From an uncultured Acidimicrobiales bacterium (lineage in GTDB: Bacteria > Actinomycetota > Acidimicrobiia > Acidimicrobiales > SHLQ01), in assembly GCA_937922235.1 (NCBI GenBank), contig CAKZVC010000016.1:1-64000 (forward strand): 64,000 nucleotides of DNA, written 5' to 3'. Both the position numbers and the translations under genes were made by a program. Below the pieces are notes generated by a model. That model ran no database searches. It was given only the letters and a program-made list of their open reading frames with translations, and was not told the DNA's origin. This document shows positions 1 to 64,000 of this stretch, piece after piece; position 1 is the stretch's first letter; every line of letters starts with the position of its first letter.

Positions 1-31
1 GGAAAAGGCGAAAAAGGCCGATTACACAGTC

Positions 32-1936
32 ATGGCTGTAAAACCCACTACCGGCGCGGAGGAACACTCAGTCGCGCGCGCCGGTTGGTCGGATCGGCCA
101 TGGGTAGCTCGGAGCATTCGCATTCTCCTGTTTGTCATCCCGATCATGTTTGGCTGGTTAGCGGTCAAGATGACAGCGGGGGTGTTTTGGCGTCCCGAAG
201 GTTTCATCGGCACCGTCGCTTGGGTCGTACAGGCAATCGCGATCGCGTCGGCATCAACGCTTGTGCTGGCACGACTTGCTGAACGTCTGACACCCCTCAC
301 GACGTTGTTCCGTATGACACTCGTCTTTCCCGATGAAGCACCGTCACGATTCGGCGTTGCTCTCCGGTCGGGCACGCTGGCAAAGATCACTCCCGGGGAC
401 CTTCACCTCGGCGACAACCGGAACGATGCTGCCATCCGGGCTATCGAGCTCGTCTCGAGCCTGACGACTCACGATCGACGCACCCGCGGGCACACTGAGC
501 GTGTTCGCGCCTACGCCGAAATGATCGCCGTCGAGATGGGCATGGAGGGCGACGAACTCAACAAACTTCGGTGGGGCGTCCTGCTTCACGACATCGGCAA
601 GTTGTCCGTTCCTGAACCGATCTTGAACAAGCGAGGAAAACCAACAGCCGAAGAGTGGGCCGTTCTAAAGGAACACCCTGCCGCCGGCGCGGCGATCCTC
701 GAACCGCTCGCCGATTGGCTGGGGGATCACGGCCGAGCCGCAGCGGAACACCACGAACGATGGGATGGGAATGGCTATCCGAACAGACTTCGCGGGGAAG
801 AGATCTCGCTTGCCGGTCGCATCTGCGCCGTAGCCGACGCGTTCGACGTGATCACGTCGAAGCGGTCGTACAAAGAGCCAATGGCAGTAGAGGCGGCGCG
901 CAAGGAACTCGTCGAGTGTTCGGGAGCGCAGTTTGATCCGGTGGTCGTGCGATCGTTCTTGCGAACCGGACTCCGGACGCCCCCACTCTTCGGCGGCATC
1001 GGCGGGGTAGTGGAGGCATCGCCTGTTCTTCGTGCTGTTGCGAACGCCACCAGCTCATCGGTAACAGGTGCGGTCGCCGCAGCAGCCATCTCGACAGTCG
1101 CGTTTGTTGGCGGTGGAACTGCACCGTCCCCCGAAGCGCTCGCGTTCGAGCCGGACCCAGTGGTCGAGGTCGTGGTTCCAGCGGAATCGCCAACTTCGAC
1201 TGCATCAGCAGCTCCTGCGACAACAACGGCCCCAACCACAACGGCCCCAACAACCACGACGTCAGAAGCACAGCAAACGACGACAACGACCACGCAAGCG
1301 CCGACAACCACATCGACGACTACGACATCGCTGCCGCCGAAGACGACAACCACCCTGCCACCCACCACCACGCAGCGGGTAACGACGACCACGCGCCCAC
1401 CAACTACGACAACCCGCGCTCCAACCACGACGACCACTCAGCCGCCACGTGCGCCACAACCGCGAGGGAATCGCATCACGATCGTCAATCCCAACGATGT
1501 ACCGTCCCCACTGACGACGGGACGATTGAGCTCACCGACGAACGCATTTGTTTGGACGGAGCGCAACCCGATCGTCACCACTGACGAGATCATTGCGATC
1601 AAGACAAAACAGAATGAAACGATGACCCCAGAGCGGATGTGGAAGGTCATCATCCCCGCCGGAACGCGTGTCTGTGTTTACTTCGTTCACATCGACACGT
1701 CTCAGCCGAACGGGGATCTCAGTGTCACGGTGAACTTCCGGGCACCGGTGCTTGGCGTCACGGGCTGGATCAAGGACCTTGAGGAAACGAATGCCTACGC
1801 ATTCCCGGGCATCAACTACATGTACGACGGTCTCGCTGACCCGGACACGTTCATGATGTCGGGCAACAAACTCACCATCAACAGTCAGTACGTCGATGGC
1901 AACCGCGACCAGACGCGGGTCTTCACCGCCTGCTGA
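32..1936 (+). CDS. Membrane HD-GYP domain protein with Thr-rich stalk and C-terminal domain
   Basis: This 634-residue protein is a likely cyclic-di-GMP phosphodiesterase. Two hydrophobic N-terminal segments (about residues 29-47 and 56-75) are followed by an HD-GYP domain with RGHTERV near 154, LLHDIGK near 186 and HHERWDGNGYP near 240-252, so the metal-binding and GYP motifs are intact. After the domain comes a third hydrophobic stretch (about 345-363), then about 100 residues very rich in Thr and Pro, then a roughly 155-residue C-terminal domain I do not recognise. This order suggests a cytoplasmic enzyme joined to a surface-exposed tail, which is unusual for the family. The start is the first ATG, 31 bases into the window. 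The gene ends 16 bases from a convergent neighbour. Confidence 0.85.
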   Translation: MAVKPTTGAEEHSVARAGWSDRPWVARSIRILLFVIPIMFGWLAVKMTAGVFWRPEGFIGTVAWVVQAIAIASASTLVLARLAERLTPLTTLFRMTLVFPDEAPSRFGVALRSGTLAKITPGDLHLGDNRNDAAIRAIELVSSLTTHDRRTRGHTERVRAYAEMIAVEMGMEGDELNKLRWGVLLHDIGKLSVPEPILNKRGKPTAEEWAVLKEHPAAGAAILEPLADWLGDHGRAAAEHHERWDGNGYPNRLRGEEISLAGRICAVADAFDVITSKRSYKEPMAVEAARKELVECSGAQFDPVVVRSFLRTGLRTPPLFGGIGGVVEASPVLRAVANATSSSVTGAVAAAAISTVAFVGGGTAPSPEALAFEPDPVVEVVVPAESPTSTASAAPATTTAPTTTAPTTTTSEAQQTTTTTTQAPTTTSTTTTSLPPKTTTTLPPTTTQRVTTTTRPPTTTTRAPTTTTTQPPRAPQPRGNRITIVNPNDVPSPLTTGRLSSPTNAFVWTERNPIVTTDEIIAIKTKQNETMTPERMWKVIIPAGTRVCVYFVHIDTSQPNGDLSVTVNFRAPVLGVTGWIKDLEETNAYAFPGINYMYDGLADPDTFMMSGNKLTINSQYVDGNRDQTRVFTAC

Positions 1937-1952
1937 ACAACAACCTGCGCGT

Positions 1953-3167
1953 CTAACGACCTGCGATGTCGGTGCCAGCAAGGAAGCCGTTCGTCCAGGC
2001 ATTCTGAAAGTTGAACCCGCCGGTGACGCCATCAACGTCGATCATCTCGCCGGCGAAATACAGGCCTTCGACTAGCTTGCTCTCCATCGTCTGAAAGTTG
2101 ATCTCGTCTCGAGCGACACCGCCACAGGTGACGAACTCGGCCTTGTTAGTGCTCTTCCCGTCAACCGTGAAGCGACAATTTGCTAGCTGGCCAACGAGCG
2201 CGTTCGACTGCTTCTTTCCGAGTTCGGCCCACGTCGTGGACTCGGCAACAGCAGCGGCCGCGAGCAGGCTGAGCCAGAGCCGTTTCGGAATTTCGTCGAA
2301 CGGGCTGCGGCTCCAAAGCTGGCGCTTGCCTTCACTTTGACGTTTCGCTGAGAGTGCAGCCGCTGGGTCATGGTTCGGGAGCCAGTTCACGGTGATCTCA
2401 AATCGATACTCCCGCTCGGCGAGCTCTCGAGCGCCCCATGCCGAGATTTTCAGAATGCCTGGGCCGCTCAGCCCCCAATGCGTAATGAGCACGGGGCCGT
2501 GGCTCTTCAGCTTGCTCGCATGGATCCGAACCTCGGCGTCAGGAACGGATACACCGGCAAGATCGTCGAGTCGCTGATCATCGATGTTGAACGTGAAGAG
2601 CGATGGGGTAGCGGGCAACAGCTCATGGCCAAAGCTGGCCGCAAGCATTGCCCCCGAAGAACTCCGTGTTCCGCCTGTCGCTAGCAGTACCTTGCGTGCG
2701 GTGTACGACAGTCCCGTGTCGGTCGTGAGTTGAAACACGTCGCCGTCTTTCGCAATCGACGTGACACCCTCGTTCGTGTTGATCTTCACGCCTGCGGCAC
2801 CCGCGGCACCGAGAAGCGCCTTAACGATCGTGTCGGATGTGTTCGATTCGGGGAACATTCGGCCGTCGTCTTCGGTCTTGAGTCGAACGCCGCGAGCACT
2901 GAACCAGTCGACAGTGTCCGATGCCCCGAACCGGTTGAACGGTCCGATCAGCGACTTCTGGCCACGCGGGTAATGACCGCTGAGCTCGCGAGGTTCGAAG
3001 CACGCATGAGTGACGTTGCAGCGACCACCACCGGAGATCTTCACCTTCTGGAGAAGCTGCGACGTCTTCTCGAGAATCAGGACCGACTTGTCGGATGTCT
3101 CTGCAGACGTGATGGCGCTGAAAAACCCGGCGGCACCGCCACCAACGACGATGAGGTCAAAGAACAT
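1953..3167 (-). CDS. HI0933/YhiN-family FAD-dependent oxidoreductase
   Basis: This 404-residue flavoprotein opens with a Rossmann FAD motif (VVGGGAAG, residues 7-14), followed by KVSGGGRCN-like text (KISGGGRCNVTHA) and a C-terminal GGVTGGFNFQNAW-type FAD-binding end. These are hallmarks of the HI0933/YhiN (BaiN) family, and the length is normal for it. Members are cytoplasmic and some reduce unsaturated C=C bonds, but most have no assigned substrate, so only the family is claimed. The gene reads leftward from a divergent region shared with a sensor kinase gene and ends next to the convergent HD-GYP gene. Alternative: an uncharacterised aminoacetone-oxidase-like flavoprotein. Confidence 0.88.
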   Translation of the reverse strand: MFFDLIVVGGGAAGFFSAITSAETSDKSVLILEKTSQLLQKVKISGGGRCNVTHACFEPRELSGHYPRGQKSLIGPFNRFGASDTVDWFSARGVRLKTEDDGRMFPESNTSDTIVKALLGAAGAAGVKINTNEGVTSIAKDGDVFQLTTDTGLSYTARKVLLATGGTRSSSGAMLAASFGHELLPATPSLFTFNIDDQRLDDLAGVSVPDAEVRIHASKLKSHGPVLITHWGLSGPGILKISAWGARELAEREYRFEITVNWLPNHDPAAALSAKRQSEGKRQLWSRSPFDEIPKRLWLSLLAAAAVAESTTWAELGKKQSNALVGQLANCRFTVDGKSTNKAEFVTCGGVARDEINFQTMESKLVEGLYFAGEMIDVDGVTGGFNFQNAWTNGFLAGTDIAGR

Positions 3168-3260
3168 GCTCGATCACTGTACGGCTGTCGCGCTAGCAGC
3201 GTTGAGGGAAAGTGTTTTGATGGCTCAGCATCGACCGTTCCGGCGCGCCATACTCCGTAT

Positions 3261-4382
3261 GTGGCTGAGGAAACTTCGTCTCCGACAAAGACCGAGGACA
3301 ACTCCGAGTTGCTACTGCAGCAGGAGTTCGAACACATGCTCAAGTCTGCGCGAGTCGGAATGAGCATGATCGACGCCGACCTGCGGTACACGTGGGTAAA
3401 CGAAACCTTCGCAGCAATGCTGCGCTTCGAGCCGTCAGAATTGGTCGGCAAGTCGGTGCTCGATGTGACCCATCCCGATGACGTTGGTCTGCATGCTGAA
3501 CTCGCGATGCAGGTCTACAAACGCGAGTTGGACAACTTCACCTTTCGCAAGCGATTTCTTGCCAAAGACGGAACGGTTGTCTCGTGCGACGTTCTCGCCA
3601 CGGCGTCGTTCGATGACGACGGAACCCCTCTTGCAGGTATTGGGTTCCAAATGAACGCGCAAGCCACCGATCCGACCGCCCGGCGGATCGAATCTCTGCA
3701 GCGTGAGGCCGTCGTTGGCCAGTTCACCGCTGCTGGTGTCCACGACATTCGCAACAGCCTCTCCGCCCTCTCGGTTGTTGCGGACACGCTCGCGTCGAGC
3801 AGTACGGTCGATCTCGATCACGCAGCACGGCTCTTGCGATCCGAGCTGGACGCAGCGCTCAGCCTGCTGCAATCGATTTCAACGTTTGCCCGCCCCGATG
3901 TGCCCGCCCAGAATCCAGGCGAAACAGTCGCGAGCCTTGGGACGCTCATCGACCAGGCAACACCGCTTCTTCGGCTCGTCGCAGCCGAGACACGCTTAAC
4001 AATTGATGTAAGCGATGCATCCGCCCGCCCCGGAATTTCGCCCCGGGAATTCCAGCAGGTCATGCTCAACCTCATGCTCAACGCACGCGACGCCGTTGCC
4101 GAGCAGGGAGGATCGATCTCGGTCGTGGCCGGCAAGAGCGCCGACAGCGAGGGAGCGGTCGACATTCGTGTCACCGATGATGGAGTTGGCATGTCGCCAA
4201 CCGACATTGGACACGTCTTCACTCCGTACTTCACGACCAAGGGCGAAAACGGCACGGGGCTCGGGTTGTCGATCTGCCGCGAGATTGTCGAGCGTTACAG
4301 TGGCGAACTCCTGGTCGAGTCAACCGAAGGTGAGGGGTCGCGGTTCACCGTCAGACTTCCGATCACGGCGCTACCTGACTGA
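3261..4382 (+). CDS. PAS-domain sensor histidine kinase
   Basis: About 373 residues. An N-terminal PAS domain (about 20-130) leads into a histidine kinase core with the H-box around His161 (HDIRNSLSALS), N-box NLMLNARDAV near 270, G1 DDGVGM, F-box FTPYFTTK and G2 NGTGLGLSI. There are no membrane segments, so it is probably a cytoplasmic sensor. The open frame extends far upstream, but that part lies opposite the flavoprotein gene and does not look like protein. The GTG at 3261 is the first start outside the opposing gene that keeps the whole PAS domain. No response regulator gene is adjacent, so this is an orphan kinase. The start is inferred, with no clear ribosome binding site. Confidence 0.8.
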   Translation: MAEETSSPTKTEDNSELLLQQEFEHMLKSARVGMSMIDADLRYTWVNETFAAMLRFEPSELVGKSVLDVTHPDDVGLHAELAMQVYKRELDNFTFRKRFLAKDGTVVSCDVLATASFDDDGTPLAGIGFQMNAQATDPTARRIESLQREAVVGQFTAAGVHDIRNSLSALSVVADTLASSSTVDLDHAARLLRSELDAALSLLQSISTFARPDVPAQNPGETVASLGTLIDQATPLLRLVAAETRLTIDVSDASARPGISPREFQQVMLNLMLNARDAVAEQGGSISVVAGKSADSEGAVDIRVTDDGVGMSPTDIGHVFTPYFTTKGENGTGLGLSICREIVERYSGELLVESTEGEGSRFTVRLPITALPD

Positions 4383-4466
4383 ATTCAACAAGAGTGACCT
4401 GGAGTTTGTCGTCCTTGAAGGCCCAGAATTCGCCATCCGGACTGACGTCCGTGCAAAAGTCGTCAC

Positions 4467-5366
4467 ATGGACGAAATGCTCGTAGGTGAAGTCGAGCGAA
4501 TTGTGGTGGGCCTCGGGTGGGGTGACGCCACCGGAATCTCACGCATCGGTGCTGGCGCCTGGTCGACTGCCTACGGGTTTACCAGCAACGAGCTCGACTA
4601 CGTTCTGCGCATCGGCGCACACCTCGACGATTTCCGCCGCGACGAGGCGATGGCCAAGTATGCGACGCCCACACTTCCGATCCCGTCAGTTCACGGAGTA
4701 GGGGAGGCGCCAACGCTCGACGGCATGTTCTATTGCGTCTCGACTCGAGCCCACGGCGAGCCCCTCGAGCTCTGTGGCAGTAGTTGGCCCGACGTGGTTG
4801 AGTCACTAGCCGACGCGCTCGAGGCCATGCGCATGATCACTCCGCCACGCGAAGCAGAAACACAGCGCTGGCACGACCAGCTGCTTGCGGTTGACAGGGG
4901 ACTGCTCGATGTCCGACTGGACGGATGGCGGACGAAGCTTGACCGGTCGAAGGAAGGAGCAGCCGCGTACTCCGTCGGGCTCGCCGAGTTGGAATCGCTT
5001 GCGCTCGACGACGTGCCACTCACGCTGACCCACGGCGACCTGATCAACCGGAACGTTCACGTCGTTGGTTCGACAATCACCGGCATCTTCGATTGGGGAT
5101 GCCAGCGCTGGGGAGACCACCTGTTCGAGCTCGACTGGTTTACGTTCTGGGCGCCGTGGCACCCCGAGCTCGACATCGAGCTCCTTGAAGCTGCACTTGA
5201 ACGCCGCTGGGCAGCCGCCAACTACACGCCTGAGAACGCTGATGCTCGCCATCGAGGAAACCGGCTACAGATAGCCCTCGACCATCTCGCCTACAACGCC
5301 TGGATCGAGGATCACACAGCCATCGCTGATGTTGTGCGACGGATGGAACAGCTCGCACTGCTGTGA
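4467..5366 (+). CDS. Aminoglycoside phosphotransferase (APH)-fold kinase
   Basis: This 299-residue protein has an APH/choline-kinase fold. It shows the Brenner-type catalytic motif LTHGDLINRNVHV (near residues 186-198), the metal-binding IFDWG about 20 residues later, and an N-terminal nucleotide-binding lobe with GAGAWSTAYGF. The family phosphorylates small molecules such as aminoglycosides, macrolides, choline or homoserine. The sequence does not reveal the substrate, and nothing nearby indicates antibiotic resistance. It lies 84 bases after the PAS kinase on the same strand and may be cotranscribed with it. A second, distinct APH-fold gene is at 13487-14254. Confidence 0.85.
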   Translation: MDEMLVGEVERIVVGLGWGDATGISRIGAGAWSTAYGFTSNELDYVLRIGAHLDDFRRDEAMAKYATPTLPIPSVHGVGEAPTLDGMFYCVSTRAHGEPLELCGSSWPDVVESLADALEAMRMITPPREAETQRWHDQLLAVDRGLLDVRLDGWRTKLDRSKEGAAAYSVGLAELESLALDDVPLTLTHGDLINRNVHVVGSTITGIFDWGCQRWGDHLFELDWFTFWAPWHPELDIELLEAALERRWAAANYTPENADARHRGNRLQIALDHLAYNAWIEDHTAIADVVRRMEQLALL

Positions 5367-5381
5367 GGCTGGCAGCTCGCG

Positions 5382-5882
5382 CTAGAAGATCGCGGGGAAG
5401 ACCAACCGCAGCACGACGCGGATTACGAGCCCTATTGCAATGACCAACACGGTTGGTCCGGTGGGTATGTCGAGTCCGGTGCGGATGGCCTTGAACACGA
5501 CCCAGAAGTACCAGAGAATCGACAGCGCGCCGATGACGGGAATGACCACGAGCCATGTCGTCACCGCAGCAAAGCCGGTGACTCGAAGGATCTCGCCAAG
5601 CGTGGATTCGGCCCCAAAGAACTTCGTGCCGATGAAGTGGATCAGCCCCGACCAGATCACCCAGCTGAGGATGGCCGAGAGCGCTCCGGTTAAGAACGAC
5701 TCGCCAAAGCCGGGAGCGTTGTCTCCGCCGATGATCCCACCCGTGAGGCCGCTGCCTAAACCGCCAAGTAGTGCGGCGATCGACACGATGACAGCGGCTT
5801 GCCACGTCGCCGATTCGTCGTGCTCGATTTCTTCGTACGTTGCCGTGTTGCCAGTGAACGCACCGATAAGTCGATCGATCAT
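5382..5882 (-). CDS. Yip1-family integral membrane protein
   Basis: About 166 residues with four or five hydrophobic segments, including glycine-rich stretches such as AALLGGLGSGLTGGIIGG and IVVIPVIGALSILWYFWV. The pattern fits the Yip1 superfamily of small multi-spanning membrane proteins, whose bacterial role is unknown. The frame is open further upstream, but the ATG at 5882 begins a convincing N-terminus (MIDRLIGAFTG), and upstream sequence runs into a strong stem-loop. It converges on the APH-fold gene with a 15-base gap and is divergent from the repeat-protein gene at 6093. Confidence 0.7.
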   Translation of the reverse strand: MIDRLIGAFTGNTATYEEIEHDESATWQAAVIVSIAALLGGLGSGLTGGIIGGDNAPGFGESFLTGALSAILSWVIWSGLIHFIGTKFFGAESTLGEILRVTGFAAVTTWLVVIPVIGALSILWYFWVVFKAIRTGLDIPTGPTVLVIAIGLVIRVVLRLVFPAIF

Positions 5883-5980
5883 GTTTCCCCCCAAGGTCGA
5901 TGCAAGAACCGTAGTGCAGGACTGACCTGTCACACTACGGACATGGCTTTGAAAGCCCGCGAGTCCTACAGCGGGAATGG

Positions 5981-6030
5981 CGAATACCGGTCCAAACCAA
6001 CCGATTCGCGTCACTTTGGACCGGTATTCG
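5981..6030. repeat. Perfect 16-bp-arm inverted repeat
   Basis: CGAATACCGGTCCAAA at 5981-5996 is mirrored exactly by its reverse complement at 6015-6030, leaving an 18-base loop. It lies between the divergent Yip1-like gene and the gene at 6093, and smaller hairpins precede it (GGCTTTgAAAGCC at 5945-5957, CCCGC/GCGGG at 5956-5975). No T-run follows on either strand, so it is not an ordinary intrinsic terminator. It could be an operator, a structured leader or a remnant of a mobile element. Confidence 0.75.
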
Positions 6031-6092
6031 GTCAGGGTCTGGAGGTTCCGTCTGGCGGGGCTGGGTACGTCTGGGGTTAGTGTCGGGTCATC

Positions 6093-7985
6093 ATGCACTT
6101 TTCTAATCCCCTGGCCCCAGGCGCCCGGGCGGCGAAGCCTCTCATTCCCGCAACCGTCTTGTTGGTTGCTCTGGCGTTGATCTTCTCCACTCCGGATCTT
6201 GCGGCCCAAGATTTGGAGCGCATGTGTGGGGGAGAGGTCGCGACGATCATCGGCACTTCAGGCGACGACACCTTGGTTGGCACTGCAGGCATAGATGTGA
6301 TTGCGGGGCTGCAAGGCGACGACGTGATTCGAGGGCTTGGCGGGGACGACGTCCTTTGTGGAGGAACTGGCAATGACGTGATTGAAGGTGGTTTCGGTTT
6401 CGATGTGATCTTTGGTGCCCAAGGCGACGACCGCATTCTTGGGCTGTCGCTGAGCGCTGACGGGGAAGTGCAGCGCAGCGATGTGGCCGGCGGTCGGTAC
6501 TTCGGTGGGGCGGGCAACGATCGCATCGAGGGCACCGATCGGTGGGACCGTATGCAAGGTGGCGTCGGAAACGACGTGCTCATCGGAGCCCGCGGACGTG
6601 ACTGGATTCGTGGTGGCGCCGGAAACGATCTTCTTGACGGCGGCGCTGGGATCGACGACCTTAACGGCCGTGATGGACGAGACACACTCGTCGGTACGAG
6701 CGGCGACGTTCTCGTGGGCGGCGCTGGCCGAGACAGGTGTGCGGTCGGAGCAAACGTTGCCAAGCTGATGCGCTCATGCGGGAAGAACTACTTCGAACCT
6801 CTTGGTGACGGAAGCCTTGGTATCGTCACTGTTGCTCCAGGCGAGCAAGTTCAGATTCGGTCCGTGAACGCAATCTCGGGCGACCTGGCTTTCTTTGGCA
6901 TTCCTAACCAGCGTGCTGTCGAGCTCGCAGTTGCTGATTACGGTCGCATCAAGGGTTACCAAGTCACATCAGATCAAGGCCTCGACAGCCGGTGTACGGG
7001 TGAAGGCGGCCAGAGTGCTGCGATGCAGGTCGTTGCCGATGAGCGGGTGGTTGGTGTTGTTGGAACGTCGTGCTCGCTTGCGGCCCGCACCGCAGCTCCA
7101 ATCATCGGCGCGGGAGGCTTGGTGATGATCTCCGGGTCGAACACGTCGCCGGCGCTCACCTCTGACCTTCGCGGAAACGCCGGACCCGGCAATCACGAGG
7201 GGTACTACCGCACGGCAAATAACGATGTCTCCGAGGGCATCGTCACCGCACAGTTTGTCTTCAACGAGCTCGGTCTCATCACTGCTGCAGCAATCGATAC
7301 CGACGACCCGTACAGCAAGAGTCTCGCCGACGCTTTCGCCAGCACGTTCACCGAGCTCGGCGGCGAAATCACCGCAAGGGTTCGTGTTTCGGAGCAAGAT
7401 TTCAACATGGTTCCTGCGCTCACCGAGATCGCCGGCACTCGTCCGGCCGCCTTGTTTTTCCCCGTCTTCGACCCCACTGGTGAGTTCATTGCTGAACAAG
7501 CGCGTGATGTTGCTGGCCTGGAGAACACTGTGCTGCTCGCGTCTGAGGGACTGAAGTTCGACAACTTTCTCGAGCGTCCACTATCGGAGGGAATGTACTT
7601 CTCCGGGATCGACTTCCGCTTCGACGCCAACGTCAACCAGAGTACGGGTACGTCGGCTGACGACTTTCTCGCCGCCTACGAAGCCAAGCACGGTGAGGCG
7701 CCAGACATTCCGTCATGGGCCCACAAGTACGATGCGACCGCGCTACTGCTGGACGCAATCGACGCTGCCTCGAGGATCGACGACGACGGCAACCTCGCTA
7801 TTGATCGCCAAGGGGTTCGCGACTATCTCGATAGTGTCCGCAGGTACAAAGGGATGTCGGGGACCATCAGCTGCGATGGATTCGGAGACTGTGGCGCGCA
7901 AAGCGTTGCGATAATTCGCCATGACGACAGCCGAGACATTCAAGCTTCACGAGACAACGTGGTCTACTCAAGCTCAAGGAACTAA
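6093..7985 (+). CDS. Secreted protein: calcium-binding repeats joined to a type-1 periplasmic binding protein domain
   Basis: This 630-residue protein has a hydrophobic export segment (about 17-34). Next comes a module of about 180 residues built of GGxGxD-type nonapeptide repeats (for example GGTGND, GGAGND and GGAGRD) that should form a calcium-binding beta-roll. From about residue 240 to the end it resembles the Leu/Ile/Val-type substrate-binding proteins: FGIPNQRAVELAVADY, a GVVGTSCSLAARTAAPII hinge region and late cysteines (ISCDGFGDCGAQ). No ABC permease or ATPase gene is near, so it may be an orphan sensor or a cell-surface binding protein. The repeat module closely matches that of the protein at 16861-18504. 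Confidence 0.82.
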   Translation: MHFSNPLAPGARAAKPLIPATVLLVALALIFSTPDLAAQDLERMCGGEVATIIGTSGDDTLVGTAGIDVIAGLQGDDVIRGLGGDDVLCGGTGNDVIEGGFGFDVIFGAQGDDRILGLSLSADGEVQRSDVAGGRYFGGAGNDRIEGTDRWDRMQGGVGNDVLIGARGRDWIRGGAGNDLLDGGAGIDDLNGRDGRDTLVGTSGDVLVGGAGRDRCAVGANVAKLMRSCGKNYFEPLGDGSLGIVTVAPGEQVQIRSVNAISGDLAFFGIPNQRAVELAVADYGRIKGYQVTSDQGLDSRCTGEGGQSAAMQVVADERVVGVVGTSCSLAARTAAPIIGAGGLVMISGSNTSPALTSDLRGNAGPGNHEGYYRTANNDVSEGIVTAQFVFNELGLITAAAIDTDDPYSKSLADAFASTFTELGGEITARVRVSEQDFNMVPALTEIAGTRPAALFFPVFDPTGEFIAEQARDVAGLENTVLLASEGLKFDNFLERPLSEGMYFSGIDFRFDANVNQSTGTSADDFLAAYEAKHGEAPDIPSWAHKYDATALLLDAIDAASRIDDDGNLAIDRQGVRDYLDSVRRYKGMSGTISCDGFGDCGAQSVAIIRHDDSRDIQASRDNVVYSSSRN

Positions 7986-7991
7986 GCGACC

Positions 7992-8174
7992 GTGAGACTT
8001 GGCCTGAAGAACTTGCTAGCGACGATACGGAAGTTCATTGGCTGGCCGGACAACGGGTTCTCCGACGGGGCGACGCAGGAAGAGATTTTTCGCGTCTCTC
8101 AGCGTCTCGGCCTCCTCATGTTTGTATTGCTGTTCGGCGGCATTGTCGTCTTCATCTATCTGGCGTACGACTGA
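7992..8174 (+). CDS. Small single-pass membrane protein
   Basis: This 60-residue protein starts at GTG 7992, six bases after the stop of the repeat/binding-protein gene, so the two are probably cotranscribed. It has a basic, amphipathic N-terminus and one strong membrane segment at the C-terminus (LMFVLLFGGIVVFIYLAY, about 40-58). No family is recognised. Its tight spacing behind an exported protein suggests an accessory or anchoring role, which is inference only. Confidence 0.6.
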   Translation: MRLGLKNLLATIRKFIGWPDNGFSDGATQEEIFRVSQRLGLLMFVLLFGGIVVFIYLAYD

Positions 8175-8330
8175 CGTTCGCTCAGTCGCTCTTGCGCGTT
8201 AGTCGATCTCCAAGATCAGCAAGCGCTCGAGACATCTATTCGCCAGCCTTTACGCAACTTTACATAACGTATATTTCCGGCGTTCAATGTGATTGCTGGC
8301 CCGTAAGCCTCTCGCATCGTCCTGTCGCTT

Positions 8331-8657
8331 CTATTGGATCAACGCGAGGCTTTGCTGCACGTAGTACTCGAGCTTGGCTTGGTCTAGTTCGTCGAAGCTG
8401 TAGACGCGGATTCGTTTCGAGTTTCCACGGGTCACCAACAGCCCATACTCGTCGTCTTCGATGAGGCTTCCTTTGAGAAAGCCAACATCGACGCCGTCCG
8501 GCATCGTCCGCATATGGCAAACGCCGCCTCGAGCTGTCCCATAGGTGGTGATGCGGTCCTTTCTGGTTTCCGCAATCTCTTCGAAGCCGAGTAACACGTT
8601 GCGCGCACCCAAGAAGAGTTCTTTGAATGGCGACGCCATGTCTAGTTCGTACTGCAT
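8331..8657 (-). CDS. DUF1801-like small protein
   Basis: About 108 residues. The pattern KELFLGARNVLLGFEEIAETRKDRITTY, then CHMRTMPDGVDVGFLKGS and RIRVYSFDELD, resembles the DUF1801 (YdhG-like) fold of small cytoplasmic proteins with no firm function. The start at 8657 is supported by a strong ribosome binding site, AGGAGAG, about six bases upstream of ATG on the coding strand. The frame is open further upstream, but that part would lie in the leader of the divergent AraC gene. A regulator or small-molecule binding role is possible but not shown. Confidence 0.72.
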   Translation of the reverse strand: MQYELDMASPFKELFLGARNVLLGFEEIAETRKDRITTYGTARGGVCHMRTMPDGVDVGFLKGSLIEDDEYGLLVTRGNSKRIRVYSFDELDQAKLEYYVQQSLALIQ

Positions 8658-8784
8658 TGTTGCTCTCCTCTGTGAGGCTCGGTCATCTGACGACTCATGG
8701 GCCCTCAACGTACGACTCGACGAGCGGCACGCACTATCCAAATCTTGCGGTTCCACGCACACACCTGCAGCCGGGCAAAGAAGC

Positions 8785-9711
8785 ATGGTGAAATGGTGCA
8801 TGGTGGTTCAGGACAACGCTCGAGTTTCCCCTCGGGACATCTATGTCCAAAGGGTCAACGCCGTCATGGACCACGTCGAGTCACACCTGGCTGACGATCT
8901 TCAACTCGAACGTCTCGCCGAGGTCGCCCAGTTCTCCCCGTTTCACTTCCACCGCATCTTCGCTGCGACTACTGGAGAGACGCTAAGCAGGTTCATCAAT
9001 CGGGTTCGCCTCGAGCGCTCCACCGTCCTCATGCGCCAGCACCCAGCTCGAGCACTCACTCAGATCGCCTACGAATGCGGCTTTTCGTCTTCGTCCGCCT
9101 TCACGCGATCGTTCCGTGAGCGATATCAGACAACGCCGAGCGAATGGCGGGCACGACGTCATGCGCTCTCCCCTAACCAGACCGAAGAAATGACCCCACC
9201 GGATGTGCTCCTCGAACAGATCGAAGAGCCGTGGAGTGCGCCAGTTCATCTCGTGCAATTGGATCCATGCGAAGTGGGCTACGTCCGCCATTTCGGCCCG
9301 TTCCAGGGACAGTCACAGATCTTCACGAAAATGTTCGGCGAGCTCTATCAATGGGCCACTCCGCTCGGTTATGTCACCGATGCACCGCGGATCCTGGCTG
9401 CGTATCACGACTCGCCCACCCTCACCTCAGAGGAGCATCTTCGAGTAAGCGCATGCATCGAGGTTCCGAAGGAGGCGAAACCTTCAGGTGTCATCGGGCG
9501 AATGCAAATGGCAGGCGGCCTCCACGCTGTCGGGTCGTTCGTTCTCTCTCCGAAAGACTACGAGGCTGCTTGGAACTGGATGTGGGGCCACTGGCTGCCG
9601 AATAGCGGATATGAGCCAACCGACAGCCCAGCATTCGAACGGTATGTGAATCCGTCCCAAACTGCGGACAGCATGGATGTGGAAATCTGCATCCCGGTGA
9701 AGGCCATGTAA
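8785..9711 (+). CDS. AraC-family regulator with GyrI-like effector domain
   Basis: About 308 residues. Two helix-turn-helix motifs of the AraC type lie near the N-terminus (DLQLERLAEVAQFSPFHFHRIF and LTQIAYECGFSSSSAFTRSF). Next comes a GyrI-like small-molecule-binding domain starting around VHLVQLDPCEVGYVRHFGPF and containing a CIEVP strand. This order matches regulators such as Rob and other AraC-GyrI proteins that sense hydrophobic compounds or drugs. ATG 8785 and ATG 8800 are both possible starts; the former has a weak AAGAAG ahead of it. The divergent DUF1801-like gene could be a target, which is inference. Confidence 0.87.
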   Translation: MVKWCMVVQDNARVSPRDIYVQRVNAVMDHVESHLADDLQLERLAEVAQFSPFHFHRIFAATTGETLSRFINRVRLERSTVLMRQHPARALTQIAYECGFSSSSAFTRSFRERYQTTPSEWRARRHALSPNQTEEMTPPDVLLEQIEEPWSAPVHLVQLDPCEVGYVRHFGPFQGQSQIFTKMFGELYQWATPLGYVTDAPRILAAYHDSPTLTSEEHLRVSACIEVPKEAKPSGVIGRMQMAGGLHAVGSFVLSPKDYEAAWNWMWGHWLPNSGYEPTDSPAFERYVNPSQTADSMDVEICIPVKAM

Positions 9712-9731
9712 CTGCTGCCGCTGCCGCAGTT
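9710..9731. terminator. Hairpin at the end of the AraC-type gene
   Basis: AACTGC (9710-9715) pairs with GCAGTT (9726-9731) across a ten-base loop and overlaps the stop codon. There is no T-run, so termination is only a possibility. Confidence 0.3.
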
Positions 9732-9757
9732 CGCCCTGCCGAAATGCTGGTCCGAAA

Positions 9758-9767
9758 TGTACGTACA
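9758..9767. promoter_or_regulatory. Palindrome before the rhodanese lipoprotein gene
   Basis: TGTACGTACA is a perfect 10-bp palindrome ending eight bases before the start codon at 9776. Its position would let a bound protein block transcription or translation, but no cognate regulator can be named. Confidence 0.3.
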
Positions 9768-9775
9768 ATAGATAC

Positions 9776-10243
9776 ATGTCTTCACTAACACGCCGAATCG
9801 CTGTAATCCCGTTGCTGTTGACACTTGCTGTCGCTAGCTGTGCGAGCTCAGCTCCCGATACCTCGAACGCCGATAGCGACGAGGTAGTGGAGACCACCGA
9901 GGACAGCAGCGCCAGTGGCATCCGCCTTGTTTCGGCGGAGGATGGAGCGACGATTCAGACGTCCCCACCGCAAGATCTCGTAATCCTCGACGTGCGAACG
10001 CTCGAAGAGTTCTCCGAAGGGCATCTCGAGGGTGCTGCGATGCTCGACTTCTACCGCGATGACTTCGCGGACGAATTGGCGAAACTCGACCGGGACGTTC
10101 CGTACCTGTTGTATTGCCGCTCGGGAAACCGAAGCGGTCAAACGGCCGCGATCATGAGAGAGCTTGGATTTACCGATGTTGCCGACATTGACGGCGGCAT
10201 CGGAGCGTGGAATCAAGCTGGTCTGCCCACCGTCACCGAGTGA
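9776..10243 (+). CDS. Rhodanese-domain lipoprotein
   Basis: This 155-residue protein begins with a lipoprotein signal peptide: basic MSSLTRR, a hydrophobic core and a lipobox ending LAVASC near residue 22. After an acidic linker it carries a single rhodanese domain (about 50-152) with the DVRTLEEFSEGHLEGA motif and the active-site loop CRSGNRSG. The catalytic cysteine is therefore present, which supports sulfur transfer or thiol redox chemistry outside the membrane. It stands alone, with a convergent flavoprotein gene 28 bases downstream. Members often act in sulfur handling, but the substrate is unknown here. Confidence 0.88.
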   Translation: MSSLTRRIAVIPLLLTLAVASCASSAPDTSNADSDEVVETTEDSSASGIRLVSAEDGATIQTSPPQDLVILDVRTLEEFSEGHLEGAAMLDFYRDDFADELAKLDRDVPYLLYCRSGNRSGQTAAIMRELGFTDVADIDGGIGAWNQAGLPTVTE

Positions 10244-10271
10244 CAGCCCGCACTTCTAAGGCATTGAACGA

Positions 10272-12497
10272 TTACTGAGTGGGCTCAGTGCTCAACTGGG
10301 CATCTACGGGTAACGACGTATCGGTGAGGTCGATGTGAACCTCGGAGATGCCGTGGTTCCAATCCGGTTCCGGTGACGCGAGATACTTCTTCCGACCCCG
10401 CTCCCCCAGCTTGTTGAAATGTGGCAATAGCTTCGGAATTAGTGACAGCTGCACTGCGGCAAGCCTGCCGGTGAACCCATCAGATCGCGGGACGTAGTGC
10501 TCAAGCTTGCCTGTGTCCAGCGCTCGCTCATACGCGTCGGCAACGTCATCGACGCTGTTTACATCGGCGAGGAAGTTGAGCGCGCTGCCACCAGTTGCTG
10601 CTTCAACCCGAAGCATCGGAGTATCGACAGCGTTGGGGTAAATGCCGCTGACCTTGACTCCCTGTGACTCGACCTCGGCGTACAAAGAGGCAAGAAAGGC
10701 GCGCAACCCAAACTTGGCGGCCGAATACGCCGACGAGCCCGGCATCGGCACGATGCCACCCATCGATACGGTGGCCAGAACATGTCCGCTCTTGCGAGCA
10801 AGCATGTTGGGAATAGCAGCGTTGATCATGTGCATTGGCGTCCGCAGCATGATGTCGAGGTGACGATCGATCTCGGTGGCGCTCAGATCAGCCACGTTGC
10901 GTGGTGTGATGATTCCGGCATTGCACACGAGTACATCGAGTGACTCAGCCCACTCGGTGGAAATCCGGTCGCAGAGCGCGGCCACCTCATCGGGGTTCGA
11001 GAGATCGCACGCAACTCCAAATGCGTTTGATGCCGTCGCCTTCGCCGCTGCGTTAGCGAGCTCGGCTGTGCGGTCAACGGTAATGACGGTGTGGCCTCGT
11101 ATTGCCAACCGGCGAGCGACCTCTGCTCCAATGCCGGATGCCGCACCCGTTATCAGGGCGAGGCTCACTTCGGAGCCGATGGTGCGCGGAACAGCAGCTG
11201 CGGACTGGATTCCCACCTCATCTTTCACCTCGGCGAGGGTGCTGAGGTAGGTATCGATCTCCACATAGTTGGCGTGGCGTTCAGACTTGACATATGGGCG
11301 GCCCCCAGTGAGATCGGGCGTGTGCTTCTGTTTCTTCGCGGCGAGCCGTCGCTTCACCGAGCTCGCTGTGTCGGACGTAGCGTCGGCGACGATGAGCTCG
11401 GCCATTTTGTCGAAGTTCTCATAGGCAGCAGACGCGAACTCGATGAAGCCGAGCACGGCGAAGGTCGGTGAGTTTCGAGAGAACATGCCGAGATACAGGT
11501 CTGGCCGGCCGCCCTTTTCGTTGAGGACATCGTCCTCGAGGAACGGACAGGCGTGGTGGTAGCCCGTGGCCTGAAGAATGAGGTCGATCTGCTCTCTAGA
11601 TCCGTCGGCGAATACGACGTAGTCGCCATCAAGATGATCGACGTCGCCTTTGGCGATGCAGTCGCCGTGTCCCAGGTGATGCAGGATCTGGGTGTTCATG
11701 ATCGGATGCGAGTCGAGCAGCCCGTGATCGGGCTTTGGTAAGCCGAATCGAGTGAGGTCGCCGTTGATGATGCGGAGCACTCCAGTAAATGCCTTCTGCT
11801 CGATCTTCCACGGCAGCTTCGGGCCTGACTCTGCCCAGACATCCGCAGGCTGGCCCATGATGTGCTTGGGAATGAAGTGGTAGCCACGGCGCACACTCAG
11901 AAACGCCTGGTCCGCGGCAAACGAAGCATCACAGGCAATGTCGACTCCAGAGTTACCGGCGCCCACGACCAAGACCCGCTTGCCCGTCAACTCCGAGGCA
12001 TCGCGGTAGGTAGCGGTATGGCGGATCTCGCCGTTGAACTTCCCCGGCCACTCGATGGTGTTCGGTTCCCACGTCACGCCATTCGCGGCGATCAGATAGC
12101 GCGCGTTCCTTGTGCTGCCGTCAGCGAATGTGAGCGTCCACGTGCTGTCCTCGTTCTGGGCGGCGTTGTCGACCGACATGTTGAACTCGATGTGGCGTTC
12201 GAGGTCGTATTCGTCAGCAAAAGACTTGATGTAGGTCAGCAGCTGCCGGTGATTGGGGTAGTCGGGGTAGTCATCGGGCATCGGAAAGTCGGCGAACCCC
12301 GAGTGCGTGCGCGACGAGATGAAGTGCGCCGTCTCGTACATTGGCGAGCCAGGAGCGTCGATGTCCCAGATCCCGCCAACGCCGGTATGGCGCTCAAAGA
12401 CTGCAAAGGACGCGTCGGTGTTCTGCAAGCGGCGGGCGAGCACCAGGCCAGCCGGGCCGGCGCCGATTACCGCCACATCGAGAATCTGTTCGTTCAC
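10272..12497 (-). CDS. Flavin-containing monooxygenase fused to short-chain dehydrogenase
   Basis: This 741-residue protein has two complete enzymes in one chain. Residues 1 to about 410 form a flavin-dependent monooxygenase with FAD motif VIGAGPAG (9-16), the FMO signature FNGEIRHTATY (FxGxxxHxxxY) and a second Rossmann motif VVGAGNSG. From about 440 a short-chain dehydrogenase follows, with TGAASGIG, CNAG, a catalytic Ser in VSMGG and YSAAK near 587. The pairing could oxidise a ketone or aldehyde and interconvert it with its alcohol, as in Baeyer-Villiger degradation pathways; the substrate is unknown. The reading frame is continuous, with no sign of an error at the junction. It is divergent from the lipoprotein gene at 12623. 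Confidence 0.88.
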   Translation of the reverse strand: MNEQILDVAVIGAGPAGLVLARRLQNTDASFAVFERHTGVGGIWDIDAPGSPMYETAHFISSRTHSGFADFPMPDDYPDYPNHRQLLTYIKSFADEYDLERHIEFNMSVDNAAQNEDSTWTLTFADGSTRNARYLIAANGVTWEPNTIEWPGKFNGEIRHTATYRDASELTGKRVLVVGAGNSGVDIACDASFAADQAFLSVRRGYHFIPKHIMGQPADVWAESGPKLPWKIEQKAFTGVLRIINGDLTRFGLPKPDHGLLDSHPIMNTQILHHLGHGDCIAKGDVDHLDGDYVVFADGSREQIDLILQATGYHHACPFLEDDVLNEKGGRPDLYLGMFSRNSPTFAVLGFIEFASAAYENFDKMAELIVADATSDTASSVKRRLAAKKQKHTPDLTGGRPYVKSERHANYVEIDTYLSTLAEVKDEVGIQSAAAVPRTIGSEVSLALITGAASGIGAEVARRLAIRGHTVITVDRTAELANAAAKATASNAFGVACDLSNPDEVAALCDRISTEWAESLDVLVCNAGIITPRNVADLSATEIDRHLDIMLRTPMHMINAAIPNMLARKSGHVLATVSMGGIVPMPGSSAYSAAKFGLRAFLASLYAEVESQGVKVSGIYPNAVDTPMLRVEAATGGSALNFLADVNSVDDVADAYERALDTGKLEHYVPRSDGFTGRLAAVQLSLIPKLLPHFNKLGERGRKKYLASPEPDWNHGISEVHIDLTDTSLPVDAQLSTEPTQ

Positions 12498-12622
12498 GTA
12501 TCTCTCCCCCGTTCAAACCGCGGGAGCACTACCCCGCTATACGCAGAGTACGACTGAACTTTCGGACTGGCCGTATTGAGTCGTGGCGGCGAGGCAGAGA
12601 CAGAGCTCGTACAGTTGTTTCT

Positions 12623-13480
12623 ATGCTGCGGCGCTTCCGGTGTTTTGTCTTCGTTGTGTTGCTAGCACTCGCTGGGTGCAGCGGCTCGACTGCGCCAGAA
12701 GCCCGCTCTGACCGCGACGCTCCGACTGCTGCGTCTGCCGCAGAAGTTGCCGCCTCCGAACAGGAACCCGGAAGCGTCATCACAAACAACGACACCAACA
12801 CTGGAGTCGATTCCTCAGCGGCGGCCGCTGCACAAGCGTCGTCCCCTCCCCCAGTTGAGGCATTTGACGCATCCGCCACTCAACCGGCAACCGATATCGA
12901 CCCGACCTCCGCGTGGATCTCACGTCGCTCGATGTCGAGCTCCGCGATCGAGCTCGTCTGGTCTGCCCCAGAAGGCAGCGCCGAGTATCAGGTGCATCGA
13001 GTCCCCGGCACATCCGACATGCAACCCGACGATTCCGAGATGTCCGCAGAGAACCTCATACACACGGGCGACTTCAACGGTGTGCATGTAGACGATGCGG
13101 TCACCGAGGGCACTCGCTATTGGTACGGCGTGCGCGGGCTCGACGCCGACGGTGCGGTTGTCTCGACAGGGTGGCATCTTGCCGCAGCAATCACTGACGA
13201 CGAGCCGCCAGCGCAAGTCGAGCTCACGGCAGAACAAACCGACGGGTCTGTGCTGCTGTCCTGGAACCAGCCGGCCGAGAACTACGAGCTCCACAGCTAC
13301 CGAATCCTTCGTGCCGTCGGCAACGAGGAACCCGAAGTCGTTGCATCGACATGGGACATCAACCAAACGTCATTCATCGACGACGATCCACCTGACGAGC
13401 TCGTGACCTACTCGGTCATCGCATTCGACTTCCACTGGAACGGCTCGGAGCCAAGCGAAGTGACGCTCGACCGTTCGTAG
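12623..13480 (+). CDS. Lipoprotein with two fibronectin type III-like domains
   Basis: About 285 residues. A short signal peptide (MLRRFRCFVFVVLLALAGC) ends in a clear lipobox, then a roughly 75-residue Ala/Ser/Thr-rich linker. Two beta-sandwich repeats follow, each with Trp and Tyr spacing typical of fibronectin III (ELVWSAPEGSAEYQVHRV, then LLSWNQPAENYELHSYRILR). It is probably anchored in the membrane and exposed outside, for adhesion or protein contact. The open frame starts further upstream, but ATG 12623 gives the export signal. The gene ends six bases before the convergent APH-fold gene. Confidence 0.75.
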   Translation: MLRRFRCFVFVVLLALAGCSGSTAPEARSDRDAPTAASAAEVAASEQEPGSVITNNDTNTGVDSSAAAAAQASSPPPVEAFDASATQPATDIDPTSAWISRRSMSSSAIELVWSAPEGSAEYQVHRVPGTSDMQPDDSEMSAENLIHTGDFNGVHVDDAVTEGTRYWYGVRGLDADGAVVSTGWHLAAAITDDEPPAQVELTAEQTDGSVLLSWNQPAENYELHSYRILRAVGNEEPEVVASTWDINQTSFIDDDPPDELVTYSVIAFDFHWNGSEPSEVTLDRS

Positions 13481-13486
13481 CCCCGC

Positions 13487-14254
13487 TCACACCAGGAGCT
13501 CGCTCCACCGGTCGAGGTTGCTCTCGACGAATCGGGCGCCTTGTTCCCATCTGTTCGCATGCCCCTCGTCGACTAAGCGTTGATAGTTGCTGTCTCCAGC
13601 CTCAGCCTGTGCACGCAGGAACGCAGCGTGCCCGCCAGTGCGCTCGACAACCGTTTCGAGAAGCAATCGACGGTCGAGTGGTTCGACGTTTGCGCCTTCG
13701 CAGAAGGCCAAGATCCGGGTGATGAGCTCCTCGTCGTCGTGAGGCGAGTCTGGCCAAAGCCCGGCAAAGCTGTGAAGCGCCCATGCAAGGTCCCATAGCC
13801 GACGTCCTGGCGCGGCGAGATCCCAATCGATGAATACCCAGCCGTCAGGCCCGGCGATCAAGTTCCACGGAGCAAGATCGTTGTGGGCCACCACCTCTGT
13901 CGAGCCGCTCGGATCGCTACCTTCGGCACGCCATTCGGCGGTCGGTGGAGTGTCAAAGTCGGCTTGCGCAATGTGATAGTCCGCTATCAGGCGCCCGACT
14001 CGGAACATCGACCGGGGTGCGTCGAGCAAATGCAGATTGTTGGGATGCACCGGTTCGCCCGGGATGAAGGACAACACCTCTCTGCCACTCGCATCAAGCC
14101 CATGCGGCACAGGGGCCGGATACGACTGTTCCTGCAGGTGTGTCAGCAGATCGTGAACCGCCGGCGTCCACGGTCCCGCCTCGCGGCGCACAGTCTGACC
14201 GACTCGCAGCACCTCGGCGTTGAGGTTTCCGCCGGCAAGTCGCTCTTCATCCAT
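13487..14254 (-). CDS. APH-fold phosphotransferase
   Basis: This 255-residue protein belongs to the aminoglycoside/choline kinase fold. It has VVAHNDLAPWNLI as the catalytic loop (HNDL in place of the usual HGDL) and VFIDWDLAAPGRRLWDLAWAL as the metal-binding segment. The His-to-Asn spacing and the DWD motif are intact, so activity is plausible. The short N-terminal lobe makes it smaller than classical resistance enzymes. The substrate is unknown and the context does not help: it converges with a fibronectin-like lipoprotein gene and is followed upstream by a palindromic repeat element. Confidence 0.82.
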   Translation of the reverse strand: MDEERLAGGNLNAEVLRVGQTVRREAGPWTPAVHDLLTHLQEQSYPAPVPHGLDASGREVLSFIPGEPVHPNNLHLLDAPRSMFRVGRLIADYHIAQADFDTPPTAEWRAEGSDPSGSTEVVAHNDLAPWNLIAGPDGWVFIDWDLAAPGRRLWDLAWALHSFAGLWPDSPHDDEELITRILAFCEGANVEPLDRRLLLETVVERTGGHAAFLRAQAEAGDSNYQRLVDEGHANRWEQGARFVESNLDRWSELLV

Positions 14255-14451
14255 CTCGACCGATCATATGAGACCGCCGACAGCTTCGGCGCCGTCGATG
14301 AACCGACGCCGCAACGCTCAAATACGACGGCCTGCAAGATCTTTAAGAAACCTCGCGACTTTTCGCAACCGTCAGCCGTCTCTCTATCCGTAAGCGCTGC
14401 GCAGGTATCCCGCCACCTGCTCAGCGCTTGCCCATTTTTCCGGCGCTGGAG

Positions 14452-14498
14452 ATTTGTGCAGGAAAAGGTACCTGTGGGGTATCAAATCCTTCACAAAT
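14452..14498. repeat. Dispersed 47-bp palindromic element, imperfect copy
   Basis: The right arm (14476-14498) matches 21 of 23 bases of the right arm of the copy at 58794-58840, including ATCAAATCCTTCACAAAT. The left arm has diverged, so this copy is an imperfect palindrome. It begins inside the stop codon of the SnoaL-like gene (14491-14493) and extends downstream of it. Confidence 0.8.
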
Positions 14499-14961
14499 CT
14501 CTGCTTTTTGCTTGGAACGTGTCCAAGTTCTGACGAGTGGTCCTCTGGACCTTTGCTTTGAGCATGGGAGTCCATCCCAAGAACTTGCCGGGTGCACCCA
14601 GGGCTTGCGACGACCACTTCCAGAAGTCGAAGACGTCTCGGTGGTCGACGATCTTCCCATTCTCGACCTTCATGGTTGCGGTCACGTCGTTGCGCACGGC
14701 GCGACCGGTGGCGGTAAAGGTGTACTCGGCAATCCAGTTCGCAATGACGAGCGAGTCGGTAGCACTCACGATTGTGTGGGTGATGGCGAGATCGGTGTCG
14801 CTCGAGCACAACATGCGCCACATATCTCCGGCATCTGCACCTCGAAGCTCACCGAACGCGGGGTCCTCGAAGACGATGTCGTCGCTGTAGCACGCCGCCA
14901 TGCCCTCGCCATCCCGGTCAGCAAGAGCGTTGTAGAAGGTCGTTGCGAGTTCAGCGGTCAT
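14491..14961 (-). CDS. SnoaL/NTF2-like protein
   Basis: This 156-residue protein has the cone-shaped SnoaL/NTF2 fold pattern: an N-terminal helix (TTFYNALADRDGEGMAACYSDDIVFEDPAF), then strands around TIVSATDSLVIANWIAEYTF and ATMKVENGKIVDHRDVFDFWKW. Members include polyketide cyclases, limonene-epoxide-hydrolase-like enzymes and many ligand-binding proteins. Active-site identity cannot be judged by eye, so no reaction is assigned. The stop codon lies within a dispersed palindromic repeat. No biosynthetic neighbours are present. Confidence 0.8.
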   Translation of the reverse strand: MTAELATTFYNALADRDGEGMAACYSDDIVFEDPAFGELRGADAGDMWRMLCSSDTDLAITHTIVSATDSLVIANWIAEYTFTATGRAVRNDVTATMKVENGKIVDHRDVFDFWKWSSQALGAPGKFLGWTPMLKAKVQRTTRQNLDTFQAKSRDL

Positions 14962-15026
14962 GACCGGACTCTAGGTCAGGAGAACACGCAATCGTCCTCG
15001 GCGGAGGTGCCCACTACACTTTTTCT

Positions 15027-15479
15027 GTGACGTTGCGCTCCGAACCAGAAGGCTGCTGCCCTGCAGGAGAGGGAGAAACCGAGCACTGTCCAATCTGCGG
15101 CGATGTGGGAGTGGTCGTGGGTATCGATGTCGTACGCCCGCATCGCGCTGAGGCGAACGATGGCGACTGGCACTACTGCGGGAAGGCCGACTGCGACGTC
15201 GTCTACTACCTCGGAGCGGAACTGATCGATCACACGGCGGTCGTAACCCAGGTCGGAACCAAGGCTTCTGAGCAGCCAACTCCGGTGTGCTTCTGCTTTG
15301 CTTACACGACCGAGGCACTGGCCGAGGACCTGTGTGTCAATCGAGGTGTGAGCCAGATCAAGGCACAGATCAAGAACGCTGTCGCGGCGAGCAGCTGTTC
15401 CTGCATGCACCTGAACCCACGAGGCGAGTGTTGCCTGCCTGACGTGCACCGAGCGCTTAGCGAGCTGGAGAGTAACTAA
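15027..15479 (+). CDS. CopZ-like zinc/iron-sulfur metallochaperone domain protein
   Basis: This 150-residue, cysteine-rich protein starts at GTG 15027. It has an N-terminal pair CCP and CPICG, a YCGKADCDVVYY strand, then CFCF and a later CSCMHLNPRGECC cluster. This order matches the N-terminal zinc plus [2Fe-2S] (BFD-like) domain described for Archaeoglobus CopZ and related putative metallochaperones. The C-terminal heavy-metal-binding domain of CopZ is absent, and no copper ATPase gene is nearby. Its stop overlaps that of the convergent acetyltransferase gene by four bases. A role in metal or electron transfer is inferred. Confidence 0.75.
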   Translation: MTLRSEPEGCCPAGEGETEHCPICGDVGVVVGIDVVRPHRAEANDGDWHYCGKADCDVVYYLGAELIDHTAVVTQVGTKASEQPTPVCFCFAYTTEALAEDLCVNRGVSQIKAQIKNAVAASSCSCMHLNPRGECCLPDVHRALSELESN

Positions 15480-16303
15480 GCGTCGAACACCCAGCTGGTC
15501 GTCGTGTGCGAATGGGTGAAGCCGGTCGATTGCCGTTGGATGTTTCTGAGCGAGCCACTCCCGGGCGCAGCTTGCACGCTTGCTGCAGTCGCTCCGAGTT
15601 CGATTGCAAGATGCAGTCGATGCGAGATGCACTGCTGTTGCACGCCCCGGTTTCGTTCGGCGGGCAGTGTGGACATGCCCCCGAGAATGGCGAACCCATC
15701 ATGAATCGACAGTGCTGATGCTCCGACCACACGACCATCGTCGCGGTCGCGCACTACGAGCAGACCTGGCGTCTGGGTTGCGTATGCGCCAGCCGCAAAG
15801 AGATCGCTCGTTGCTCGACCTTCTGGAGTGGTGTGACCCCACCCACGTGCCGCAGCCTCTTGCCAGATCGCCAGTTGTTCGTCTGTCTCCACGACCTCGA
15901 TGCGAAATCCGTGGTCGTCGTTCGCTGGAGATGCGCCAATCAATTTCTGCACAAACGACTCCCGTACGGTGTCACCGGGTCGGTATCCACGAGCCTTGAG
16001 CAGCGGGATGACGCTCGGATCGCTGAGTCGGCTTGCCTCCACCGTGCTCGGCGCACCGACTGTTGCCGAGAGCTCCTCCAGTCGATCGAGATCGCTGCCG
16101 GTGAGTGGCTCATCGAGTCCACTAGCAATCGCGCAGTTCACGTACATTCCTCGCCCGGTGAGCGCAACGACTCCCCCGGCCATCGGTGAGGTGTGGGCCG
16201 AGCGATCAGGGACATGCCTTACTACCCACGCAGCTAGGGACGCCATGTCGGTCGCCGACGCCCGCTCTAGTCGCTTGCCGAGCTCATCGAGTTCGTTGCC
16301 CAT
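15476..16303 (-). CDS. GNAT-family acetyltransferase
   Basis: About 275 residues. The C-terminal half shows the acetyltransferase core: LLVVRDRDDGRVVGASALSI, then FAILGGMSTLPAERNRGVQQQCISHRLHLA with the acetyl-CoA-binding RNRGVQ loop. The N-terminal half looks like a second, degenerate GNAT-like lobe, as in two-domain members. The frame is open well upstream, but ATG 16303 is preferred because a GGAAGG lies upstream and the divergent membrane gene starts at 16358. The acceptor substrate is unknown. Confidence 0.78.
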   Translation of the reverse strand: MGNELDELGKRLERASATDMASLAAWVVRHVPDRSAHTSPMAGGVVALTGRGMYVNCAIASGLDEPLTGSDLDRLEELSATVGAPSTVEASRLSDPSVIPLLKARGYRPGDTVRESFVQKLIGASPANDDHGFRIEVVETDEQLAIWQEAAARGWGHTTPEGRATSDLFAAGAYATQTPGLLVVRDRDDGRVVGASALSIHDGFAILGGMSTLPAERNRGVQQQCISHRLHLAIELGATAASVQAAPGSGSLRNIQRQSTGFTHSHTTTSWVFDA

Positions 16304-16357
16304 GCAGTTAGCCTTCCACAGTCGCCGCACTCCATCGAGATCGTTACGCTCGCTGCT

Positions 16358-16753
16358 ATGTCTTTGCTCTCCGACATCTGGTCGAGCTTTCAACACCTGT
16401 CGTTGACCGTCCGTCTGTGGGTCGCTGCCTGGCTCGTTCCGGTCAACCTGGCAACGGTGATCTTCGTTGGCGAGCGCAACGGTGTGGCGATCTGTCTTCT
16501 CGCCATCCTCGGCATGGCGTTCAACATCCCGATCATGGCCAGGGCTCGCGGTATGACCGACCTCATGGCTCTGCCGCATCTCGTCTTGTGGACGCCTCTC
16601 GTCTTGCTCGCAGGCTTGACGCTCGTTGCCGACATCGGAACCGGCTACCGACTGTTCCTCATTGTGCTGCTCGTCACCGACGTCGTTTCCCTTGCGTTCG
16701 ACGCCCGCGACTTCCAGGCGTGGCGAGCTCGGCAAGCATCCTCCGCGTCGTAA
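16358..16753 (+). CDS. Small multi-spanning membrane protein of unknown function
   Basis: 131 residues with about four hydrophobic segments (around 20-40, 43-58, 70-90 and 95-115), ending in a basic tail. No family is recognised. The composition is that of a compact inner-membrane protein without a signal peptide. It is divergent from the acetyltransferase gene (54-base gap) and lies just upstream of the beta-helix protein gene. Confidence 0.6.
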   Translation: MSLLSDIWSSFQHLSLTVRLWVAAWLVPVNLATVIFVGERNGVAICLLAILGMAFNIPIMARARGMTDLMALPHLVLWTPLVLLAGLTLVADIGTGYRLFLIVLLVTDVVSLAFDARDFQAWRARQASSAS

Positions 16754-16860
16754 CCGGAGTTTCCGGAACGTAAGCCATAGAGCCCAAAATCACGGATCAG
16801 CTATACATCTTTTTGCAGGTGCTCCCGATACAGCGTTACCGCCCCTTGTTGGAGAAGCAC

Positions 16861-18504
16861 ATGCGTCGTCAGTTCACCCGCTCCCGACAGTTCATGTTGT
16901 GTGTCGGACTGCTCACCAGCCTCGCCGCGTCGACACTCGCAGTCGGTGCCGCGGCAGGCTCAACGACAGTCACGTGTGATGGTCTCGCGGCGACCATCGT
17001 TGGCACGCCTGGCCACGACACGCTCCGGGGCACGGCCGGCCCCGATGTCATTGCGGGCCTGCAAGGCAACGACATCATCAGAGGTCTTGGTGGTAACGAC
17101 ATCATCTGCGCTGGCAAGGGCAACGACCAGGTCTACGGCGGCAAGGGCTTCGACATCATCTACGGAGCGCAAGGCAACGACGCCCTGTACGCAGCAAACG
17201 GGTCGGAGGCAGCCGAGCAAGTCGACGTCCGCGGCGCTCGCATGTTCGGCGGAGCCGGTGACGACACCATCTACGGCTCCAACAAGTGGGATCGCATGCA
17301 GGGCGGTCCTGGCAAGGACAGCCTCTACGGATTCGACGGACGAGACTGGATGCGAGGTGGGCCCGACCCCGACCGCATCGAGGGCGGATCGAACATTGAC
17401 GACGTGCACGGCGGCAACGGCAACGACACGTTCATCATTGCGGGCAACGACAAGGTTCGTGGAGGCGCAGGCAAGAGCGACACCTGCATCATCGCCTCAG
17501 GCTCGGTGCCAAGCCCGATCGCGAGCTGCGAGATCGGCGGACCAAAGCCAATCCCGCCGGTTCCAGCAAGCTCGTCATGGCCCGAGGTTCAGACCCCGAA
17601 CATCACCGGCTCTGACTACATCGTCGAGCTCGGTCGCTGGGACATTCCGAACAACGGCACTCAGCCCAAGAAGACCAAAGAGAATCTTCAGAAGGCCCTC
17701 GACTGGGCATCGGAGAACAACGTCGGCCAGTTCAAGTTGCCTGCGGGTACGTATCTCATTGGCGACGTCGGCAACGACATCTACTACGCAGGGGTCACCC
17801 TTCACGACAACATGGCCCTCGTGCTCGATGACAATGCTGAGATCCGCCTCAACACCAACGACAAATGGAACTCGTGCGCCATCGAGAACAACGAGATCCA
17901 CCACACCAACGGCACTTCACCGCAGTTCGGCATCGACATCGAAAGCTTGTCGTTCAACAGCGAGAACATCATCATTCGGAAGAACAACTTCTACAACAAC
18001 CGTGGGGGCGACATCGTCAACACCGACGGCAAGAACGTGCTCGTCGAGCACAACACCATGCGCCAAGGCGGAGGCAACCGCTACATCGACGGTCCGCTCG
18101 TTTCTTGGCCGGCCGGCGACTGGACCGTGCGTGGCAACACGATCACGATGGTGAACGGCTCGGTCAATGGCAAGTCTGGCTTCATTGGCTATGCCGGAAC
18201 GCGGCACCGCGGTGGCAACCCTCCCACGAGCTTCTTCGTGAACAACACCTGCAACGGCTGCGGCATGTACGTCTACAACAGCGCCAACATGGTGGTGAAG
18301 GGCAACACGTTCAACGACGGCTACATCGTGATGCAGTACTTCGAGAACGCGATGATCCTCAACAACACCGTCACGCACGGCAACAAGTGCTGGGCCTATC
18401 GCTTCCTGCAGGTCAGCGGTCAAGCCAGCGGCAACACGTACAACGGTGAAGCCTTCGACATCCCGTTGTCGAGCACCCCGTGGGACGGCTGTTGGGTGCG
18501 ATAG
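16861..18504 (+). CDS. Secreted protein: calcium-binding repeats joined to a parallel beta-helix
   Basis: About 547 residues. A signal peptide (MRRQFTRSRQF plus a hydrophobic core, cleavage near residues 30-37) precedes about 190 residues of GGxGxD-type repeats (GGNGND, GGAGDD, GGAGKSD). After a proline linker near residue 238 the rest is a right-handed beta-helix of the pectate-lyase type, rich in Asn ladders (NNEIHHTNG, RKNNFYNNRGG, RGNTITMVNG, NNTVTHGN). It may bind or cleave a surface or algal polysaccharide, which is inference. The ATG follows GGAGAAG at good spacing. The repeat module is clearly related to the one at 6093-7985. Confidence 0.82.
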   Translation: MRRQFTRSRQFMLCVGLLTSLAASTLAVGAAAGSTTVTCDGLAATIVGTPGHDTLRGTAGPDVIAGLQGNDIIRGLGGNDIICAGKGNDQVYGGKGFDIIYGAQGNDALYAANGSEAAEQVDVRGARMFGGAGDDTIYGSNKWDRMQGGPGKDSLYGFDGRDWMRGGPDPDRIEGGSNIDDVHGGNGNDTFIIAGNDKVRGGAGKSDTCIIASGSVPSPIASCEIGGPKPIPPVPASSSWPEVQTPNITGSDYIVELGRWDIPNNGTQPKKTKENLQKALDWASENNVGQFKLPAGTYLIGDVGNDIYYAGVTLHDNMALVLDDNAEIRLNTNDKWNSCAIENNEIHHTNGTSPQFGIDIESLSFNSENIIIRKNNFYNNRGGDIVNTDGKNVLVEHNTMRQGGGNRYIDGPLVSWPAGDWTVRGNTITMVNGSVNGKSGFIGYAGTRHRGGNPPTSFFVNNTCNGCGMYVYNSANMVVKGNTFNDGYIVMQYFENAMILNNTVTHGNKCWAYRFLQVSGQASGNTYNGEAFDIPLSSTPWDGCWVR

Positions 18505-18607
18505 CGCTTGCAATAACGTGTGCTCAGCCGTGTTTCGGTAAAGCCGTCAACACTTCAGCCGACTGTCCTAATGAGAAGAGACAGCATTCGCACATGAAAG
18601 GGTAACG

Positions 18608-19303
18608 ATGGAGACATTCCTAACGAACGTCGTGTCCTTCCCCGCGGTCATCTTCACCGTGACGTCATGGCTGTTTCTTGGCTTCTGGGTGGCGACAACG
18701 CTTCTCGGTTCAGGCTTCGATGCCTTTGGCGATGTTGGCGACTTCGAGATCGACGTCGATTCGAGCACCGAGCTCTCGACCGATACCGACCTCGGCGGCG
18801 ACATCGACACCGAGGTCGACGCCTCGTCATCGGGCCTCGTCCGTAGCGCCATGGAGTTTCTCGGTATCTCGGGAATGCCTTTGCTGCTCGCTCTCAACCT
18901 GCTCTCGATCTTTGCCTGGGCCATCAGCATGATTGCGCTCATCTTTATGGATGGCTTGGAAGGCACCGGACGTTTCGGCGCTGGCGTTGCGGTGTTCTTC
19001 GGCGCCCTTTGGCTTGCTGGGCAACTCACCGGACGCATCGGAGGCAGGCTCGAACCGGTCTTCATCCCCACCCGCGCACTTCGCCGTGGCGATCTTGTCG
19101 GTTCGATCTGCACCGTGACCACCCTGAAGGTCACCGATAGTTTCGGTCAGGCCGAGGTGCGCACGGCCGAAGGCGATTCGCTCACGGTTCAAGTTCGTTG
19201 CGACGATGCGAACGAGCTCACTGCGGGTTCACGCACAGTGATATTCGACGTTGACCAAGACTCTGAAGTTTTCCTGGTCTCTGCCGACATGGAACCCATA
19301 TAA
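18608..19303 (+). CDS. YqiJ-like OB-fold membrane protein
   Basis: This 231-residue protein has an N-terminal hydrophobic segment, an acidic stretch rich in Asp and Ser (about 40-75), two further membrane segments (about 88-115 and 120-145) and a C-terminal soluble domain (RGDLVGSICTVTTLKVTDSFGQAEVRTAEG) resembling an NfeD/YqiJ OB-fold. In enterobacteria YqiJ is encoded next to the flotillin YqiK, and the same order is seen here. It is the first gene of a three-gene operon, 41 bases before the flotillin start. ATG 18608 follows AAAGGG. It probably sits in the membrane with the flotillin. Confidence 0.8.
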   Translation: METFLTNVVSFPAVIFTVTSWLFLGFWVATTLLGSGFDAFGDVGDFEIDVDSSTELSTDTDLGGDIDTEVDASSSGLVRSAMEFLGISGMPLLLALNLLSIFAWAISMIALIFMDGLEGTGRFGAGVAVFFGALWLAGQLTGRIGGRLEPVFIPTRALRRGDLVGSICTVTTLKVTDSFGQAEVRTAEGDSLTVQVRCDDANELTAGSRTVIFDVDQDSEVFLVSADMEPI

Positions 19304-19344
19304 CGGCAACGTGTCGCAGATGGCACGGCTGGAAGGTGGCTCCC

Positions 19345-21246
19345 GTGCTTCTCAACATTCTCATCATCGTCGGCATTGTGATCGGCGTTCTCGCCGCAGT
19401 CGCAGTACTGATGGCGCTTGTCTACAGCTCGCTGTACAAGAAGGTCCCGCAAGGTAAGGCACTGGTCATCAGCACCACCAAGGCGGTCGTCGTTAGCTTC
19501 ACCGGCCGCCTTGTCGTACCGATCATTCACAAGGCCGAGATCATGGACACGTCGGTCAAGACGATCGAGATCGACCGTCGAGCAACCGAAGGCCTCATCT
19601 GTCGCGACAACATTCGTGCCGATATCAAGGTGAACTTCTTTGTTCGAGTGAACAAGGCCGAAGAAGACGTCATCAAGGTCGCCCAGTCGATCGGTGTCGA
19701 ACGAGCAAGCAGCCAGGAGACCCTTGAAGAGCTCTTTGTCGCGAAATTCTCCGAAGCCCTCAAGACCGTTGGTAAGGGTCTCGACTTCGAAGACCTCTAC
19801 ACCGAACGTCGTCGCTTCCGTGATGAGATCATCGAAGTCATCGGAACCGACCTCAACGGTTACGTACTCGAAGACGCAGCGATCGACTACCTCGAGCAAA
19901 CGCCACTGATCAACCTCGACGAGAACAACATTCTCGACGCCCAGGGCATTCGCAAGATCACCGAGCTCACCGCCGTGCAGCACGTCGCTACCAACGTTGC
20001 TGCCCGTGAAGAAGAGAAGCAGATCAAGGCCAAGGACGTCGAGACCCGGGAAGCCGTGCTCGAGCTTATGCGCCAGCAGGCCGACGCTGAAGCTCGTCAG
20101 TCCCGTGAGATCGCCACCGTCAAGGCGCGTGAACAGGCCGAAACCGTCAAGGTCCAGAACGAAGAGCGCCTCCGCGCCGAACGCGCTCGCCTTGCAACCG
20201 ACGAAGAGGTTGCGATTACCCAAGAGAACCTCGATCGCGAAGTCGCCGTGGCTGAGAAGAACAAGGAACGCATCATTGCGGTCGAAGAAGAGCGTGTGCG
20301 TAAGGCACGCGAGCTCGAACTGGTTGCCGCTCAGGTCGAAGTGACTTCGGCGTCGAAGTCGATCGAACAAGAGAAGACCGAGATCGCCAAGATCCAACGC
20401 GATCGTGTCGCCGTCGAAAGGACCGTGGCCGAAGAAGAAGAGGCCATTGCCACCTTGCGGGTTGTTGAAGAGGCAAACCGTCAGCGTGACGCAGTAGTCA
20501 TCGAAGCCGAGGCTGAGGCCCAGGGCGAATTCGTGAAGGACATCAAGAAGGCTGAAGCAGCCGAAACCGCAGCGGCCCACCTCGCAGCAGAACGTGTCAC
20601 TGTGGCCAAGGCTGACCTCGAAGCCAGCGACCTCGACGCCCGGGCGCAGATGCGTCTGGCGGAAGGCGCCCAGGCACAAGCTGCCGCATCTGGCCTTGCC
20701 CTCGCACAGGTTCGTGAAGCTGACGCTGTGGCTATCGAAAAGGTCGGCCTGGCCGAAGCTCGAGTCAAGGAAGCCGACGCGGGCGCCACTGCCAAGGCTG
20801 GCGAAGCTGAAGCAGCAGCTGTCGAAGCGCTCCTCCGTGGCGAGGCCGCAGGTCTCACCGAGAAGGCCGCAGCAATGCGCGAGCTCGAAGGCGTTGGCCA
20901 AGAGTTCGAAGAGTTCGTCCGCAAGCTCGACGTCGAGAAGGAAATCAACCTCGCCGAGATCGAAGCTGGCATCGGCATTGCCGAAGCCCAGGCCAACGTC
21001 ATCAGCGCAGGCCTCGAAAGCGCCAACATCGACATCGTCGGTGGCTCCGACATGTTCGTCGACAAGCTCATCACTGCGGTAGCTGCCGGCAAGACCGTCG
21101 ACGGGTTCGTCAAACACTCCGGCGAAAGCCGAAAGAAGCTCGTCGACGAAGTTGGCTCCGTGCTCGAGAACTTCAACTCCGAAGATCTTCGAGACATGTC
21201 TGCTGCAGCTGCCCTGAAGGCACTCGCCGACAAGCTTTCGGACTAA
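19345..21246 (+). CDS. Flotillin-family protein (YqiK-like)
   Basis: About 633 residues. An N-terminal membrane anchor (about 1-30) is followed by an SPFH/Band-7 domain (about 35-210). A very long charged coiled coil rich in Ala, Glu, Lys and Arg follows (about 215-520), then a conserved flotillin C-terminus (EINLAEIEAGIGIAEAQANVI, then GGSDMFVDKLITAVAAG). Flotillins form oligomeric scaffolds in membrane microdomains. GTG 19345 is preferred because GGAAGG lies eight bases upstream; GTG 19336 sits too close to it. The gene is followed after six bases by a giant ATPase gene. A 700-codon open frame on the opposite strand is a shadow of its skewed codon use. Confidence 0.9.
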   Translation: MLLNILIIVGIVIGVLAAVAVLMALVYSSLYKKVPQGKALVISTTKAVVVSFTGRLVVPIIHKAEIMDTSVKTIEIDRRATEGLICRDNIRADIKVNFFVRVNKAEEDVIKVAQSIGVERASSQETLEELFVAKFSEALKTVGKGLDFEDLYTERRRFRDEIIEVIGTDLNGYVLEDAAIDYLEQTPLINLDENNILDAQGIRKITELTAVQHVATNVAAREEEKQIKAKDVETREAVLELMRQQADAEARQSREIATVKAREQAETVKVQNEERLRAERARLATDEEVAITQENLDREVAVAEKNKERIIAVEEERVRKARELELVAAQVEVTSASKSIEQEKTEIAKIQRDRVAVERTVAEEEEAIATLRVVEEANRQRDAVVIEAEAEAQGEFVKDIKKAEAAETAAAHLAAERVTVAKADLEASDLDARAQMRLAEGAQAQAAASGLALAQVREADAVAIEKVGLAEARVKEADAGATAKAGEAEAAAVEALLRGEAAGLTEKAAAMRELEGVGQEFEEFVRKLDVEKEINLAEIEAGIGIAEAQANVISAGLESANIDIVGGSDMFVDKLITAVAAGKTVDGFVKHSGESRKKLVDEVGSVLENFNSEDLRDMSAAAALKALADKLSD

Positions 21247-21252
21247 CCAACC

Positions 21253-24200
21253 ATGGCTGACCCCAGCTCTGGGGACACCCCAGAGGTCCACGATGAGGCC
21301 GGAGCCGGCACGTACGAGCTGCTCCGCGCCCGTCTACTCGGTCATGCACGCACCCTGGCCGAGCGCAGCGACGCCCTCAACGCTAAGCGAATCGAATCAT
21401 TCGGTTCGAGCAAGTTCGAAGTTGCAGGGGTCGAACGCATTCGAACGACGAACAACACCGTTCCCCGAGACATTGTCTCGGCCGGCCAAGACCTGCTCTT
21501 TGGCTACAACGTGTTCATTGGCCTGAAGACAGAGACCACCGTCGACGACGTCTTCAGCCTGCATCATTATCGCTCCGAAGATGGGGAGCTCCGGCTCGAC
21601 ACGGCGCCCGACAACGCCGACGACAACTGGCTTCACGACAAGAACTTCCAACGCGACTTCAGCGAGCTCTACACCTATTACAAGGACGCTCGACTTCTTC
21701 AGATCCAGCGCCGGGAAGGCCGACTGCTTGCTGCGTTTCAGACGGGCAAGAGCCTTGAAGACATCCGCGTGTTCCGGTGGTCGGTCAACCCCGATGGCGA
21801 GGTGTCCTACCTCGACAACCGAGGCGAACGCGACTACGTGCAAGCCTCACAGTTCGACTTCGAGTGGTCGCCGGTCACCCGTGAACACCACGTTGACGGC
21901 CGCTCCCCCTATGTCAACATTGCTGACACGGTCTTCGTCGACCCGACCGGTGGCGACCTTACTATTCGTCTTGAGGACAACACGCCCGAGGGCCAAACCG
22001 TTCTGACCGAAACGGTCGAAGACGCCGACCAAGCCCTGGCTGACTCGACGATGGAATATGCCGTACTCGGCGACCTCGTCGTGCTATCCGTTCAGCCATA
22101 CCGAGAAGACACCGTCCGGTCGTACGTTGTCAATACGCTCACCCGAACCGCTACCCGTGACGACTCGATCCTAACGAGCTGCCTCCAGCTCCCTGAAGAC
22201 CACGGCATCATCACCCCAGCTGGCTTTGTTCTTCGTACCGGCGAAGCCAAGCGCTTCGACGTCGACACCGAGGGCATGCGGTTCGAAGCCATTCGCCGCT
22301 CCCCCAACGGCGAGGACGTGTTATACGTCTTTCACGAACGCACCTCGGGACTTTCGATCCTGCTCGCCTACAACCTCATTCGCCGTGAAGCCGCCCAGCC
22401 CATTGCCGCACACGGCTACTCGATCTTCGACGACGGCAGCCTCATCGTCTTCCGTGAAGACGCCGAACCCACTCGGGTTCACCCGATGCAGATCTGGAAC
22501 ACGCCATTCGTTTCTGACGAGTTCCATGCGGCTCAGCCGGTTGGCGACTCGGTCCTGCATCGCCTCGGCAACGCGGACCTCGTGCGTGGCGTATCCGACT
22601 CGCTCAACATCGCCCGCCAAACCGAAGAAGCCGAACCGTCATCAGCGGTCTACGCAGATCTCCTGGCATCTGCTTCACGAGTACTGAATGGTTACTTCTG
22701 GCTGCACGAGCCCGAGGTTGGGAACCTTGCTGAACCGCTCGAAGAGATCGCTGCTACTGCAACCCTGATCATCGACGAGTTCGAGAAGGTGCAGACCCTT
22801 CAGGCATCGGCAGGCGCCACCTTGGCCGAAGCTCAGGCCGAGGTTGACCAGCTCATCCTCGAGCTCACCGAAACTCCCCCGACGACGGCTGGCGAACACG
22901 TCGATGCGTTGCGCCTGCTTCGCCAGAAGCGCGGCCACCTGATCACGTTGCAAGACGTCCGCTACATCGACATCGAGGCAATCGAAGCCCTCGAAGGAAG
23001 CGTCATCGAGCAATTCGATAGCGCGTCGACGGCGGCTGCCACGTTCTTTTCTGGTGAGGAGGCGTTTGCCGACTTCCACACTGAGCTCGCCTCAGTCGAA
23101 TCGGCCATTACGTCATCGGTTCGAACCGCCGAGCTCGATGAACCTCGTGAGAAACTTGAGGCCCTCACCGACGGCCTCGACGTCCTAAGCCAAGTCGTGA
23201 GTGGTCTCGAGATCGACGACCCAACGGTCCGTACGGAAATCCTCGGACGTCTCTCCGACGTCATGGCTGGCCTGAACCGATGCCGGGCGATTAGCGAGAA
23301 CCAGCGCAAGTCGCTTGTAACCTCTGAAGGTGCTGCGGCGTTCAGCGTCGAAATGACGCTCTTCGCCCAGGCGGTCTCGGGAGAGTTGGCCCGAGCCACA
23401 ACCCCGGCACTGGCCGACGAAGCCCTGGGCCGCCTCCTCCTCCAGCTCGAAGAACTCGAATCACGCTTTGCCGAGTTCGACGACGAACTCATCGAAATCG
23501 GCCACCGCCGCGACGAGGTCTACGAGAGCCTGTCGTCTCGCAAGCAGTCGCTGCTCGACGACCGTCAGCGCAATTCCCAGCGGCTCATCGACGCTGCCGA
23601 CCGAATCCTCGGTGGCATCGGTCGCCGAATCGAACGCTTCGAGAGCACCGATGAGCTCAACGCCTGGTTCGTTTCGGACCCGATGGTCGCCAAAGTCCGT
23701 TCGCTCGCCGAAGACCTTCGTGAGATTGACCAAGCCGTCTCGGCCGACGAGCTCCTGCGTCGTCTCGATACCGCCAGGGAAGACGCTGGACGTTCGCTGC
23801 GTGATCGGGCCGACATCTTCGAAGAAGGCGGCAGTGTCATCCGCCTTGGCAACCATCGATTCTCGGTCGATACCGAGCCACTCGAGCTCACCGTTGGGGT
23901 CGTCGATGGTGAGCTCAATGCCGTCCTCACCGGCACCGACTTCCGCCAACCGCTCGACGACGAGCTCCTCGCAGGGTCGGACCGGTTCTGGACGCAACAC
24001 CTCGCCTCGGAGAACGACGAAGTCGGGCGGGCCGCATACCTTGCCGGCACGATCCTTCTCGATGCCCTCAGCGGTGAAGGCGAGCACACTCTCGATGACC
24101 TCGGAGCACTTCGTAATTCCGCAGACGGTCTCGCGACGCTCACTCGCACATCGGCCGAGCAACGCGTCGATGAGGGGTACGAACGTGGCGTCCACGATCA

Positions 24201-26139
24201 CGACGCTGCCCTCCTGCTCGACGCGCTTCTCGAACCCATCGCAACCGCGGGTCTACTGCGATATGACCCTCGAGTTCGTTCCGACGCCATCATCTTCTGG
24301 ATCGACGGGCTCAACGACGCACAACGAGACACCTGGCAAGCACGCTGTCGAAGCCTCGGACGTTTGCGCCATGCGTTCGACCGGTCGCCGGCAATCGCTG
24401 AAGCAATCGACGAGCTCGCAACCGCACTCGATGCGTACGGCACTGCGTCAGACCCGGCAACAAGCGCCGAGTACCTGTTTGAGGAGCTCGCCGAAGAACT
24501 CTTCGGTTTCGACACCAGTGCCGACGCCATGTCGCTCGCTGATGCCTTCCGGTTGCACCAAACCGAAGGCGACCGCGCCGCCCAGGTAATCGCATCGCTC
24601 CCGACCTTCACCGATCGCCTCGAACTCGCGGAAGCGTGGCTCCGCGCCTTCACAGCAGCACAAAGCCCGGAACTACTTCCTGTCGTTCCCGAAGCCGTCG
24701 TGATGATCGCAGGCGACATGGTCACGCGTGTTCCACAAGCGTCAACCCTCGACATCGACGTCTCGGGCCTCCTCAGCACCCATCGCCAAATCGACAACGG
24801 AACGCTTCACGCACGTGCTGACGAGCTTCTCACAACCATCCGTCGATACCGGCGTGACGAACGGCCTGCATTCGAGGCGTACCAAGCAGCCCGGTCAACT
24901 GCTCTGGCGACGACCCGAGATCAGCTTCGTCTCGATGAGTTCCAGCCCAAGGTCATGAGCGCCTTCGTGCGCAACCAACTGATTGACCAGAGTTACCTGC
25001 CGATGATCGGCGACAACTTCGCGAAGCAGCTCGGCAGCCTCGATGGTGGCCGGACCGACCAGATGGGTCTCCTGCTGCTCATCTCTCCCCCTGGCTACGG
25101 CAAAACAACGCTCATGGAATACGTGGCGAACCGCCTTGGCATGGTGTTCGTGAAGGTGAACGGCCCAGCCCTTGGCACGGGCGTGACCTCGCTCGACCCG
25201 TCCGAAGCGCCCGACGCGACCGCAGCCCAAGAGGTCGACAAGATCAACTTCGCACTCGAGATGGGCTCGAACGTGTTGCTCTACCTCGACGACATCCAGC
25301 ACACGAATCCCGAGCTCCTCCAGAAGTTCATCTCGATGACCGACGCCCAGCGCCGCATGGAAGGCGTCTGGCAAGGGCGGACCCGCACCTATGACCTTCG
25401 GGGCAAACGTTTCGCTGTCGTTATGGCAGGCAACCCGTACACCGAGTCAGGTGAGCGGTTTGCGATTCCTGACATGCTGGCGAACCGTGCGGACACGTAC
25501 AACCTTGGCGATGTCCTTTCGGGACAGGACGATCTCTTTGCGCTCTCCTACATCGAGAACGCGATTGCGTCGAACCCGGTGCTTAAGCCAATGACCACTC
25601 GGGACCTCGCCGATGTCCCTGCGCTTGTCGAGATGGCTCGACGCGGCAAGGGCACTCCACAAGAACTCAAGCACCCCTACAGCACCCAAGAACTTGGCGA
25701 CATGGCCTCCACGATGGAACGCCTACTCGTGGTGCAGAAGGTGCTGCTCTCGGTCAACCAGCAGTACATCGCGTCGGCATCGATGTCCGACGACAACCGC
25801 ACCGAGCCACCATTCCAGTTGCAGGGTTCGTACCGAAATATGGCTCGCCTGGCAGAGAAGGTTCTGCCGGTGATGAACCGAGAAGAGATCGAGAATCTGA
25901 TCGACGACCACTATCGAGGCGAAGCGCAGACGCTAACCACGGGCACTGAGTCGAACCTGCTGAAGCTCGCCGAGTTACGCGGAACGCTAACTACCGAAGA
26001 CGCAGACCGCTGGAACGAGATCAAAGAGACATTCGCCCGCGTGCAACGACGCGGCGGAAGCGATAGCGACCCGATGTTTCTCGTGGCCGAGTCGCTCAAC
26101 GACATCGGTCAGACCCTCAAGGGACGTGCTGCCAGCTAG
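21253..26139 (+). CDS. Giant DUF3686/AAA+ ATPase (annotated elsewhere as 'DNA repair ATPase')
   Basis: This 1628-residue protein is a single intact frame. The N-terminal part (about 35-500, with FGSSKFEVAGVERIRT and GYNVFIGLKTETTVDDVF) resembles DUF3686. The middle (about 490-900) is predicted to be helical and coiled-coil. An AAA+ module of the MoxR/dynein-like branch lies near the C-terminus: Walker A PPGYGKTT around 1278, Walker B VLLYLDDI around 1341 and a sensor-like VVMAGNP around 1390. Family members carry the automatic name DNA repair ATPase without clear biochemical proof. Its tight link to a flotillin and a YqiJ-like protein points instead to a membrane-associated remodelling complex, which is inference. 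Confidence 0.85.
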   Translation: MADPSSGDTPEVHDEAGAGTYELLRARLLGHARTLAERSDALNAKRIESFGSSKFEVAGVERIRTTNNTVPRDIVSAGQDLLFGYNVFIGLKTETTVDDVFSLHHYRSEDGELRLDTAPDNADDNWLHDKNFQRDFSELYTYYKDARLLQIQRREGRLLAAFQTGKSLEDIRVFRWSVNPDGEVSYLDNRGERDYVQASQFDFEWSPVTREHHVDGRSPYVNIADTVFVDPTGGDLTIRLEDNTPEGQTVLTETVEDADQALADSTMEYAVLGDLVVLSVQPYREDTVRSYVVNTLTRTATRDDSILTSCLQLPEDHGIITPAGFVLRTGEAKRFDVDTEGMRFEAIRRSPNGEDVLYVFHERTSGLSILLAYNLIRREAAQPIAAHGYSIFDDGSLIVFREDAEPTRVHPMQIWNTPFVSDEFHAAQPVGDSVLHRLGNADLVRGVSDSLNIARQTEEAEPSSAVYADLLASASRVLNGYFWLHEPEVGNLAEPLEEIAATATLIIDEFEKVQTLQASAGATLAEAQAEVDQLILELTETPPTTAGEHVDALRLLRQKRGHLITLQDVRYIDIEAIEALEGSVIEQFDSASTAAATFFSGEEAFADFHTELASVESAITSSVRTAELDEPREKLEALTDGLDVLSQVVSGLEIDDPTVRTEILGRLSDVMAGLNRCRAISENQRKSLVTSEGAAAFSVEMTLFAQAVSGELARATTPALADEALGRLLLQLEELESRFAEFDDELIEIGHRRDEVYESLSSRKQSLLDDRQRNSQRLIDAADRILGGIGRRIERFESTDELNAWFVSDPMVAKVRSLAEDLREIDQAVSADELLRRLDTAREDAGRSLRDRADIFEEGGSVIRLGNHRFSVDTEPLELTVGVVDGELNAVLTGTDFRQPLDDELLAGSDRFWTQHLASENDEVGRAAYLAGTILLDALSGEGEHTLDDLGALRNSADGLATLTRTSAEQRVDEGYERGVHDHDAALLLDALLEPIATAGLLRYDPRVRSDAIIFWIDGLNDAQRDTWQARCRSLGRLRHAFDRSPAIAEAIDELATALDAYGTASDPATSAEYLFEELAEELFGFDTSADAMSLADAFRLHQTEGDRAAQVIASLPTFTDRLELAEAWLRAFTAAQSPELLPVVPEAVVMIAGDMVTRVPQASTLDIDVSGLLSTHRQIDNGTLHARADELLTTIRRYRRDERPAFEAYQAARSTALATTRDQLRLDEFQPKVMSAFVRNQLIDQSYLPMIGDNFAKQLGSLDGGRTDQMGLLLLISPPGYGKTTLMEYVANRLGMVFVKVNGPALGTGVTSLDPSEAPDATAAQEVDKINFALEMGSNVLLYLDDIQHTNPELLQKFISMTDAQRRMEGVWQGRTRTYDLRGKRFAVVMAGNPYTESGERFAIPDMLANRADTYNLGDVLSGQDDLFALSYIENAIASNPVLKPMTTRDLADVPALVEMARRGKGTPQELKHPYSTQELGDMASTMERLLVVQKVLLSVNQQYIASASMSDDNRTEPPFQLQGSYRNMARLAEKVLPVMNREEIENLIDDHYRGEAQTLTTGTESNLLKLAELRGTLTTEDADRWNEIKETFARVQRRGGSDSDPMFLVAESLNDIGQTLKGRAAS

Positions 26140-26167
26140 CAACGATCGGGGCCCGCTAAAGATCTCT

Positions 26168-26202
26168 GCCCCGTTTCGGACCTGACAGGTCTGGAAATGG
26201 GC
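26168..26202. terminator. Long imperfect hairpin after the flotillin/ATPase operon
   Basis: GCCC (26168-26171) and GGGC (26199-26202) bracket an imperfect stem with a perfect core GACCTGACAGGTC (26179-26191). A second small hairpin, GGCACaaatGTGCC, overlaps at 26200-26213. This lies 28 bases after the ATPase stop and may end the operon transcript. No T-run follows. Confidence 0.4.
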
Positions 26203-26359
26203 ACAAATGTGCCGCAGAGTGAAGATCGTCGAGCAAGGACGCATCCGGCAGCATGTTGCTTCTACCTGACACAGATCACTCCGCGCTGCGGATGCGACCT
26301 TTCTCGAACGTGATAGTTGAGTATCGGCACCACTTTTGGGAATCTGAAGCGCAAATATT

Positions 26360-26382
26360 GCCCTGCATTGAAATATCAGGGC
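26360..26382 (-). terminator. Hairpin after the threonine aldolase gene
   Basis: GCCCTG (26360-26365) pairs with CAGGGC (26377-26382) across 11 bases. It lies seven bases after the stop of the leftward gene, and an A/T-rich stretch (AATATTTG on the coding strand) follows, so it could be a weak terminator. Confidence 0.45.
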
Positions 26383-26389
26383 GTTTCCG

Positions 26390-27454
26390 TCACCGATGCG
26401 CGGCAACGCACTCGGCGAAGGCGTGAATATCGTCACCTGTCGTCGCAAACGACGTCACCATCCGCGCCAACTGCTCGTCTTCGGCGAGTTCACCGCTCGG
26501 CGGCATTGCGTTGGGATACCAGTCGTACATCGACACCCCGGCGTCGAGCAACGACGCGAAGAGCGCCTTGTCGAACACCACGAACGTCTCGTTCGATTGG
26601 CAGTCCCACGCGAGACGAACACCGTCGAGCTCACCAATCGTCGAGCGGAGGGTGTTGGCCATCTCGTTTGCGTTCCGCCCAAGTTCTAGCCAGTGATCGC
26701 TGTCGAGCCACGCCGAGAACTGCGCCCCGTAGAGTCGGGCTTTCGACGTGAGATGCCCAGTTCGTTTCATGCGGTATTCGAAGTCCTTCGCAAGCGTCGA
26801 ATCGAAGAAGACGATGGCCTCGGCGGCCACCGCTCCGTTCTTGCTCGCACCCAGGCACAGCACATCGACGCCGGCCTTCCAGGTGAGCTCGCTCGGGTGG
26901 ACGTCGAGGGCAGCAACTGCGTTCGCAAACCGGGCCCCGTCCATGTGCACGCTCAAGCCGTGCGACTTCGCCGTTTCATTCAACGCCCGAATCTCATCGA
27001 CCGAATACACCTGGCCGCACTCGTTGGCCTGCGTTAGCGAGAAGGCCTGCGCTTTGACGTTGTGCGGCGCATCGCTCGGAAGACGAGTGATCATGTCGTC
27101 GAGCTGAGCTGGTGTAAGCCGAACCTCGCGCTCGGGAACCGGCAGCACGGCCGCACCGCCGGTGAACAGCGCTGGCCCTGTCGACTCGTCGAGCAAGATG
27201 TGTGCCTGGTGATGGCAAACCACGCCTCCCCAAGGGTCGACCATTGCCGAGAGCGCAAGCATGTTCGCTGCGGTCCCGCTCGACACGAAAAACACCTCAG
27301 CATCGGTGTCCAATGCCTCGCAGACAGCAGCAGCGCCAGCCGCGGTGATGCTGTCCGCACCGTAAGCGTCGTGTGCACTCCCCCGGTAGGCCTCGGTGAT
27401 GGAGGCAAGCACCTTGTCTGATGCGCCGGCTTGATTGTCACTTCCGAAGATCAC
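26390..27454 (-). CDS. Threonine aldolase-family PLP enzyme
   Basis: This 354-residue protein has the fold-type I PLP layout of low-specificity L-threonine aldolases: FGSDNQAGASDKVLASI at the start, FFVSSGTAANMLAL for phosphate binding, HMDGARFANAVAAL with the cofactor-contacting Asp, and LCLGASKNGA containing the lysine that would bind PLP. It cleaves threonine or related beta-hydroxy amino acids to glycine and an aldehyde. The start is GTG 27454. It is last in a leftward run after patatin, ureohydrolase and HTH-regulator genes, with a 55-base gap to the patatin gene. Beta-eliminating lyases share the fold and are the main alternative. Confidence 0.9.
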   Translation of the reverse strand: MIFGSDNQAGASDKVLASITEAYRGSAHDAYGADSITAAGAAAVCEALDTDAEVFFVSSGTAANMLALSAMVDPWGGVVCHHQAHILLDESTGPALFTGGAAVLPVPEREVRLTPAQLDDMITRLPSDAPHNVKAQAFSLTQANECGQVYSVDEIRALNETAKSHGLSVHMDGARFANAVAALDVHPSELTWKAGVDVLCLGASKNGAVAAEAIVFFDSTLAKDFEYRMKRTGHLTSKARLYGAQFSAWLDSDHWLELGRNANEMANTLRSTIGELDGVRLAWDCQSNETFVVFDKALFASLLDAGVSMYDWYPNAMPPSGELAEDEQLARMVTSFATTGDDIHAFAECVAAHR

Positions 27455-27509
27455 CGGCCCAGTATTGCAGTAACCGCTCTGTCACTTGCAGTTACCACCA
27501 TGTCGGCAG

Positions 27510-28262
27510 CTACAACCGCGCAACCGCAGCAGCGCCTTCAGTAGCGAACGGTTCGCGATCGCGCCGCTCGGCGTGCGCAGCCTCCGACGGCATCACGACG
27601 ACCACCGGAACACCACGCTGCAACGGTTTTGCGAGCTCGGCGCGAAGTTGCGCTCGGTGGAATCGGGCTACGACCGTGCCTCCCGATGCCGGGATCATTG
27701 GAGCGATGACCACAATGACGTCGGGTTCGCGAACGAGGTCGGTATTGGTTGCCGAATGCACGGCACCATCGACATGCAACACGCCATCAACCTCGATCGG
27801 CTGATTCAGCCCTGGGATCGCAGCTGACGCTCTCACCACAGCCTCGACATCATTCGCGTCCGCAAGATGGTGCTCAACGCGCGTACCTGCCCGCCGAACC
27901 GTGACCGCGGTTGCACCTGGGTGGAACGGAGCATCAGGAACGTTGTAGGCCGCAATCTCCTTGTTCAGCGGGGCGAAGCGGGCGATGAGCCGACCCGCGA
28001 ACCGGCGCAGCGCAGCCGCTCCTCTCACAGCTTGGTTTGCGGGATACAGATGACCGTTCGCTACTTCGATAAGCGCATCGACAGAGCCAGCGACCGGTTC
28101 GCTACGACCGTTGAACGAGGCCGACACAAACGCACCAGCCGAAGTACCGATGATCTCGTGTGCCGAGCTCGCCCGCCACCGGGTGCGGTGTTCGAGCGCC
28201 TCGAGCGCAGCCCAGATAAACGGTCCGCCTGTTGGCCCACCTGCTCCGACTACAAGTGACAC
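27510..28262 (-). CDS. Patatin-like phospholipase
   Basis: About 250 residues. The patatin motifs are present: an oxyanion loop GAGGPTGGP near the N-terminus, nucleophile elbow GTSAG (G-x-S-x-G) and the dyad aspartate in HVDGAVHS. It should hydrolyse acyl esters of lipids. The open frame starts within the upstream ureohydrolase gene, but GTG 28262 lies after that gene's stop, is preceded by AGGAAA and starts the family core, so it is chosen. The 29-base gap to the upstream gene suggests cotranscription. The lipid substrate is unknown. Confidence 0.85.
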   Translation of the reverse strand: MSLVVGAGGPTGGPFIWAALEALEHRTRWRASSAHEIIGTSAGAFVSASFNGRSEPVAGSVDALIEVANGHLYPANQAVRGAAALRRFAGRLIARFAPLNKEIAAYNVPDAPFHPGATAVTVRRAGTRVEHHLADANDVEAVVRASAAIPGLNQPIEVDGVLHVDGAVHSATNTDLVREPDVIVVIAPMIPASGGTVVARFHRAQLRAELAKPLQRGVPVVVVMPSEAAHAERRDREPFATEGAAAVARL

Positions 28263-28291
28263 TTTCCTATCTTCGTTGGCGCCCAAGCGCG

Positions 28292-29281
28292 TCAGCCTTC
28301 CGGATGGGAGTCGGCGATCAAGCTCAAGATCTCGAACATGACGGCCATTGCCCTGTAGCTCGTCACCATGTTTGGGGAATCGATCGTCGGCATGAGGCAC
28401 ACGACGTCGCCGCCAATAACGTTCTTGCCGCGCACCGAGCGAATCAGCTGCATGACCTGGTCCATACCAAAGCCCTCGATCCCCGCCTCGATATTTGCCA
28501 CGCCAGGCGCCACCGACGGATCGAGACAGTCGAGGTCGAACGTGATGTACAGCGGCCGATCGCCGATCCGTTCATCGATGATCTCCATCACCTTCTCGGG
28601 TCCCATCTCGTCGTAATCGGTCTTCTTGATCACCTCGTAGCCAAGGTCGTAGCTCGGATCGAGCCATTCAAGCGACCGGGTGTTGCCGCGGATACCGACC
28701 TGCACGCTGTGCTCGGCGTCGACGTGCCCGTCGCGAACGAGGTAGCTCGCCCAGTGCGCCGCCGACTTGATGGCCCCCATGAAGTGGTCGACGTTGTGGA
28801 ATGCGTCGGTGTGGGCATCGAAATGAAGCAGGCACGCCTTCTCCCCTCCGGTCAAACGCGAATGCGACCCGGCAATGCCCTGGAGAATGCCTCCGGTAAT
28901 CGAGTGATCGCCGCCGATCGACACCGGGCGACAGCCCGCAGCGTCGATCGTTTTGTAGTAGTCGGTGATCATCTCGATCGACCGTTCGTTGTTGTTGCCC
29001 TCTGACAGCGGCACATCGCCAAGGTCGCGAATACGACAACGCTCCCAGGGATCTACGCCGAACTCGTTGTGTACTCGTCGACCGATCGCCGACACGTTTC
29101 GCACGGCTCGTGGGCCCAGATGCTGGTCGCGTTGGGTCGTCCCATTGCCGGTACTGTGTGGCACGCCAACAAGTCCAATATCGGCGTTCGCCGGATCGGC
29201 ATCGTGCTCGGCCCGGAACAGCGTCGGAATCCCATACCAGAAGATCCCGTCCATCAATCGTTGTGCATCATCTCGGCTCAT
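28292..29281 (-). CDS. Agmatinase/arginase-family ureohydrolase
   Basis: This 329-residue protein carries the dinuclear manganese motifs of ureohydrolases: GGDHS, HFDAHTD and TFDLDCLDP. The last conserved block is variant: GGDVVCLMPTID, where typical agmatinases have G-M-D-V-V-E-x-x-P-x-x-D. The metal ligands look complete, so hydrolysis of a guanidino compound is plausible, but arginine, agmatine, guanidinobutyrate or another substrate cannot be chosen by eye. It lies 44 bases downstream of an HTH regulator gene in a leftward cluster that may be nitrogen-related. Confidence 0.85.
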   Translation of the reverse strand: MSRDDAQRLMDGIFWYGIPTLFRAEHDADPANADIGLVGVPHSTGNGTTQRDQHLGPRAVRNVSAIGRRVHNEFGVDPWERCRIRDLGDVPLSEGNNNERSIEMITDYYKTIDAAGCRPVSIGGDHSITGGILQGIAGSHSRLTGGEKACLLHFDAHTDAFHNVDHFMGAIKSAAHWASYLVRDGHVDAEHSVQVGIRGNTRSLEWLDPSYDLGYEVIKKTDYDEMGPEKVMEIIDERIGDRPLYITFDLDCLDPSVAPGVANIEAGIEGFGMDQVMQLIRSVRGKNVIGGDVVCLMPTIDSPNMVTSYRAMAVMFEILSLIADSHPEG

Positions 29282-29325
29282 GGCCGCAAACGCTAGGGCA
29301 CTGAGACGACGTCCGCTGGGTTCAA

Positions 29326-29919
29326 TTACCGAACGTCAGCCAGATCCGCTGGATACGCCACGCCCTGAAGTCGGCGCAGGTATTCCGAATCGCTACCACC
29401 GGCGCGACGGCTCGCCCGGTTCACCGCGCCAGCAATGAAGTCTTTGACCTGCGCAAGCGACAACCCGAACTCCTGCACGATCGTCAAGGCGATGTCTCGG
29501 TCAGACAGATCGAGCATGGACACAAGCAGATCGGCCTCATGGCTACGCATGTGGACTGGCAGACCGTCGCCCAGGCGGCGCAGCGTGCGCACCGCCGTTG
29601 CGACGTAGGCCAGAAGCTCGCGGTTCGACATCAAGTCCGAGCGCAGCATCAACGAGATCCAATCGATCTCGCCACGTGTCGGCGACGGACATCGCCGTTC
29701 TTCTCCAGGGGCGACGTGCATTGCTTGGATGGCCGGACCGTACGTCCGCATGAGACTGCGGAGGATGTCTTTCGTCGGGCCGCTCTTGCCGTTCTCGATC
29801 TCGAGCAATCGTGTGAGGGGAATTCCCGACGCCGTCGCCGCCTCGTTCAACGTCATACCGGTAATGCTCCGGCATTCTTGCAGCGTGGTGCCTAATGATG
29901 ATTCGCAGTAGTCGACCAT
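29326..29919 (-). CDS. XRE-type helix-turn-helix regulator
   Basis: This 197-residue protein has an N-terminal helix-turn-helix of the Cro/CI type: LQECRSITGMTLNEAATASGIPLTRLLEIENG (about 12-43). A helical C-terminal domain of about 120 residues has no recognised family. The arrangement suggests a transcription factor with a dimerisation or ligand domain. It heads the leftward cluster of ureohydrolase, patatin and threonine aldolase genes and probably controls it or itself; two GAATTCGA repeats lie just upstream. Confidence 0.75.
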   Translation of the reverse strand: MVDYCESSLGTTLQECRSITGMTLNEAATASGIPLTRLLEIENGKSGPTKDILRSLMRTYGPAIQAMHVAPGEERRCPSPTRGEIDWISLMLRSDLMSNRELLAYVATAVRTLRRLGDGLPVHMRSHEADLLVSMLDLSDRDIALTIVQEFGLSLAQVKDFIAGAVNRASRRAGGSDSEYLRRLQGVAYPADLADVR

Positions 29920-30239
29920 GTGCCGCCGTTCTTTCTCGAATTTCGCCTTCGCCCAATTTCCATACTGGAGAATTCGACAAGCCCCATACGGAATTCGAGT
30001 GTCAAAACCGACACCCCTGGGTCCGAATGGTGCCTACGCGTCGCGCTTCATCCACAAACCCATCGGCGAATCCCCAAGAAATTCAACAAGATCCACAAGC
30101 TCATCCACTTGCACCTCACAGGCCCCGTTCTGCACAGTAAGAACACGAACAACACAAGCAACATGTCAAAAACAGCAGCCGCACATCGCCAGTCCACCGG
30201 CTACCGACCTCGAACACTCCTCCTATGAAAGGGATCACA
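29920..30239. other. 320-base intergenic region between divergent genes
   Basis: No convincing gene is visible here. It separates the leftward HTH-regulator gene from the rightward small gene at 30240. The part next to the regulator is relatively AT-rich and holds two GAATTCGA direct repeats 21 bp apart plus a small hairpin, GTGTC (29999-30003) with GACAC (30010-30014). Short open frames in it overlap each other and lack codon bias. It probably holds the promoters for both directions. Confidence 0.5.
29970..29998. promoter_or_regulatory. GAATTCGA direct repeat pair
   Basis: GAATTCGA occurs at 29970-29977 and 29991-29998, exactly 21 bp apart (two helical turns), 51 to 79 bp upstream of the HTH-regulator start. 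This geometry suits two protein dimers on one face of DNA. Regulatory function is inferred. Confidence 0.35.
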
Positions 30240-30428
30240 ATGGCCGCATTCTCCGTAGAACTCGCCAATGACCGCATCGAACAAGTCCAGGGCGTCGATG
30301 CGTATCAGCAGGAAGGGCCGCTCACCACGTTCTTCGCTGTCGAGTCCCAACGACTCGTCATCGACTCGTGGTCAACCAGGGTCGCATCGTTCCGTACGGT
30401 GGATATCAAGGCGGTACGACGGGCCTGA
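30240..30428 (+). CDS. Small protein of unknown function upstream of yqgE
   Basis: 62 residues, starting at ATG 30240 behind AAAGGGA. Its stop directly abuts the GTG of the YqgE-family gene, so the two are probably translationally coupled. It is soluble, has no cysteines and is predicted to form mostly beta strands (FSVELANDRIEQVQGVDAYQ, then TTFFAVESQRLVIDSW). It resembles no family I can name. The good ribosome binding site and exact coupling support it being real. Confidence 0.55.
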   Translation: MAAFSVELANDRIEQVQGVDAYQQEGPLTTFFAVESQRLVIDSWSTRVASFRTVDIKAVRRA

Positions 30429-31001
30429 GTGGTCAGCGTCGAACCGAAGACGTCAGTATGGGGAATGCTCTCGACCGGTTCCCTTCTGCTCGCCACGCCG
30501 AGCATGCATGAAGAGACTTTTGATCGCACTGTCATCTTCATCCTTGAACACGACGAGAGCGGGTCGATGGGCCTCGTGCTAAACCGTCCGAGCGACATGC
30601 TCGTCAGCGACGCTCTCCCCGACTTCGGTTCGCTCGCCCGACCCGACCGGCTCTTCCTCGGTGGTCCAGTCGAACAAGGCACCGCTCTAGTGCTCGCTGA
30701 ACCTCTCGATCCCGCTGCACCGGGAATGCACTTCATGCAGAACGGTATTGGCCTGCTCGACCTCACCGACGACGACAACCCCCGCATCATGCTTGAACGG
30801 GCTCGGGTCTTTTCCGGCTACGCCGGCTGGGGTCCCCGCCAACTCGAAACCGAGCTGCGCAACGGCGCATGGATCGTTGCGAACTGCGAACCGCAGGACG
30901 TGTGGAACTCCGACCATCAGACACTGTGGGCTCGCATCATGTCGCGCCTTGACCTGACCGAGTTCTTAGCTACGTACCCGAGCCAACCCTGGTTGAACTA
31001 G
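30429..31001 (+). CDS. YqgE/AlgH (UPF0301) family protein
   Basis: This 190-residue protein matches the UPF0301 family throughout: GSLLLATPSMHEETFDRTVIFILEHDESGSMGLVLNRPS, FLGGPV and FSGYAGWGPRQLETEL. The family is widespread and cytoplasmic, with a solved fold but no settled biochemical role. It starts at GTG 30429, directly after the stop of a 62-residue gene. The length is normal. It ends 18 bases before a convergent dioxygenase gene. Confidence 0.9.
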   Translation: MVSVEPKTSVWGMLSTGSLLLATPSMHEETFDRTVIFILEHDESGSMGLVLNRPSDMLVSDALPDFGSLARPDRLFLGGPVEQGTALVLAEPLDPAAPGMHFMQNGIGLLDLTDDDNPRIMLERARVFSGYAGWGPRQLETELRNGAWIVANCEPQDVWNSDHQTLWARIMSRLDLTEFLATYPSQPWLN

Positions 31002-31019
31002 CTGGCTTAACCCAAACCA

Positions 31020-31973
31020 CTAGCTCAAAAGGTTGATCTCCCAAAGCACCTTCTGGAGCGCGCTTTCGGCAGTCACCGTGCTGTACGCCAGGGGGTTCGC
31101 TTCCGTGACACAGCTCGGGATTGGGGCCAACACCGTCGAAGGCGTCGGATGACAGAACTGAACGACGCTCAGGCGCTCGCCCGGCTCCGCCGGGTCACCC
31201 ACTACTCGATGGTTACCTGGAGGCAGAATGCCATTCGTGAGCCGCTCGAGCATGAGCCCGGTGTTGATGACCATCTGCCCATCCGGAGGAATCGCATCGA
31301 CCCACTCACCTCCGATCAGCACCTGCAAACCCTTGGCCGTCGCACGGGGTAACGCGGTGATCAGGTTGATGTCGTCGTGGGCACCCGCCCACACGTGTTC
31401 ACCGCTCGGAGCGTCGGGCATCGGTGGGTAGCGAATCGCTCGAGTCAAGGTGGGCCCGTCCGTGACCATCTCGTCGAAAAAACTCTCAGCGCAACCGAGC
31501 CCAACCGCGATAATCCTGAGGAAACGCCGCTGAATCCCATAAATACGAGAATGGAAGTCGAGAAGCACCGACTCAATGCCGGGAACGGTTGCCTCGGGCA
31601 AGACCGGAGGGTTGTAGTTGCCGGGGTACGCCGTCTTTAGCGGATGCCCGTCAGGAAGCGACAGCCCCCAATTGAGCATCTCCTTCCAATCGGCGACATC
31701 CGATGATGCTGCCGTCTCGACAAGCAACCCGGTATACCCGGTTTGCCCAAAGCTCTCGGGAACCCGGTAGTGCTCCTTCTCATCAAGTGGGCTGGAGAAG
31801 AATTCGGCGAGCTTGCCGTACGCATCATCCAGCAGATCATTCGAGAGGTCGTGGGCGGTGTACACAAACCCGTTCGCCAGGCTTCGCATAACGCCATCAA
31901 CGACTGCTGCTCGCTGGGAGGCATCGCCGGTTTCAAACGCCAAGAGGTCTACGTCGAGAATGTCATTGCCCAT
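31020..31973 (-). CDS. 2-oxoglutarate/Fe(II)-dependent oxygenase (isopenicillin N synthase-like)
   Basis: About 317 residues. The N-terminal DIOX_N-type region (DVDLLAFETGDASQRAAVVDGVMRSLANGFVY) and the C-terminal jelly-roll match the isopenicillin-N-synthase-like dioxygenases. The iron ligands are His and Asp in WAGAHDDIN and His in GNHRVV, with Arg of ERLSVVQF as the likely 2-oxoglutarate contact. ATG 31973 is the start. Substrates in this superfamily range from secondary metabolites to ethylene precursors, and none can be assigned here. The gene is divergent from the reductase-like gene at 32033. Confidence 0.87.
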   Translation of the reverse strand: MGNDILDVDLLAFETGDASQRAAVVDGVMRSLANGFVYTAHDLSNDLLDDAYGKLAEFFSSPLDEKEHYRVPESFGQTGYTGLLVETAASSDVADWKEMLNWGLSLPDGHPLKTAYPGNYNPPVLPEATVPGIESVLLDFHSRIYGIQRRFLRIIAVGLGCAESFFDEMVTDGPTLTRAIRYPPMPDAPSGEHVWAGAHDDINLITALPRATAKGLQVLIGGEWVDAIPPDGQMVINTGLMLERLTNGILPPGNHRVVGDPAEPGERLSVVQFCHPTPSTVLAPIPSCVTEANPLAYSTVTAESALQKVLWEINLLS

Positions 31974-32032
31974 AGCCAAACACTATCGAGTCCCTACCCA
32001 TCGACGCTCGATTCGACGCCTAGACTCCGGTC

Positions 32033-33274
32033 GTGACCTCCCCTACTGACAGGCCGTACGACGTCATCGTGTACGGCGCAACCAGCTTTGTTGGCCAAAT
32101 CTTGTGCGCCTACCTTCGAGACCGTCACGGCGGCGGACGTGATTCGGCCAGCGACATCTCGTGGGCGATTGCCGGGCGGAACCCGGCCAAGCTCGACGAC
32201 ATCGCCGACGACCTGGGTCTCGGCGTCGATCACCTTGTGGCAAACGCCCACGACCCGAAGGCACTCGCCGAGATGGTGGCGTCTACTCGTGTCGTTATCT
32301 CGACGGTCGGACCGTACGCGTTGTATGGGTCCGAACTCGTCGACGCTTGTGTAACCGCTGGCACCGACTACTGCGATCTCACTGGTGAACCGCATTGGAT
32401 GCAGCAGATGATCGATGCCCATCACGACCGCGCCACCCGTTCGGGTTCCCGCATCGTCCATGCCTGTGGCTTCGATTCGATTCCCTCGGACCTCGGGGTT
32501 GCCTACACCCAGCGCATGGCTAACGAGCTTCTTGGTGAGCACTGCCACCAGATCTCCATGCGGGTCAAGGCCATGAAGGGCAGCGCAAGCGGCGGCACGA
32601 TCGCTTCGATGCTCAACATTGTCGAAGAGACAAAAGACAACCCCGATCTTCGGCGCGTGCTCACCAACCCGTATGCATTGGCCCCCGAGGGCATGCGCAG
32701 CGGAGTCCGTCAGCACAACGTCACTGTGCCCATGCGAGACGAAGCCTCCGATCGATGGGTTGCGCCGTTCGTCATGGCGTCGGTCAACACCCGCATTGTG
32801 CACCGCAGCCATGCGCTTCGCGGCCGCCCATGGGGGGACGACTTCTTGTACGACGAGGCCATGATCACCGGCAGCGGCCCGCTCGGCGCAGTGAAGGCCG
32901 GCGGCCTGACCGGCGGCCTCGGCGCGTTCATGGCAGCGTCCAGCGTCGGACCGGTCCGTGAACTCCTTGCCAACAAGGTCCTTCCGAAGCCTGGTGAAGG
33001 ACCTTCGCCCGAGGCCCAAGCGGCCGGGTTCTACGATCTTCGTTTCTACGGCACGACGCCATCGGGAACCACGATCACGACCAAAGTCACCGGCGATCAA
33101 GACCCGGGCTACGGCTCGACAGCCAAGATGCTCGGAGAAGCAGCGGCGGCTCTATTGGACGCTGATCCTGCAGACACTCCGGGCGGTTTCTGGACGCCGG
33201 CGACTGCCCTCGGCATCGACCTCGAGCAGCGCCTCGTCGAACACGCAGGACTGACGTTTTCTATCGTCGACTAA
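32033..33274 (+). CDS. Saccharopine dehydrogenase-like / trans-acting enoyl reductase family protein
   Basis: This 413-residue protein begins at GTG 32033 with a Rossmann motif VIVYGATSFVGQ. It continues with AIAGRNPAKL and STVGPYALYGSELVDACVTAGTDYCDLTGE, text typical of the saccharopine dehydrogenase-like family that includes the mycobacterial trans-acting enoyl reductase. Those relatives reduce lipid or polyketide intermediates with NADPH. No polyketide synthase gene is near, so the substrate here is unknown. It is upstream of the AlkB-like gene, but a LexA-type box between them suggests separate control. Confidence 0.87.
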   Translation: MTSPTDRPYDVIVYGATSFVGQILCAYLRDRHGGGRDSASDISWAIAGRNPAKLDDIADDLGLGVDHLVANAHDPKALAEMVASTRVVISTVGPYALYGSELVDACVTAGTDYCDLTGEPHWMQQMIDAHHDRATRSGSRIVHACGFDSIPSDLGVAYTQRMANELLGEHCHQISMRVKAMKGSASGGTIASMLNIVEETKDNPDLRRVLTNPYALAPEGMRSGVRQHNVTVPMRDEASDRWVAPFVMASVNTRIVHRSHALRGRPWGDDFLYDEAMITGSGPLGAVKAGGLTGGLGAFMAASSVGPVRELLANKVLPKPGEGPSPEAQAAGFYDLRFYGTTPSGTTITTKVTGDQDPGYGSTAKMLGEAAAALLDADPADTPGGFWTPATALGIDLEQRLVEHAGLTFSIVD

Positions 33275-33279
33275 CAGAA

Positions 33280-33295
33280 TCGAACACGCGTTCGT
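33280..33295. promoter_or_regulatory. Near-perfect LexA (SOS) box before the alkB-like gene
   Basis: TCGAACACGCGTTCGT matches 15 of 16 positions of the palindromic TCGAAC-N4-GTTCGA operator known for LexA in actinobacteria, and fully fits CGAACRNRYGTTCG. It ends 23 bases before the chosen start at 33319. A possible -10 (TGATAT, 33302-33307) lies just downstream. Confidence 0.75.
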
Positions 33296-33318
33296 CAACG
33301 ATGATATCGTGGACACTC

Positions 33319-33942
33319 ATGAGTGTGCTTCCCTTAACGCTGTTCGGTATCGGTGAACCCGTCATCTACTCAGCGTGGACACCATCACGCACCCAGCTCG
33401 ATCCGTGCTGTTGGGTCGACCACGCTCCCGGATTCCTCCTTGGAGCTGACGAGCTCCTCGGCAGACTCGATGACACCATGGAATGGTTCCGCGGAAAGCG
33501 CTTGATGTACGGCACCTGGTACGACGAGCCTCGTCTTACGGCGACCGATGCCAAAGCCGAGCACACCGTTCCCGACTCCATCGATGCCATCAGGTCAGAG
33601 CTCTCGACGCACTACGACCGCGCTTTTCGCGGGTTGTTCTGCAATTACTACACCTCTGGGAGCGACAGCGTTGCGTGGCATGCTGACCGCATTGGCCGCA
33701 CAGAGGTCGACCCACTTGTTGCCATTGTGAGCCTCGGAGGACCCCGACATTTTCTGCTGCGTCAGCAGTCAGGCGGGGCCAGTCACCGCATTCGACTCAA
33801 CTCGGGCGATCTGTTGATCATGGGCGGAGCAACCCAGCACCACTGGGAGCATGCGGTGCCCAAAACTGCGAGCGCTCCACCACGCATGAGCGTCACGATG
33901 CGCGCTGGCGGAGCGCCGCTTTCGACTCGAAACATCACCTGA
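33319..33942 (+). CDS. AlkB-like 2-oxoglutarate-dependent DNA repair dioxygenase
   Basis: About 207 residues. It has the AlkB core: NYYTSGSDSVAWHADRIGR with the iron-binding HxD, the distal His in HHWEHAVPK, and RMSVTMR with the two 2-oxoglutarate-binding arginines. Upstream text KRLMYGTWYDEPRLTA fits the nucleotide-recognition lid. Enzymes of this family oxidatively remove alkyl groups from DNA or RNA bases. ATG 33319 is chosen over ATG 33301 because the latter would overlap a likely -10 region. A LexA-type operator lies just upstream, implying induction by DNA damage. Confidence 0.87.
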   Translation: MSVLPLTLFGIGEPVIYSAWTPSRTQLDPCCWVDHAPGFLLGADELLGRLDDTMEWFRGKRLMYGTWYDEPRLTATDAKAEHTVPDSIDAIRSELSTHYDRAFRGLFCNYYTSGSDSVAWHADRIGRTEVDPLVAIVSLGGPRHFLLRQQSGGASHRIRLNSGDLLIMGGATQHHWEHAVPKTASAPPRMSVTMRAGGAPLSTRNIT

Positions 33943-34014
33943 CCGGTTTGCTAATTCGATAGAGGTTCGAACAAAAGTCGTTACTGTTCGCGTGCTTCAT
34001 GCCGATAGTTGGGC

Positions 34015-36273
34015 ATGACGATGTCTTCCGTACGGCGCTTGGTCGTGCTGATAATCGTCGGCGGAACGATTATCTCCTTCATAGCGGCCCGATCGGTTTC
34101 ACAAGCGCGCGACGATGCAGTCGAACGCGCGCTCACGAGCGAGACGGAAGAGATTTCTGACGAGCTCACCCGGCTGAGTGACACCGCCTTCACGTCGGTG
34201 ATTAACCTCGGCGAGATCGTGGCCAGCGAGTGGCAGACATCGGAGGAGTACCGCTTGCTATGGCCCAGCTATCAAACCGCGCTTCCAGGAGACACGGCTA
34301 GCCTTTTGCTCGCGTCGGTGCCGGCCAATGAGCTAGGCCAATTCACGGCCAGCCAAGTCCAATTCGATAGTGAATTCGTGCCGACGATCGTGAACCGCGC
34401 TCCGTCCGAGTCGGGCCATGTCTTCATCGTTGCGTCGTCCGACGTCACTCAACCCATCGGGGCAGATCTGTCGTCGATTCCAGGCGCCTCAGAGATCTTC
34501 CTCGAGATCGAAGCCGGACAGGTTGTGGTCCGTGGCGCTGACTTCCGCTCCCCTGTCAACGTCCCACCTGGACAGGCGCAACTCATTTTCCGAACGACCG
34601 CCGATCGACCAGATGGCATACCTGGAGACATTTGGAACGTCGCCCAGGTCGATAGTGCAACGCTCCTCGAAGAAGCGATGGCCGGACGTGATGGCTTCGG
34701 CGCGAACCTGACCCTCAACGTCAACGATCAACTCCTCATGGAAGGCCTATCTGCGACGGACGCGATCGCTCGCACCTCCCGCGTAGCCGGATCTCAGGGC
34801 CTTGAATTCAACTTGGCCGTGTGGACCGACGGAACCTCCGTCGTCACCCGCAGCCCGTTGTCGGTGTTCTGGACGGTCATGGCCTCGACGCTCGGCTTCG
34901 CTGCGTTGATCGGGCTCTCCTCGACGGCGTACGTGCTCGCTCGACGAGCCGAGAGTGGCGAGCGCGAAGCACGACAGGATGAACTGACCAACTTGCCAAA
35001 CCGACGCTGGGTTATGGAGACCTTGCAGGCCCGAAAGGGCGAGATGGCCGTCCTGTTCTGCGACCTCGACCGATTCAAGATTGTGAACGACTCCGTCGGG
35101 CACGCGTCAGGCGACGAGCTCCTTGTCCGCGTCAGCGAGCGCATGGTCTCGCTCGTCGGCGACCGCGGACGAGTAGCCCGTTTCGGTGGAGATGAGTTCA
35201 TCATCGTGGTCCAACGGGGCGACGACACCGAGGGGCAGGCCGTCGAGATAGCGACCGAGCTGGTGTCGTCGATGCGCGATCCGTTCATGATTGAGGCAGG
35301 GTCGTTCCGAACCTCGGTATCGGTAGGTCTCGCTACCGGCAACACGAACGCGATCAACGGTGGCGAACTCATTCGTGCAGCCGACGTGGCACTAGGGCGA
35401 GCAAAGAACAACGGACGTGACACCTTCGTCGTCTACGACAACGAGATGCGCGAGGCCGAAATCGGCCGACTCAAGCTCGAATCCGAGCTCCAAACTGCCC
35501 TCGACGCGAAAGATCTCAAAGTCCATTTCCAGCCCATCGTCGATGCGACGAAGCAGATTCGGTCCTACGAGGCACTCGTGCGTTGGGAGCATCGAGGCGA
35601 GCTGATCAGCCCTGGGATCTTCCTTCCCGTTGTCGAGGAGATGGGTCGCATGGGCGACCTCGGCGAGATCGTGCTCCGCAAGGCAGTCGAGATCTTCACC
35701 GAAGTAATCGGCAACGACGACCCAACAACGCTCCACATCAACGTCGATGCCAGCCAATTGCTCGACCCAAAGTTTCCGCAGACCGTACGCGACGTCATCG
35801 AAGAGTTCGACCTCGACCCGGGTCGACTCATCCTCGAACTCACCGAGGGCGAATGGGTCGACTCGAGCATCGACCTTGAGAACGTCCTACTCGAGCTCTC
35901 AAACGGTGGCTTTGCCTTCGCAATCGATGACTTCGGCAGTGGATACTCCTCGCTCGCACGGCTCCTGACCGTTCCGGGCTTAGCAGAGATCAAGATCGAC
36001 CGTTCAATGGTCGTTCGAGCTATGGACCCCCGTACCGGGGCAATCGTCGCTGGCTTGGTTGAGATTGCCGACCGACTCGAGGTCACGCTGATCGCTGAAG
36101 GTGTGGAGAAAACTGAAGAGTTCGCCGTGCTTCGCCGCGCCGGCATCCCCCACTTCCAGGGCTACCTGTTTGGCCGTCCAGCCGAACTCACCGCAGACGT
36201 CCATGTCCGTCCGGACAGTAGTAACGACGACCCTGCGTTTCACGAGCGCAGCTCGGAAGCTGACGCTGCCTAG
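34015..36273 (+). CDS. CHASE-like sensor with GGDEF and EAL domains
   Basis: About 752 residues. An N-terminal membrane segment (about 5-25), an extracytoplasmic sensor region resembling CHASE (about 50-260) and a second membrane segment (about 280-305) precede a GGDEF domain (RFGGDEF near 391) and an EAL domain (YEALVRW near 519, DDFGSGYSSL near 640). Both catalytic signatures are intact, so it may both make and break cyclic-di-GMP. The usual inhibitory RxxD site just before GGDEF appears absent. The gene overlaps the convergent BrkB-like gene by four bases. ATG 34015 is chosen; a TTG lies two codons earlier. Confidence 0.9.
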   Translation: MTMSSVRRLVVLIIVGGTIISFIAARSVSQARDDAVERALTSETEEISDELTRLSDTAFTSVINLGEIVASEWQTSEEYRLLWPSYQTALPGDTASLLLASVPANELGQFTASQVQFDSEFVPTIVNRAPSESGHVFIVASSDVTQPIGADLSSIPGASEIFLEIEAGQVVVRGADFRSPVNVPPGQAQLIFRTTADRPDGIPGDIWNVAQVDSATLLEEAMAGRDGFGANLTLNVNDQLLMEGLSATDAIARTSRVAGSQGLEFNLAVWTDGTSVVTRSPLSVFWTVMASTLGFAALIGLSSTAYVLARRAESGEREARQDELTNLPNRRWVMETLQARKGEMAVLFCDLDRFKIVNDSVGHASGDELLVRVSERMVSLVGDRGRVARFGGDEFIIVVQRGDDTEGQAVEIATELVSSMRDPFMIEAGSFRTSVSVGLATGNTNAINGGELIRAADVALGRAKNNGRDTFVVYDNEMREAEIGRLKLESELQTALDAKDLKVHFQPIVDATKQIRSYEALVRWEHRGELISPGIFLPVVEEMGRMGDLGEIVLRKAVEIFTEVIGNDDPTTLHINVDASQLLDPKFPQTVRDVIEEFDLDPGRLILELTEGEWVDSSIDLENVLLELSNGGFAFAIDDFGSGYSSLARLLTVPGLAEIKIDRSMVVRAMDPRTGAIVAGLVEIADRLEVTLIAEGVEKTEEFAVLRRAGIPHFQGYLFGRPAELTADVHVRPDSSNDDPAFHERSSEADAA

Positions 36274-37199
36274 CTAGCGGTCGGTGTCACGGCGTCGAGC
36301 CCCGCAGATTGACGGGCCTCGTACACCCGTTGACGACCAAGAGCTGCATCGACCTCGGCCCCGATGAGCACCGCCAACGCCATGAGCTGGAGCCAGAGCA
36401 TCACAACGATGATCGTTGCGAGCGTTCCGTAGGTTTCGCCGTAGCTACCGAAATTGTTGACGAACACGCCGAAGCCCCAGGAGAGCAGCACGATGAGTGC
36501 CGTGCCCACCGCTGCGCCTTTGGTGATGATTGGCGACTTCCCTCCTGCAACAAGTTCAGAGCTACGGGCTGGGTCCGATGCTGGTCCGACTCGATACAGA
36601 AAGGACAGCGCCGCCACCATGAGCAGCCCAAGCGCGACGAATCGGCCAATCGATATCAGCCATCGAATAGCGCTGCTATCGATCCAGTTATTCAGCTGAG
36701 CTGGCAGCACCGACATGGTGAACACCATTGCAGCCACCATGACCAGCGCTCCGAGCATCAAACCGATGGCGAGAAGACGCTTGAGTATGAAGTTGCGAGT
36801 CTCGGTCCGGTCGAACACAACGTTGAGGGTTTCCATGAGCTGACCAACAGCACCCGAGGCGGTGAATACGGAGGCGGCAATACCGATTGCTGCAGCGATT
36901 CCGGCGCCAGTGGAGCCGCTATCGGCAATATCGGTGATCTGCTGTACGACGAAATCGCGAGTCGCCTCAGGCGAGTTGGCCAGGGCGGCTTCTGTCTCGG
37001 TCTTCAGCGTCTCGGTATCGGCGACCATGCCGGTTATCGATACCGCAGCAGCGAGCGCTGGGATCAGTGCGATAAACGCAAAGAACGCAACGCCGGCAGC
37101 GAAGATCGGTAGTCGGTGTTCTTTGACCTTGTCCTTGAGCTCGCCAAAGAGCTTTGGCGGCGGTGCAGGGGTGTTCTCGTTCTTCTTGGTTTTCGCCAT
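36270..37199 (-). CDS. YihY/BrkB-family membrane protein
   Basis: This 309-residue protein has about six membrane segments and the family pattern LPIFAAGVAFFAFIALIPALAAAVSITGMV, then FGVFVNNFGSYGETYGTLATIIVVMLWLQLMALAVLIGAEVDA near the C-terminus. This is the YihY family, once misnamed ribonuclease BN. Its function is not settled; proposals include transport. The short basic N-terminus (MAKTKKNENT) is cytoplasmic. It overlaps the convergent GGDEF-EAL gene by four bases. Confidence 0.9.
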   Translation of the reverse strand: MAKTKKNENTPAPPPKLFGELKDKVKEHRLPIFAAGVAFFAFIALIPALAAAVSITGMVADTETLKTETEAALANSPEATRDFVVQQITDIADSGSTGAGIAAAIGIAASVFTASGAVGQLMETLNVVFDRTETRNFILKRLLAIGLMLGALVMVAAMVFTMSVLPAQLNNWIDSSAIRWLISIGRFVALGLLMVAALSFLYRVGPASDPARSSELVAGGKSPIITKGAAVGTALIVLLSWGFGVFVNNFGSYGETYGTLATIIVVMLWLQLMALAVLIGAEVDAALGRQRVYEARQSAGLDAVTPTAS

Positions 37200-37243
37200 G
37201 ATTCACCAATCCTGTCAGGCCCGGCGACTACCGTTCACGATCG

Positions 37244-37897
37244 ATGGAGCCTTTTGTTTTTGGAGTCGATCTCGACGGTGTCTGCGGCGACTATACGCCT
37301 GCGTTTCGCACCATTGCTGCACGGGAGCTGGGGGTCTCTGAAGACGAGTTGCCGCTTGAGCGATCGTGGGACTTTCGCGAGTGGAATCTTGAACGAGCCG
37401 GCGGCTTTGAGCGTCTGCACGCGCTTGCAGTCGCCGAGGATCGCCTCTTCGCAACGATGCCGCCAATCGACGGCGTCACCGATGCGCTTTGGCGCTTGTC
37501 AGATGCTGGCATCCACATCCGAGTGATTACGCATCGCCTCTATGTGAACTGGGGTCATGCGTCAGCGGTGGCCGACACGGTCGAGTGGCTCGACCAGCAT
37601 CGAATCCCGTATCGAGACATCTGCTTTCTCGGCAACAAACCCGATGTTGGCGCCGACGTGTACATCGACGATGGGCCTCACAACATCATCCAGCTCCGCA
37701 AGGCCGGCTTTAACGCCATCGTGTTCGACCAGCCGTACAACCGCGACCTCGCCGGCCCGCGTGCAAAGAACTGGGCCGAGCTCGAAGACATGGTTATGGA
37801 TCTTGCAGCTGAGCGTCTGGGCGCGGTCGAGCCACAGCTCCCTGGCGTAGATCCTGGAGCCGACCGACTCGACCGGAATCGCGCGGCCGACGAGTAA
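37244..37897 (+). CDS. HAD-family 5'-nucleotidase-like protein
   Basis: 217 residues. The HAD nucleophile motif GVDLDGVCGDY lies at residues 7-17 (Asp9 and Asp11), motif II is IRVITHR, and the acidic motif is DVYIDDGPHN. The small cap and overall text resemble the 5'(3')-deoxyribonucleotidase group, so dephosphorylation of nucleotides is likely but unproven. It is divergent from the BrkB-like gene by 44 bases and converges with the nucleotidyltransferase gene 20 bases away. Confidence 0.8.
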   Translation: MEPFVFGVDLDGVCGDYTPAFRTIAARELGVSEDELPLERSWDFREWNLERAGGFERLHALAVAEDRLFATMPPIDGVTDALWRLSDAGIHIRVITHRLYVNWGHASAVADTVEWLDQHRIPYRDICFLGNKPDVGADVYIDDGPHNIIQLRKAGFNAIVFDQPYNRDLAGPRAKNWAELEDMVMDLAAERLGAVEPQLPGVDPGADRLDRNRAADE

Positions 37898-37917
37898 TCG
37901 CCGTGAGCGCCTAACTG

Positions 37918-38748
37918 CTAGCGGTGCGCGAGCTTCTCGCGTGCGGGGTCGAGGTCGTTCGGGTTGGTCACACCGATCCACTCCTCGTCCGACACCGGCA
38001 CCTTGACGGTCAGTTCACCGGTCTCACGAAGACGGTCGACGACGTCGGGCAGCAAGTACTCGGTCTTGGGCTGATCGCCGAACTCATCGTAAAACGCTTC
38101 CCACTGGCTCTGCAGATGTGGGAAGAGTGACTGGGGGAACCCAAACATGTTCATCGACACCATGGTGTCGTCGCTATGTTCGCCAGCCGGATCGTCGGAA
38201 CGGATCTGGCCGTCCTCCCCACGAGCAATGCCGTGCGTTTCGCTGATCGACTCCAGCAATCCGTCCGAGACCGCGCACACGCCACGCGACACAGCGCCTT
38301 CAAGCGGAAGGGTCTTCGACAGCTGGAACGCAACGAGGGCACCAACGGTGTCCTCGCCACCTGACAACGCATCAGCTGCGAGCTGGAACGACGACGGCCC
38401 GTAGTAGTCATCGGCATTCACAACGATGAACGATCCCGGTACAACCGCAGCGGCGGAGAGCACGGCGTGAGCAGTTCCCCAGGGCTTGTCGCGGTGCGGT
38501 CCCAGATCATCTTGTCGAACCAGGACAAAGCCATCGAGCGAGTCGTATTGCCGCTCGAGGTGCGCTCGAACGTCCTCTTCAATATCGGTCCGGATGATGA
38601 GGACAACTTGGTTACATCCAGCTGCGCGTCCGTCTTGAATTGCGAAATCTAAGAACGCTTCGCCATTCGGGCCGACCTCAACAAGCTGTTTCGTTCCGCC
38701 GAAACGACTGCCAAGGCCAGCGGCCATAATCACCAAAGAAAGATCCAT
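37918..38748 (-). CDS. Sugar-phosphate nucleotidyltransferase family protein
   Basis: This 276-residue protein begins with a nucleotide-binding signature LVIMAAGLGSRFGGTKQLVEVGPNGE, followed by KPWGTAHAVLSAA and VVNADDYYG, the metal-binding Asp motif. This is the fold of UTP- or dTTP-sugar pyrophosphorylases. It is shorter than most and lacks a hexapeptide-repeat tail. Activation of a sugar phosphate for glycan or lipid assembly is likely; the sugar is not known. It is divergent from the HAD-IIB gene by 72 bases. Confidence 0.85.
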   Translation of the reverse strand: MDLSLVIMAAGLGSRFGGTKQLVEVGPNGEAFLDFAIQDGRAAGCNQVVLIIRTDIEEDVRAHLERQYDSLDGFVLVRQDDLGPHRDKPWGTAHAVLSAAAVVPGSFIVVNADDYYGPSSFQLAADALSGGEDTVGALVAFQLSKTLPLEGAVSRGVCAVSDGLLESISETHGIARGEDGQIRSDDPAGEHSDDTMVSMNMFGFPQSLFPHLQSQWEAFYDEFGDQPKTEYLLPDVVDRLRETGELTVKVPVSDEEWIGVTNPNDLDPAREKLAHR

Positions 38749-38820
38749 TCCACCATTCGTAGTCGCGAGCCGACGTGGAGTGGCGTCATTGCGTGACTTT
38801 GCGTCCTACGATGACGCCCC

Positions 38821-39663
38821 ATGAGCAAAACCAACGCCAACGGTCCACTCGTCGATGCAGTGATCAGCGATCTCGACGGAACGTTCTGGTCGACGCGCAG
38901 CGAGGTCCATGAGAAGAGCCTTGCGACCGTCGCCGCGCTCGACGACGCAGGCGTTCCGTTCATGATCGCCACCGGCCGACGGGCCCAAGGGACGCTCCTT
39001 GGGCTTCGACCCGTTGGCCTTCACACTCGTCCAGGCATCTTGATGAATGGGGCGCTTGTTCGAGACTCGCTAGACGGAGAATCGTTTCTGGTCGAAGCAA
39101 TCCAGCTCGATCAGGCCAGAGAGGTCCTGGACCTCTTTCGCTCGGGCGATCTCGAACCTGTGGCGTATGTTGACCACCCCGATACTGACATGCTCGTCGG
39201 GCCTGGGGGTGCGGCCGGTAACGCCTACCTTGCACGAACTGTCGGGTATGCACGTGTCGAGTCGCTCGACGTAGCGCTTGCTGAAAACCCGGTGATCGGC
39301 TTCGGCGCCTTTGGGTTTGCGCTGGCACAACTTCAGCCCATTGCCGACCAGATCAACGCTGCTGGCCTCGCCACAGCGATCATCGGCGAGGCATTGTTCG
39401 AGGGCAATCACGGCCTGATGATCCAAGCCCACGACGTCGACAAGCAGACCGGCATCGAGGCGTGGTGTGCCCGAACCGGGATCAACCCAAGCCGTCTCGC
39501 AGTTGTTGGAGACGGAAACAACGACCGGCTGATGCTTGAGAACGCCAAGATCGCCATCGTTCCCGAAAGCGCACCTGCAGAAATCCGAGAGATTGCCGAT
39601 GTCATCATTCCCCGCAACGAAGACGGCGGGTGGGAACGTATCCCGGAGATCATTGGACTCTAA
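38821..39663 (+). CDS. HAD-IIB (Cof-like) phosphatase
   Basis: 280 residues. Motif I is AVISDLDGTFW (Asp17, Asp19), motif II lies at MIATGRRAQG, and motifs III/IV are VVGDGNNDRLML with the preceding conserved Lys. This matches the Cof/HAD-IIB branch, which dephosphorylates sugar phosphates, FMN or PLP. The central cap is of the C2 type and the length is typical. Substrate unknown. It is followed after 52 bases by a dehydrogenase gene on the same strand. Confidence 0.88.
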   Translation: MSKTNANGPLVDAVISDLDGTFWSTRSEVHEKSLATVAALDDAGVPFMIATGRRAQGTLLGLRPVGLHTRPGILMNGALVRDSLDGESFLVEAIQLDQAREVLDLFRSGDLEPVAYVDHPDTDMLVGPGGAAGNAYLARTVGYARVESLDVALAENPVIGFGAFGFALAQLQPIADQINAAGLATAIIGEALFEGNHGLMIQAHDVDKQTGIEAWCARTGINPSRLAVVGDGNNDRLMLENAKIAIVPESAPAEIREIADVIIPRNEDGGWERIPEIIGL

Positions 39664-39715
39664 TCATCGAGTCCAATCGCTGAATCGATAGCGACTCGCC
39701 GATACTGTGGCGCCC

Positions 39716-40594
39716 ATGGCAACCATTGGTTTTATCGGGCTCGGCGCAATGGGATATCCCATGGCCGGCCATCTCGTCGCCGCTGGCCACACGGTCAGCG
39801 TTTTCAACCGCACAACTGCTGTCGCCGAGCGATTCGTCGGCGAATTCCCTGCGGCACGGCTCGCAGTGTCTCCAGCAGACGCATGCGCTGGTGCCGACTT
39901 TGGCATTCTGATCGTTGGCAACGACGACAGCATTCGTTCGGTCGCGCTCGGTGACGACGGCGTTATCGCTGGGCTCCCCGACGGGTCGATTCTGATCGAT
40001 CACACGACCGCTACTGCAATGATCGCGACCGAGCTGGCCGAGGTCGCTGCAACGAAACACATCGGATGCCTCGACGCTCCCGTGTCCGGAGGCGAAGCTG
40101 GAGCGCAGAACGGCGTCCTAACGATCATGTGCGGTGGCGATCAGAGCACGTTCGATGAAGCGCTGCCGATCATCACCCAGTACTCCAAGACCCGAACACT
40201 CATCGGCGGCACCGGAGCAGGCCAAACAACCAAGATGGTCAACCAGCTAGCAATCGCTGGACTGCTTCAGGGCCTGAGCGAGGCGCTGACGCTCGGGATT
40301 GAAGCCGGGCTCGATATGGAGAAGGTCCTAGCAACGATTTCTGATGGCGCTGCAGGTTCATGGCAGATGTCGAACCGCGGCCAGACCATGGTCGATGACC
40401 AGTTCGATTTCGGATTTGCAGTCGAATGGATGGTCAAAGACCTCGGGATCGCCCTTGCCGAAGCCAAACGACTCGGAGTTGATACCCCAATCGCAGCAAC
40501 GGTCGCTGGCTATTTCGACGAACTTATGGACGCCGGGGAATCTCGGAGCGACACTTCGGTGTTGATCCGTCGACTCCGTTCACCATCGTCCTAA
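39716..40594 (+). CDS. 3-hydroxyisobutyrate dehydrogenase-family oxidoreductase
   Basis: About 292 residues. NAD(P)-binding GFIGLGAMGYPMAGHL lies at the N-terminus, substrate-binding DAPVSGGEAGA in the middle, and the catalytic lysine is in GAGQTTKMVNQ. The layout fits beta-hydroxyacid dehydrogenases such as 3-hydroxyisobutyrate or tartronate semialdehyde reductase. The exact acid cannot be named. ATG 39716 is preferred to GTG 39707 because it starts the Rossmann fold directly. The next gene is mycothione reductase, 85 bases on. Confidence 0.9.
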   Translation: MATIGFIGLGAMGYPMAGHLVAAGHTVSVFNRTTAVAERFVGEFPAARLAVSPADACAGADFGILIVGNDDSIRSVALGDDGVIAGLPDGSILIDHTTATAMIATELAEVAATKHIGCLDAPVSGGEAGAQNGVLTIMCGGDQSTFDEALPIITQYSKTRTLIGGTGAGQTTKMVNQLAIAGLLQGLSEALTLGIEAGLDMEKVLATISDGAAGSWQMSNRGQTMVDDQFDFGFAVEWMVKDLGIALAEAKRLGVDTPIAATVAGYFDELMDAGESRSDTSVLIRRLRSPSS

Positions 40595-40679
40595 CCCGTC
40601 ACGCCGTCGGGCAACCACTCAACCGAGTAGTTGCGGACGAACCTGCTAACTAACCCGGCCTGCCCGGCGAAAGAGAATC

Positions 40680-42068
40680 ATGAACCACTTCGACCTGATG
40701 ATCATCGGTACCGGATCGGGCAACTCGCTCCTCGGGCCCGAGTTTGCTGACCAGAAGGTGGCCATCGTCGAGCGCGGCGCCTTTGGCGGCACCTGCCTCA
40801 ACGTGGGCTGCATCCCGTCCAAGATGTTCGTCTACGCCGCCGAGATGGCGCACCACGCACAACACACCGGTCCAAAGCTTGGAGTCCACACTTCCTTTGA
40901 GGGAGCTGACTGGCCAGCAATCCGCGACCGGGTATTTGGACGAATCGACCCGATCGCGGTAGGCGGCGAAGAGTACCGAACGTCCTCTGACGAACAAGAG
41001 AACGTCACGGTATTCAAAGGATCGGGTCGCTTTGTTGGTGACAAGACCCTCGAGATCGCCATGCTCGCCGGCGGCACCGAGACCATCACGGCAGACAAGG
41101 TCGTCCTCGCTGCGGGTGCACGAATCCTGATCCCTGACGTCGTGTCGCAGTCGAATGTCGATTACTACACCTCCGACACGATCATGCGTGTCGATGCGCT
41201 GCCCGAGCGGTTGATCGTGCTGGGCGGGGGCTACATCGGCGCCGAGCTTGGCAACGTGTTCGGTTCGCTCGGTTCGAAGGTCACGATCATCAACCGCGGC
41301 TCGGCGATGATCCGCCGTGAAGACCCCGACATCCGCAGCCGGTTCACCGAGTCGTACGCCGAACGGTTCGACGTTCGATTGAACACCTCGATCATCGACA
41401 TGCACCAGGACGGCGATGGCACGGTCACGATCAACGCCACAGAGAACGGCGAACCCGTCACGATTGTTGGCGACGCTCTGCTCGTGGCTATCGGACGTAT
41501 ACCCAATGGCGACGAGCTCAACGTTGCCGCAACCGGAGTGGCGCTCGATGAAAAGGGATATGTCGTTGCCGATGAGCACCTTCGCACCGCCAACCCCGAC
41601 GTTTGGGCGCTCGGCGACATCAACAACCCGGCCCAGCTCAAGCACACCGCAAACGCCGACGCTCGAGTTGTCGCTCACAACCTGTTGAACCCCGACGATC
41701 TGCACACGATCGACCGAACCCTCACGCCGCACGCAATCTTTGGCTACCCGCAGGTAGCTGCAGTGGGCCTTACCGAACCGGAAGCAGTCGCAGCTGGCCT
41801 AAACATCGTCACGACCGTGCACTCCTACGGGTCTGCGGCCTATGGATGGGCCATGGAAGACACAACGAGTGTGTGCAAACTTATTGCTGACGCCGACACA
41901 CGACTGCTTCTCGGCGCACACATCATCGGCCCCCAGGCGTCGACACTGATTCAGCAACTCATCCAAGGAATGACCTTCGGTCAAACAGTGGACCAGATGG
42001 CCCGAGGCCAGCTCTACATCCACCCGGCGCTCAACGAAGTTGTCGAACAGGCCTTGCTGAATCTGTAA
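40680..42068 (+). CDS. mtr: Mycothione reductase
   Basis: This 462-residue flavoprotein disulfide reductase has an N-terminal FAD motif IIGTGSGN, the redox pair in GGTCLNVGCIPSK, NADPH-binding GGGYIGAELG and the C-terminal catalytic dyad in IHPALNEVVEQ. The unusual GSGN in place of GxGxxG and the SKMFVYAAE text match actinobacterial mycothione reductases rather than glutathione reductase. It keeps mycothiol, the actinobacterial thiol buffer, reduced. Its presence supports the taxonomic assignment. Confidence 0.88.
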   Translation: MNHFDLMIIGTGSGNSLLGPEFADQKVAIVERGAFGGTCLNVGCIPSKMFVYAAEMAHHAQHTGPKLGVHTSFEGADWPAIRDRVFGRIDPIAVGGEEYRTSSDEQENVTVFKGSGRFVGDKTLEIAMLAGGTETITADKVVLAAGARILIPDVVSQSNVDYYTSDTIMRVDALPERLIVLGGGYIGAELGNVFGSLGSKVTIINRGSAMIRREDPDIRSRFTESYAERFDVRLNTSIIDMHQDGDGTVTINATENGEPVTIVGDALLVAIGRIPNGDELNVAATGVALDEKGYVVADEHLRTANPDVWALGDINNPAQLKHTANADARVVAHNLLNPDDLHTIDRTLTPHAIFGYPQVAAVGLTEPEAVAAGLNIVTTVHSYGSAAYGWAMEDTTSVCKLIADADTRLLLGAHIIGPQASTLIQQLIQGMTFGQTVDQMARGQLYIHPALNEVVEQALLNL

Positions 42069-42138
42069 TTCCCACGCGTTCGGTCTCTTGAGGCCGGCGG
42101 CAAGGGCTGTTTAGCGGCGGCTTATGCCCGCGCAGCGG

Positions 42139-42163
42139 TTTTCGAGTTCTTGACGGTCGAAAA
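42139..42163. repeat. Inverted repeat upstream of the conservon
   Basis: TTTTCGA (42139-42145) is mirrored by TCGAAAA (42157-42163) across 11 bases, with TTGACG inside the loop. It lies 138 bases before the conservon start and could be a regulatory site. Confidence 0.4.
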
Positions 42164-42214
42164 GTTGCGCCATGAAACGGTCATTTTCCCAGCAATCTTG
42201 GGGGCGGTTGCGGC

Positions 42215-42239
42215 CCTATAGGTCCAAAAGTCCTATAGG
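42215..42239. promoter_or_regulatory. Paired CCTATAGG palindromes
   Basis: CCTATAGG occurs at 42215-42222 and again at 42232-42239, with 17 bp between equivalent bases; the second is part of a 10-bp palindrome TCCTATAGGA. Each unit is itself palindromic. They sit about 60-85 bases before the conservon kinase start, where operators or promoter elements would be expected. Confidence 0.45.
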
Positions 42240-42300
42240 AGAGGTAGGGATCGTTCCGACCTAGAGATGAGCGACTGTCATCGCGTGTCGCAAGGAACGG

Positions 42301-45072
42301 ATGAGGATGGGACCGAAACTCAAACGGAATCACGAAACAGTGATTGATACGGAACCGACGACCACCAAGGTCACGTCGATCCGCAAACGCATTCTTCAGC
42401 GCGTCCTTCCCGTAGCGCTGCTCCCGCTGCTTCTTCTGAGCTTGTTCACCATCGGTGGCATCTTCCTCCTCCAGCGCCAAACGGCTGACGCTGTTGGCTC
42501 TGCCGAAGAAGTTCTCACCGAAGAGGTCGTCGAGGATGGAGTCACCCGTGCATCTGAACGTGCAGCCCGAGACCTCGCCGAATACGTCGACCAGTGGGTC
42601 TTTCGCTCAAACCGCTTGAACGACACTGCTGAATTCCGCAAGACCGTCACCGAGGTCAGCGTCGACGTCAGCAACGCCCAGCTCAACCCCGCCGACGCAA
42701 CCGGCTTCGAGAACGCACTCACCGGTCCGCTCACCACCCGAACCCGAGTCCTTGCACTCACCCTCCGTGAGCAGCTTCGTACGTTCGAAGAGGACGAGAA
42801 CCTTCAGGTTCTCCTCGTGTCTGAAGACGGCTACACCATCGGTGGAACCAACGAGGACAGCCCGCTCGATCACTCCCAGGAACTCTGGTTCCAGCGGGCC
42901 AAGGAGACCGGCTTGTCATTCCGAACGTTCGTCAACGACGGAGACGGACCAGCCGCATTCGAGCTCGCATTCTGGACGCAGGCTCCTGCCAACGTCGATG
43001 GTGGCGCCGTTCTTCGTGTTCGCGTTGCCATGAACAACGTCCAGTGGATCCTCGACGAAATCGCGGCAGATGATGCCGTGACCGTATCGCTCGTCGACAC
43101 CTCGGAGTCGGTATTGCTCGCCGACACCGGCACCCAGCACTCCGCTGCAGTGATGTTCGACCAGGGCATGCTCATGAGCGATCAGACCGGCCTAAACCGG
43201 GAGCTCCTCGCCGAAGGTACCGTGCAGAACGATGTCACCGTTACCGCTGCTCGCCGAGTTGCCGACCGCATGGACAACGAAGCCAACGTTGCCTTCAACT
43301 GGCTCACGCAGACGAACCAGTCGCTCGAAGTTGCAGGTGGCTCGCTCGCCGATGTTCGTGCGGTTTCGGACAATGTGGCCCAGCTCCGCCAGTTCCTCGT
43401 ACTCGGCGTCGTCGCCTTCCTTCTCCTGGCCTCATTGCTTGCGTTCATCGCTATCCGTTCGGTAGCAAGCCAGATCACCAAGCCAATCAAGGTGCTCTCC
43501 GATCAGGCTCGGGACGCTGCGGGCGAGGGCATCCCCGCAATCGTTGAGGCTGCCCGAACATCGGAAGACCTTCCTGATCTTCCGGAGTTCGATGTCGACT
43601 CCAACGATGAAATCGCAATTCTTGCTCACTCGATGAACACCATGCAGGAAGCTGCGGTGGACCTCGCAGCTGGCCAGGCAAAGCTTCGTCGTCAGAACGT
43701 GGCTCGAACCTTCGTTAGCCTCGGTCGACGTAACCAGAACCTCCTGAACCGCCAGCTCGAGTTCATTACCGAACTCGAACAACAGGAGCAGGACGCCGAC
43801 CTTCTCGAGAGCCTTTTCCGCCTCGATCACCTCGCGACTCGCATGCGTCGCAACGCAGAGAACCTGCTGGTACTCGCTGGCGAGCAGACTCCACGCCGTT
43901 GGGGTCGCCCAATCGCAATCCGAGACGTCTTGCGTGCAGCAGCATCGGAGATTGCCGACTACCCGCGTGTTCGCCTTGGCGATATCGATGCAGCGACCGT
44001 TTCCGGTGGTCTCGCAACCGACCTTTCGCACCTCATCGCAGAGCTCTTGGAGAACGCTGGCAGTTTCTCTCCTCCAAATACCCCAATCGAAGTGCTCGGC
44101 CAGCACACCTCGACGCATTATCGCCTTGCGATCGTCGATCAGGGCATCGGCATGGACCCGCAGGCACTCGCTCAGGTAAACGACCGCTTGAAGAACCCGG
44201 TCGACTTCGCCGATGCTCCGTCCGCCTACCTCGGCCTCTTCGTGGTCGGTCGTCTTGCACAGGAAATGGGCATCACTGTCCGCCTGGCGAGCGCAGACCC
44301 AACCGGCGAAGGCCGTCGTCGCGGCACGATCGCATTCGTCGATCTCCCAGTTGCCTTGCTCAGCTCCGAAACCGCTGCGCCTATCGAACTCGAGGGTTCC
44401 GACGGTGTTGCTCGTCGCACCGGCGAAGTTGACGCGGCACAAACTGCCGGTCCGGCTGCCACACCTGCACCCGCGGCACCAGCTGTCGCCCCTGCCGCAC
44501 CGGTGCCACAGGCCTTGCCGACACCAACGCCGGCTCCAGTTTCTGAAGAAACCACCGCTGCGGGCTTCCCGAAGCGATCTCGAGGCGCCACGAGCGTTCC
44601 AAGCTCGCCAGTGGTCATGACCCCTTCGAAGCCAGCCGAAGCAGAACCTGCCGCTGCTGCTCCGGCCGCCGCAGCTCCAACCGCACCTGCAACCGAGATC
44701 ACCGCCGCTGGGTTCCCAAAGCGTGGCAGCTCCAGTGGCACCGCTCCGGCGCCTCAGCCTGCCGCGGCTCCAGCGACCGCAGGCGAAGCTGCTGCGCCGA
44801 TCAAGCGCGACGCGGCCAACGTATCGAACTCGCTTCGTAGCATTCGTGAAGCAGTTGCCCGCGGCCGTGCGACCGGGCAGGCGCAAACTGCGATGCCGAA
44901 TCCCTCAGTATCAACGCCACCTGTGCCGATAGCTCCTGTAGTGCCGGAAGCATCTCCGCCTCCAGCAGCTGCTCCTCAGCAGGCCGCACCGCAGCAAGAC
45001 GCTGCTCCGCAGCCGTCGGCTGTTCCGCAGCACCCAACCACCCAGCCAACCCACCCCACGGGGAGCGAATAA
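42301..45072 (+). CDS. Conservon sensor histidine kinase-like protein (CvnA-type)
   Basis: 923 residues: membrane segment 1 (about 37-58), a large extracytoplasmic sensor region (about 60-355, Cache-like), membrane segment 2 (about 362-385), HAMP (about 385-450), a helical segment with FRLDHLATRMRRNAENLLVL, and an ATPase domain (LIAELLENAGSFSPP, VDQGIGMD, SAYLGLFVVGRLA). A 230-residue Ala/Pro-rich tail contains AAGFPKR twice (753-759 and 802-808). This matches CvnA proteins of Streptomyces conservons, whose kinase activity is often uncertain. ATG 42301 follows AAGGA. It is the first of four tightly packed genes. Confidence 0.88.
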   Translation: MRMGPKLKRNHETVIDTEPTTTKVTSIRKRILQRVLPVALLPLLLLSLFTIGGIFLLQRQTADAVGSAEEVLTEEVVEDGVTRASERAARDLAEYVDQWVFRSNRLNDTAEFRKTVTEVSVDVSNAQLNPADATGFENALTGPLTTRTRVLALTLREQLRTFEEDENLQVLLVSEDGYTIGGTNEDSPLDHSQELWFQRAKETGLSFRTFVNDGDGPAAFELAFWTQAPANVDGGAVLRVRVAMNNVQWILDEIAADDAVTVSLVDTSESVLLADTGTQHSAAVMFDQGMLMSDQTGLNRELLAEGTVQNDVTVTAARRVADRMDNEANVAFNWLTQTNQSLEVAGGSLADVRAVSDNVAQLRQFLVLGVVAFLLLASLLAFIAIRSVASQITKPIKVLSDQARDAAGEGIPAIVEAARTSEDLPDLPEFDVDSNDEIAILAHSMNTMQEAAVDLAAGQAKLRRQNVARTFVSLGRRNQNLLNRQLEFITELEQQEQDADLLESLFRLDHLATRMRRNAENLLVLAGEQTPRRWGRPIAIRDVLRAAASEIADYPRVRLGDIDAATVSGGLATDLSHLIAELLENAGSFSPPNTPIEVLGQHTSTHYRLAIVDQGIGMDPQALAQVNDRLKNPVDFADAPSAYLGLFVVGRLAQEMGITVRLASADPTGEGRRRGTIAFVDLPVALLSSETAAPIELEGSDGVARRTGEVDAAQTAGPAATPAPAAPAVAPAAPVPQALPTPTPAPVSEETTAAGFPKRSRGATSVPSSPVVMTPSKPAEAEPAAAAPAAAAPTAPATEITAAGFPKRGSSSGTAPAPQPAAAPATAGEAAAPIKRDAANVSNSLRSIREAVARGRATGQAQTAMPNPSVSTPPVPIAPVVPEASPPPAAAPQQAAPQQDAAPQPSAVPQHPTTQPTHPTGSE

Positions 45073-45492
45073 ATGACCGTATCGTCCGAAGCACAGAACT
45101 TTGCCTGGCTCCTGTCCCGGTTCGCCCAGGACACTGCCGGCGTCCGCGAAGCAGTCGCCGTGTCGGCTGATGGTCTTCTCCTTGCCTCCTCGGCCGGGAT
45201 CGACACCACTGGCGTCGATCAGTTCGCCGCAATTGCGGCCGGCCTCACCAGCCTGACAAACGGCGCAGCCGTGTGTCTTGGGTGCGGCGTAGTCGACCAG
45301 GTCGTCGTCGAGATGAGCATGGGCAACCTGTTCGTCATGTCGATGGGTCACGGCGCATCACTCGCCGTCTTGTGTCAATCTGGAGCAGACATTGCTCAGG
45401 TCGCCTACGAGATGACCCTCCTCGCCGAACGCGCAGGCGCTGCTCTCTCACCTGAGCTCATCAGCGAGCTCAAGAACGTGCTCACGGTTTAG
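45073..45492 (+). CDS. Roadblock/LC7 domain protein (CvnB-type)
   Basis: This 139-residue protein has a roadblock/LC7 fold, with FAWLLSRFAQDTAGVREAVAVSADGLLLASS and a hydrophobic core MSMGNLFVMSMGHGASLAVL. In conservons CvnB binds the GTPase and the kinase and may act as a regulator of the GTPase. It starts directly after the stop of the kinase gene, so translational coupling is likely. The length is normal for the family. Confidence 0.92.
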   Translation: MTVSSEAQNFAWLLSRFAQDTAGVREAVAVSADGLLLASSAGIDTTGVDQFAAIAAGLTSLTNGAAVCLGCGVVDQVVVEMSMGNLFVMSMGHGASLAVLCQSGADIAQVAYEMTLLAERAGAALSPELISELKNVLTV

Positions 45493-45515
45493 CCAACAGT
45501 TGCCGAAGGAACGCC

Positions 45516-45869
45516 ATGGGGAATGACGACGACACAGAACTGATGGACTCAGGATCATTCATGCGTCCGTACCTGCTTACGGGCGGACGAACGCGCAGCG
45601 ACGCCGGCGAACTCGCCGTCGAAGCAATGGTCGCGGTGAGCGCCGGCGCTCCAATGCCTTCCCAGAAAGAACTCGCACAGATCTACGACCTGTGCCAAAC
45701 ACCGAATTCAATTGCGGAGATCTCCGCAAAGTGCTCGATGCCTTTGGGCGTGGCTCGAGTACTCGTTGCAGACCTTTGGGGTGACGGCACCCTCGAGGTT
45801 CTCGAAACAACACGCTCAGACGACATCGCAATTGTAAGGAGACTGCTCGATGGCATCAGGAACCGATAA
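45516..45869 (+). CDS. DUF742 protein (CvnC-type)
   Basis: This 117-residue protein matches DUF742: SFMRPYLLTGGRTRS near the N-terminus, then a winged-helix-like part SIAEISAKCSMPLGVARVLVADL. In conservons CvnC is a small cytoplasmic partner of CvnB and CvnD with possible DNA-binding-like fold. GAAGGA precedes ATG 45516. Its end overlaps the start of the GTPase gene by 20 bases. Confidence 0.92.
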   Translation: MGNDDDTELMDSGSFMRPYLLTGGRTRSDAGELAVEAMVAVSAGAPMPSQKELAQIYDLCQTPNSIAEISAKCSMPLGVARVLVADLWGDGTLEVLETTRSDDIAIVRRLLDGIRNR

Positions 45870-46557
45870 CGCACCCCAGGCTCGTCCGGTATCTGCAAAG
45901 GTCGTCGTCTCGGGCGGCTTTGGCGTAGGTAAGACCACCTTCGTCAGCGCAGTTTCCGAGATCGCACCACTTCGCACCGAAGCAAAGATGACCAGCGCTG
46001 CAAGCGAGGTCGACGACGGAACACTCGTTGCGTCCAAGACCAGCACCACCGTGGCAATGGACTTTGGCAAGATCACCGTCGACCAGGGCCTCGTGCTCTA
46101 CGTCTTCGGCACTCCAGGCCAGGACCGCTTTGGCTTCATGTGGAACGACATCACCGCAGGAGCGCTCGGCGCCCTCATCCTTGTCGACACCCGCCGCCTC
46201 GACGAGTGCTTCAATGCAATCGACTTCTTCGAGCAGCGCAACGTTCCGTTCATCATTGGACTGAACCAATTCGACGGCGCACCACATCACGACACCGAAG
46301 ACATCCGAGAAGCCCTCGATCTTCCGAAGTACGTGCCGATCATCCGCACCGACGCTCGAAGCAGCGATGGCGCTCTCGACACGCTCGTACAGCTGCTCTC
46401 GCACATTCTGACGACGTTGGCCCAGAACGCTACGCCAGTGGCAGCCGCAGCCCCGGCACCCGTTGCAGCACCTGAACCACAACGCGCCGCACCAGTTGTC
46501 ACCAACGACATGCGCAGCGCCGCCATGAGCGCCCTAGCCGCCGAACGCGGGCAATAG
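45850..46557 (+). CDS. Conservon small GTPase (CvnD-type)
   Basis: This 235-residue protein is an Mgl-like/Cvn small GTPase: P-loop GGFGVGKTT (about residues 19-27), a switch region with TVAMDFGKI, the G3-like motif FGTPGQDRFGFMW and G4-like NQFDG in place of NKxD. The C-terminal roughly 45 residues are Ala/Pro-rich. In Streptomyces such proteins bind GTP and work with the CvnA-C partners in development and antibiotic control. It is the last conservon gene; no cytochrome P450 gene follows, unlike some conservons. Confidence 0.92.
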   Translation: MASGTDNAPQARPVSAKVVVSGGFGVGKTTFVSAVSEIAPLRTEAKMTSAASEVDDGTLVASKTSTTVAMDFGKITVDQGLVLYVFGTPGQDRFGFMWNDITAGALGALILVDTRRLDECFNAIDFFEQRNVPFIIGLNQFDGAPHHDTEDIREALDLPKYVPIIRTDARSSDGALDTLVQLLSHILTTLAQNATPVAAAAPAPVAAPEPQRAAPVVTNDMRSAAMSALAAERGQ

Positions 46558-46561
46558 TTTT

Positions 46562-46658
46562 TCGACACTTCCGGTCGAGATCCGCGGAGGCTTCCAAGTT
46601 CGCTACGCGAGCTCCGCTCTCCTGCAACTTCTCGACACTTCCGGTCGAGATCCGCGGA
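46562..46658. repeat. 27-bp direct repeat with 70-bp period
   Basis: A 27-base sequence (starting TCGACACTTCCGG, ending ATCCGCGGA) occurs at 46562-46588 and identically at 46632-46658. The spacer copies are similar too (GCTCCGCTC-like text follows each). It begins five bases after the conservon GTPase stop. Confidence 0.85.
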
Positions 46659-46730
46659 CGCCGACATGGTCGTCCGCTCCGCTCCCTCCCCCAGCGCGCT
46701 CTCTGAAAGCGACGTTTCGAGGCCCCCCCG

Positions 46731-46765
46731 CAAACGCTTCGCGTTTGGGCGAGAAACTCGAGTTT
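46731..46765. terminator. Hairpins between convergent genes
   Basis: CAAACGC (46731-46737), loop TTC, GCGTTTG (46741-46747) forms a perfect tight hairpin. A 12-bp palindrome AAACTCGAGTTT follows at 46754-46765. They lie between the converging conservon and phosphatase genes and may end transcription from both sides. Confidence 0.4.
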
Positions 46766-46796
46766 GGGGAAGCCCGCCAGGGCTGAGCCAATACCC

Positions 46797-47516
46797 TCAG
46801 CGAGTTCTCGTGCCTTGGACTACTCGGGGGATCTCGCCGTAGATTGCCCGTAGCGCACTCGGCGCGTCGAAATCGTTTTGGCGAAGCGCGTCCTCGATCT
46901 CATCGATTTGGGCGGGCACCGAGCAGGCCTCTTTGAGATACCGGGCCAGCGATGTTTTGGCGGCTCGTCGTTCGGGGTGCATAGTGAACTCGAACTCCTG
47001 GAGCGCCGAAGCAAATCCGATGTTCGGCAGCACCTGGGCTCGCTTCGAGCGAACCTGGTCAAATGCGTCGAACATGCTGATGTCGTTGTCGTCCATCAGG
47101 CAGGCAATCGCCAGGCTGGCCGACCGGCTCACTCCAACTTCGCAGTGCACCAGGATCTTCGGCTCGGCAGTACTCCCCCGTGCCGCCTCTACAACTTCGA
47201 TGAACTCAGCGATCGCTGGTCCAATGTCCTCGTCCATCTCATCTCGCGCCGCAAGATAGCGGTGTTCGAATGGACCGTTGAGAAATTGCATCTCGGGCCG
47301 CAGCCTCTCGGGAAGGCAACTCACAACATGGGTGATTCCCGCACTCATGAGTTCATCAACATCGTCGACCGTAGGCCGTCGCCCGAGGAACACATCTGGT
47401 GTTATCTCTGAGAACGCCTGCATGTAGAGGTCGTCAGGAAAAACCCACTCGAGGTCAAACCATGCCCGAGCGCGTGAGAATGGCCGAGCGATTGATCGCC
47501 GTTTTCGTTCTGGCAT
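46797..47516 (-). CDS. Dual-specificity protein phosphatase
   Basis: About 239 residues. The catalytic loop HCEVGVSRS (HCx5R) and the upstream WPD-loop-like region (HRYLAARDEMDEDI, with general acid Asp) define a DSP/tyrosine phosphatase. The N-terminal part (ITPDVFLGRRPTVDDVDELMSAGITHVVSCLPE) is the typical DSP substrate lobe, and an extra roughly 70-residue helical tail follows. Start ATG 47516 avoids overlap with the divergent chorismate synthase gene. It may reverse Ser/Thr/Tyr phosphorylation in the cell; the target is unknown. Confidence 0.87.
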   Translation of the reverse strand: MPERKRRSIARPFSRARAWFDLEWVFPDDLYMQAFSEITPDVFLGRRPTVDDVDELMSAGITHVVSCLPERLRPEMQFLNGPFEHRYLAARDEMDEDIGPAIAEFIEVVEAARGSTAEPKILVHCEVGVSRSASLAIACLMDDNDISMFDAFDQVRSKRAQVLPNIGFASALQEFEFTMHPERRAAKTSLARYLKEACSVPAQIDEIEDALRQNDFDAPSALRAIYGEIPRVVQGTRTR

Positions 47517-47627
47517 ACGTCCATTGTGTCTTGGCGATTGCGTCACGCCAGTCAGGTTGTCGTTTGGCAGGCGAACGAAGTGCGCCGTACCGAGGGCCTG
47601 CCATCGAATCGGACGTAGACTTTCGAT

Positions 47628-48734
47628 GTGGGTAATACGTTTGGACACACCTTTACAATCACGACCTTCGGCGAAAGCCATGGTGGCGGCGTAGGTGTGG
47701 TGATCGATGGGCTGCCGGCACGGCTCGCCATCGATCTTGACCACATCCAACACGAGCTCGACCGGCGCCGCCCAGGGCAAAGCCGGCTTGTCACTCAGCG
47801 CGATGAGAAGGATCGTGTCGAAATCTTGTCCGGCGTTGAAGGTGGCGCGTCGACCGGCGCACCGCTGGCGATGCTTGTCCGAAATGCAGATGCACGATCC
47901 GGTGCGTACGAGCATCTGCGAGAGCTCTACCGCCCATCCCACGCAGACTTCACGTACGACCAGAAGTACGGGAACCGCACGATCGCTGGCGGTGGTCGAT
48001 CTAGCGCCCGCGAAACCATCGGTCGGGTGGCCGCCGGTGCAGTCGCCATGCAACTGCTCGATGCACTCGCTGCAAACGCCGATGCGCCAGCGCCAGAAAT
48101 TCTGTCGTGGGTCGACCAAGTGCATTCGGTTGCGGCCTCCGTTGATGAGGACACCGTCACGATCGAGCAGGTAGAGGCCGACCCAACCCGTTGCCCCGAC
48201 ACCGCTGCGGCCGCAGACATGACCGCTGCTATCGAACAAGCTCGCCGGGACGGCGACTCCCTCGGTGGAGCTGTTCGCACGGTCGTCCGCAATATGCCAG
48301 TCGGGCTTGGCGAACCAGTGTTCGATCGACTCGAAGCCGACCTGGCAAAAGCCATGCTGTCGTTGCCTGCAACGAAGGGCTTCGAAGTCGGTTCAGGATT
48401 TGGTGCCGTCGAGATGACTGGCCGCAGCCACAACGACCCGTTTGTCCCGGGAACCAACGGTCTACCGACGACGTCATCGAACCATTCCGGTGGGGTGCAG
48501 GGCGGTATCAGTAACGGAGCAGCATTGCGGTTCCGTACTGCGTTCAAGCCAACGGCGACGATCTCGTCTGAACAGGACACGGTGACGGTGGACAATGAGC
48601 CAACCACACTGGCGGCCAAGGGCCGCCACGATCCATGTGTCCTTCCTCGTGCCGTACCGATGGTCGACGCCATGACGGCGCTTGTTCTTGCCGACCACTC
48701 GTTGCGTCAGCTCAGAAACAGCGTTCTTCCATAG
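47628..48734 (+). CDS. aroC: Chorismate synthase
   Basis: 368 residues, complete. All three signatures are present: [16 protein letters not shown] (residues 15-30), [17 protein letters not shown] and [17 protein letters not shown] near the C-terminus. The enzyme converts EPSP to chorismate, the last common step to aromatic amino acids, using reduced FMN. The start is GTG 47628 in [16 protein letters not shown]. No other aro genes are adjacent. Confidence 0.97.
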
Positions 48735-48749
48735 CGTTCAGAGCTGCGT

Positions 48750-49727
48750 CTAGCGGCCGCTCAGGCTGAAGTGCTGCCAGTCTTTCGCTGAGGTCCACGT
48801 GCCGCCCCACGTCCAACCAACGTTAGAGAACGCTGTCACTACTTCGCTGCCTGGGTAAATACCGCCCAGGGCTTCGACCGAACGATCAGCAAAGACTTGC
48901 CCCTCGGGCGGCAGCACTTGCGTGCCAGATACGTATGGGTTCACAAGAGGGTTGACGTCGATGGCGGTTCCCAAAGCGTGGTTCGACCATACGCCCGGCC
49001 TCCAGGCGACCTCGCGACAGTTGAATGCTGACGTGTTGTTTGCGGCCATAGACCGATCGTCGTCACCGGCATAGGTATCGACGAGCTCCATTCGTTCGAT
49101 CGGGAAGCGAACCGCATACAGATGTCGGAACACGTTGACCATCGAGTCGGCGACATCGGCGCGCACGATCAGCTCGCCCGTGGTCGACCTGCCGTCGAAG
49201 TTCCAATGGGTCACGGTGACATACCGCAACTCGCTCAGCCGGACAGGGCACCCCTCGCGCCATGAGTGCGTGAGCCGGGCTTCGATCGCCGGTGTGATGT
49301 CGCTCACTGCGCTCTGATACCGCGACCCTTGCACCGTGCTGGGCAACGTTGCCGACGGGGCCGGCGCTTCGGTCGTCGTCGTTGTTGACGTCGTTGTTGT
49401 AGACGTCGTTGTTGTAGACGCCGTGGTCGTGCTTGCCGTCGTCGAACTCGAAGACGAACTGGTAGAGGTCGTCGAGGCGTTCGCTGCCACCGACGTGCTC
49501 GAGGAGGACGATGCACTCGAGTCCACCATTGTGGAGGGTGCAGGCGACTGAATGGTCGTGGACGTGCTGGTGGTCGATGAGGTCGCGTCGGCACTGACCT
49601 CAGGAGATGTCGTTACCGATGGTTCGGTTGTGGTCGAACCAGAGGCAAGCTCGGACGACGAAGTGCCACAGCTCGCCGCCAGCACGGCAACGAGCAGGAA
49701 TGCGGCGAGGCGGTGTTTAGCCGCCAA
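48750..49727 (-). CDS. M15-family peptidase lipoprotein with Thr/Ser-rich linker
   Basis: This 325-residue protein starts with a lipoprotein signal (AAFLLVAVLAASC). About 110 residues of Thr/Ser follow, then a C-terminal zinc peptidase of the M15 (VanY-like) type with SNHALGTAIDVN and DWQHFSL carrying the zinc ligands. It is probably a cell-wall D,D- or L,D-carboxypeptidase anchored outside the membrane. The start is TTG 49727 inside the end of the MerR gene, an 11-base overlap; it is chosen because only it includes the export signal. Confidence 0.85.
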   Translation of the reverse strand: MAAKHRLAAFLLVAVLAASCGTSSSELASGSTTTEPSVTTSPEVSADATSSTTSTSTTIQSPAPSTMVDSSASSSSSTSVAANASTTSTSSSSSSTTASTTTASTTTTSTTTTSTTTTTEAPAPSATLPSTVQGSRYQSAVSDITPAIEARLTHSWREGCPVRLSELRYVTVTHWNFDGRSTTGELIVRADVADSMVNVFRHLYAVRFPIERMELVDTYAGDDDRSMAANNTSAFNCREVAWRPGVWSNHALGTAIDVNPLVNPYVSGTQVLPPEGQVFADRSVEALGGIYPGSEVVTAFSNVGWTWGGTWTSAKDWQHFSLSGR

Positions 49728-50205
49728 CAGCTGCGGCAGCAGTATCGGCAGTACCGGTTGCGGCGCCGCGGCTTGGGAAGAGTTCGATGATCTTCTCGTC
49801 GAGCTCGTCGACGACTCCGCTCAACGGAAGGATGTTCAATACGCCCTGACCGTTCTGGAGCAGGTCGACGATTTCTTCGCCGCTACGCACCAGCGTTGGC
49901 TGAGTACCATTGACGACCAGGTTGGCCGTGGCGATGTCTTCGCCGAGCTCGTCTTGGAGGTACGCAAACACTTCGCGTACCTGCTCGAGGCGAATACCGG
50001 AGTCGAGGAGGTTCTTGACCACCTTGAGCTCAAGCAGGTTCCGGTAGCTGTACTTGCGGCGAGAGCCACTGCCTGCGGCATCGTTTAGCGACGGACGAAT
50101 CAGGTCGGTGCGTGCCCAATAGTCGAGCTGACGGTAGGTGATACCGACAATCTCGGCGGTGGCCTTTCCGCTGTAGCCAATTGCCTGATCGAACTGCTTC
50201 GTCAT
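49717..50205 (-). CDS. MerR-family regulator (FtsR/Rv1828-like)
   Basis: About 162 residues. The MerR helix-turn-helix is YSGKATAEIVGITYRQLDYWARTDLIRPSL (residues 10-40), followed by SRRKYSYRNLLELKVVKNLLDSGI. Position and text match the MerR gene next to the FHA and bifunctional nuclease genes in mycobacteria and corynebacteria (Rv1828, FtsR), which influences cell division. The order here is the same. Its own promoter contains palindromes, so autoregulation is likely. It overlaps the M15 peptidase gene by 11 bases. Confidence 0.88.
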   Translation of the reverse strand: MTKQFDQAIGYSGKATAEIVGITYRQLDYWARTDLIRPSLNDAAGSGSRRKYSYRNLLELKVVKNLLDSGIRLEQVREVFAYLQDELGEDIATANLVVNGTQPTLVRSGEEIVDLLQNGQGVLNILPLSGVVDELDEKIIELFPSRGAATGTADTAAAAVGG

Positions 50206-50250
50206 GGTATTCGTCCTCACCCGTTCTGCGCCGAAGGTACGACGCGTGGA

Positions 50251-50293
50251 ATTACGGTGACGTAATACTAAATCGCGCAGCTTGCGCGGTCAA
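50251..50293 (-). promoter_or_regulatory. Promoter and palindromes of the MerR gene
   Basis: On the coding strand a -35 TTGACC (50288-50293) and a -10 TAGTAT (50265-50270) are separated by 17 bases. CGCGCA-gct-TGCGCG (50274-50288) fills the spacer, where MerR proteins bind. A second palindrome, ATTACG-gtga-CGTAAT (50251-50266), covers the likely start site. Confidence 0.65.
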
Positions 50294-50310
50294 CGACCCT
50301 ACGTGTTTAG

Positions 50311-50331
50311 CTTCGCGCGGACCGCGCGAAG
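50311..50331 (-). terminator. Perfect 9-bp-arm hairpin after the nuclease gene
   Basis: CTTCGCGCG (50311-50319) pairs fully with CGCGCGAAG (50323-50331) across three bases. It lies 11 bases after the nuclease stop in its direction of transcription and just upstream of the MerR promoter. No T-run follows. Confidence 0.55.
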
Positions 50332-50342
50332 GGCAGGCTGAC

Positions 50343-50840
50343 CTAGGCGAAGTCCTCTGGACTGACGTTGTCGAGAAAGTCCTTGAAGTCTTCGACGACC
50401 TCTTCGGCCTCAGGCTCAACATCAGCAGCTTCTGAGTAACCCACCTCGTCGAGAAGCTCATCCTCGGCAAAGATCGGAATGTCGAGGCGAACAGCCAACG
50501 CGATCGCATCTGATGGGCGGGCCGACATGACCTTGGCTTCACCCGGCGACCGCATATGCAGCTCAGCAAAGAACGTGCGTTCACGTAGCTCCGTGATGAC
50601 GACCTTCTCGACGGTGACCTCCATCGCCTCAAGTGTTTGAGCGAACAGATCATGGGTCATTGGGCGTGGCGCTTCAACCCCTTGATGGGCCAGGGCAATC
50701 GCCGTGGCCTCGGGGCCACCAATAAAGATCGGCAACATCCGAGCATCATCTGGTGCTGGGTCGTTCGTGACTCGCAGCAGCACGATTGGCGTGTTGCTCG
50801 GCAGCTCGACACGCACTCCAACTAGCTCCATCGGGACCAT
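50343..50840 (-). CDS. Bifunctional nuclease-family protein
   Basis: About 165 residues. The family core is clear: LVGVRVELPSNTPIVLLR, LPIFIGGPEATAIALAHQG, RPMTHDLFAQTLEAM and SARPSDAIALAVRLDIPIFAEDELLDEVG. It corresponds to the gene beside FtsR/garA in mycobacteria (Rv1829-type); plant and bacterial members have DNase and RNase activity in vitro. ATG 50840 has AGGAG five bases upstream. An acidic tail of about 25 residues ends the protein. Confidence 0.92.
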   Translation of the reverse strand: MVPMELVGVRVELPSNTPIVLLRVTNDPAPDDARMLPIFIGGPEATAIALAHQGVEAPRPMTHDLFAQTLEAMEVTVEKVVITELRERTFFAELHMRSPGEAKVMSARPSDAIALAVRLDIPIFAEDELLDEVGYSEAADVEPEAEEVVEDFKDFLDNVSPEDFA

Positions 50841-50923
50841 TGGCACTCCTCTTGGCTACGGAGCATCAGCCTATCGGCGATGTCGGCAGTGGTGAGCGCG
50901 CGAACGGCCACTCGTCGGCAGCG

Positions 50924-51409
50924 CTAACTTTGCGTCCCGTGGAAGAAGAGCAGCTTGAAGCGGCCGATTTGGAGCTCGTCGCCATCGACGAGCTCAGCAT
51001 CCTCGATGAGTTGCTTGTTGATGTAGGTGCCGTTCAGCGAACCAACATCTTTGGCTCGGTACACCCCATCAGCACTCGAGATTTCGACGTGACGGCGTGA
51101 CACCGTCACATCGTCGAGGAAGATGTCGCTTTCGGGGTGGCGCCCCGCAGTGACAATGTCGGTGTCGAGCGCGTACCGCGACCCTGACTTCGGGCCGTCG
51201 TCAACGACAAGAATGCCGATCGCCTCACCAAACACTTCCCGATCAGCAAGGTGATCGGTGTCGGGCTGATCGGGATGTTCCTCGGACTCGATGACCGGGA
51301 TAGCCGCCGTAGGATCGTCGGGCCCACCACCGATGCGCTCACCGCACGACGAGCAGAAGTTCGCTCCGAGGTCGTTGCGGTGGTTGCAGGCAGGGCAAAC
51401 GCGATCCAT
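50924..51409 (-). CDS. FHA-domain protein with zinc ribbon (GarA/OdhI position)
   Basis: About 161 residues. A C-terminal FHA domain (TAGRHPESDIFLDDVTVSRRHVEI, then GSLNGTYIN) is preceded by a zinc ribbon CPACNHRNDLGANFCSSCG at residues 5-23. GarA/OdhI, encoded at this position in mycobacteria and corynebacteria, has an N-terminal ETTS phosphothreonine motif and controls 2-oxoglutarate dehydrogenase. That motif is not visible here; DDPTAAIP is the nearest text. It is probably cytoplasmic and signals by phosphopeptide binding. ATG 51409 is chosen; a GTG two codons earlier overlaps the gcvH stop. Confidence 0.88.
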   Translation of the reverse strand: MDRVCPACNHRNDLGANFCSSCGERIGGGPDDPTAAIPVIESEEHPDQPDTDHLADREVFGEAIGILVVDDGPKSGSRYALDTDIVTAGRHPESDIFLDDVTVSRRHVEISSADGVYRAKDVGSLNGTYINKQLIEDAELVDGDELQIGRFKLLFFHGTQS

Positions 51410-51411
51410 GG

Positions 51412-51792
51412 TCACTCGCCGGTCAGTTCCGCATACGCCGCAGCGTCGAGAAGCCCATCGAGCTGCGACGCATCAGCAACCTCGATAATGCAGAGCCAGC
51501 CCTCGCCGTAGGGGTCGGTGTTAAGTACTGCAGGTGCATCGGCAAGCGCCTCGTTCACCTCGGTGACCTTGCCACTTACCGGCGCATACAGATCGGACAC
51601 TGACTTCGTCGATTCGACCTCGCCGAGGCCACTCGCAGCCTCGACCGAATCGCCAACGTTCGGCAAGTCGACATAGACGATGTCACCCAAAGCGTCCTGC
51701 GCGTAATCGGTGATACCGATTCGGGCATGGCCATCTTCGACACGAACCCATTCGTGGTCCGAGGTGTAGTGCAGATCTTCAGGAATACGCAT
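51412..51792 (-). CDS. gcvH: Glycine cleavage system H protein
   Basis: About 126 residues, full length. DLHYTSDHEWVRVEDGHARIGITDYAQDALGDIVYVDLP leads to the lipoylation site ESTKSVSDLYAPVSG, where the lysine carries lipoate. The protein shuttles aminomethyl groups between the P and T proteins of the glycine cleavage complex. ATG 51792 fits the family start (MRIPEDLHY); ATG 51810, close behind AGGAG, is an alternative. No gcvP or gcvT is nearby, as is common. Confidence 0.95.
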   Translation of the reverse strand: MRIPEDLHYTSDHEWVRVEDGHARIGITDYAQDALGDIVYVDLPNVGDSVEAASGLGEVESTKSVSDLYAPVSGKVTEVNEALADAPAVLNTDPYGEGWLCIIEVADASQLDGLLDAAAYAELTGE

Positions 51793-51846
51793 GGCAGCGA
51801 GTGTAGTCATCACTCCTGACAAGATCCGAGACTTTTCGGATTCCGG

Positions 51847-52440
51847 CTAGGAGTTTGCTCGGGAGTCGGCCAGCGCCTGCTTGGCGATCGGCACGTACCC
51901 AAACCCCGAATACCAGGAGATGATCAGCCCCGGAATACCGCACAGCCATCCGCAGATCTCGAGAATGTTTGCTCCGGCGATGTCAGAGGCTCCACCGAGC
52001 AAAAACGGGTAGGCGAACATCAAGAAGAACGTGCCAGTCTTGCCCCACCACGTGACATCGAATCGGTCGACGCCGAGCGCCCCGAGCCCGAGTGCCGCAA
52101 GCGTGACGAGCCCCTCTCGCAGCAGCGTCAGAATCGCAAACCATGCCGGTACCGAGCCATCGATCCAGATCGCGATCACTGCGGTGAGCATCATGATCCG
52201 ATCGGTGGCTGGGTCGAGCAGCTTGCCGAGCTCGCTGACCTGATCGAAGCGACGCGCAAACCACCCATCGACCCAATCGGTGGCGCCTAACGCGGCAAGC
52301 AAGATCGCTGCGCTGACCCGGTCGTCACGACCAAAGAGCAGCCACACGAACACCGGTACGCAAAGCAGACGGACCAGCGTGACCGCATTCGGCACGGTGA
52401 AGGGTCGCCACTCGGTGGGAACCGGCGGATTCGGATTCAT
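51847..52440 (-). CDS. pgsA: CDP-alcohol phosphatidyltransferase (PgsA-like)
   Basis: 197 residues with about five membrane segments and the CDP-alcohol phosphotransferase signature DWVDGWFARRFDQVSELGKLLDPATD, with all catalytic Asp residues present. Genes here in other actinobacteria encode phosphatidylglycerophosphate synthase, which joins CDP-diacylglycerol to glycerol-3-phosphate. Phosphatidylinositol-type enzymes share the motif, so the head group is inferred. It is divergent from a HIT gene with a palindrome between them and upstream of gcvH by 54 bases. Confidence 0.85.
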   Translation of the reverse strand: MNPNPPVPTEWRPFTVPNAVTLVRLLCVPVFVWLLFGRDDRVSAAILLAALGATDWVDGWFARRFDQVSELGKLLDPATDRIMMLTAVIAIWIDGSVPAWFAILTLLREGLVTLAALGLGALGVDRFDVTWWGKTGTFFLMFAYPFLLGGASDIAGANILEICGWLCGIPGLIISWYSGFGYVPIAKQALADSRANS

Positions 52441-52446
52441 TCCCTC

Positions 52447-52465
52447 AGCGTATCGACGGTACGCT
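52447..52465. promoter_or_regulatory. Inverted repeat between divergent pgsA and HIT genes
   Basis: AGCGTA (52447-52452) is mirrored by TACGCT (52460-52465) across seven bases, in a 33-base gap between two start codons. It could be an operator shared by both genes. Confidence 0.4.
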
Positions 52466-52473
52466 CATCGGCT

Positions 52474-52902
52474 ATGGCAAGTATCTTCTCCAAGATTATT
52501 GATGGCGACATCCCTTCCCGAATGCTGTGGGAAGACGACGTCTGCGTCAGCTTTCTCGATGTCCGCCCGCTCGCAGCTGGCCATGCGCTGGTTGTGCCTC
52601 GCCAGGAAACCGATCTGTGGACCGACCTCGGGGCAAAGACCGCAGGCCATCTCACCGAGGTCGCTCACACGATTGGCCGGGCCCAGATGTCGGTCTTCTC
52701 CCCCGCCCGGATCGGACTCATGATTGCCGGATTTGAGGTGCCACACACCCACCTGCATGTAGTCCCGATGAATTCGATGGCGCAGCTCGACTTCACGAAC
52801 GCGAACCCGAACCCTGATCAGGACGCACTCAACGAACACCTCGAGGCGCTGCGCGCAGCGCTCGACGAGGCCGGTCACTCGTCGGTGGTATCGCGCCGGT
52901 AG
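52474..52902 (+). CDS. HIT-family hydrolase
   Basis: 142 residues with the histidine-triad motif HTHLHVVPM (HxHxHxx) near residue 90 and N-terminal text SIFSKIIDGDIPSRMLWEDDVCVSFLDVRPLAAGHALVVPR. It belongs to the HinT-like group of nucleoside phosphoramidase/hydrolases. The C-terminus continues past the motif as usual. It is convergent with the DUF2079 gene and overlaps it by 28 bases. Confidence 0.93.
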   Translation: MASIFSKIIDGDIPSRMLWEDDVCVSFLDVRPLAAGHALVVPRQETDLWTDLGAKTAGHLTEVAHTIGRAQMSVFSPARIGLMIAGFEVPHTHLHVVPMNSMAQLDFTNANPNPDQDALNEHLEALRAALDEAGHSSVVSRR

Positions 52903-54386
52903 ACCGACACGGTGCCGAAGCGGTTCTCCACTTCGAATCCCTTGGCATCGATGACCTGATCGAAGGTAAACCGCCCGGTGTCATTCCAGAGCTCGTCGGC
53001 TTCGTCGACGATGATCACATCGGTCGAAAAGATCGGTGCTGCTGGCTTGTAGATCTCGAGTCCGCGCGGAAATTCGATCAACATCGTCCGCTCGCTGAGC
53101 AGTGGTAACGCAGGCGAGAACGCTGCGACTTCGTCGTCGGGGCGCACGGTCTTCACAGCAGAGATGATGTCGAGATCCTGAACCGACCGGCTGCCCCATG
53201 TCCACGGGTCGTTATAGAGGCTGCTGCCGGCCCCGAACAAGAAGAACACGGCACTCGCGAACAGCACGCCGCCGAGGAGGCGTCCGTTGACAAACACTCG
53301 ACGGACAGAACGGCGACCGACCGCTCGAAGTGCGGCTGCGGCTGCAATCGGCAGGAACGCAAGGGCCGCAACATCCTGCTGCGGGTTTCCGAACTCCCCT
53401 GGCGGAACGTTGGCGAGGAATTGGAAGACGCCGAAGAGCACCAGGGGTAGCTGGTATCGCAATCGCAAGACCGGCAAGAACATCCATGGAGCGAACAACA
53501 ACACCAGGTTGTTGAAGTTGTCGCGAGCGAAGAAGTCGGACAACGCCTGCGTCGGGTTGGTCAGCATGCCCCACAGAATCGAGATCGGGCCGTCGCCGTA
53601 CGCAGCGAAGGCGTCGCCGGCAATGAACTCGCCACCAGCGAGGTCGGCACGGAACACGCCGAGCGCCAAGACGGCCCAGATCGCTCCGCCTGCAGCGGTG
53701 ACTCGTCCCGCTCGAGTTCGCCCCTCCACCGCAAGCAGCGCGCCCAGCCCAATGACGACCAGCCCGAGGTCAGATCGGGTGGAGAGCGCAAAGACCACGG
53801 CTACGGCGAAGCGCACCCACTGGCGGTCTTGGCTGTAGAGGTACGCCCACAAAAATGCCGGCACCGAGAGGGCTTCGGGGTGAAAGTCGGCCAGGTTCAG
53901 GTTGTGGAGCTGGGGCTGCAGACCATAGGCAGCGGCCAACACCAGTGCTGACTCGACGCCAAGCTCGAGAATGCGTCGGGCAATGCGCCACAGCGGCACC
54001 ACGGCGAGCGCAAGGGCGAACGACTGGATCGTCAGGAGCATCGGACCGGCGGGCACCCACGTGGCGAGCTTTCCCAGCGGCCACAGGATCAGCGAGAACT
54101 GCCCATCAAAGAGGTTGCGCCCCGTGAGCGTCACGAAGGGTTCGGCGTCCTGGCTGACGAGCCATATTCCCTGCATCCAGGCAGCCATCTGGCCGCCGAG
54201 CTCAAGGCTTCGGTACCGAGCCAGGGATAGAGCGCCGAACACGATGAACAACAACAGCGCCAAAATCCACGGAATGAACCGATCGGGGCCGTTGCCTTCA
54301 AGCCGGGCTTGCCAGCGCAGTCCGAGGTTTCGGATAGAACGGCGAAGCTCGGAATCGGCCCAAGTGGTCGTGGTCGTGTCGGTCAT
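52875..54386 (-). CDS. DUF2079 multi-spanning membrane protein
   Basis: This 503-residue protein has about ten membrane segments and DUF2079-type text (AWMQGIWLVSQDAEPFVTLTGRNLFDGQFSLILWPL, then NLNLADFHPEALSVPAFLWAYL). The family resembles GT-C glycosyltransferase-like membrane proteins and its function is unknown. A cytoplasmic N-terminus of about 40 residues precedes the first segment. It follows an SRAP-family gene by nine bases and overlaps the convergent HIT gene by 28 bases. Confidence 0.88.
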   Translation of the reverse strand: MTDTTTTTWADSELRRSIRNLGLRWQARLEGNGPDRFIPWILALLLFIVFGALSLARYRSLELGGQMAAWMQGIWLVSQDAEPFVTLTGRNLFDGQFSLILWPLGKLATWVPAGPMLLTIQSFALALAVVPLWRIARRILELGVESALVLAAAYGLQPQLHNLNLADFHPEALSVPAFLWAYLYSQDRQWVRFAVAVVFALSTRSDLGLVVIGLGALLAVEGRTRAGRVTAAGGAIWAVLALGVFRADLAGGEFIAGDAFAAYGDGPISILWGMLTNPTQALSDFFARDNFNNLVLLFAPWMFLPVLRLRYQLPLVLFGVFQFLANVPPGEFGNPQQDVAALAFLPIAAAAALRAVGRRSVRRVFVNGRLLGGVLFASAVFFLFGAGSSLYNDPWTWGSRSVQDLDIISAVKTVRPDDEVAAFSPALPLLSERTMLIEFPRGLEIYKPAAPIFSTDVIIVDEADELWNDTGRFTFDQVIDAKGFEVENRFGTVSVYRRDTTDE

Positions 54387-54395
54387 GTGGGCGAT

Positions 54396-55091
54396 TCAGC
54401 CAACCGGGTCGAGCAAGCTTGGCTCGTTGTTTCGGACGTTGTTGACCAACGTGGAGACGGCATACGTCGTCAGCAGTTCGTTCGGAGCGGGAACGAGGAG
54501 CTGCTGCAGCGAGTCGGTGTCGTCGTTGCCGGGGTCGAGCCATTCGTCCCAGCGAGCCGGAGGCAGCAGCACGGGCATGCGGTTATGGATGGGTTCCATC
54601 ACCGCATTTGGGGTGGTGGTGATGATCGTGCAGGTATGGATTTCGCGAAGCTGCTCGGCGTCGGTCCACCGTTCATACAGTCCGGCAAACGCAAGTGGCG
54701 CGCCGTCAACTCGATGGATGTACATGGGCTGCTTCGTCTTTGGGTCGACGCGCTTCCATTCGTAGAAGCCGTCGGCGGTAATGATGCATCGCCGTTTCTT
54801 AAACGCCGAGCGAAACGAGTTCTTGGTGGCCACGGTTTCAGCGCGAGCATTGATCATCTTCGAGCCAATGCGCAGGTCCTTTGCCCAACGAGGCACCAGA
54901 CCCCACCGCAGGAAATCGAGTTTGCGGTCATCTTCGCGAATTCGCACGGTCGCCACGTCTCGAGTCGGCGCGACGTTGTAGTCAGGTCCGAATCCGTCCT
55001 GATCGCCCTCGTCACCGACAATCGCGGCCTCAGCACCGAAATAGGCGGCCAGTTTGTCGGGCGGCGTCGTCGAAGCAAAGCGTCCACACAC
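54396..55091 (-). CDS. SRAP (HMCES/YedK-like) protein
   Basis: 231 residues starting at GTG 55091, so that the catalytic cysteine is residue 2 (MCGRFAS). Further motifs are NVAPTRDVATVR, the active-site INARAET, DGFYEW and HNRMPVLL. SRAP proteins crosslink to abasic sites in single-stranded DNA and protect them. All key residues are present. It lies in a leftward run between a single-pass membrane protein gene (21-base gap) and the DUF2079 gene. Confidence 0.95.
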   Translation of the reverse strand: MCGRFASTTPPDKLAAYFGAEAAIVGDEGDQDGFGPDYNVAPTRDVATVRIREDDRKLDFLRWGLVPRWAKDLRIGSKMINARAETVATKNSFRSAFKKRRCIITADGFYEWKRVDPKTKQPMYIHRVDGAPLAFAGLYERWTDAEQLREIHTCTIITTTPNAVMEPIHNRMPVLLPPARWDEWLDPGNDDTDSLQQLLVPAPNELLTTYAVSTLVNNVRNNEPSLLDPVG

Positions 55092-55112
55092 GTGCCGGAT
55101 CCTACACGCTCG

Positions 55113-56246
55113 TCAGGACGGGAGCAGTTTGACCGTGACGTCGGAGCGGTCGAGCAACGTGCAGGTTCCGGCAAGCGCCTGATCGCCGCTCGAGATCGTC
55201 ACGACGTCGCCAGGTGCGCCACCAAGCTCGGTTGCAACGCTGAGTAGGTCGCTCCCGGCCGGGAGTTCAACGCTTCCTCGGACCGATCCGATGAGTGGGA
55301 CATCTACGAGCTGGCGAGTCGGCGCTTCGACGCGGTATCTCACTGATGCCACTGCCGGGGGCTCGCCTGGCACGCTCGGGTCATCACTCCATACCTCGAG
55401 CAGGACGAGGTCGTTTCCGGCACAGGCCAACCGGTCGCCTGTCGTGCTGAATGATGCCGCACACGCCCCGTTGGCTGCGACGTCAATTCCGGCGAGCTGG
55501 CTGGTTACGAGGCTGACGACGAGGCAGTACTCCTCGGCTTCAAGGGCTGGCCCGACGCCCTCAGCGAAGACTGCGAGATGCATACGGCCCGCCCAGAACA
55601 CCGGGCCGACACCAACGGAATCGGGAAGCCCGAAGTCGATCTCGACGCTGACCGCCGGTTCGGTCACAGTGGCTTCTTCATCCACGTCCGTCTCCGGCGC
55701 ATCGGCCGATTCGGGGTCTGAACTCTCAGTCCCGACCTGACCAGAAGCATTACTCGGGGTCTCCACGGGCCTTGGGCCGGCACCGTTGGTATCGACGAAT
55801 AGCTGAGAGCTGACCGATGCGAGTTCGAGCGCAACCGATGTCGGTTCAGCCTCATAGATCCGCACGTCTTCGGGGGCCAACAGTGGCCCATCCTCAACGG
55901 CAACGGCCTCATTAGTTGCTCCGCTGTCGAACAGTCCGTTCTGGTTGGCGTAGAACGCTCCCCCGGCGAGCAACACCACTGCGAACAGTGCAACCAGTGC
56001 CCGCTTCGACTTTTTGTCGAGATCACGGCCCTTGGTGTCTTCGGGGTCGCTGCTGAATTGCGAGACATCATCGTCGCTTGCGCTATTCGAAGCACCGTCG
56101 GCATCGTCCCATGCGTCGGAGAATCCGCGGGTTGCGGTCGTCCCAAAGTCAGCAAGGTCGCTCTCGGGGGCGTCAGCGAGATCGAGTTCGTCGTTGTGAG
56201 AGCGATCGAACACATCTCGCGACTTGGGCGTTCGCTTACGGCGCAT
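55113..56246 (-). CDS. Single-pass membrane protein with acidic N-terminus
   Basis: This 377-residue protein has an Asp/Ser-rich cytoplasmic part of about 80 residues. One membrane segment follows near 84-100 (ALVALFAVVLLAGGAFYANQ), then an extracytoplasmic part with a Glu/Thr/Pro linker and a beta-rich C-terminal half containing two spaced cysteines (CACAA-like NGACAA, DRLACAG). No family is recognised. It may be a cell-envelope factor, being divergent from a cell-wall amidase gene. Confidence is in the coding frame rather than a role. Confidence 0.7.
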   Translation of the reverse strand: MRRKRTPKSRDVFDRSHNDELDLADAPESDLADFGTTATRGFSDAWDDADGASNSASDDDVSQFSSDPEDTKGRDLDKKSKRALVALFAVVLLAGGAFYANQNGLFDSGATNEAVAVEDGPLLAPEDVRIYEAEPTSVALELASVSSQLFVDTNGAGPRPVETPSNASGQVGTESSDPESADAPETDVDEEATVTEPAVSVEIDFGLPDSVGVGPVFWAGRMHLAVFAEGVGPALEAEEYCLVVSLVTSQLAGIDVAANGACAASFSTTGDRLACAGNDLVLLEVWSDDPSVPGEPPAVASVRYRVEAPTRQLVDVPLIGSVRGSVELPAGSDLLSVATELGGAPGDVVTISSGDQALAGTCTLLDRSDVTVKLLPS

Positions 56247-56334
56247 AACTCCCCGAAGGTACCGGGTTTTGGGTGAAATCGAGAACGTAGGCCATATGAC
56301 TCATTTCGCCCCCGCCGGCGCCGATTACTGCCGT

Positions 56335-57738
56335 ATGGCACCGTCTACACTCCCTCGGGTGCGTCTCCGTCTTTTTCTTGTGTTTTCGCTGCTGACCGCA
56401 GCGGTCATCGCTACACCCGCTGGCGCACAAGAAGCTCCGGGTACACCGGGCCTCGCTCCGGCGATCGGCCCGTGGATTGGGGCCCCGAGAGGGCAGATCA
56501 TCTCGATCGAGGGCACGGACGAGTCGATAACCGTGAGCGGTATTACCCGCGACCCCGACTCGGCCCAAGCCGTTCGTTACGACATTTTGGTCAACGGCCT
56601 GACCGTTGCCAGTGGCGCCACTCCGCGACCCGATGGATTTGGCCGTGAGGCCGAGTTCAGCGAGAACATCCGGGTCTCCCCTGGCAAGCACACCGTGTGT
56701 CTCCGCCTAACCGACGGTCGCTTCGAGAAGCGCACCGTGAACTGTCGCACCGCCGTCACCGCTCCCCCGGTTCGGGTCAAGCAGGCGGTTATCGACAACG
56801 CCAAGGGGGTCGTCATCACCCGAAGCGGCGTCGTTGTTCCCGTTCTGGGCGGCGAAGCCGGAAACTGGCGAATCCAAACTCCATGCGGCGCCGAAGCGAC
56901 CATCACCGATGGCGTCCACGTACCCCGGGCGCGTGTTGTCATCGACCCCGGTCATGGCGGCAGCGAGTCGGGCGCCGTTGGCGGCGGTCTGCAAGAGAAG
57001 AACGTCAACCTGGAAGTCGCCGAGGTGGTCGTCGAGAAGTTCGAGGCGCTCGGCGTGAGCACCGAGCTCACCCGTACCGGCGACTATCGAGTGCCGATCA
57101 AGACTCGTGCCGACATTGCCCGCTCGCTCGGCGCTGATGTCTTCCTGTCGCTGCATCACAACGGTGGTGCTGTTCGCCGGTCGAGCCGTCCCGGAACCGA
57201 GATCTTCTACTCCGAGGCTCGACCCGACTCAAAACGCCTTGCAGCCATCTTGTACGAAGAGATGAACGCAGCCGCCGCGCAATTCGACGCCAACTGGGTA
57301 TCCACCGTCAGCGAAGGTGCATCGTTGCGTCTTCGTGAGGACGGCAAGGACCTCTACGGCATCCACCGTTTCTCCCCCGAGCTCGACTCGGTGATCACCG
57401 AGTTCTTGTACCTGTCGAACTCGTCAGAAGCGGCGCTCATGAAACGCCAAGACGTCATCGACGCCGAGGCACAGGCCATCGTCGACGGCATCCTTCGCTG
57501 GTGGTTCACCGAAGAGTCGGGCACGGCTCGAGGCCGCGTGTTCACCGACTCCTCGAGCACCGGTACCGGCGGCTTCGATAACTGCACCGACCCTGCACTC
57601 AACAGCGGCAACGTTGGCCTCAGCATTCAGCGCGAGCAGGTCTTGGCGGCAGCTGCGGGCAAGATTCCAGCCCCAGAACCGGCTCGATCGCTCTTGCCAG
57701 CGCTCGAGCTTGCCACCGACCCCGCCATCGGCGGCTAG
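56335..57738 (+). CDS. N-acetylmuramoyl-L-alanine amidase (Amidase_3)
   Basis: About 467 residues. A signal peptide (RVRLRLFLVFSLLTAAVIATPAGAQ) leads to an N-terminal beta domain (about 35-190), then the Amidase_3 zinc domain (about 200-395) with VIDPGHGGSESGAVGGGLQEKNVNL, FLSLHHNGG and the catalytic Glu in VITEFLYLSN. It cleaves peptide stems from peptidoglycan at the cell surface. A C-terminal tail of about 70 residues follows. ATG 56335 is preferred; ATG 56296 in the same frame is an alternative. Confidence 0.9.
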   Translation: MAPSTLPRVRLRLFLVFSLLTAAVIATPAGAQEAPGTPGLAPAIGPWIGAPRGQIISIEGTDESITVSGITRDPDSAQAVRYDILVNGLTVASGATPRPDGFGREAEFSENIRVSPGKHTVCLRLTDGRFEKRTVNCRTAVTAPPVRVKQAVIDNAKGVVITRSGVVVPVLGGEAGNWRIQTPCGAEATITDGVHVPRARVVIDPGHGGSESGAVGGGLQEKNVNLEVAEVVVEKFEALGVSTELTRTGDYRVPIKTRADIARSLGADVFLSLHHNGGAVRRSSRPGTEIFYSEARPDSKRLAAILYEEMNAAAAQFDANWVSTVSEGASLRLREDGKDLYGIHRFSPELDSVITEFLYLSNSSEAALMKRQDVIDAEAQAIVDGILRWWFTEESGTARGRVFTDSSSTGTGGFDNCTDPALNSGNVGLSIQREQVLAAAAGKIPAPEPARSLLPALELATDPAIGG

Positions 57739-57753
57739 CTCGCCCGAACGCAG

Positions 57754-58770
57754 CTACTCGCTGTCTTTCTTTGCTCGACTTGGCGCCACTCGTGGCGGCT
57801 CATACGGCTGCTTTGGGTACACCGGCGGCCATGGCGCATCGCCGATCGTCTCGAGTCCGTCTTGGAACTCCGCGACGAGCGCACTGATGTCTTGTGGGTC
57901 CGAGTACATCTCGGCCCATGGGTCGCCGTCAGCCTCGATCTTGGCTGGCACAGTGAGAGCGGTCAGCGTGTCAGGCTGCACCGTCTCGAGCTCGTCCCAC
58001 GAGATTGGGGTCGACACCTGTGCTCCGACCCTGGCCCGGATCGACCACGCTCCGAACACTGTCTTGTGCGGAGCGTTCTGGTTGAAGTCGATGAAGACTC
58101 GCGTGCCGCGCTCCTCTTTCCACCATGCGTCGGTGAGCGTGTCGGGGTGTTTCGCCGCCAGGGTCCGGGCAACGGTTACTGCGGCGCCTCGGACGTCATA
58201 GCTGTTCCACCCCGGGCCGTCGGCCGAGCCATCAAGTGGTACGTAGACGTGCAGACCTTTGCTACCGCTGGTCTTGAGATAGCAGGTGATCCCGATGGAG
58301 GTGAACCAGTCGTGAACGAGGCGGGCTGCAGCGCGGACTTCCTCAAAGCCGATGCCGGGCACCGGATCGAGATCGATCCGGAGCTCGTCGACGTGGCGCT
58401 CAGGCAGCCGAATAGGCCACGGATGCAGCGTGAACGCGCCGAGATTGATCGCCCACAACAGGTGAGCCTCATCGGCCATGACCAACGCGCGCGAAGGTGT
58501 GCCATTCACCGTCTCGACCGTGGTCGTCTCCAGCCACTCTGGGGCAGAGTCCGGAATCCGTTTCTGGAAGAAGGACTTTCCACCAACGCCGTTCGGAAAC
58601 CGCTGCAACAGCACCGGCCGGCCACGCATGCAGTTCAGGATCGGCCCCGACACTTCCGAGAAGTAATCGATGACATCGCCCTTGGTTAGGTCGAGCTTCG
58701 GGAAGTACGGCTTGTCCGAGCTGGTGATCGTCACCTCTCGTCCAGCCACCTCACGCACCTGCTCGGTCAT
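57754..58770 (-). CDS. LigD-type polymerase/primase domain protein
   Basis: About 338 residues spanning a stand-alone LigD polymerase domain. Key motifs are the catalytic ELRIDLDPVPG (DxD), SGSKGLHVYVPL, and RVFIDFNQNAPHKTVFGAWSIR. In bacterial end joining this domain fills gaps with ribonucleotides, usually fused to ligase and nuclease domains. Here no ligase, nuclease or Ku gene is beside it, so it may act alone or with distant partners. ATG 58770 is chosen. It lies close to a palindromic repeat and tRNA-Pro. Confidence 0.92.
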   Translation of the reverse strand: MTEQVREVAGREVTITSSDKPYFPKLDLTKGDVIDYFSEVSGPILNCMRGRPVLLQRFPNGVGGKSFFQKRIPDSAPEWLETTTVETVNGTPSRALVMADEAHLLWAINLGAFTLHPWPIRLPERHVDELRIDLDPVPGIGFEEVRAAARLVHDWFTSIGITCYLKTSGSKGLHVYVPLDGSADGPGWNSYDVRGAAVTVARTLAAKHPDTLTDAWWKEERGTRVFIDFNQNAPHKTVFGAWSIRARVGAQVSTPISWDELETVQPDTLTALTVPAKIEADGDPWAEMYSDPQDISALVAEFQDGLETIGDAPWPPVYPKQPYEPPRVAPSRAKKDSE

Positions 58771-58793
58771 CCCCAAACCCTAGACCACCAGAG

Positions 58794-58840
58794 ATTTGTG
58801 AAGGATTTGATACCTGTCAGGTATCAAATCCTTCACAAAT
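58794..58840. repeat. Dispersed 47-bp palindromic element, perfect copy
   Basis: Two 23-base arms (58794-58816 and 58818-58840) are exact reverse complements with one base at the centre. The right arm ends ATCAAATCCTTCACAAAT. It lies between the 3' end of tRNA-Pro and the LigD-type gene start. A diverged copy is at 14452-14498. Confidence 0.9.
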
Positions 58841-58845
58841 ACTGT

Positions 58846-58919
58846 CGGGCTGAGAGGATTTGAACCTCCGGCCTCTTCACCCCCAGTGAAGCGCGCTAAC
58901 CAAGCTGCGCCACAGCCCG
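58846..58919 (-). tRNA. tRNA-Pro, anticodon GGG
   Basis: 74 bases folding as a full cloverleaf: acceptor stem CGGGCTG/CAGCCCG, D-loop with AGCTTGGTTA, anticodon stem CTTCA/TGAAG with loop CTGGGGG (anticodon GGG) and T-loop TTCAAAT. The leading CGGG is typical of tRNA-Pro. CCA is not encoded. A 47-bp palindrome begins six bases after its 3' end and may end its transcript. Confidence 0.95.
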
Positions 58920-58960
58920 TACAGCCGTCGATCGTAGTGCGTCTTCGCGAGAATTCCTGC

Positions 58961-59200
58961 TTAGAACCGCTCGATAAGCCAGAGGACGCCGTCGACAAGG
59001 CGCCACAACAGGTAGCCCGCCAAAGCGACAACGACGATCCAGAAGTGCCATGGGGCTGAGTCGCCTACTCGGGCTTCGACCTCATCACTAGCGTGCGCAT
59101 GCGAAGTGTTGTCGGTGACAACACCACCGCAGGTTGGGCACGAGCCACCATCGAGGGCAGTTGGGGCGTGATACGCCGAACATGAGTCGCACCAAGGCAT
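58961..59200 (-). CDS. Small zinc-ribbon membrane protein
   Basis: 79 residues. An N-terminal zinc ribbon, CDSC (residues 4-7) and CPTCGG (residues 21-26), is followed by a short polar linker and a C-terminal membrane segment (HFWIVVVALAGYLLWRLVDGVLWLI). The frame is well supported by its position 22 bases after the SpoIIE-type phosphatase gene. No family name is known to me; it may be a small scaffold or sensor. Confidence 0.7.
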   Translation of the reverse strand: MPWCDSCSAYHAPTALDGGSCPTCGGVVTDNTSHAHASDEVEARVGDSAPWHFWIVVVALAGYLLWRLVDGVLWLIERF

Positions 59201-59222
59201 AGCGTTCGAGCCTAGAGGTTGC

Positions 59223-60308
59223 TTAGCTGCGTCGGACGGCCAGGATCGCGACGTCGTCGCCGATCATGCCATTGGCGAAATCGCGTGCTTCTTCAAGCAG
59301 TGCTTTCGTGAGAACTTCAGGGCTCGCACCAGGGTCGCGGCGGATTGCCATTGCGATGCGTTCCTCACCGAAGAGCTCGTCGCCGTTGCGGGCTTCGGCG
59401 AGACCGTCGGTGTACAGCAGGACGAAGTCGTCGGGCGACAGCGGGATTTCCTTGCTGAAGTACGACGCGCCGGGGTCGAGCATGAGGAGCGGACCCGTAG
59501 CTCGGAGCGGCTGGACCTCACGTGCGTGCCAGAGCCAACCAGCGGGGTGACCGGCCGATGCATAACGGATTGTTCCTGCTTCGGTATCGAATACCACGAC
59601 GATCATCGAGATGAACTCTTCACCGCGGTCCATCTCGGCCATTTGCTGGTTGAGCTCTTCGAGCGCTTGTGCCGGGTCGCGGAACTGGCGCAGGAACACG
59701 CGCAGCAGGTATTTGGCCTGGAACGCCGTGATCGAGCTTTCGATGCCGTGGCCGCGCACGTCACCAATGACGGCGGCTAGGCGGGTGCTACCAACTCGGT
59801 AGACGTCGAAGAAGTCGCCAGCCATAAGGCCAGAACCGGCCTCATAGACACGTCCGACTTCGAAGCCCGTTACGTCGGGAAGGGAGTCGGGGGCAAGGCG
59901 TGCTGCCCAGGCCTTGGGCGCGAAGTCTTCTTGCTGGAGCGCTTCTTCGGCGCGCTTCTCGAGGAAGAACCGCTGGCGGCTTAGGCGGGCTTCCTTGACG
60001 GCGCCTCGAGACCACAGCACCGACATGAACGCTGGCACCGCAGCAAGGCCGAACACCATCGGCATTCGAATGTCGGTGCTCGCTGCGGTAGCGAACGACG
60101 CTGCCGCAAGAACGAAATACAGGAATGAGGATTGAACTTCCTTACGGAAGGCCGACTGTGCCAGGCGATAGGCCGCGTCCTCCTGAGGGTTCTCCTCGTC
60201 GTGTTCGACGTTGGCCAGGAAGCGACGTCGATAACGAGCGGAGCGAGCCCAACCAATCGCTGCGACAACGCAAACGAGGCCAAGTCCAATGAGTACTGCG
60301 GCCCTCAT
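59223..60308 (-). CDS. Membrane-bound SpoIIE-type PP2C phosphatase
   Basis: 361 residues. A membrane segment at 3-20 and a hydrophobic region at about 68-100 precede the PP2C/SpoIIE catalytic domain (about 150-361). Its metal and active-site motifs are MAGDFFDVYRVG, GDVRGHGIESS, YASAGHPAGWLW, LLYTDGLAEARN and IGDDVAILAVR. Such enzymes dephosphorylate anti-anti-sigma or similar proteins. No antisigma gene is near. It lies 27 bases after der in an apparent operon. Confidence 0.92.
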   Translation of the reverse strand: MRAAVLIGLGLVCVVAAIGWARSARYRRRFLANVEHDEENPQEDAAYRLAQSAFRKEVQSSFLYFVLAAASFATAASTDIRMPMVFGLAAVPAFMSVLWSRGAVKEARLSRQRFFLEKRAEEALQQEDFAPKAWAARLAPDSLPDVTGFEVGRVYEAGSGLMAGDFFDVYRVGSTRLAAVIGDVRGHGIESSITAFQAKYLLRVFLRQFRDPAQALEELNQQMAEMDRGEEFISMIVVVFDTEAGTIRYASAGHPAGWLWHAREVQPLRATGPLLMLDPGASYFSKEIPLSPDDFVLLYTDGLAEARNGDELFGEERIAMAIRRDPGASPEVLTKALLEEARDFANGMIGDDVAILAVRRS

Positions 60309-60335
60309 GATATAAAAGCGTAGCCCAGATCGGGT

Positions 60336-61637
60336 TCAGCGTCGCCGAACACGGATTTTGATGGGCGTATTGCCCATGTCGAAGGCTTCACGAAGGCTTC
60401 GTTCGAGGTACCTCAGATACGTCCTCGGCAGCTCCTTGTTTGCAAACAACGTGAACGTGGGAGGGTCGGTTGCACCTTGGGTTGCGTACAACACTCGCCC
60501 ACCGGCGGGCGCTGGCTGGGCGGCCTGGGCGTTGCGGATGACGACGTTGACCTTGCGGGTTGGAATGCGGGTCGAGTACGAGGCGAGCGCGTCGTGGAGC
60601 GCTGGCCAGAGCTTGTTCACGCTCTTGCCCGTCAGCGCGCTGATGCGGATAATCGGCGACTCGCCGAGGAAGTGCAGTTTGCGCTCGACGGCACGCATCG
60701 TGTCCTTGCGCTCCTCTGCGCTGAGCAGTTCCCACTTATTCAGCAGAACAACGATCGGACAGCCGGCGGCGTCAACACGTTCGGCCAACCGCTGGTCTTG
60801 TGCGGTGACGCCAACGGTCGCATCGATGACGAGGAACGCAACGTCTGACTTGTCGACGGCTCGCAATGCTCGGACGAGTGAGTAGTACTCCGTCTCCTCG
60901 TCGACCTTTGCCTTGCGACGCATGCCTGCGGTGTCGATGAAGCGGATCGGGCCATTCTCGGTCTCAACGATCGTGTCGATGGCGTCTCGTGTGGTTCCAG
61001 GGCGGTCGTGCACAACCGCACGCTCGTCGCCAATGAGGCGGTTGAACAGCGTCGACTTGCCCACATTGGGTCGGCCGACGATCGAGACGCCGAAGATGCG
61101 ATCAGCGTCGTCTTCGTCTTCCTCAATCTCTTCGGGAGGAAGCACAGTGACGATCGCGTCGAGCATGTCGGCGGTGCCGACGCCATGCAGGGCGCTTACG
61201 GGGAACGGGTCGCCAAAGCCGAGGGTCAGCAGATCCCAGATGACATGAGCTTGCTGTTCGCTGTCGACCTTGTTGGCAACAAGAAACGTCGGCGTGTCGA
61301 TGCGGCGGACAAGATCGGCGACGAGCTGGTCGTCTGCGGTTGCGCCGACCTTGGCATCGACGACAAACAGCACCACGTCGGCCTCTTGCATGGCGCGTTC
61401 GCTTTGGCGAGACACCTTGGCATCGAGCGCGTCGCCGTCCTGGTCGGCCATCCAGCCGCCGGTGTCGATGAGGGTGAACTCGCGGCCTTGCCATTCGGCA
61501 CTGAGCTCTTTGCGGTCACGGGTGACGCCAGGGCGTTCTTCGACAATGGCTTCTTGCCGGCCCAGAATTCGGTTGACGAGCGTGCTCTTGCCGACGTTTG
61601 GTCGGCCGACGATCGCGACGGTTGGCAGTGCAGTCAT
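60336..61637 (-). CDS. der: Ribosome-assembly GTPase Der (EngA)
   Basis: 433 residues with two tandem GTPase domains: P-loops GRPNVGKSTL near the N-terminus and again near residue 190, G3 motifs DTGG and DTAG, and G4 motifs NKVD and NKWE. A C-terminal KH-like domain ends RRR. Der acts in assembly of the large ribosomal subunit. Its ATG overlaps the stop of the upstream DUF512 gene (ATGA), showing translational coupling. It is followed by the SpoIIE-type phosphatase gene after 27 bases. Confidence 0.97.
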   Translation of the reverse strand: MTALPTVAIVGRPNVGKSTLVNRILGRQEAIVEERPGVTRDRKELSAEWQGREFTLIDTGGWMADQDGDALDAKVSRQSERAMQEADVVLFVVDAKVGATADDQLVADLVRRIDTPTFLVANKVDSEQQAHVIWDLLTLGFGDPFPVSALHGVGTADMLDAIVTVLPPEEIEEDEDDADRIFGVSIVGRPNVGKSTLFNRLIGDERAVVHDRPGTTRDAIDTIVETENGPIRFIDTAGMRRKAKVDEETEYYSLVRALRAVDKSDVAFLVIDATVGVTAQDQRLAERVDAAGCPIVVLLNKWELLSAEERKDTMRAVERKLHFLGESPIIRISALTGKSVNKLWPALHDALASYSTRIPTRKVNVVIRNAQAAQPAPAGGRVLYATQGATDPPTFTLFANKELPRTYLRYLERSLREAFDMGNTPIKIRVRRR

Positions 61638-63028
61638 GAGATCTCCAGGGCGTTGCGCAAAGCGATGCCATCGGTCTCGATGATCTCGACTGGGCGAGGT
61701 AGGTCGTCCGGTGAGAGCCCGTCGAGGAAGACCCCTCGATTAAGGCACACATCGGGGAGCAGGTAGCGATGGCCTTCGGGCTCGTTCGCAAGCACGCGTT
61801 GCAGGTCGGCGCCGACCATGAGTCCCGCAACGCCGACGTTGCCGCCGAAAAATTCGTTGTCGACGGTGATGACGCGCACGTCGGTGCGTTCTTGGGTGGC
61901 CAGGAGCGGTTCGATGACTTGCGCTCCGAGGCTGCCGGTGAGGATGCCGACCGGAGCGCTGCGGCGTGGGGTCAGCATGACCGAGGCGCCGGCGCCGTCG
62001 TCGGTTCCACACGTGCGCGGAGCTCGGTAGCCCTCGGCGGGCGCAGCGTCGACCCAGGCAAAGAACCCGGCTTCGGTTCCGACGCCGGTGTCGACCTGGC
62101 CGGTGAATTCGGCTTCGAACGACCGGGCCATGCCGATGCCGTCTTCGTACATCGGGATGTCGCCGTAGTTCTCCCGGTCGGGGAACGGGCGTTGGGCGTT
62201 GAGGTAGTACTCGTCGGATGCGTGCACGAGGCGCTTGCCAAGCGTTTCGAGGAAGACGTTCTGCCACCGTTCGACGACGTCCACCACAACTTGGGCCTCT
62301 TCGAGGGTGTGGCCGCGCATGCGCTCCTCTGTCGAGTACTTCGACACTCCAAGGGGCACGACCGACACGGTGGCGAGGTCGCGATACTTGTCGGCAATGT
62401 CGGCGAGCGTTTGGTCGAGAATGTCACCGTCGTTCACGCCCGGGCACACAACGACCTGGCCGTGCACTTCGATACCAGCGTCGAGAAGCGCCGAGAGCCA
62501 GCGCAACGACGAGGCACCTCGACGGTTGCGCAGCATCTCTTCACGAACGGCCGGGTCGGTGGCGTGGATACTGACGTTGAGCGGCGAGAGTCGCTCGGTG
62601 ATGACCCGTTCGAGGTCAGCCTCGGTGAACCGAGTCAGCGTCGTGTAGTTGCCGTAGAGGAACGACAGCCGGTAGTCGTCGTCCTTCAGGTAGAGGCTCT
62701 TGCGGAGGTTCGGCGGCAGTTGGTAGATGAAGCAGAACTCGCAGTGGTTGTCGCACGTACGGACCTCATCGAACAATGCCGAATGCACCTCGATGCCGAG
62801 CGGTTCACTCGGGTCTTTGGCCACATCAACGTCGAGCGTCAGGCCATTGCGGTCGATGACGAACGCAATGTCGTCGGCATCAACCAGGGTGCGATATTCG
62901 AGGATGTCACGAGGCTGTTCGCCCTCGATCGATACAAGCTCGTCGCCAACCATCAACCCCGCACGCGCGGCAGGAGAGCCGGGTTCCACGGTGGTAACCC
63001 GTGGCAGCGCGAGAGCAGGAGCAGACAT
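61634..63028 (-). CDS. DUF512 PDZ/radical SAM-like protein
   Basis: 464 residues. An N-terminal PDZ-like domain (VEPGSPAARAGLMVGDELVSIEG) is followed by a radical-SAM-type region with CDNHCEFCF (Cx3Cx2C), IYQLPPNLRKSLYLKDDDYRLSFLYGNY and a long DUF512 C-terminus. Homologues often neighbour der, as here. The cluster motif suggests a [4Fe-4S] cluster and SAM chemistry, but the reaction is unknown. It is the first gene of the der operon and shares four bases with der. A possible link to ribosome maturation is inference. Confidence 0.9.
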   Translation of the reverse strand: MSAPALALPRVTTVEPGSPAARAGLMVGDELVSIEGEQPRDILEYRTLVDADDIAFVIDRNGLTLDVDVAKDPSEPLGIEVHSALFDEVRTCDNHCEFCFIYQLPPNLRKSLYLKDDDYRLSFLYGNYTTLTRFTEADLERVITERLSPLNVSIHATDPAVREEMLRNRRGASSLRWLSALLDAGIEVHGQVVVCPGVNDGDILDQTLADIADKYRDLATVSVVPLGVSKYSTEERMRGHTLEEAQVVVDVVERWQNVFLETLGKRLVHASDEYYLNAQRPFPDRENYGDIPMYEDGIGMARSFEAEFTGQVDTGVGTEAGFFAWVDAAPAEGYRAPRTCGTDDGAGASVMLTPRRSAPVGILTGSLGAQVIEPLLATQERTDVRVITVDNEFFGGNVGVAGLMVGADLQRVLANEPEGHRYLLPDVCLNRGVFLDGLSPDDLPRPVEIIETDGIALRNALEIS

Positions 63029-63199
63029 CTAGACCAGGTTAGGGCCGTTGCACCTCACCCATGTGCAGACATCTGTCTCAGCGATAGCTGCAGGCCTCGA
63101 CGACGACCGTCTGATCTTGCGCTGAACTGGCCGAAGCACTGGACGAGCTCACCTCCTTCGAATCGTGTGAGGTTCGAGAAGTTCAATAATTCTGTGTTT

Positions 63200-63239
63200 T
63201 TGAGTTGTGGATCGAACATATGTTCGATAGTATTTATCT
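63200..63239 (+). promoter_or_regulatory. Likely promoter with perfect SOS box before the DUF222/HNH gene
   Basis: TTGTGG (63205-63210) and TAGTAT (63228-63233) are spaced 17 bases apart. A perfect LexA-type palindrome TCGAAC-ATAT-GTTCGA fills the spacer at 63212-63227. The ATG at 63240 would then be at or near the transcript start, implying a leaderless mRNA. Confidence 0.75.
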
Positions 63240-64000
63240 ATGGCTTCGATGCAGAGTGCTCACGGAAATGGCCCACTTGGGCCCCTCCATGCAGCGCTCG
63301 ACGAGCTGGGTGAACAGTTCCTGGCATCGATGAGCTCCGAAGAGCTCGGCGACCGATGCGTTTCGTTGCAAAGCGCCCGGCAGCGGCTCGACGGCTTGAT
63401 TGCTGTCGGACTTGCCGAAGCTGAACGTGCTGGGGTTGCGGCGAAGGCTGGTGTGCGGACAATGGCCCAATACATCGCCGCCCGCACCCACGCCTCCCCT
63501 GACGCGTTGCGTGCCGACCAACGCGTCGGCGTCTGGGTTGGCCAGTTCGCACAACTCGAAACCGCAATGCTCGACGGGCTGCTGTCGCGTCACCACGTCG
63601 ACCTCTTGCGGCGCAGCGAGAACATTCGAGTGTTCGCCGCAATGCAACGCGATCAGCAGCTCTTCATCAAACTGGCTGCCGACCTCGAATGGAAGTCGTT
63701 CAAGAGCTGCGTCAAATACTGGTTGATGGTGAACGATCAAGACGGCCCCGACCCCGACGACCACGAAACCGACAACACCTGCACCGTCAGCACCGACGCG
63801 TCAACCGGGCGAGTAAAACTCACTCTCGACCTTGACCCTCTCTCGGGCGGCAAGCTCAAACAAGCCCTCGCCGATGAGGAAAACCGCCTGTTCAACCAAG
63901 ACCAAGAAAACGGCATCATTCGCTCCGTCACAAACCGGCGAGCCGAAGCCGCGGCCAACCTCGTCGAACGCGGTGCTGGGCGGTCCGAAACGAACGCCAA
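63240..64000 (+). CDS. DUF222/HNH endonuclease-family protein (13E12-like), cut by the window end
   Basis: Open from ATG 63240 to the window edge: 253 codons without a stop. The translation contains LGDRCVSLQSARQRLDGLIAVGLAEAERAG, GVRTMAQYIAARTH and the DUF222-type middle WKSFKSCVKYWLMVNDQDG, then STGRVKLTLDLDPLSGGKLKQAL. In full-length relatives, including the mycobacterial 13E12 family, an HNH nuclease domain follows; it would lie beyond the window. A perfect SOS box lies in the promoter, matching the LexA control known for some 13E12 genes. The protein often occurs in many copies per genome. Confidence 0.85.
   Translation, partial: MASMQSAHGNGPLGPLHAALDELGEQFLASMSSEELGDRCVSLQSARQRLDGLIAVGLAEAERAGVAAKAGVRTMAQYIAARTHASPDALRADQRVGVWVGQFAQLETAMLDGLLSRHHVDLLRRSENIRVFAAMQRDQQLFIKLAADLEWKSFKSCVKYWLMVNDQDGPDPDDHETDNTCTVSTDASTGRVKLTLDLDPLSGGKLKQALADEENRLFNQDQENGIIRSVTNRRAEAAANLVERGAGRSETNA

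Follow-up and report, generated by a model that had tools for sequence, protein, structure and literature searches.

A YqiJ-flotillin-DUF3686 ATPase operon from an uncultured Acidimicrobiales bacterium as a candidate envelope-stress membrane machine

What does a giant ATPase, labelled a DNA repair protein in the databases, do beside a flotillin and a small membrane protein? The question is raised by three adjoining genes in the window, the 64,000-nucleotide stretch of DNA from an uncultured Acidimicrobiales bacterium analysed here (contig CAKZVC010000016.1). A preliminary description, made from the letters alone, had joined them in one operon, and we recovered all three on one strand at the coordinates it had given:

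18608..19303, plus strand: YqiJ-like membrane protein, 231 amino acids, recognised by hydrophobic segments and YqiJ relatives
19336..21246, plus strand: flotillin-type SPFH protein, 636 amino acids (633 from the GTG at 19345)
21253..26139, plus strand: giant AAA+ ATPase, 1628 amino acids
21355..22698, plus strand: DUF3686 region (Pfam), ATPase residues 35-482, modelled mainly as a beta-propeller
23059..23313, plus strand: DUF7902 region (Pfam), ATPase residues 603-687, within a helical stretch
24790..26136, plus strand: C-terminal AAA+ module, ATPase residues 1180-1628, MoxR-like fold
near 25084-25110, plus strand: Walker A of the ATPase
near 25279-25299, plus strand: Walker B of the ATPase

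The gaps between the genes had been put at 41 and 6 bases. The second is 6 bases, and the first is 41 bases when the flotillin begins at the GTG at 19345, which has a GGAAGG a few bases 5′ of it, or 32 bases from the first GTG at 19336, a mechanical ORF start. Upstream, a gene for an RTX/beta-helix protein (16813-18504) ends 103 bases before yqiJ, and the next Pfam-matched gene downstream of the ATPase (26390-27454) lies on the opposite strand, so that we took the unit to be three genes. A search of 17500-27000 for sigma-70-like promoters came up empty, against 1.5 expected in shuffled sequences, which neither proves nor excludes a single transcript. Co-occurrence of the three genes on a single strand is what marks the abbreviated YqiJ-flotillin-AAA+ operon of Ravi et al. 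(2024; PMC11237479), who described long and abbreviated forms, proposed the assembly of membrane complexes under stress and suggested ESCRT-like analogues. The preliminary description was therefore right that the function of the trio is not established, but the trio itself is already in print. As in the abbreviated operon, the same three genes are present, the AAA+ protein carries an N-terminal beta-propeller and a coiled coil, and PspA is possibly encoded elsewhere. The two accounts differ in that the ATPase is there present in some cases, whereas here it is near one-to-one with this flotillin clade, and in that the available text of that paper does not place the AAA+ protein in the MoxR class, whereas here that placing is likely. 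There is little room for doubt that the locus holds a YqiJ-flotillin-DUF3686 operon, in a chromosomal copy, and this probably represents the short version of an envelope-stress system linked to PspA.

The names 'flotillin' and 'YqiJ' were assigned because relatives match; the window proteins alone matched no Pfam model at E 0.1. The flotillin has an N-terminal hydrophobic segment, an SPFH region and a long Ala/Glu-rich stretch, and its SPFH (Band_7) domain is identified via relatives (2/7 matched Band_7 in one set and 3/20 in another), while its profile aligned to E. coli YqiK at 99.9%, E 1.7e-33 (hhalign). Searched by sequence against solved structures, one flotillin profile gave a single weak match (apolipoprotein, E 0.56) and the other none. 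The YqiJ-like protein contains three hydrophobic segments, starting at residues 8, 81 and 100, and its profile aligned to E. coli YqiJ at 88%, E 2.8e-6 (hhalign). Among 25 relatives two matched YqiJ_N and one YqiJ_OB, and the C-terminal region could be aligned to the YqiJ_OB relatives, so that the flotillin and the YqiJ-like membrane protein of the preliminary description both hold, while its putative OB-fold is thinly supported. The first two genes correspond in type and order to E. coli yqiJ-yqiK. Unlike the window, E. coli K-12 has no ATPase gene after this pair; a distant blastn with 3.9 kb of the Gilliamella gene as query found no match that would make E. coli an ATPase host, although divergent genes may escape such a search.

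The identity of the ATPase is not a matter of chance because its DUF3686 homology reaches 601 bits (cut-off 25); DUF7902, AAA and AAA_5 are also above their Pfam cut-offs, the last with 29.6 bits against 22. The Walker motifs had been called intact, and the G/G/K/T of Walker A, D1346-D1347 of Walker B, N1394, R1412 and R1528 proved invariant in 168/168 aligned ATPases (166 different sequences). No hydrophobic segment rose above the threshold used, and Pfam found neither a protease nor a DNA-binding domain. The model of the protein consists of a beta-propeller, a coiled coil of helices and a single AAA+ module of MoxR-like fold, whose motifs are complete. In structural comparisons of this module Foldseek ranked RuvB first and NorQ fourth, while the top ten VIA-align rows were all NorQ or CbbQ; no RuvB chain occurred among 50 VIA-align rows, which does not exclude RuvB, and the classical AAA chains PAN and NVL reached 13.0 and 12.8 vs 16.6 for MoxR members. 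If VIA-align is followed over Foldseek, the modelled module is likely, not certain, to be nearest to MoxR members. MoxR ATPases usually partner a VWA protein. Unlike NorQ and CbbQ, the window ATPase is much larger, with a propeller and coiled coil, and the VWA partner is not a member of the trio.

The preliminary description had proposed a survey of co-occurrence, in which frequent occurrence of the ATPase without flotillin would speak against its reading. We collected 170 loci, comprising 10 from the Actinomycetota sample (nine and the window's own), the best 80 of 533 confirmed relatives in genome contigs, 7 from Pseudomonadota, 31 from Planctomycetota and 42 from Myxococcota; two pairs of loci have identical ATPases, and each pair is probably one contig. 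A flotillin gene lies upstream on the same strand as the ATPase in 162/170 loci, and within 1.5 kb in 158/170. Five of the other eight are cut by contig ends that leave 30 to 398 bases upstream (L036, L057, L102, L176, L181), and three Myxococcota loci (L171, L172, L174), with 5.6 to 8.8 kb upstream without a flotillin, are true separations. These three genomes encode flotillin elsewhere, with yqiJ beside it in both of the two inspected, so that co-transcription with the ATPase is not compulsory. YqiJ was found at 153/170 loci; of the 17 without it, 10 have 30 bases to 2.3 kb before a contig end, three are the separations above and four (L019, L064, L088, L091) lack it despite more than 9 kb of sequence.

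Searches of whole genomes gave a near one-to-one pairing in Actinomycetota and Myxococcota. Among 193 Myxococcota genomes, at E 1e-80, 92 have both proteins and 99 neither, while one has the ATPase only (G1119, the genome of L176, where 49 bases remain before the contig end) and one the flotillin only (G985, whose gene abuts the end of a contig of 48,229 bases). Relaxing the threshold to E 1e-25 adds five genomes with a flotillin match but without the ATPase, and at E 0.001 there are sixteen in all. In 296 Actinomycetota genomes the strong flotillin matches coincided with the 8 ATPase carriers and no others, the window's own genome being one of them (Fisher p 2.8e-14 without it); a further two genomes gave weak, partial hits (E 2e-7 and 9.6e-4). 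Since the profile derives from flotillins linked to the ATPase, it counts too few of the more distant ones. Other clades of YqiJ-flotillin pairs thus do occur where the ATPase is absent, as in the Myxococcota loci L202 and L203, which carry a more distant pair, preceded in one by a PspA-like gene, but the clade of the window was not seen alone. In the two phyla searched for both proteins, this clade and the ATPase are almost never separate, so that the frequent lone ATPase that would have spoken against the preliminary reading did not appear. Across 77 loci the distances in the two gene trees correlate at 0.84 and the nearest neighbour is the same for 40/77, although the flotillin tree contradicts 11 of the 52 supported splits among the ATPases, so that the trees of the two genes compared agree in part only.

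DUF3686 was found in 8/296 Actinomycetota, 8/398 Pseudomonadota, 32/246 Planctomycetota and 93/193 Myxococcota genomes and in 2/247 genomes of the window's class, each set including its centre, a known carrier (the window's own genome twice, G296, G297 and G298). In a tree of 168 ATPases, nine taxonomic labels require 12 changes where 8 is the least possible; three of the nine are single rows of unsure or own label, and the branches of the tree are long and its composition is uneven. It points to an ATPase probably inherited mostly within phyla, with a few transfers. A recent import of the window copy from another phylum is unsupported, its nearest ATPases among the matches listed being from Acidimicrobiales MAGs. 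The ATPase also occurs in 12 plasmid records, six of 169-562 kb and six of chromosome size (1.7-11.9 Mb). Flotillin is upstream of the ATPase in 6/6 of the smaller records, and these together with one Proteus record have flotillin in 7/7 and YqiJ in 6/7. The near-obligate pair occurs in Actinomycetota, Pseudomonadota, Myxococcota, Planctomycetota, and Deinococcus and Hymenobacter plasmids.

In other genomes the operon can be longer and include PspA, a CesT/Tir-type chaperone, phospholipase D and a rhomboid protease. PspA lies near the trio in 22/170 loci, 20 from Pseudomonadota and 2 from the Planctomycetota sample, a lower bound as the profile may miss distant PspA. With a Pseudomonadota-derived profile, PspA and DUF2170 were detected upstream in 18 of the best 80 of 533 relatives and PspA in 2/7 Pseudomonadota loci; this profile missed the PspA-like gene of L202 that Pfam finds, and a broader one added the two Planctomycetota-sample loci L128 (PspA-like genes on both sides) and L114 (about 3 kb off). 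Phospholipase D is encoded downstream in 10 of the best 80 of 533 relatives and in 1/7 Pseudomonadota loci, and a rhomboid gene directly follows the ATPase on the same strand (0 to 45 bases) in 8 loci, while in L070 it is elsewhere and in opposite orientation. Two plasmids carry PspA near the trio. The order in pQBR103 is YjfI, PspA, rhomboid, DUF2491, DUF350, DUF1190, glutathionylspermidine synthase, YqiJ, SPFH and ATPase, which adds polyamine-type genes and unites in one run two gene groups listed apart in the available text of Ravi et al. (PMC11237479), whose main text contains neither 'rhomboid' nor 'plasmid' (0 occurrences each); in a Hymenobacter plasmid it is Tir chaperone, PspA, DUF1449, flotillin and ATPase. 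The recurrent neighbours identified are membrane-stress genes. PspA is absent from the window operon and is encoded on another contig of the same genome (contig 43), as one gene with a weak second PspA-like gene adjoining.

The P. aeruginosa bacABCDEF operon offers a relative with published phenotypes. BacA is a DUF2170 protein and BacB PspA-like, followed by an NfeD-type protein, the flotillin PaFlo3 and two further co-transcribed genes; co-transcription was demonstrated by RT-PCR, and BacB to BacF proteins are 6.1 to 13.5-fold up in a bacA mutant (PMC10948618). From the gene order we infer that BacE is the DUF3686 ATPase: P. composti, a species with PaFlo3, has the order DUF2170-PspA-YqiJ-flotillin-ATPase (L052). 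Unlike the bac operon, the window is without DUF2170, PspA and the downstream operon gene. The available bac operon reports describe a biofilm effect for the upstream genes, whereas loss of the flotillin changed little; deletion of PaFlo3 gave only about 20% less biofilm and left pyocyanin, alkaline protease, elastase and swimming as in wild type (PMC13086221). A comparison of published sources equates PaFlo3 with PA3729, which is also among Arc3 co-precipitates but hardly enriched there (1.30 and 1.28-fold over control; PMC8926400). In the open literature we found nothing on DUF3686 by name, nor a flotillin tied to a 'DNA repair ATPase', to MoxR/AAA+, or to PspA with an AAA ATPase and NfeD; such reports may be in print elsewhere.

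We favour the reading, at a probability of about 0.6, that the trio is an envelope-stress membrane machine with a flotillin-YqiJ platform and an ATPase motor; a role of the operon in envelope stress is itself probable. Of the functions that the preliminary description had proposed, a membrane machine in stress response or envelope repair is thus the best supported. Flotillin and YqiJ would assemble at the inner membrane into an oligomer of the SPFH-NfeD type, on which the ATPase, with no predicted membrane segment, may dock via its propeller or coiled coil. Under envelope stress the AAA+ ring would spend ATP on remodelling membrane-bound substrates or pulling on them, and PspA, encoded elsewhere in the genome, may work with it in trans. 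For the predicted direct complex of flotillin and ATPase the odds are about even. Against the favoured reading stand the presence of PspA near the trio in only 22/170 loci (a lower bound) and its location outside the operon here, the mild phenotype of the PaFlo3 deletion (PMC13086221) and the partial congruence of the ATPase and flotillin trees of 77 loci. Prohibitin-AAA protease complexes likewise pair an SPFH assembly with an AAA+ machine. So does HflK/C, which associates with the AAA protease FtsH (PMC12048511), although the window AAA+ protein differs from both in being MoxR-like, with no hydrophobic segment over threshold and no Pfam protease domain. A tentative extension, which we hold to be more doubtful than probable, is an SPFH-AAA+ machine of a new type, in which a flotillin cage, by analogy with HflK/C-FtsH, would house or dock a giant non-proteolytic MoxR-like motor for ATP-driven remodelling of membrane proteins or lipids.

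The presence of PspA near some of the trios and in the window's own genome is also what a Vps4-like role would call for, in which the ATPase would mainly disassemble or remodel polymers of the ESCRT-III relative PspA and flotillin would be only a membrane anchor. In B. subtilis, PspA depends on an SPFH protein for its placement at the membrane (PMC8581546), and this reading accords with the ESCRT-like analogues suggested by Ravi et al. (PMC11237479); however, the constant partner of the ATPase is flotillin, not PspA, and its AAA+ module scores nearer to MoxR than to the classical PAN and NVL, and we consider this role unlikely. Defence against phages, by sensing or repairing phage-made membrane damage, had been raised as well and gains something from the patchy distribution, the plasmid carriage and the rise of PA3728-PA3732, there called phage shock proteins, in all phage-infected P. 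aeruginosa samples (PMC12041424). That rise is a stress response and no proof of defence. In a PADLOC scan of ORFs of the window, the trio gave only weak matches, the best of which (E 0.002) spans about 30 residues around the P-loop of the ATPase, and 44 other ORFs gave five families. Three of these (LeoBC, LeoA and mad8) fall on one ORF 34 kb away (60342-61637; ten ORFs re-scanned), and the others are CARF_2OG and HTH_VI. With no traced match near the trio, membrane-stress genes as its recurrent neighbours, no match in 50,697 phage records and no relative encoded among 64 pattern matches in viral contigs, we reject a defence island and regard a defence role as improbable.

The preliminary description had rightly doubted the DNA repair function that Pfam's description and the product names of RefSeq assign to the family. 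Besides the label itself and the Foldseek ranking, it has in its favour a RuvB match below the Pfam cut-off (E 0.00086, 19.5 bits against 27) and RuvB chains as 6/7 sequence matches in the PDB (E 0.0009 to 0.0022), but these span only about 40 residues around the P-loop, and NCBIfam ruvB scores 18.6, far under its cut-off of 299. Given also the NorQ and CbbQ chains that lead the VIA-align ranking, the lack of a Pfam DNA-binding domain and the membrane proteins as partners, we rejected this reading as very improbable.

As a newly found gene set the trio is ordinary; its value is that of a closely defined partnership whose mechanism is open to test. We know of no clear energy-using partner of bacterial flotillins, and the near one-to-one link to the ATPase gives this flotillin one that can be tested directly. 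If the favoured reading is true, proteins of this family labelled 'DNA repair ATPase' would move to membrane biology, and the pairing of SPFH and AAA+ proteins would be a recurring design, not peculiar to FtsH.

The trio is preceded in the window by a gene on the same strand, 103 bases upstream of the yqiJ start:

16813-18504, + strand, RTX/beta-helix protein gene (RTX calcium-binding repeats, then a right-handed beta-helix)

From its sequence the product looks like a secreted protein, and we found no sign that the gene belongs to the conserved trio unit.

Wider operons were found around the trio elsewhere. On plasmid pQBR103 (L194) a single run of ten genes (2016-15220) combines the trio with genes for YjfI, PspA, a rhomboid protease and polyamine-type functions, with a phospholipase D, so named by annotation, approximately 8.6 kb downstream. 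A rhomboid protease gene immediately follows the ATPase on the same strand, with a gap of 0-45 bases, in eight loci (L043, L051, L052, L056, L058, L060, L061 and L105). In the article by Ravi et al. (PMC11237479) the word 'rhomboid' does not occur in the main text.

At L128, a locus from the Planctomycetota sample, two PspA-like ORFs precede the trio and a third lies directly 3′ of the ATPase:

4601-6073 and 14224-14937, PspA-like ORFs around the trio

Within the window's own genome a separate locus (L204, 4393-5913, - strand) encodes PspA followed by a second gene that is weakly PspA-like.

The ATPase lies apart from the flotillin locus in three Myxococcota genomes (L171, L172, L174). In two genomes carrying two copies (G128 and G182; loci L013, L016, L017) the ATPase or flotillin is broken across two ORFs, reflecting either decay or sequencing error.

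PADLOC models of anti-phage defence matched a distant ORF of the window, both matches being partial (about 120 residues):

60342-61637, - strand, ORF matching LeoBC (E = 2.8e-17) and LeoA (E = 9.1e-16) in part

In most AAA+ proteins the Walker B motif ends as a rule in Asp-Glu. That of the window ATPase (21253-26139) ends in Asp-Asp (residues 1346-1347), a pair kept without exception across 168 aligned ATPase sequences.
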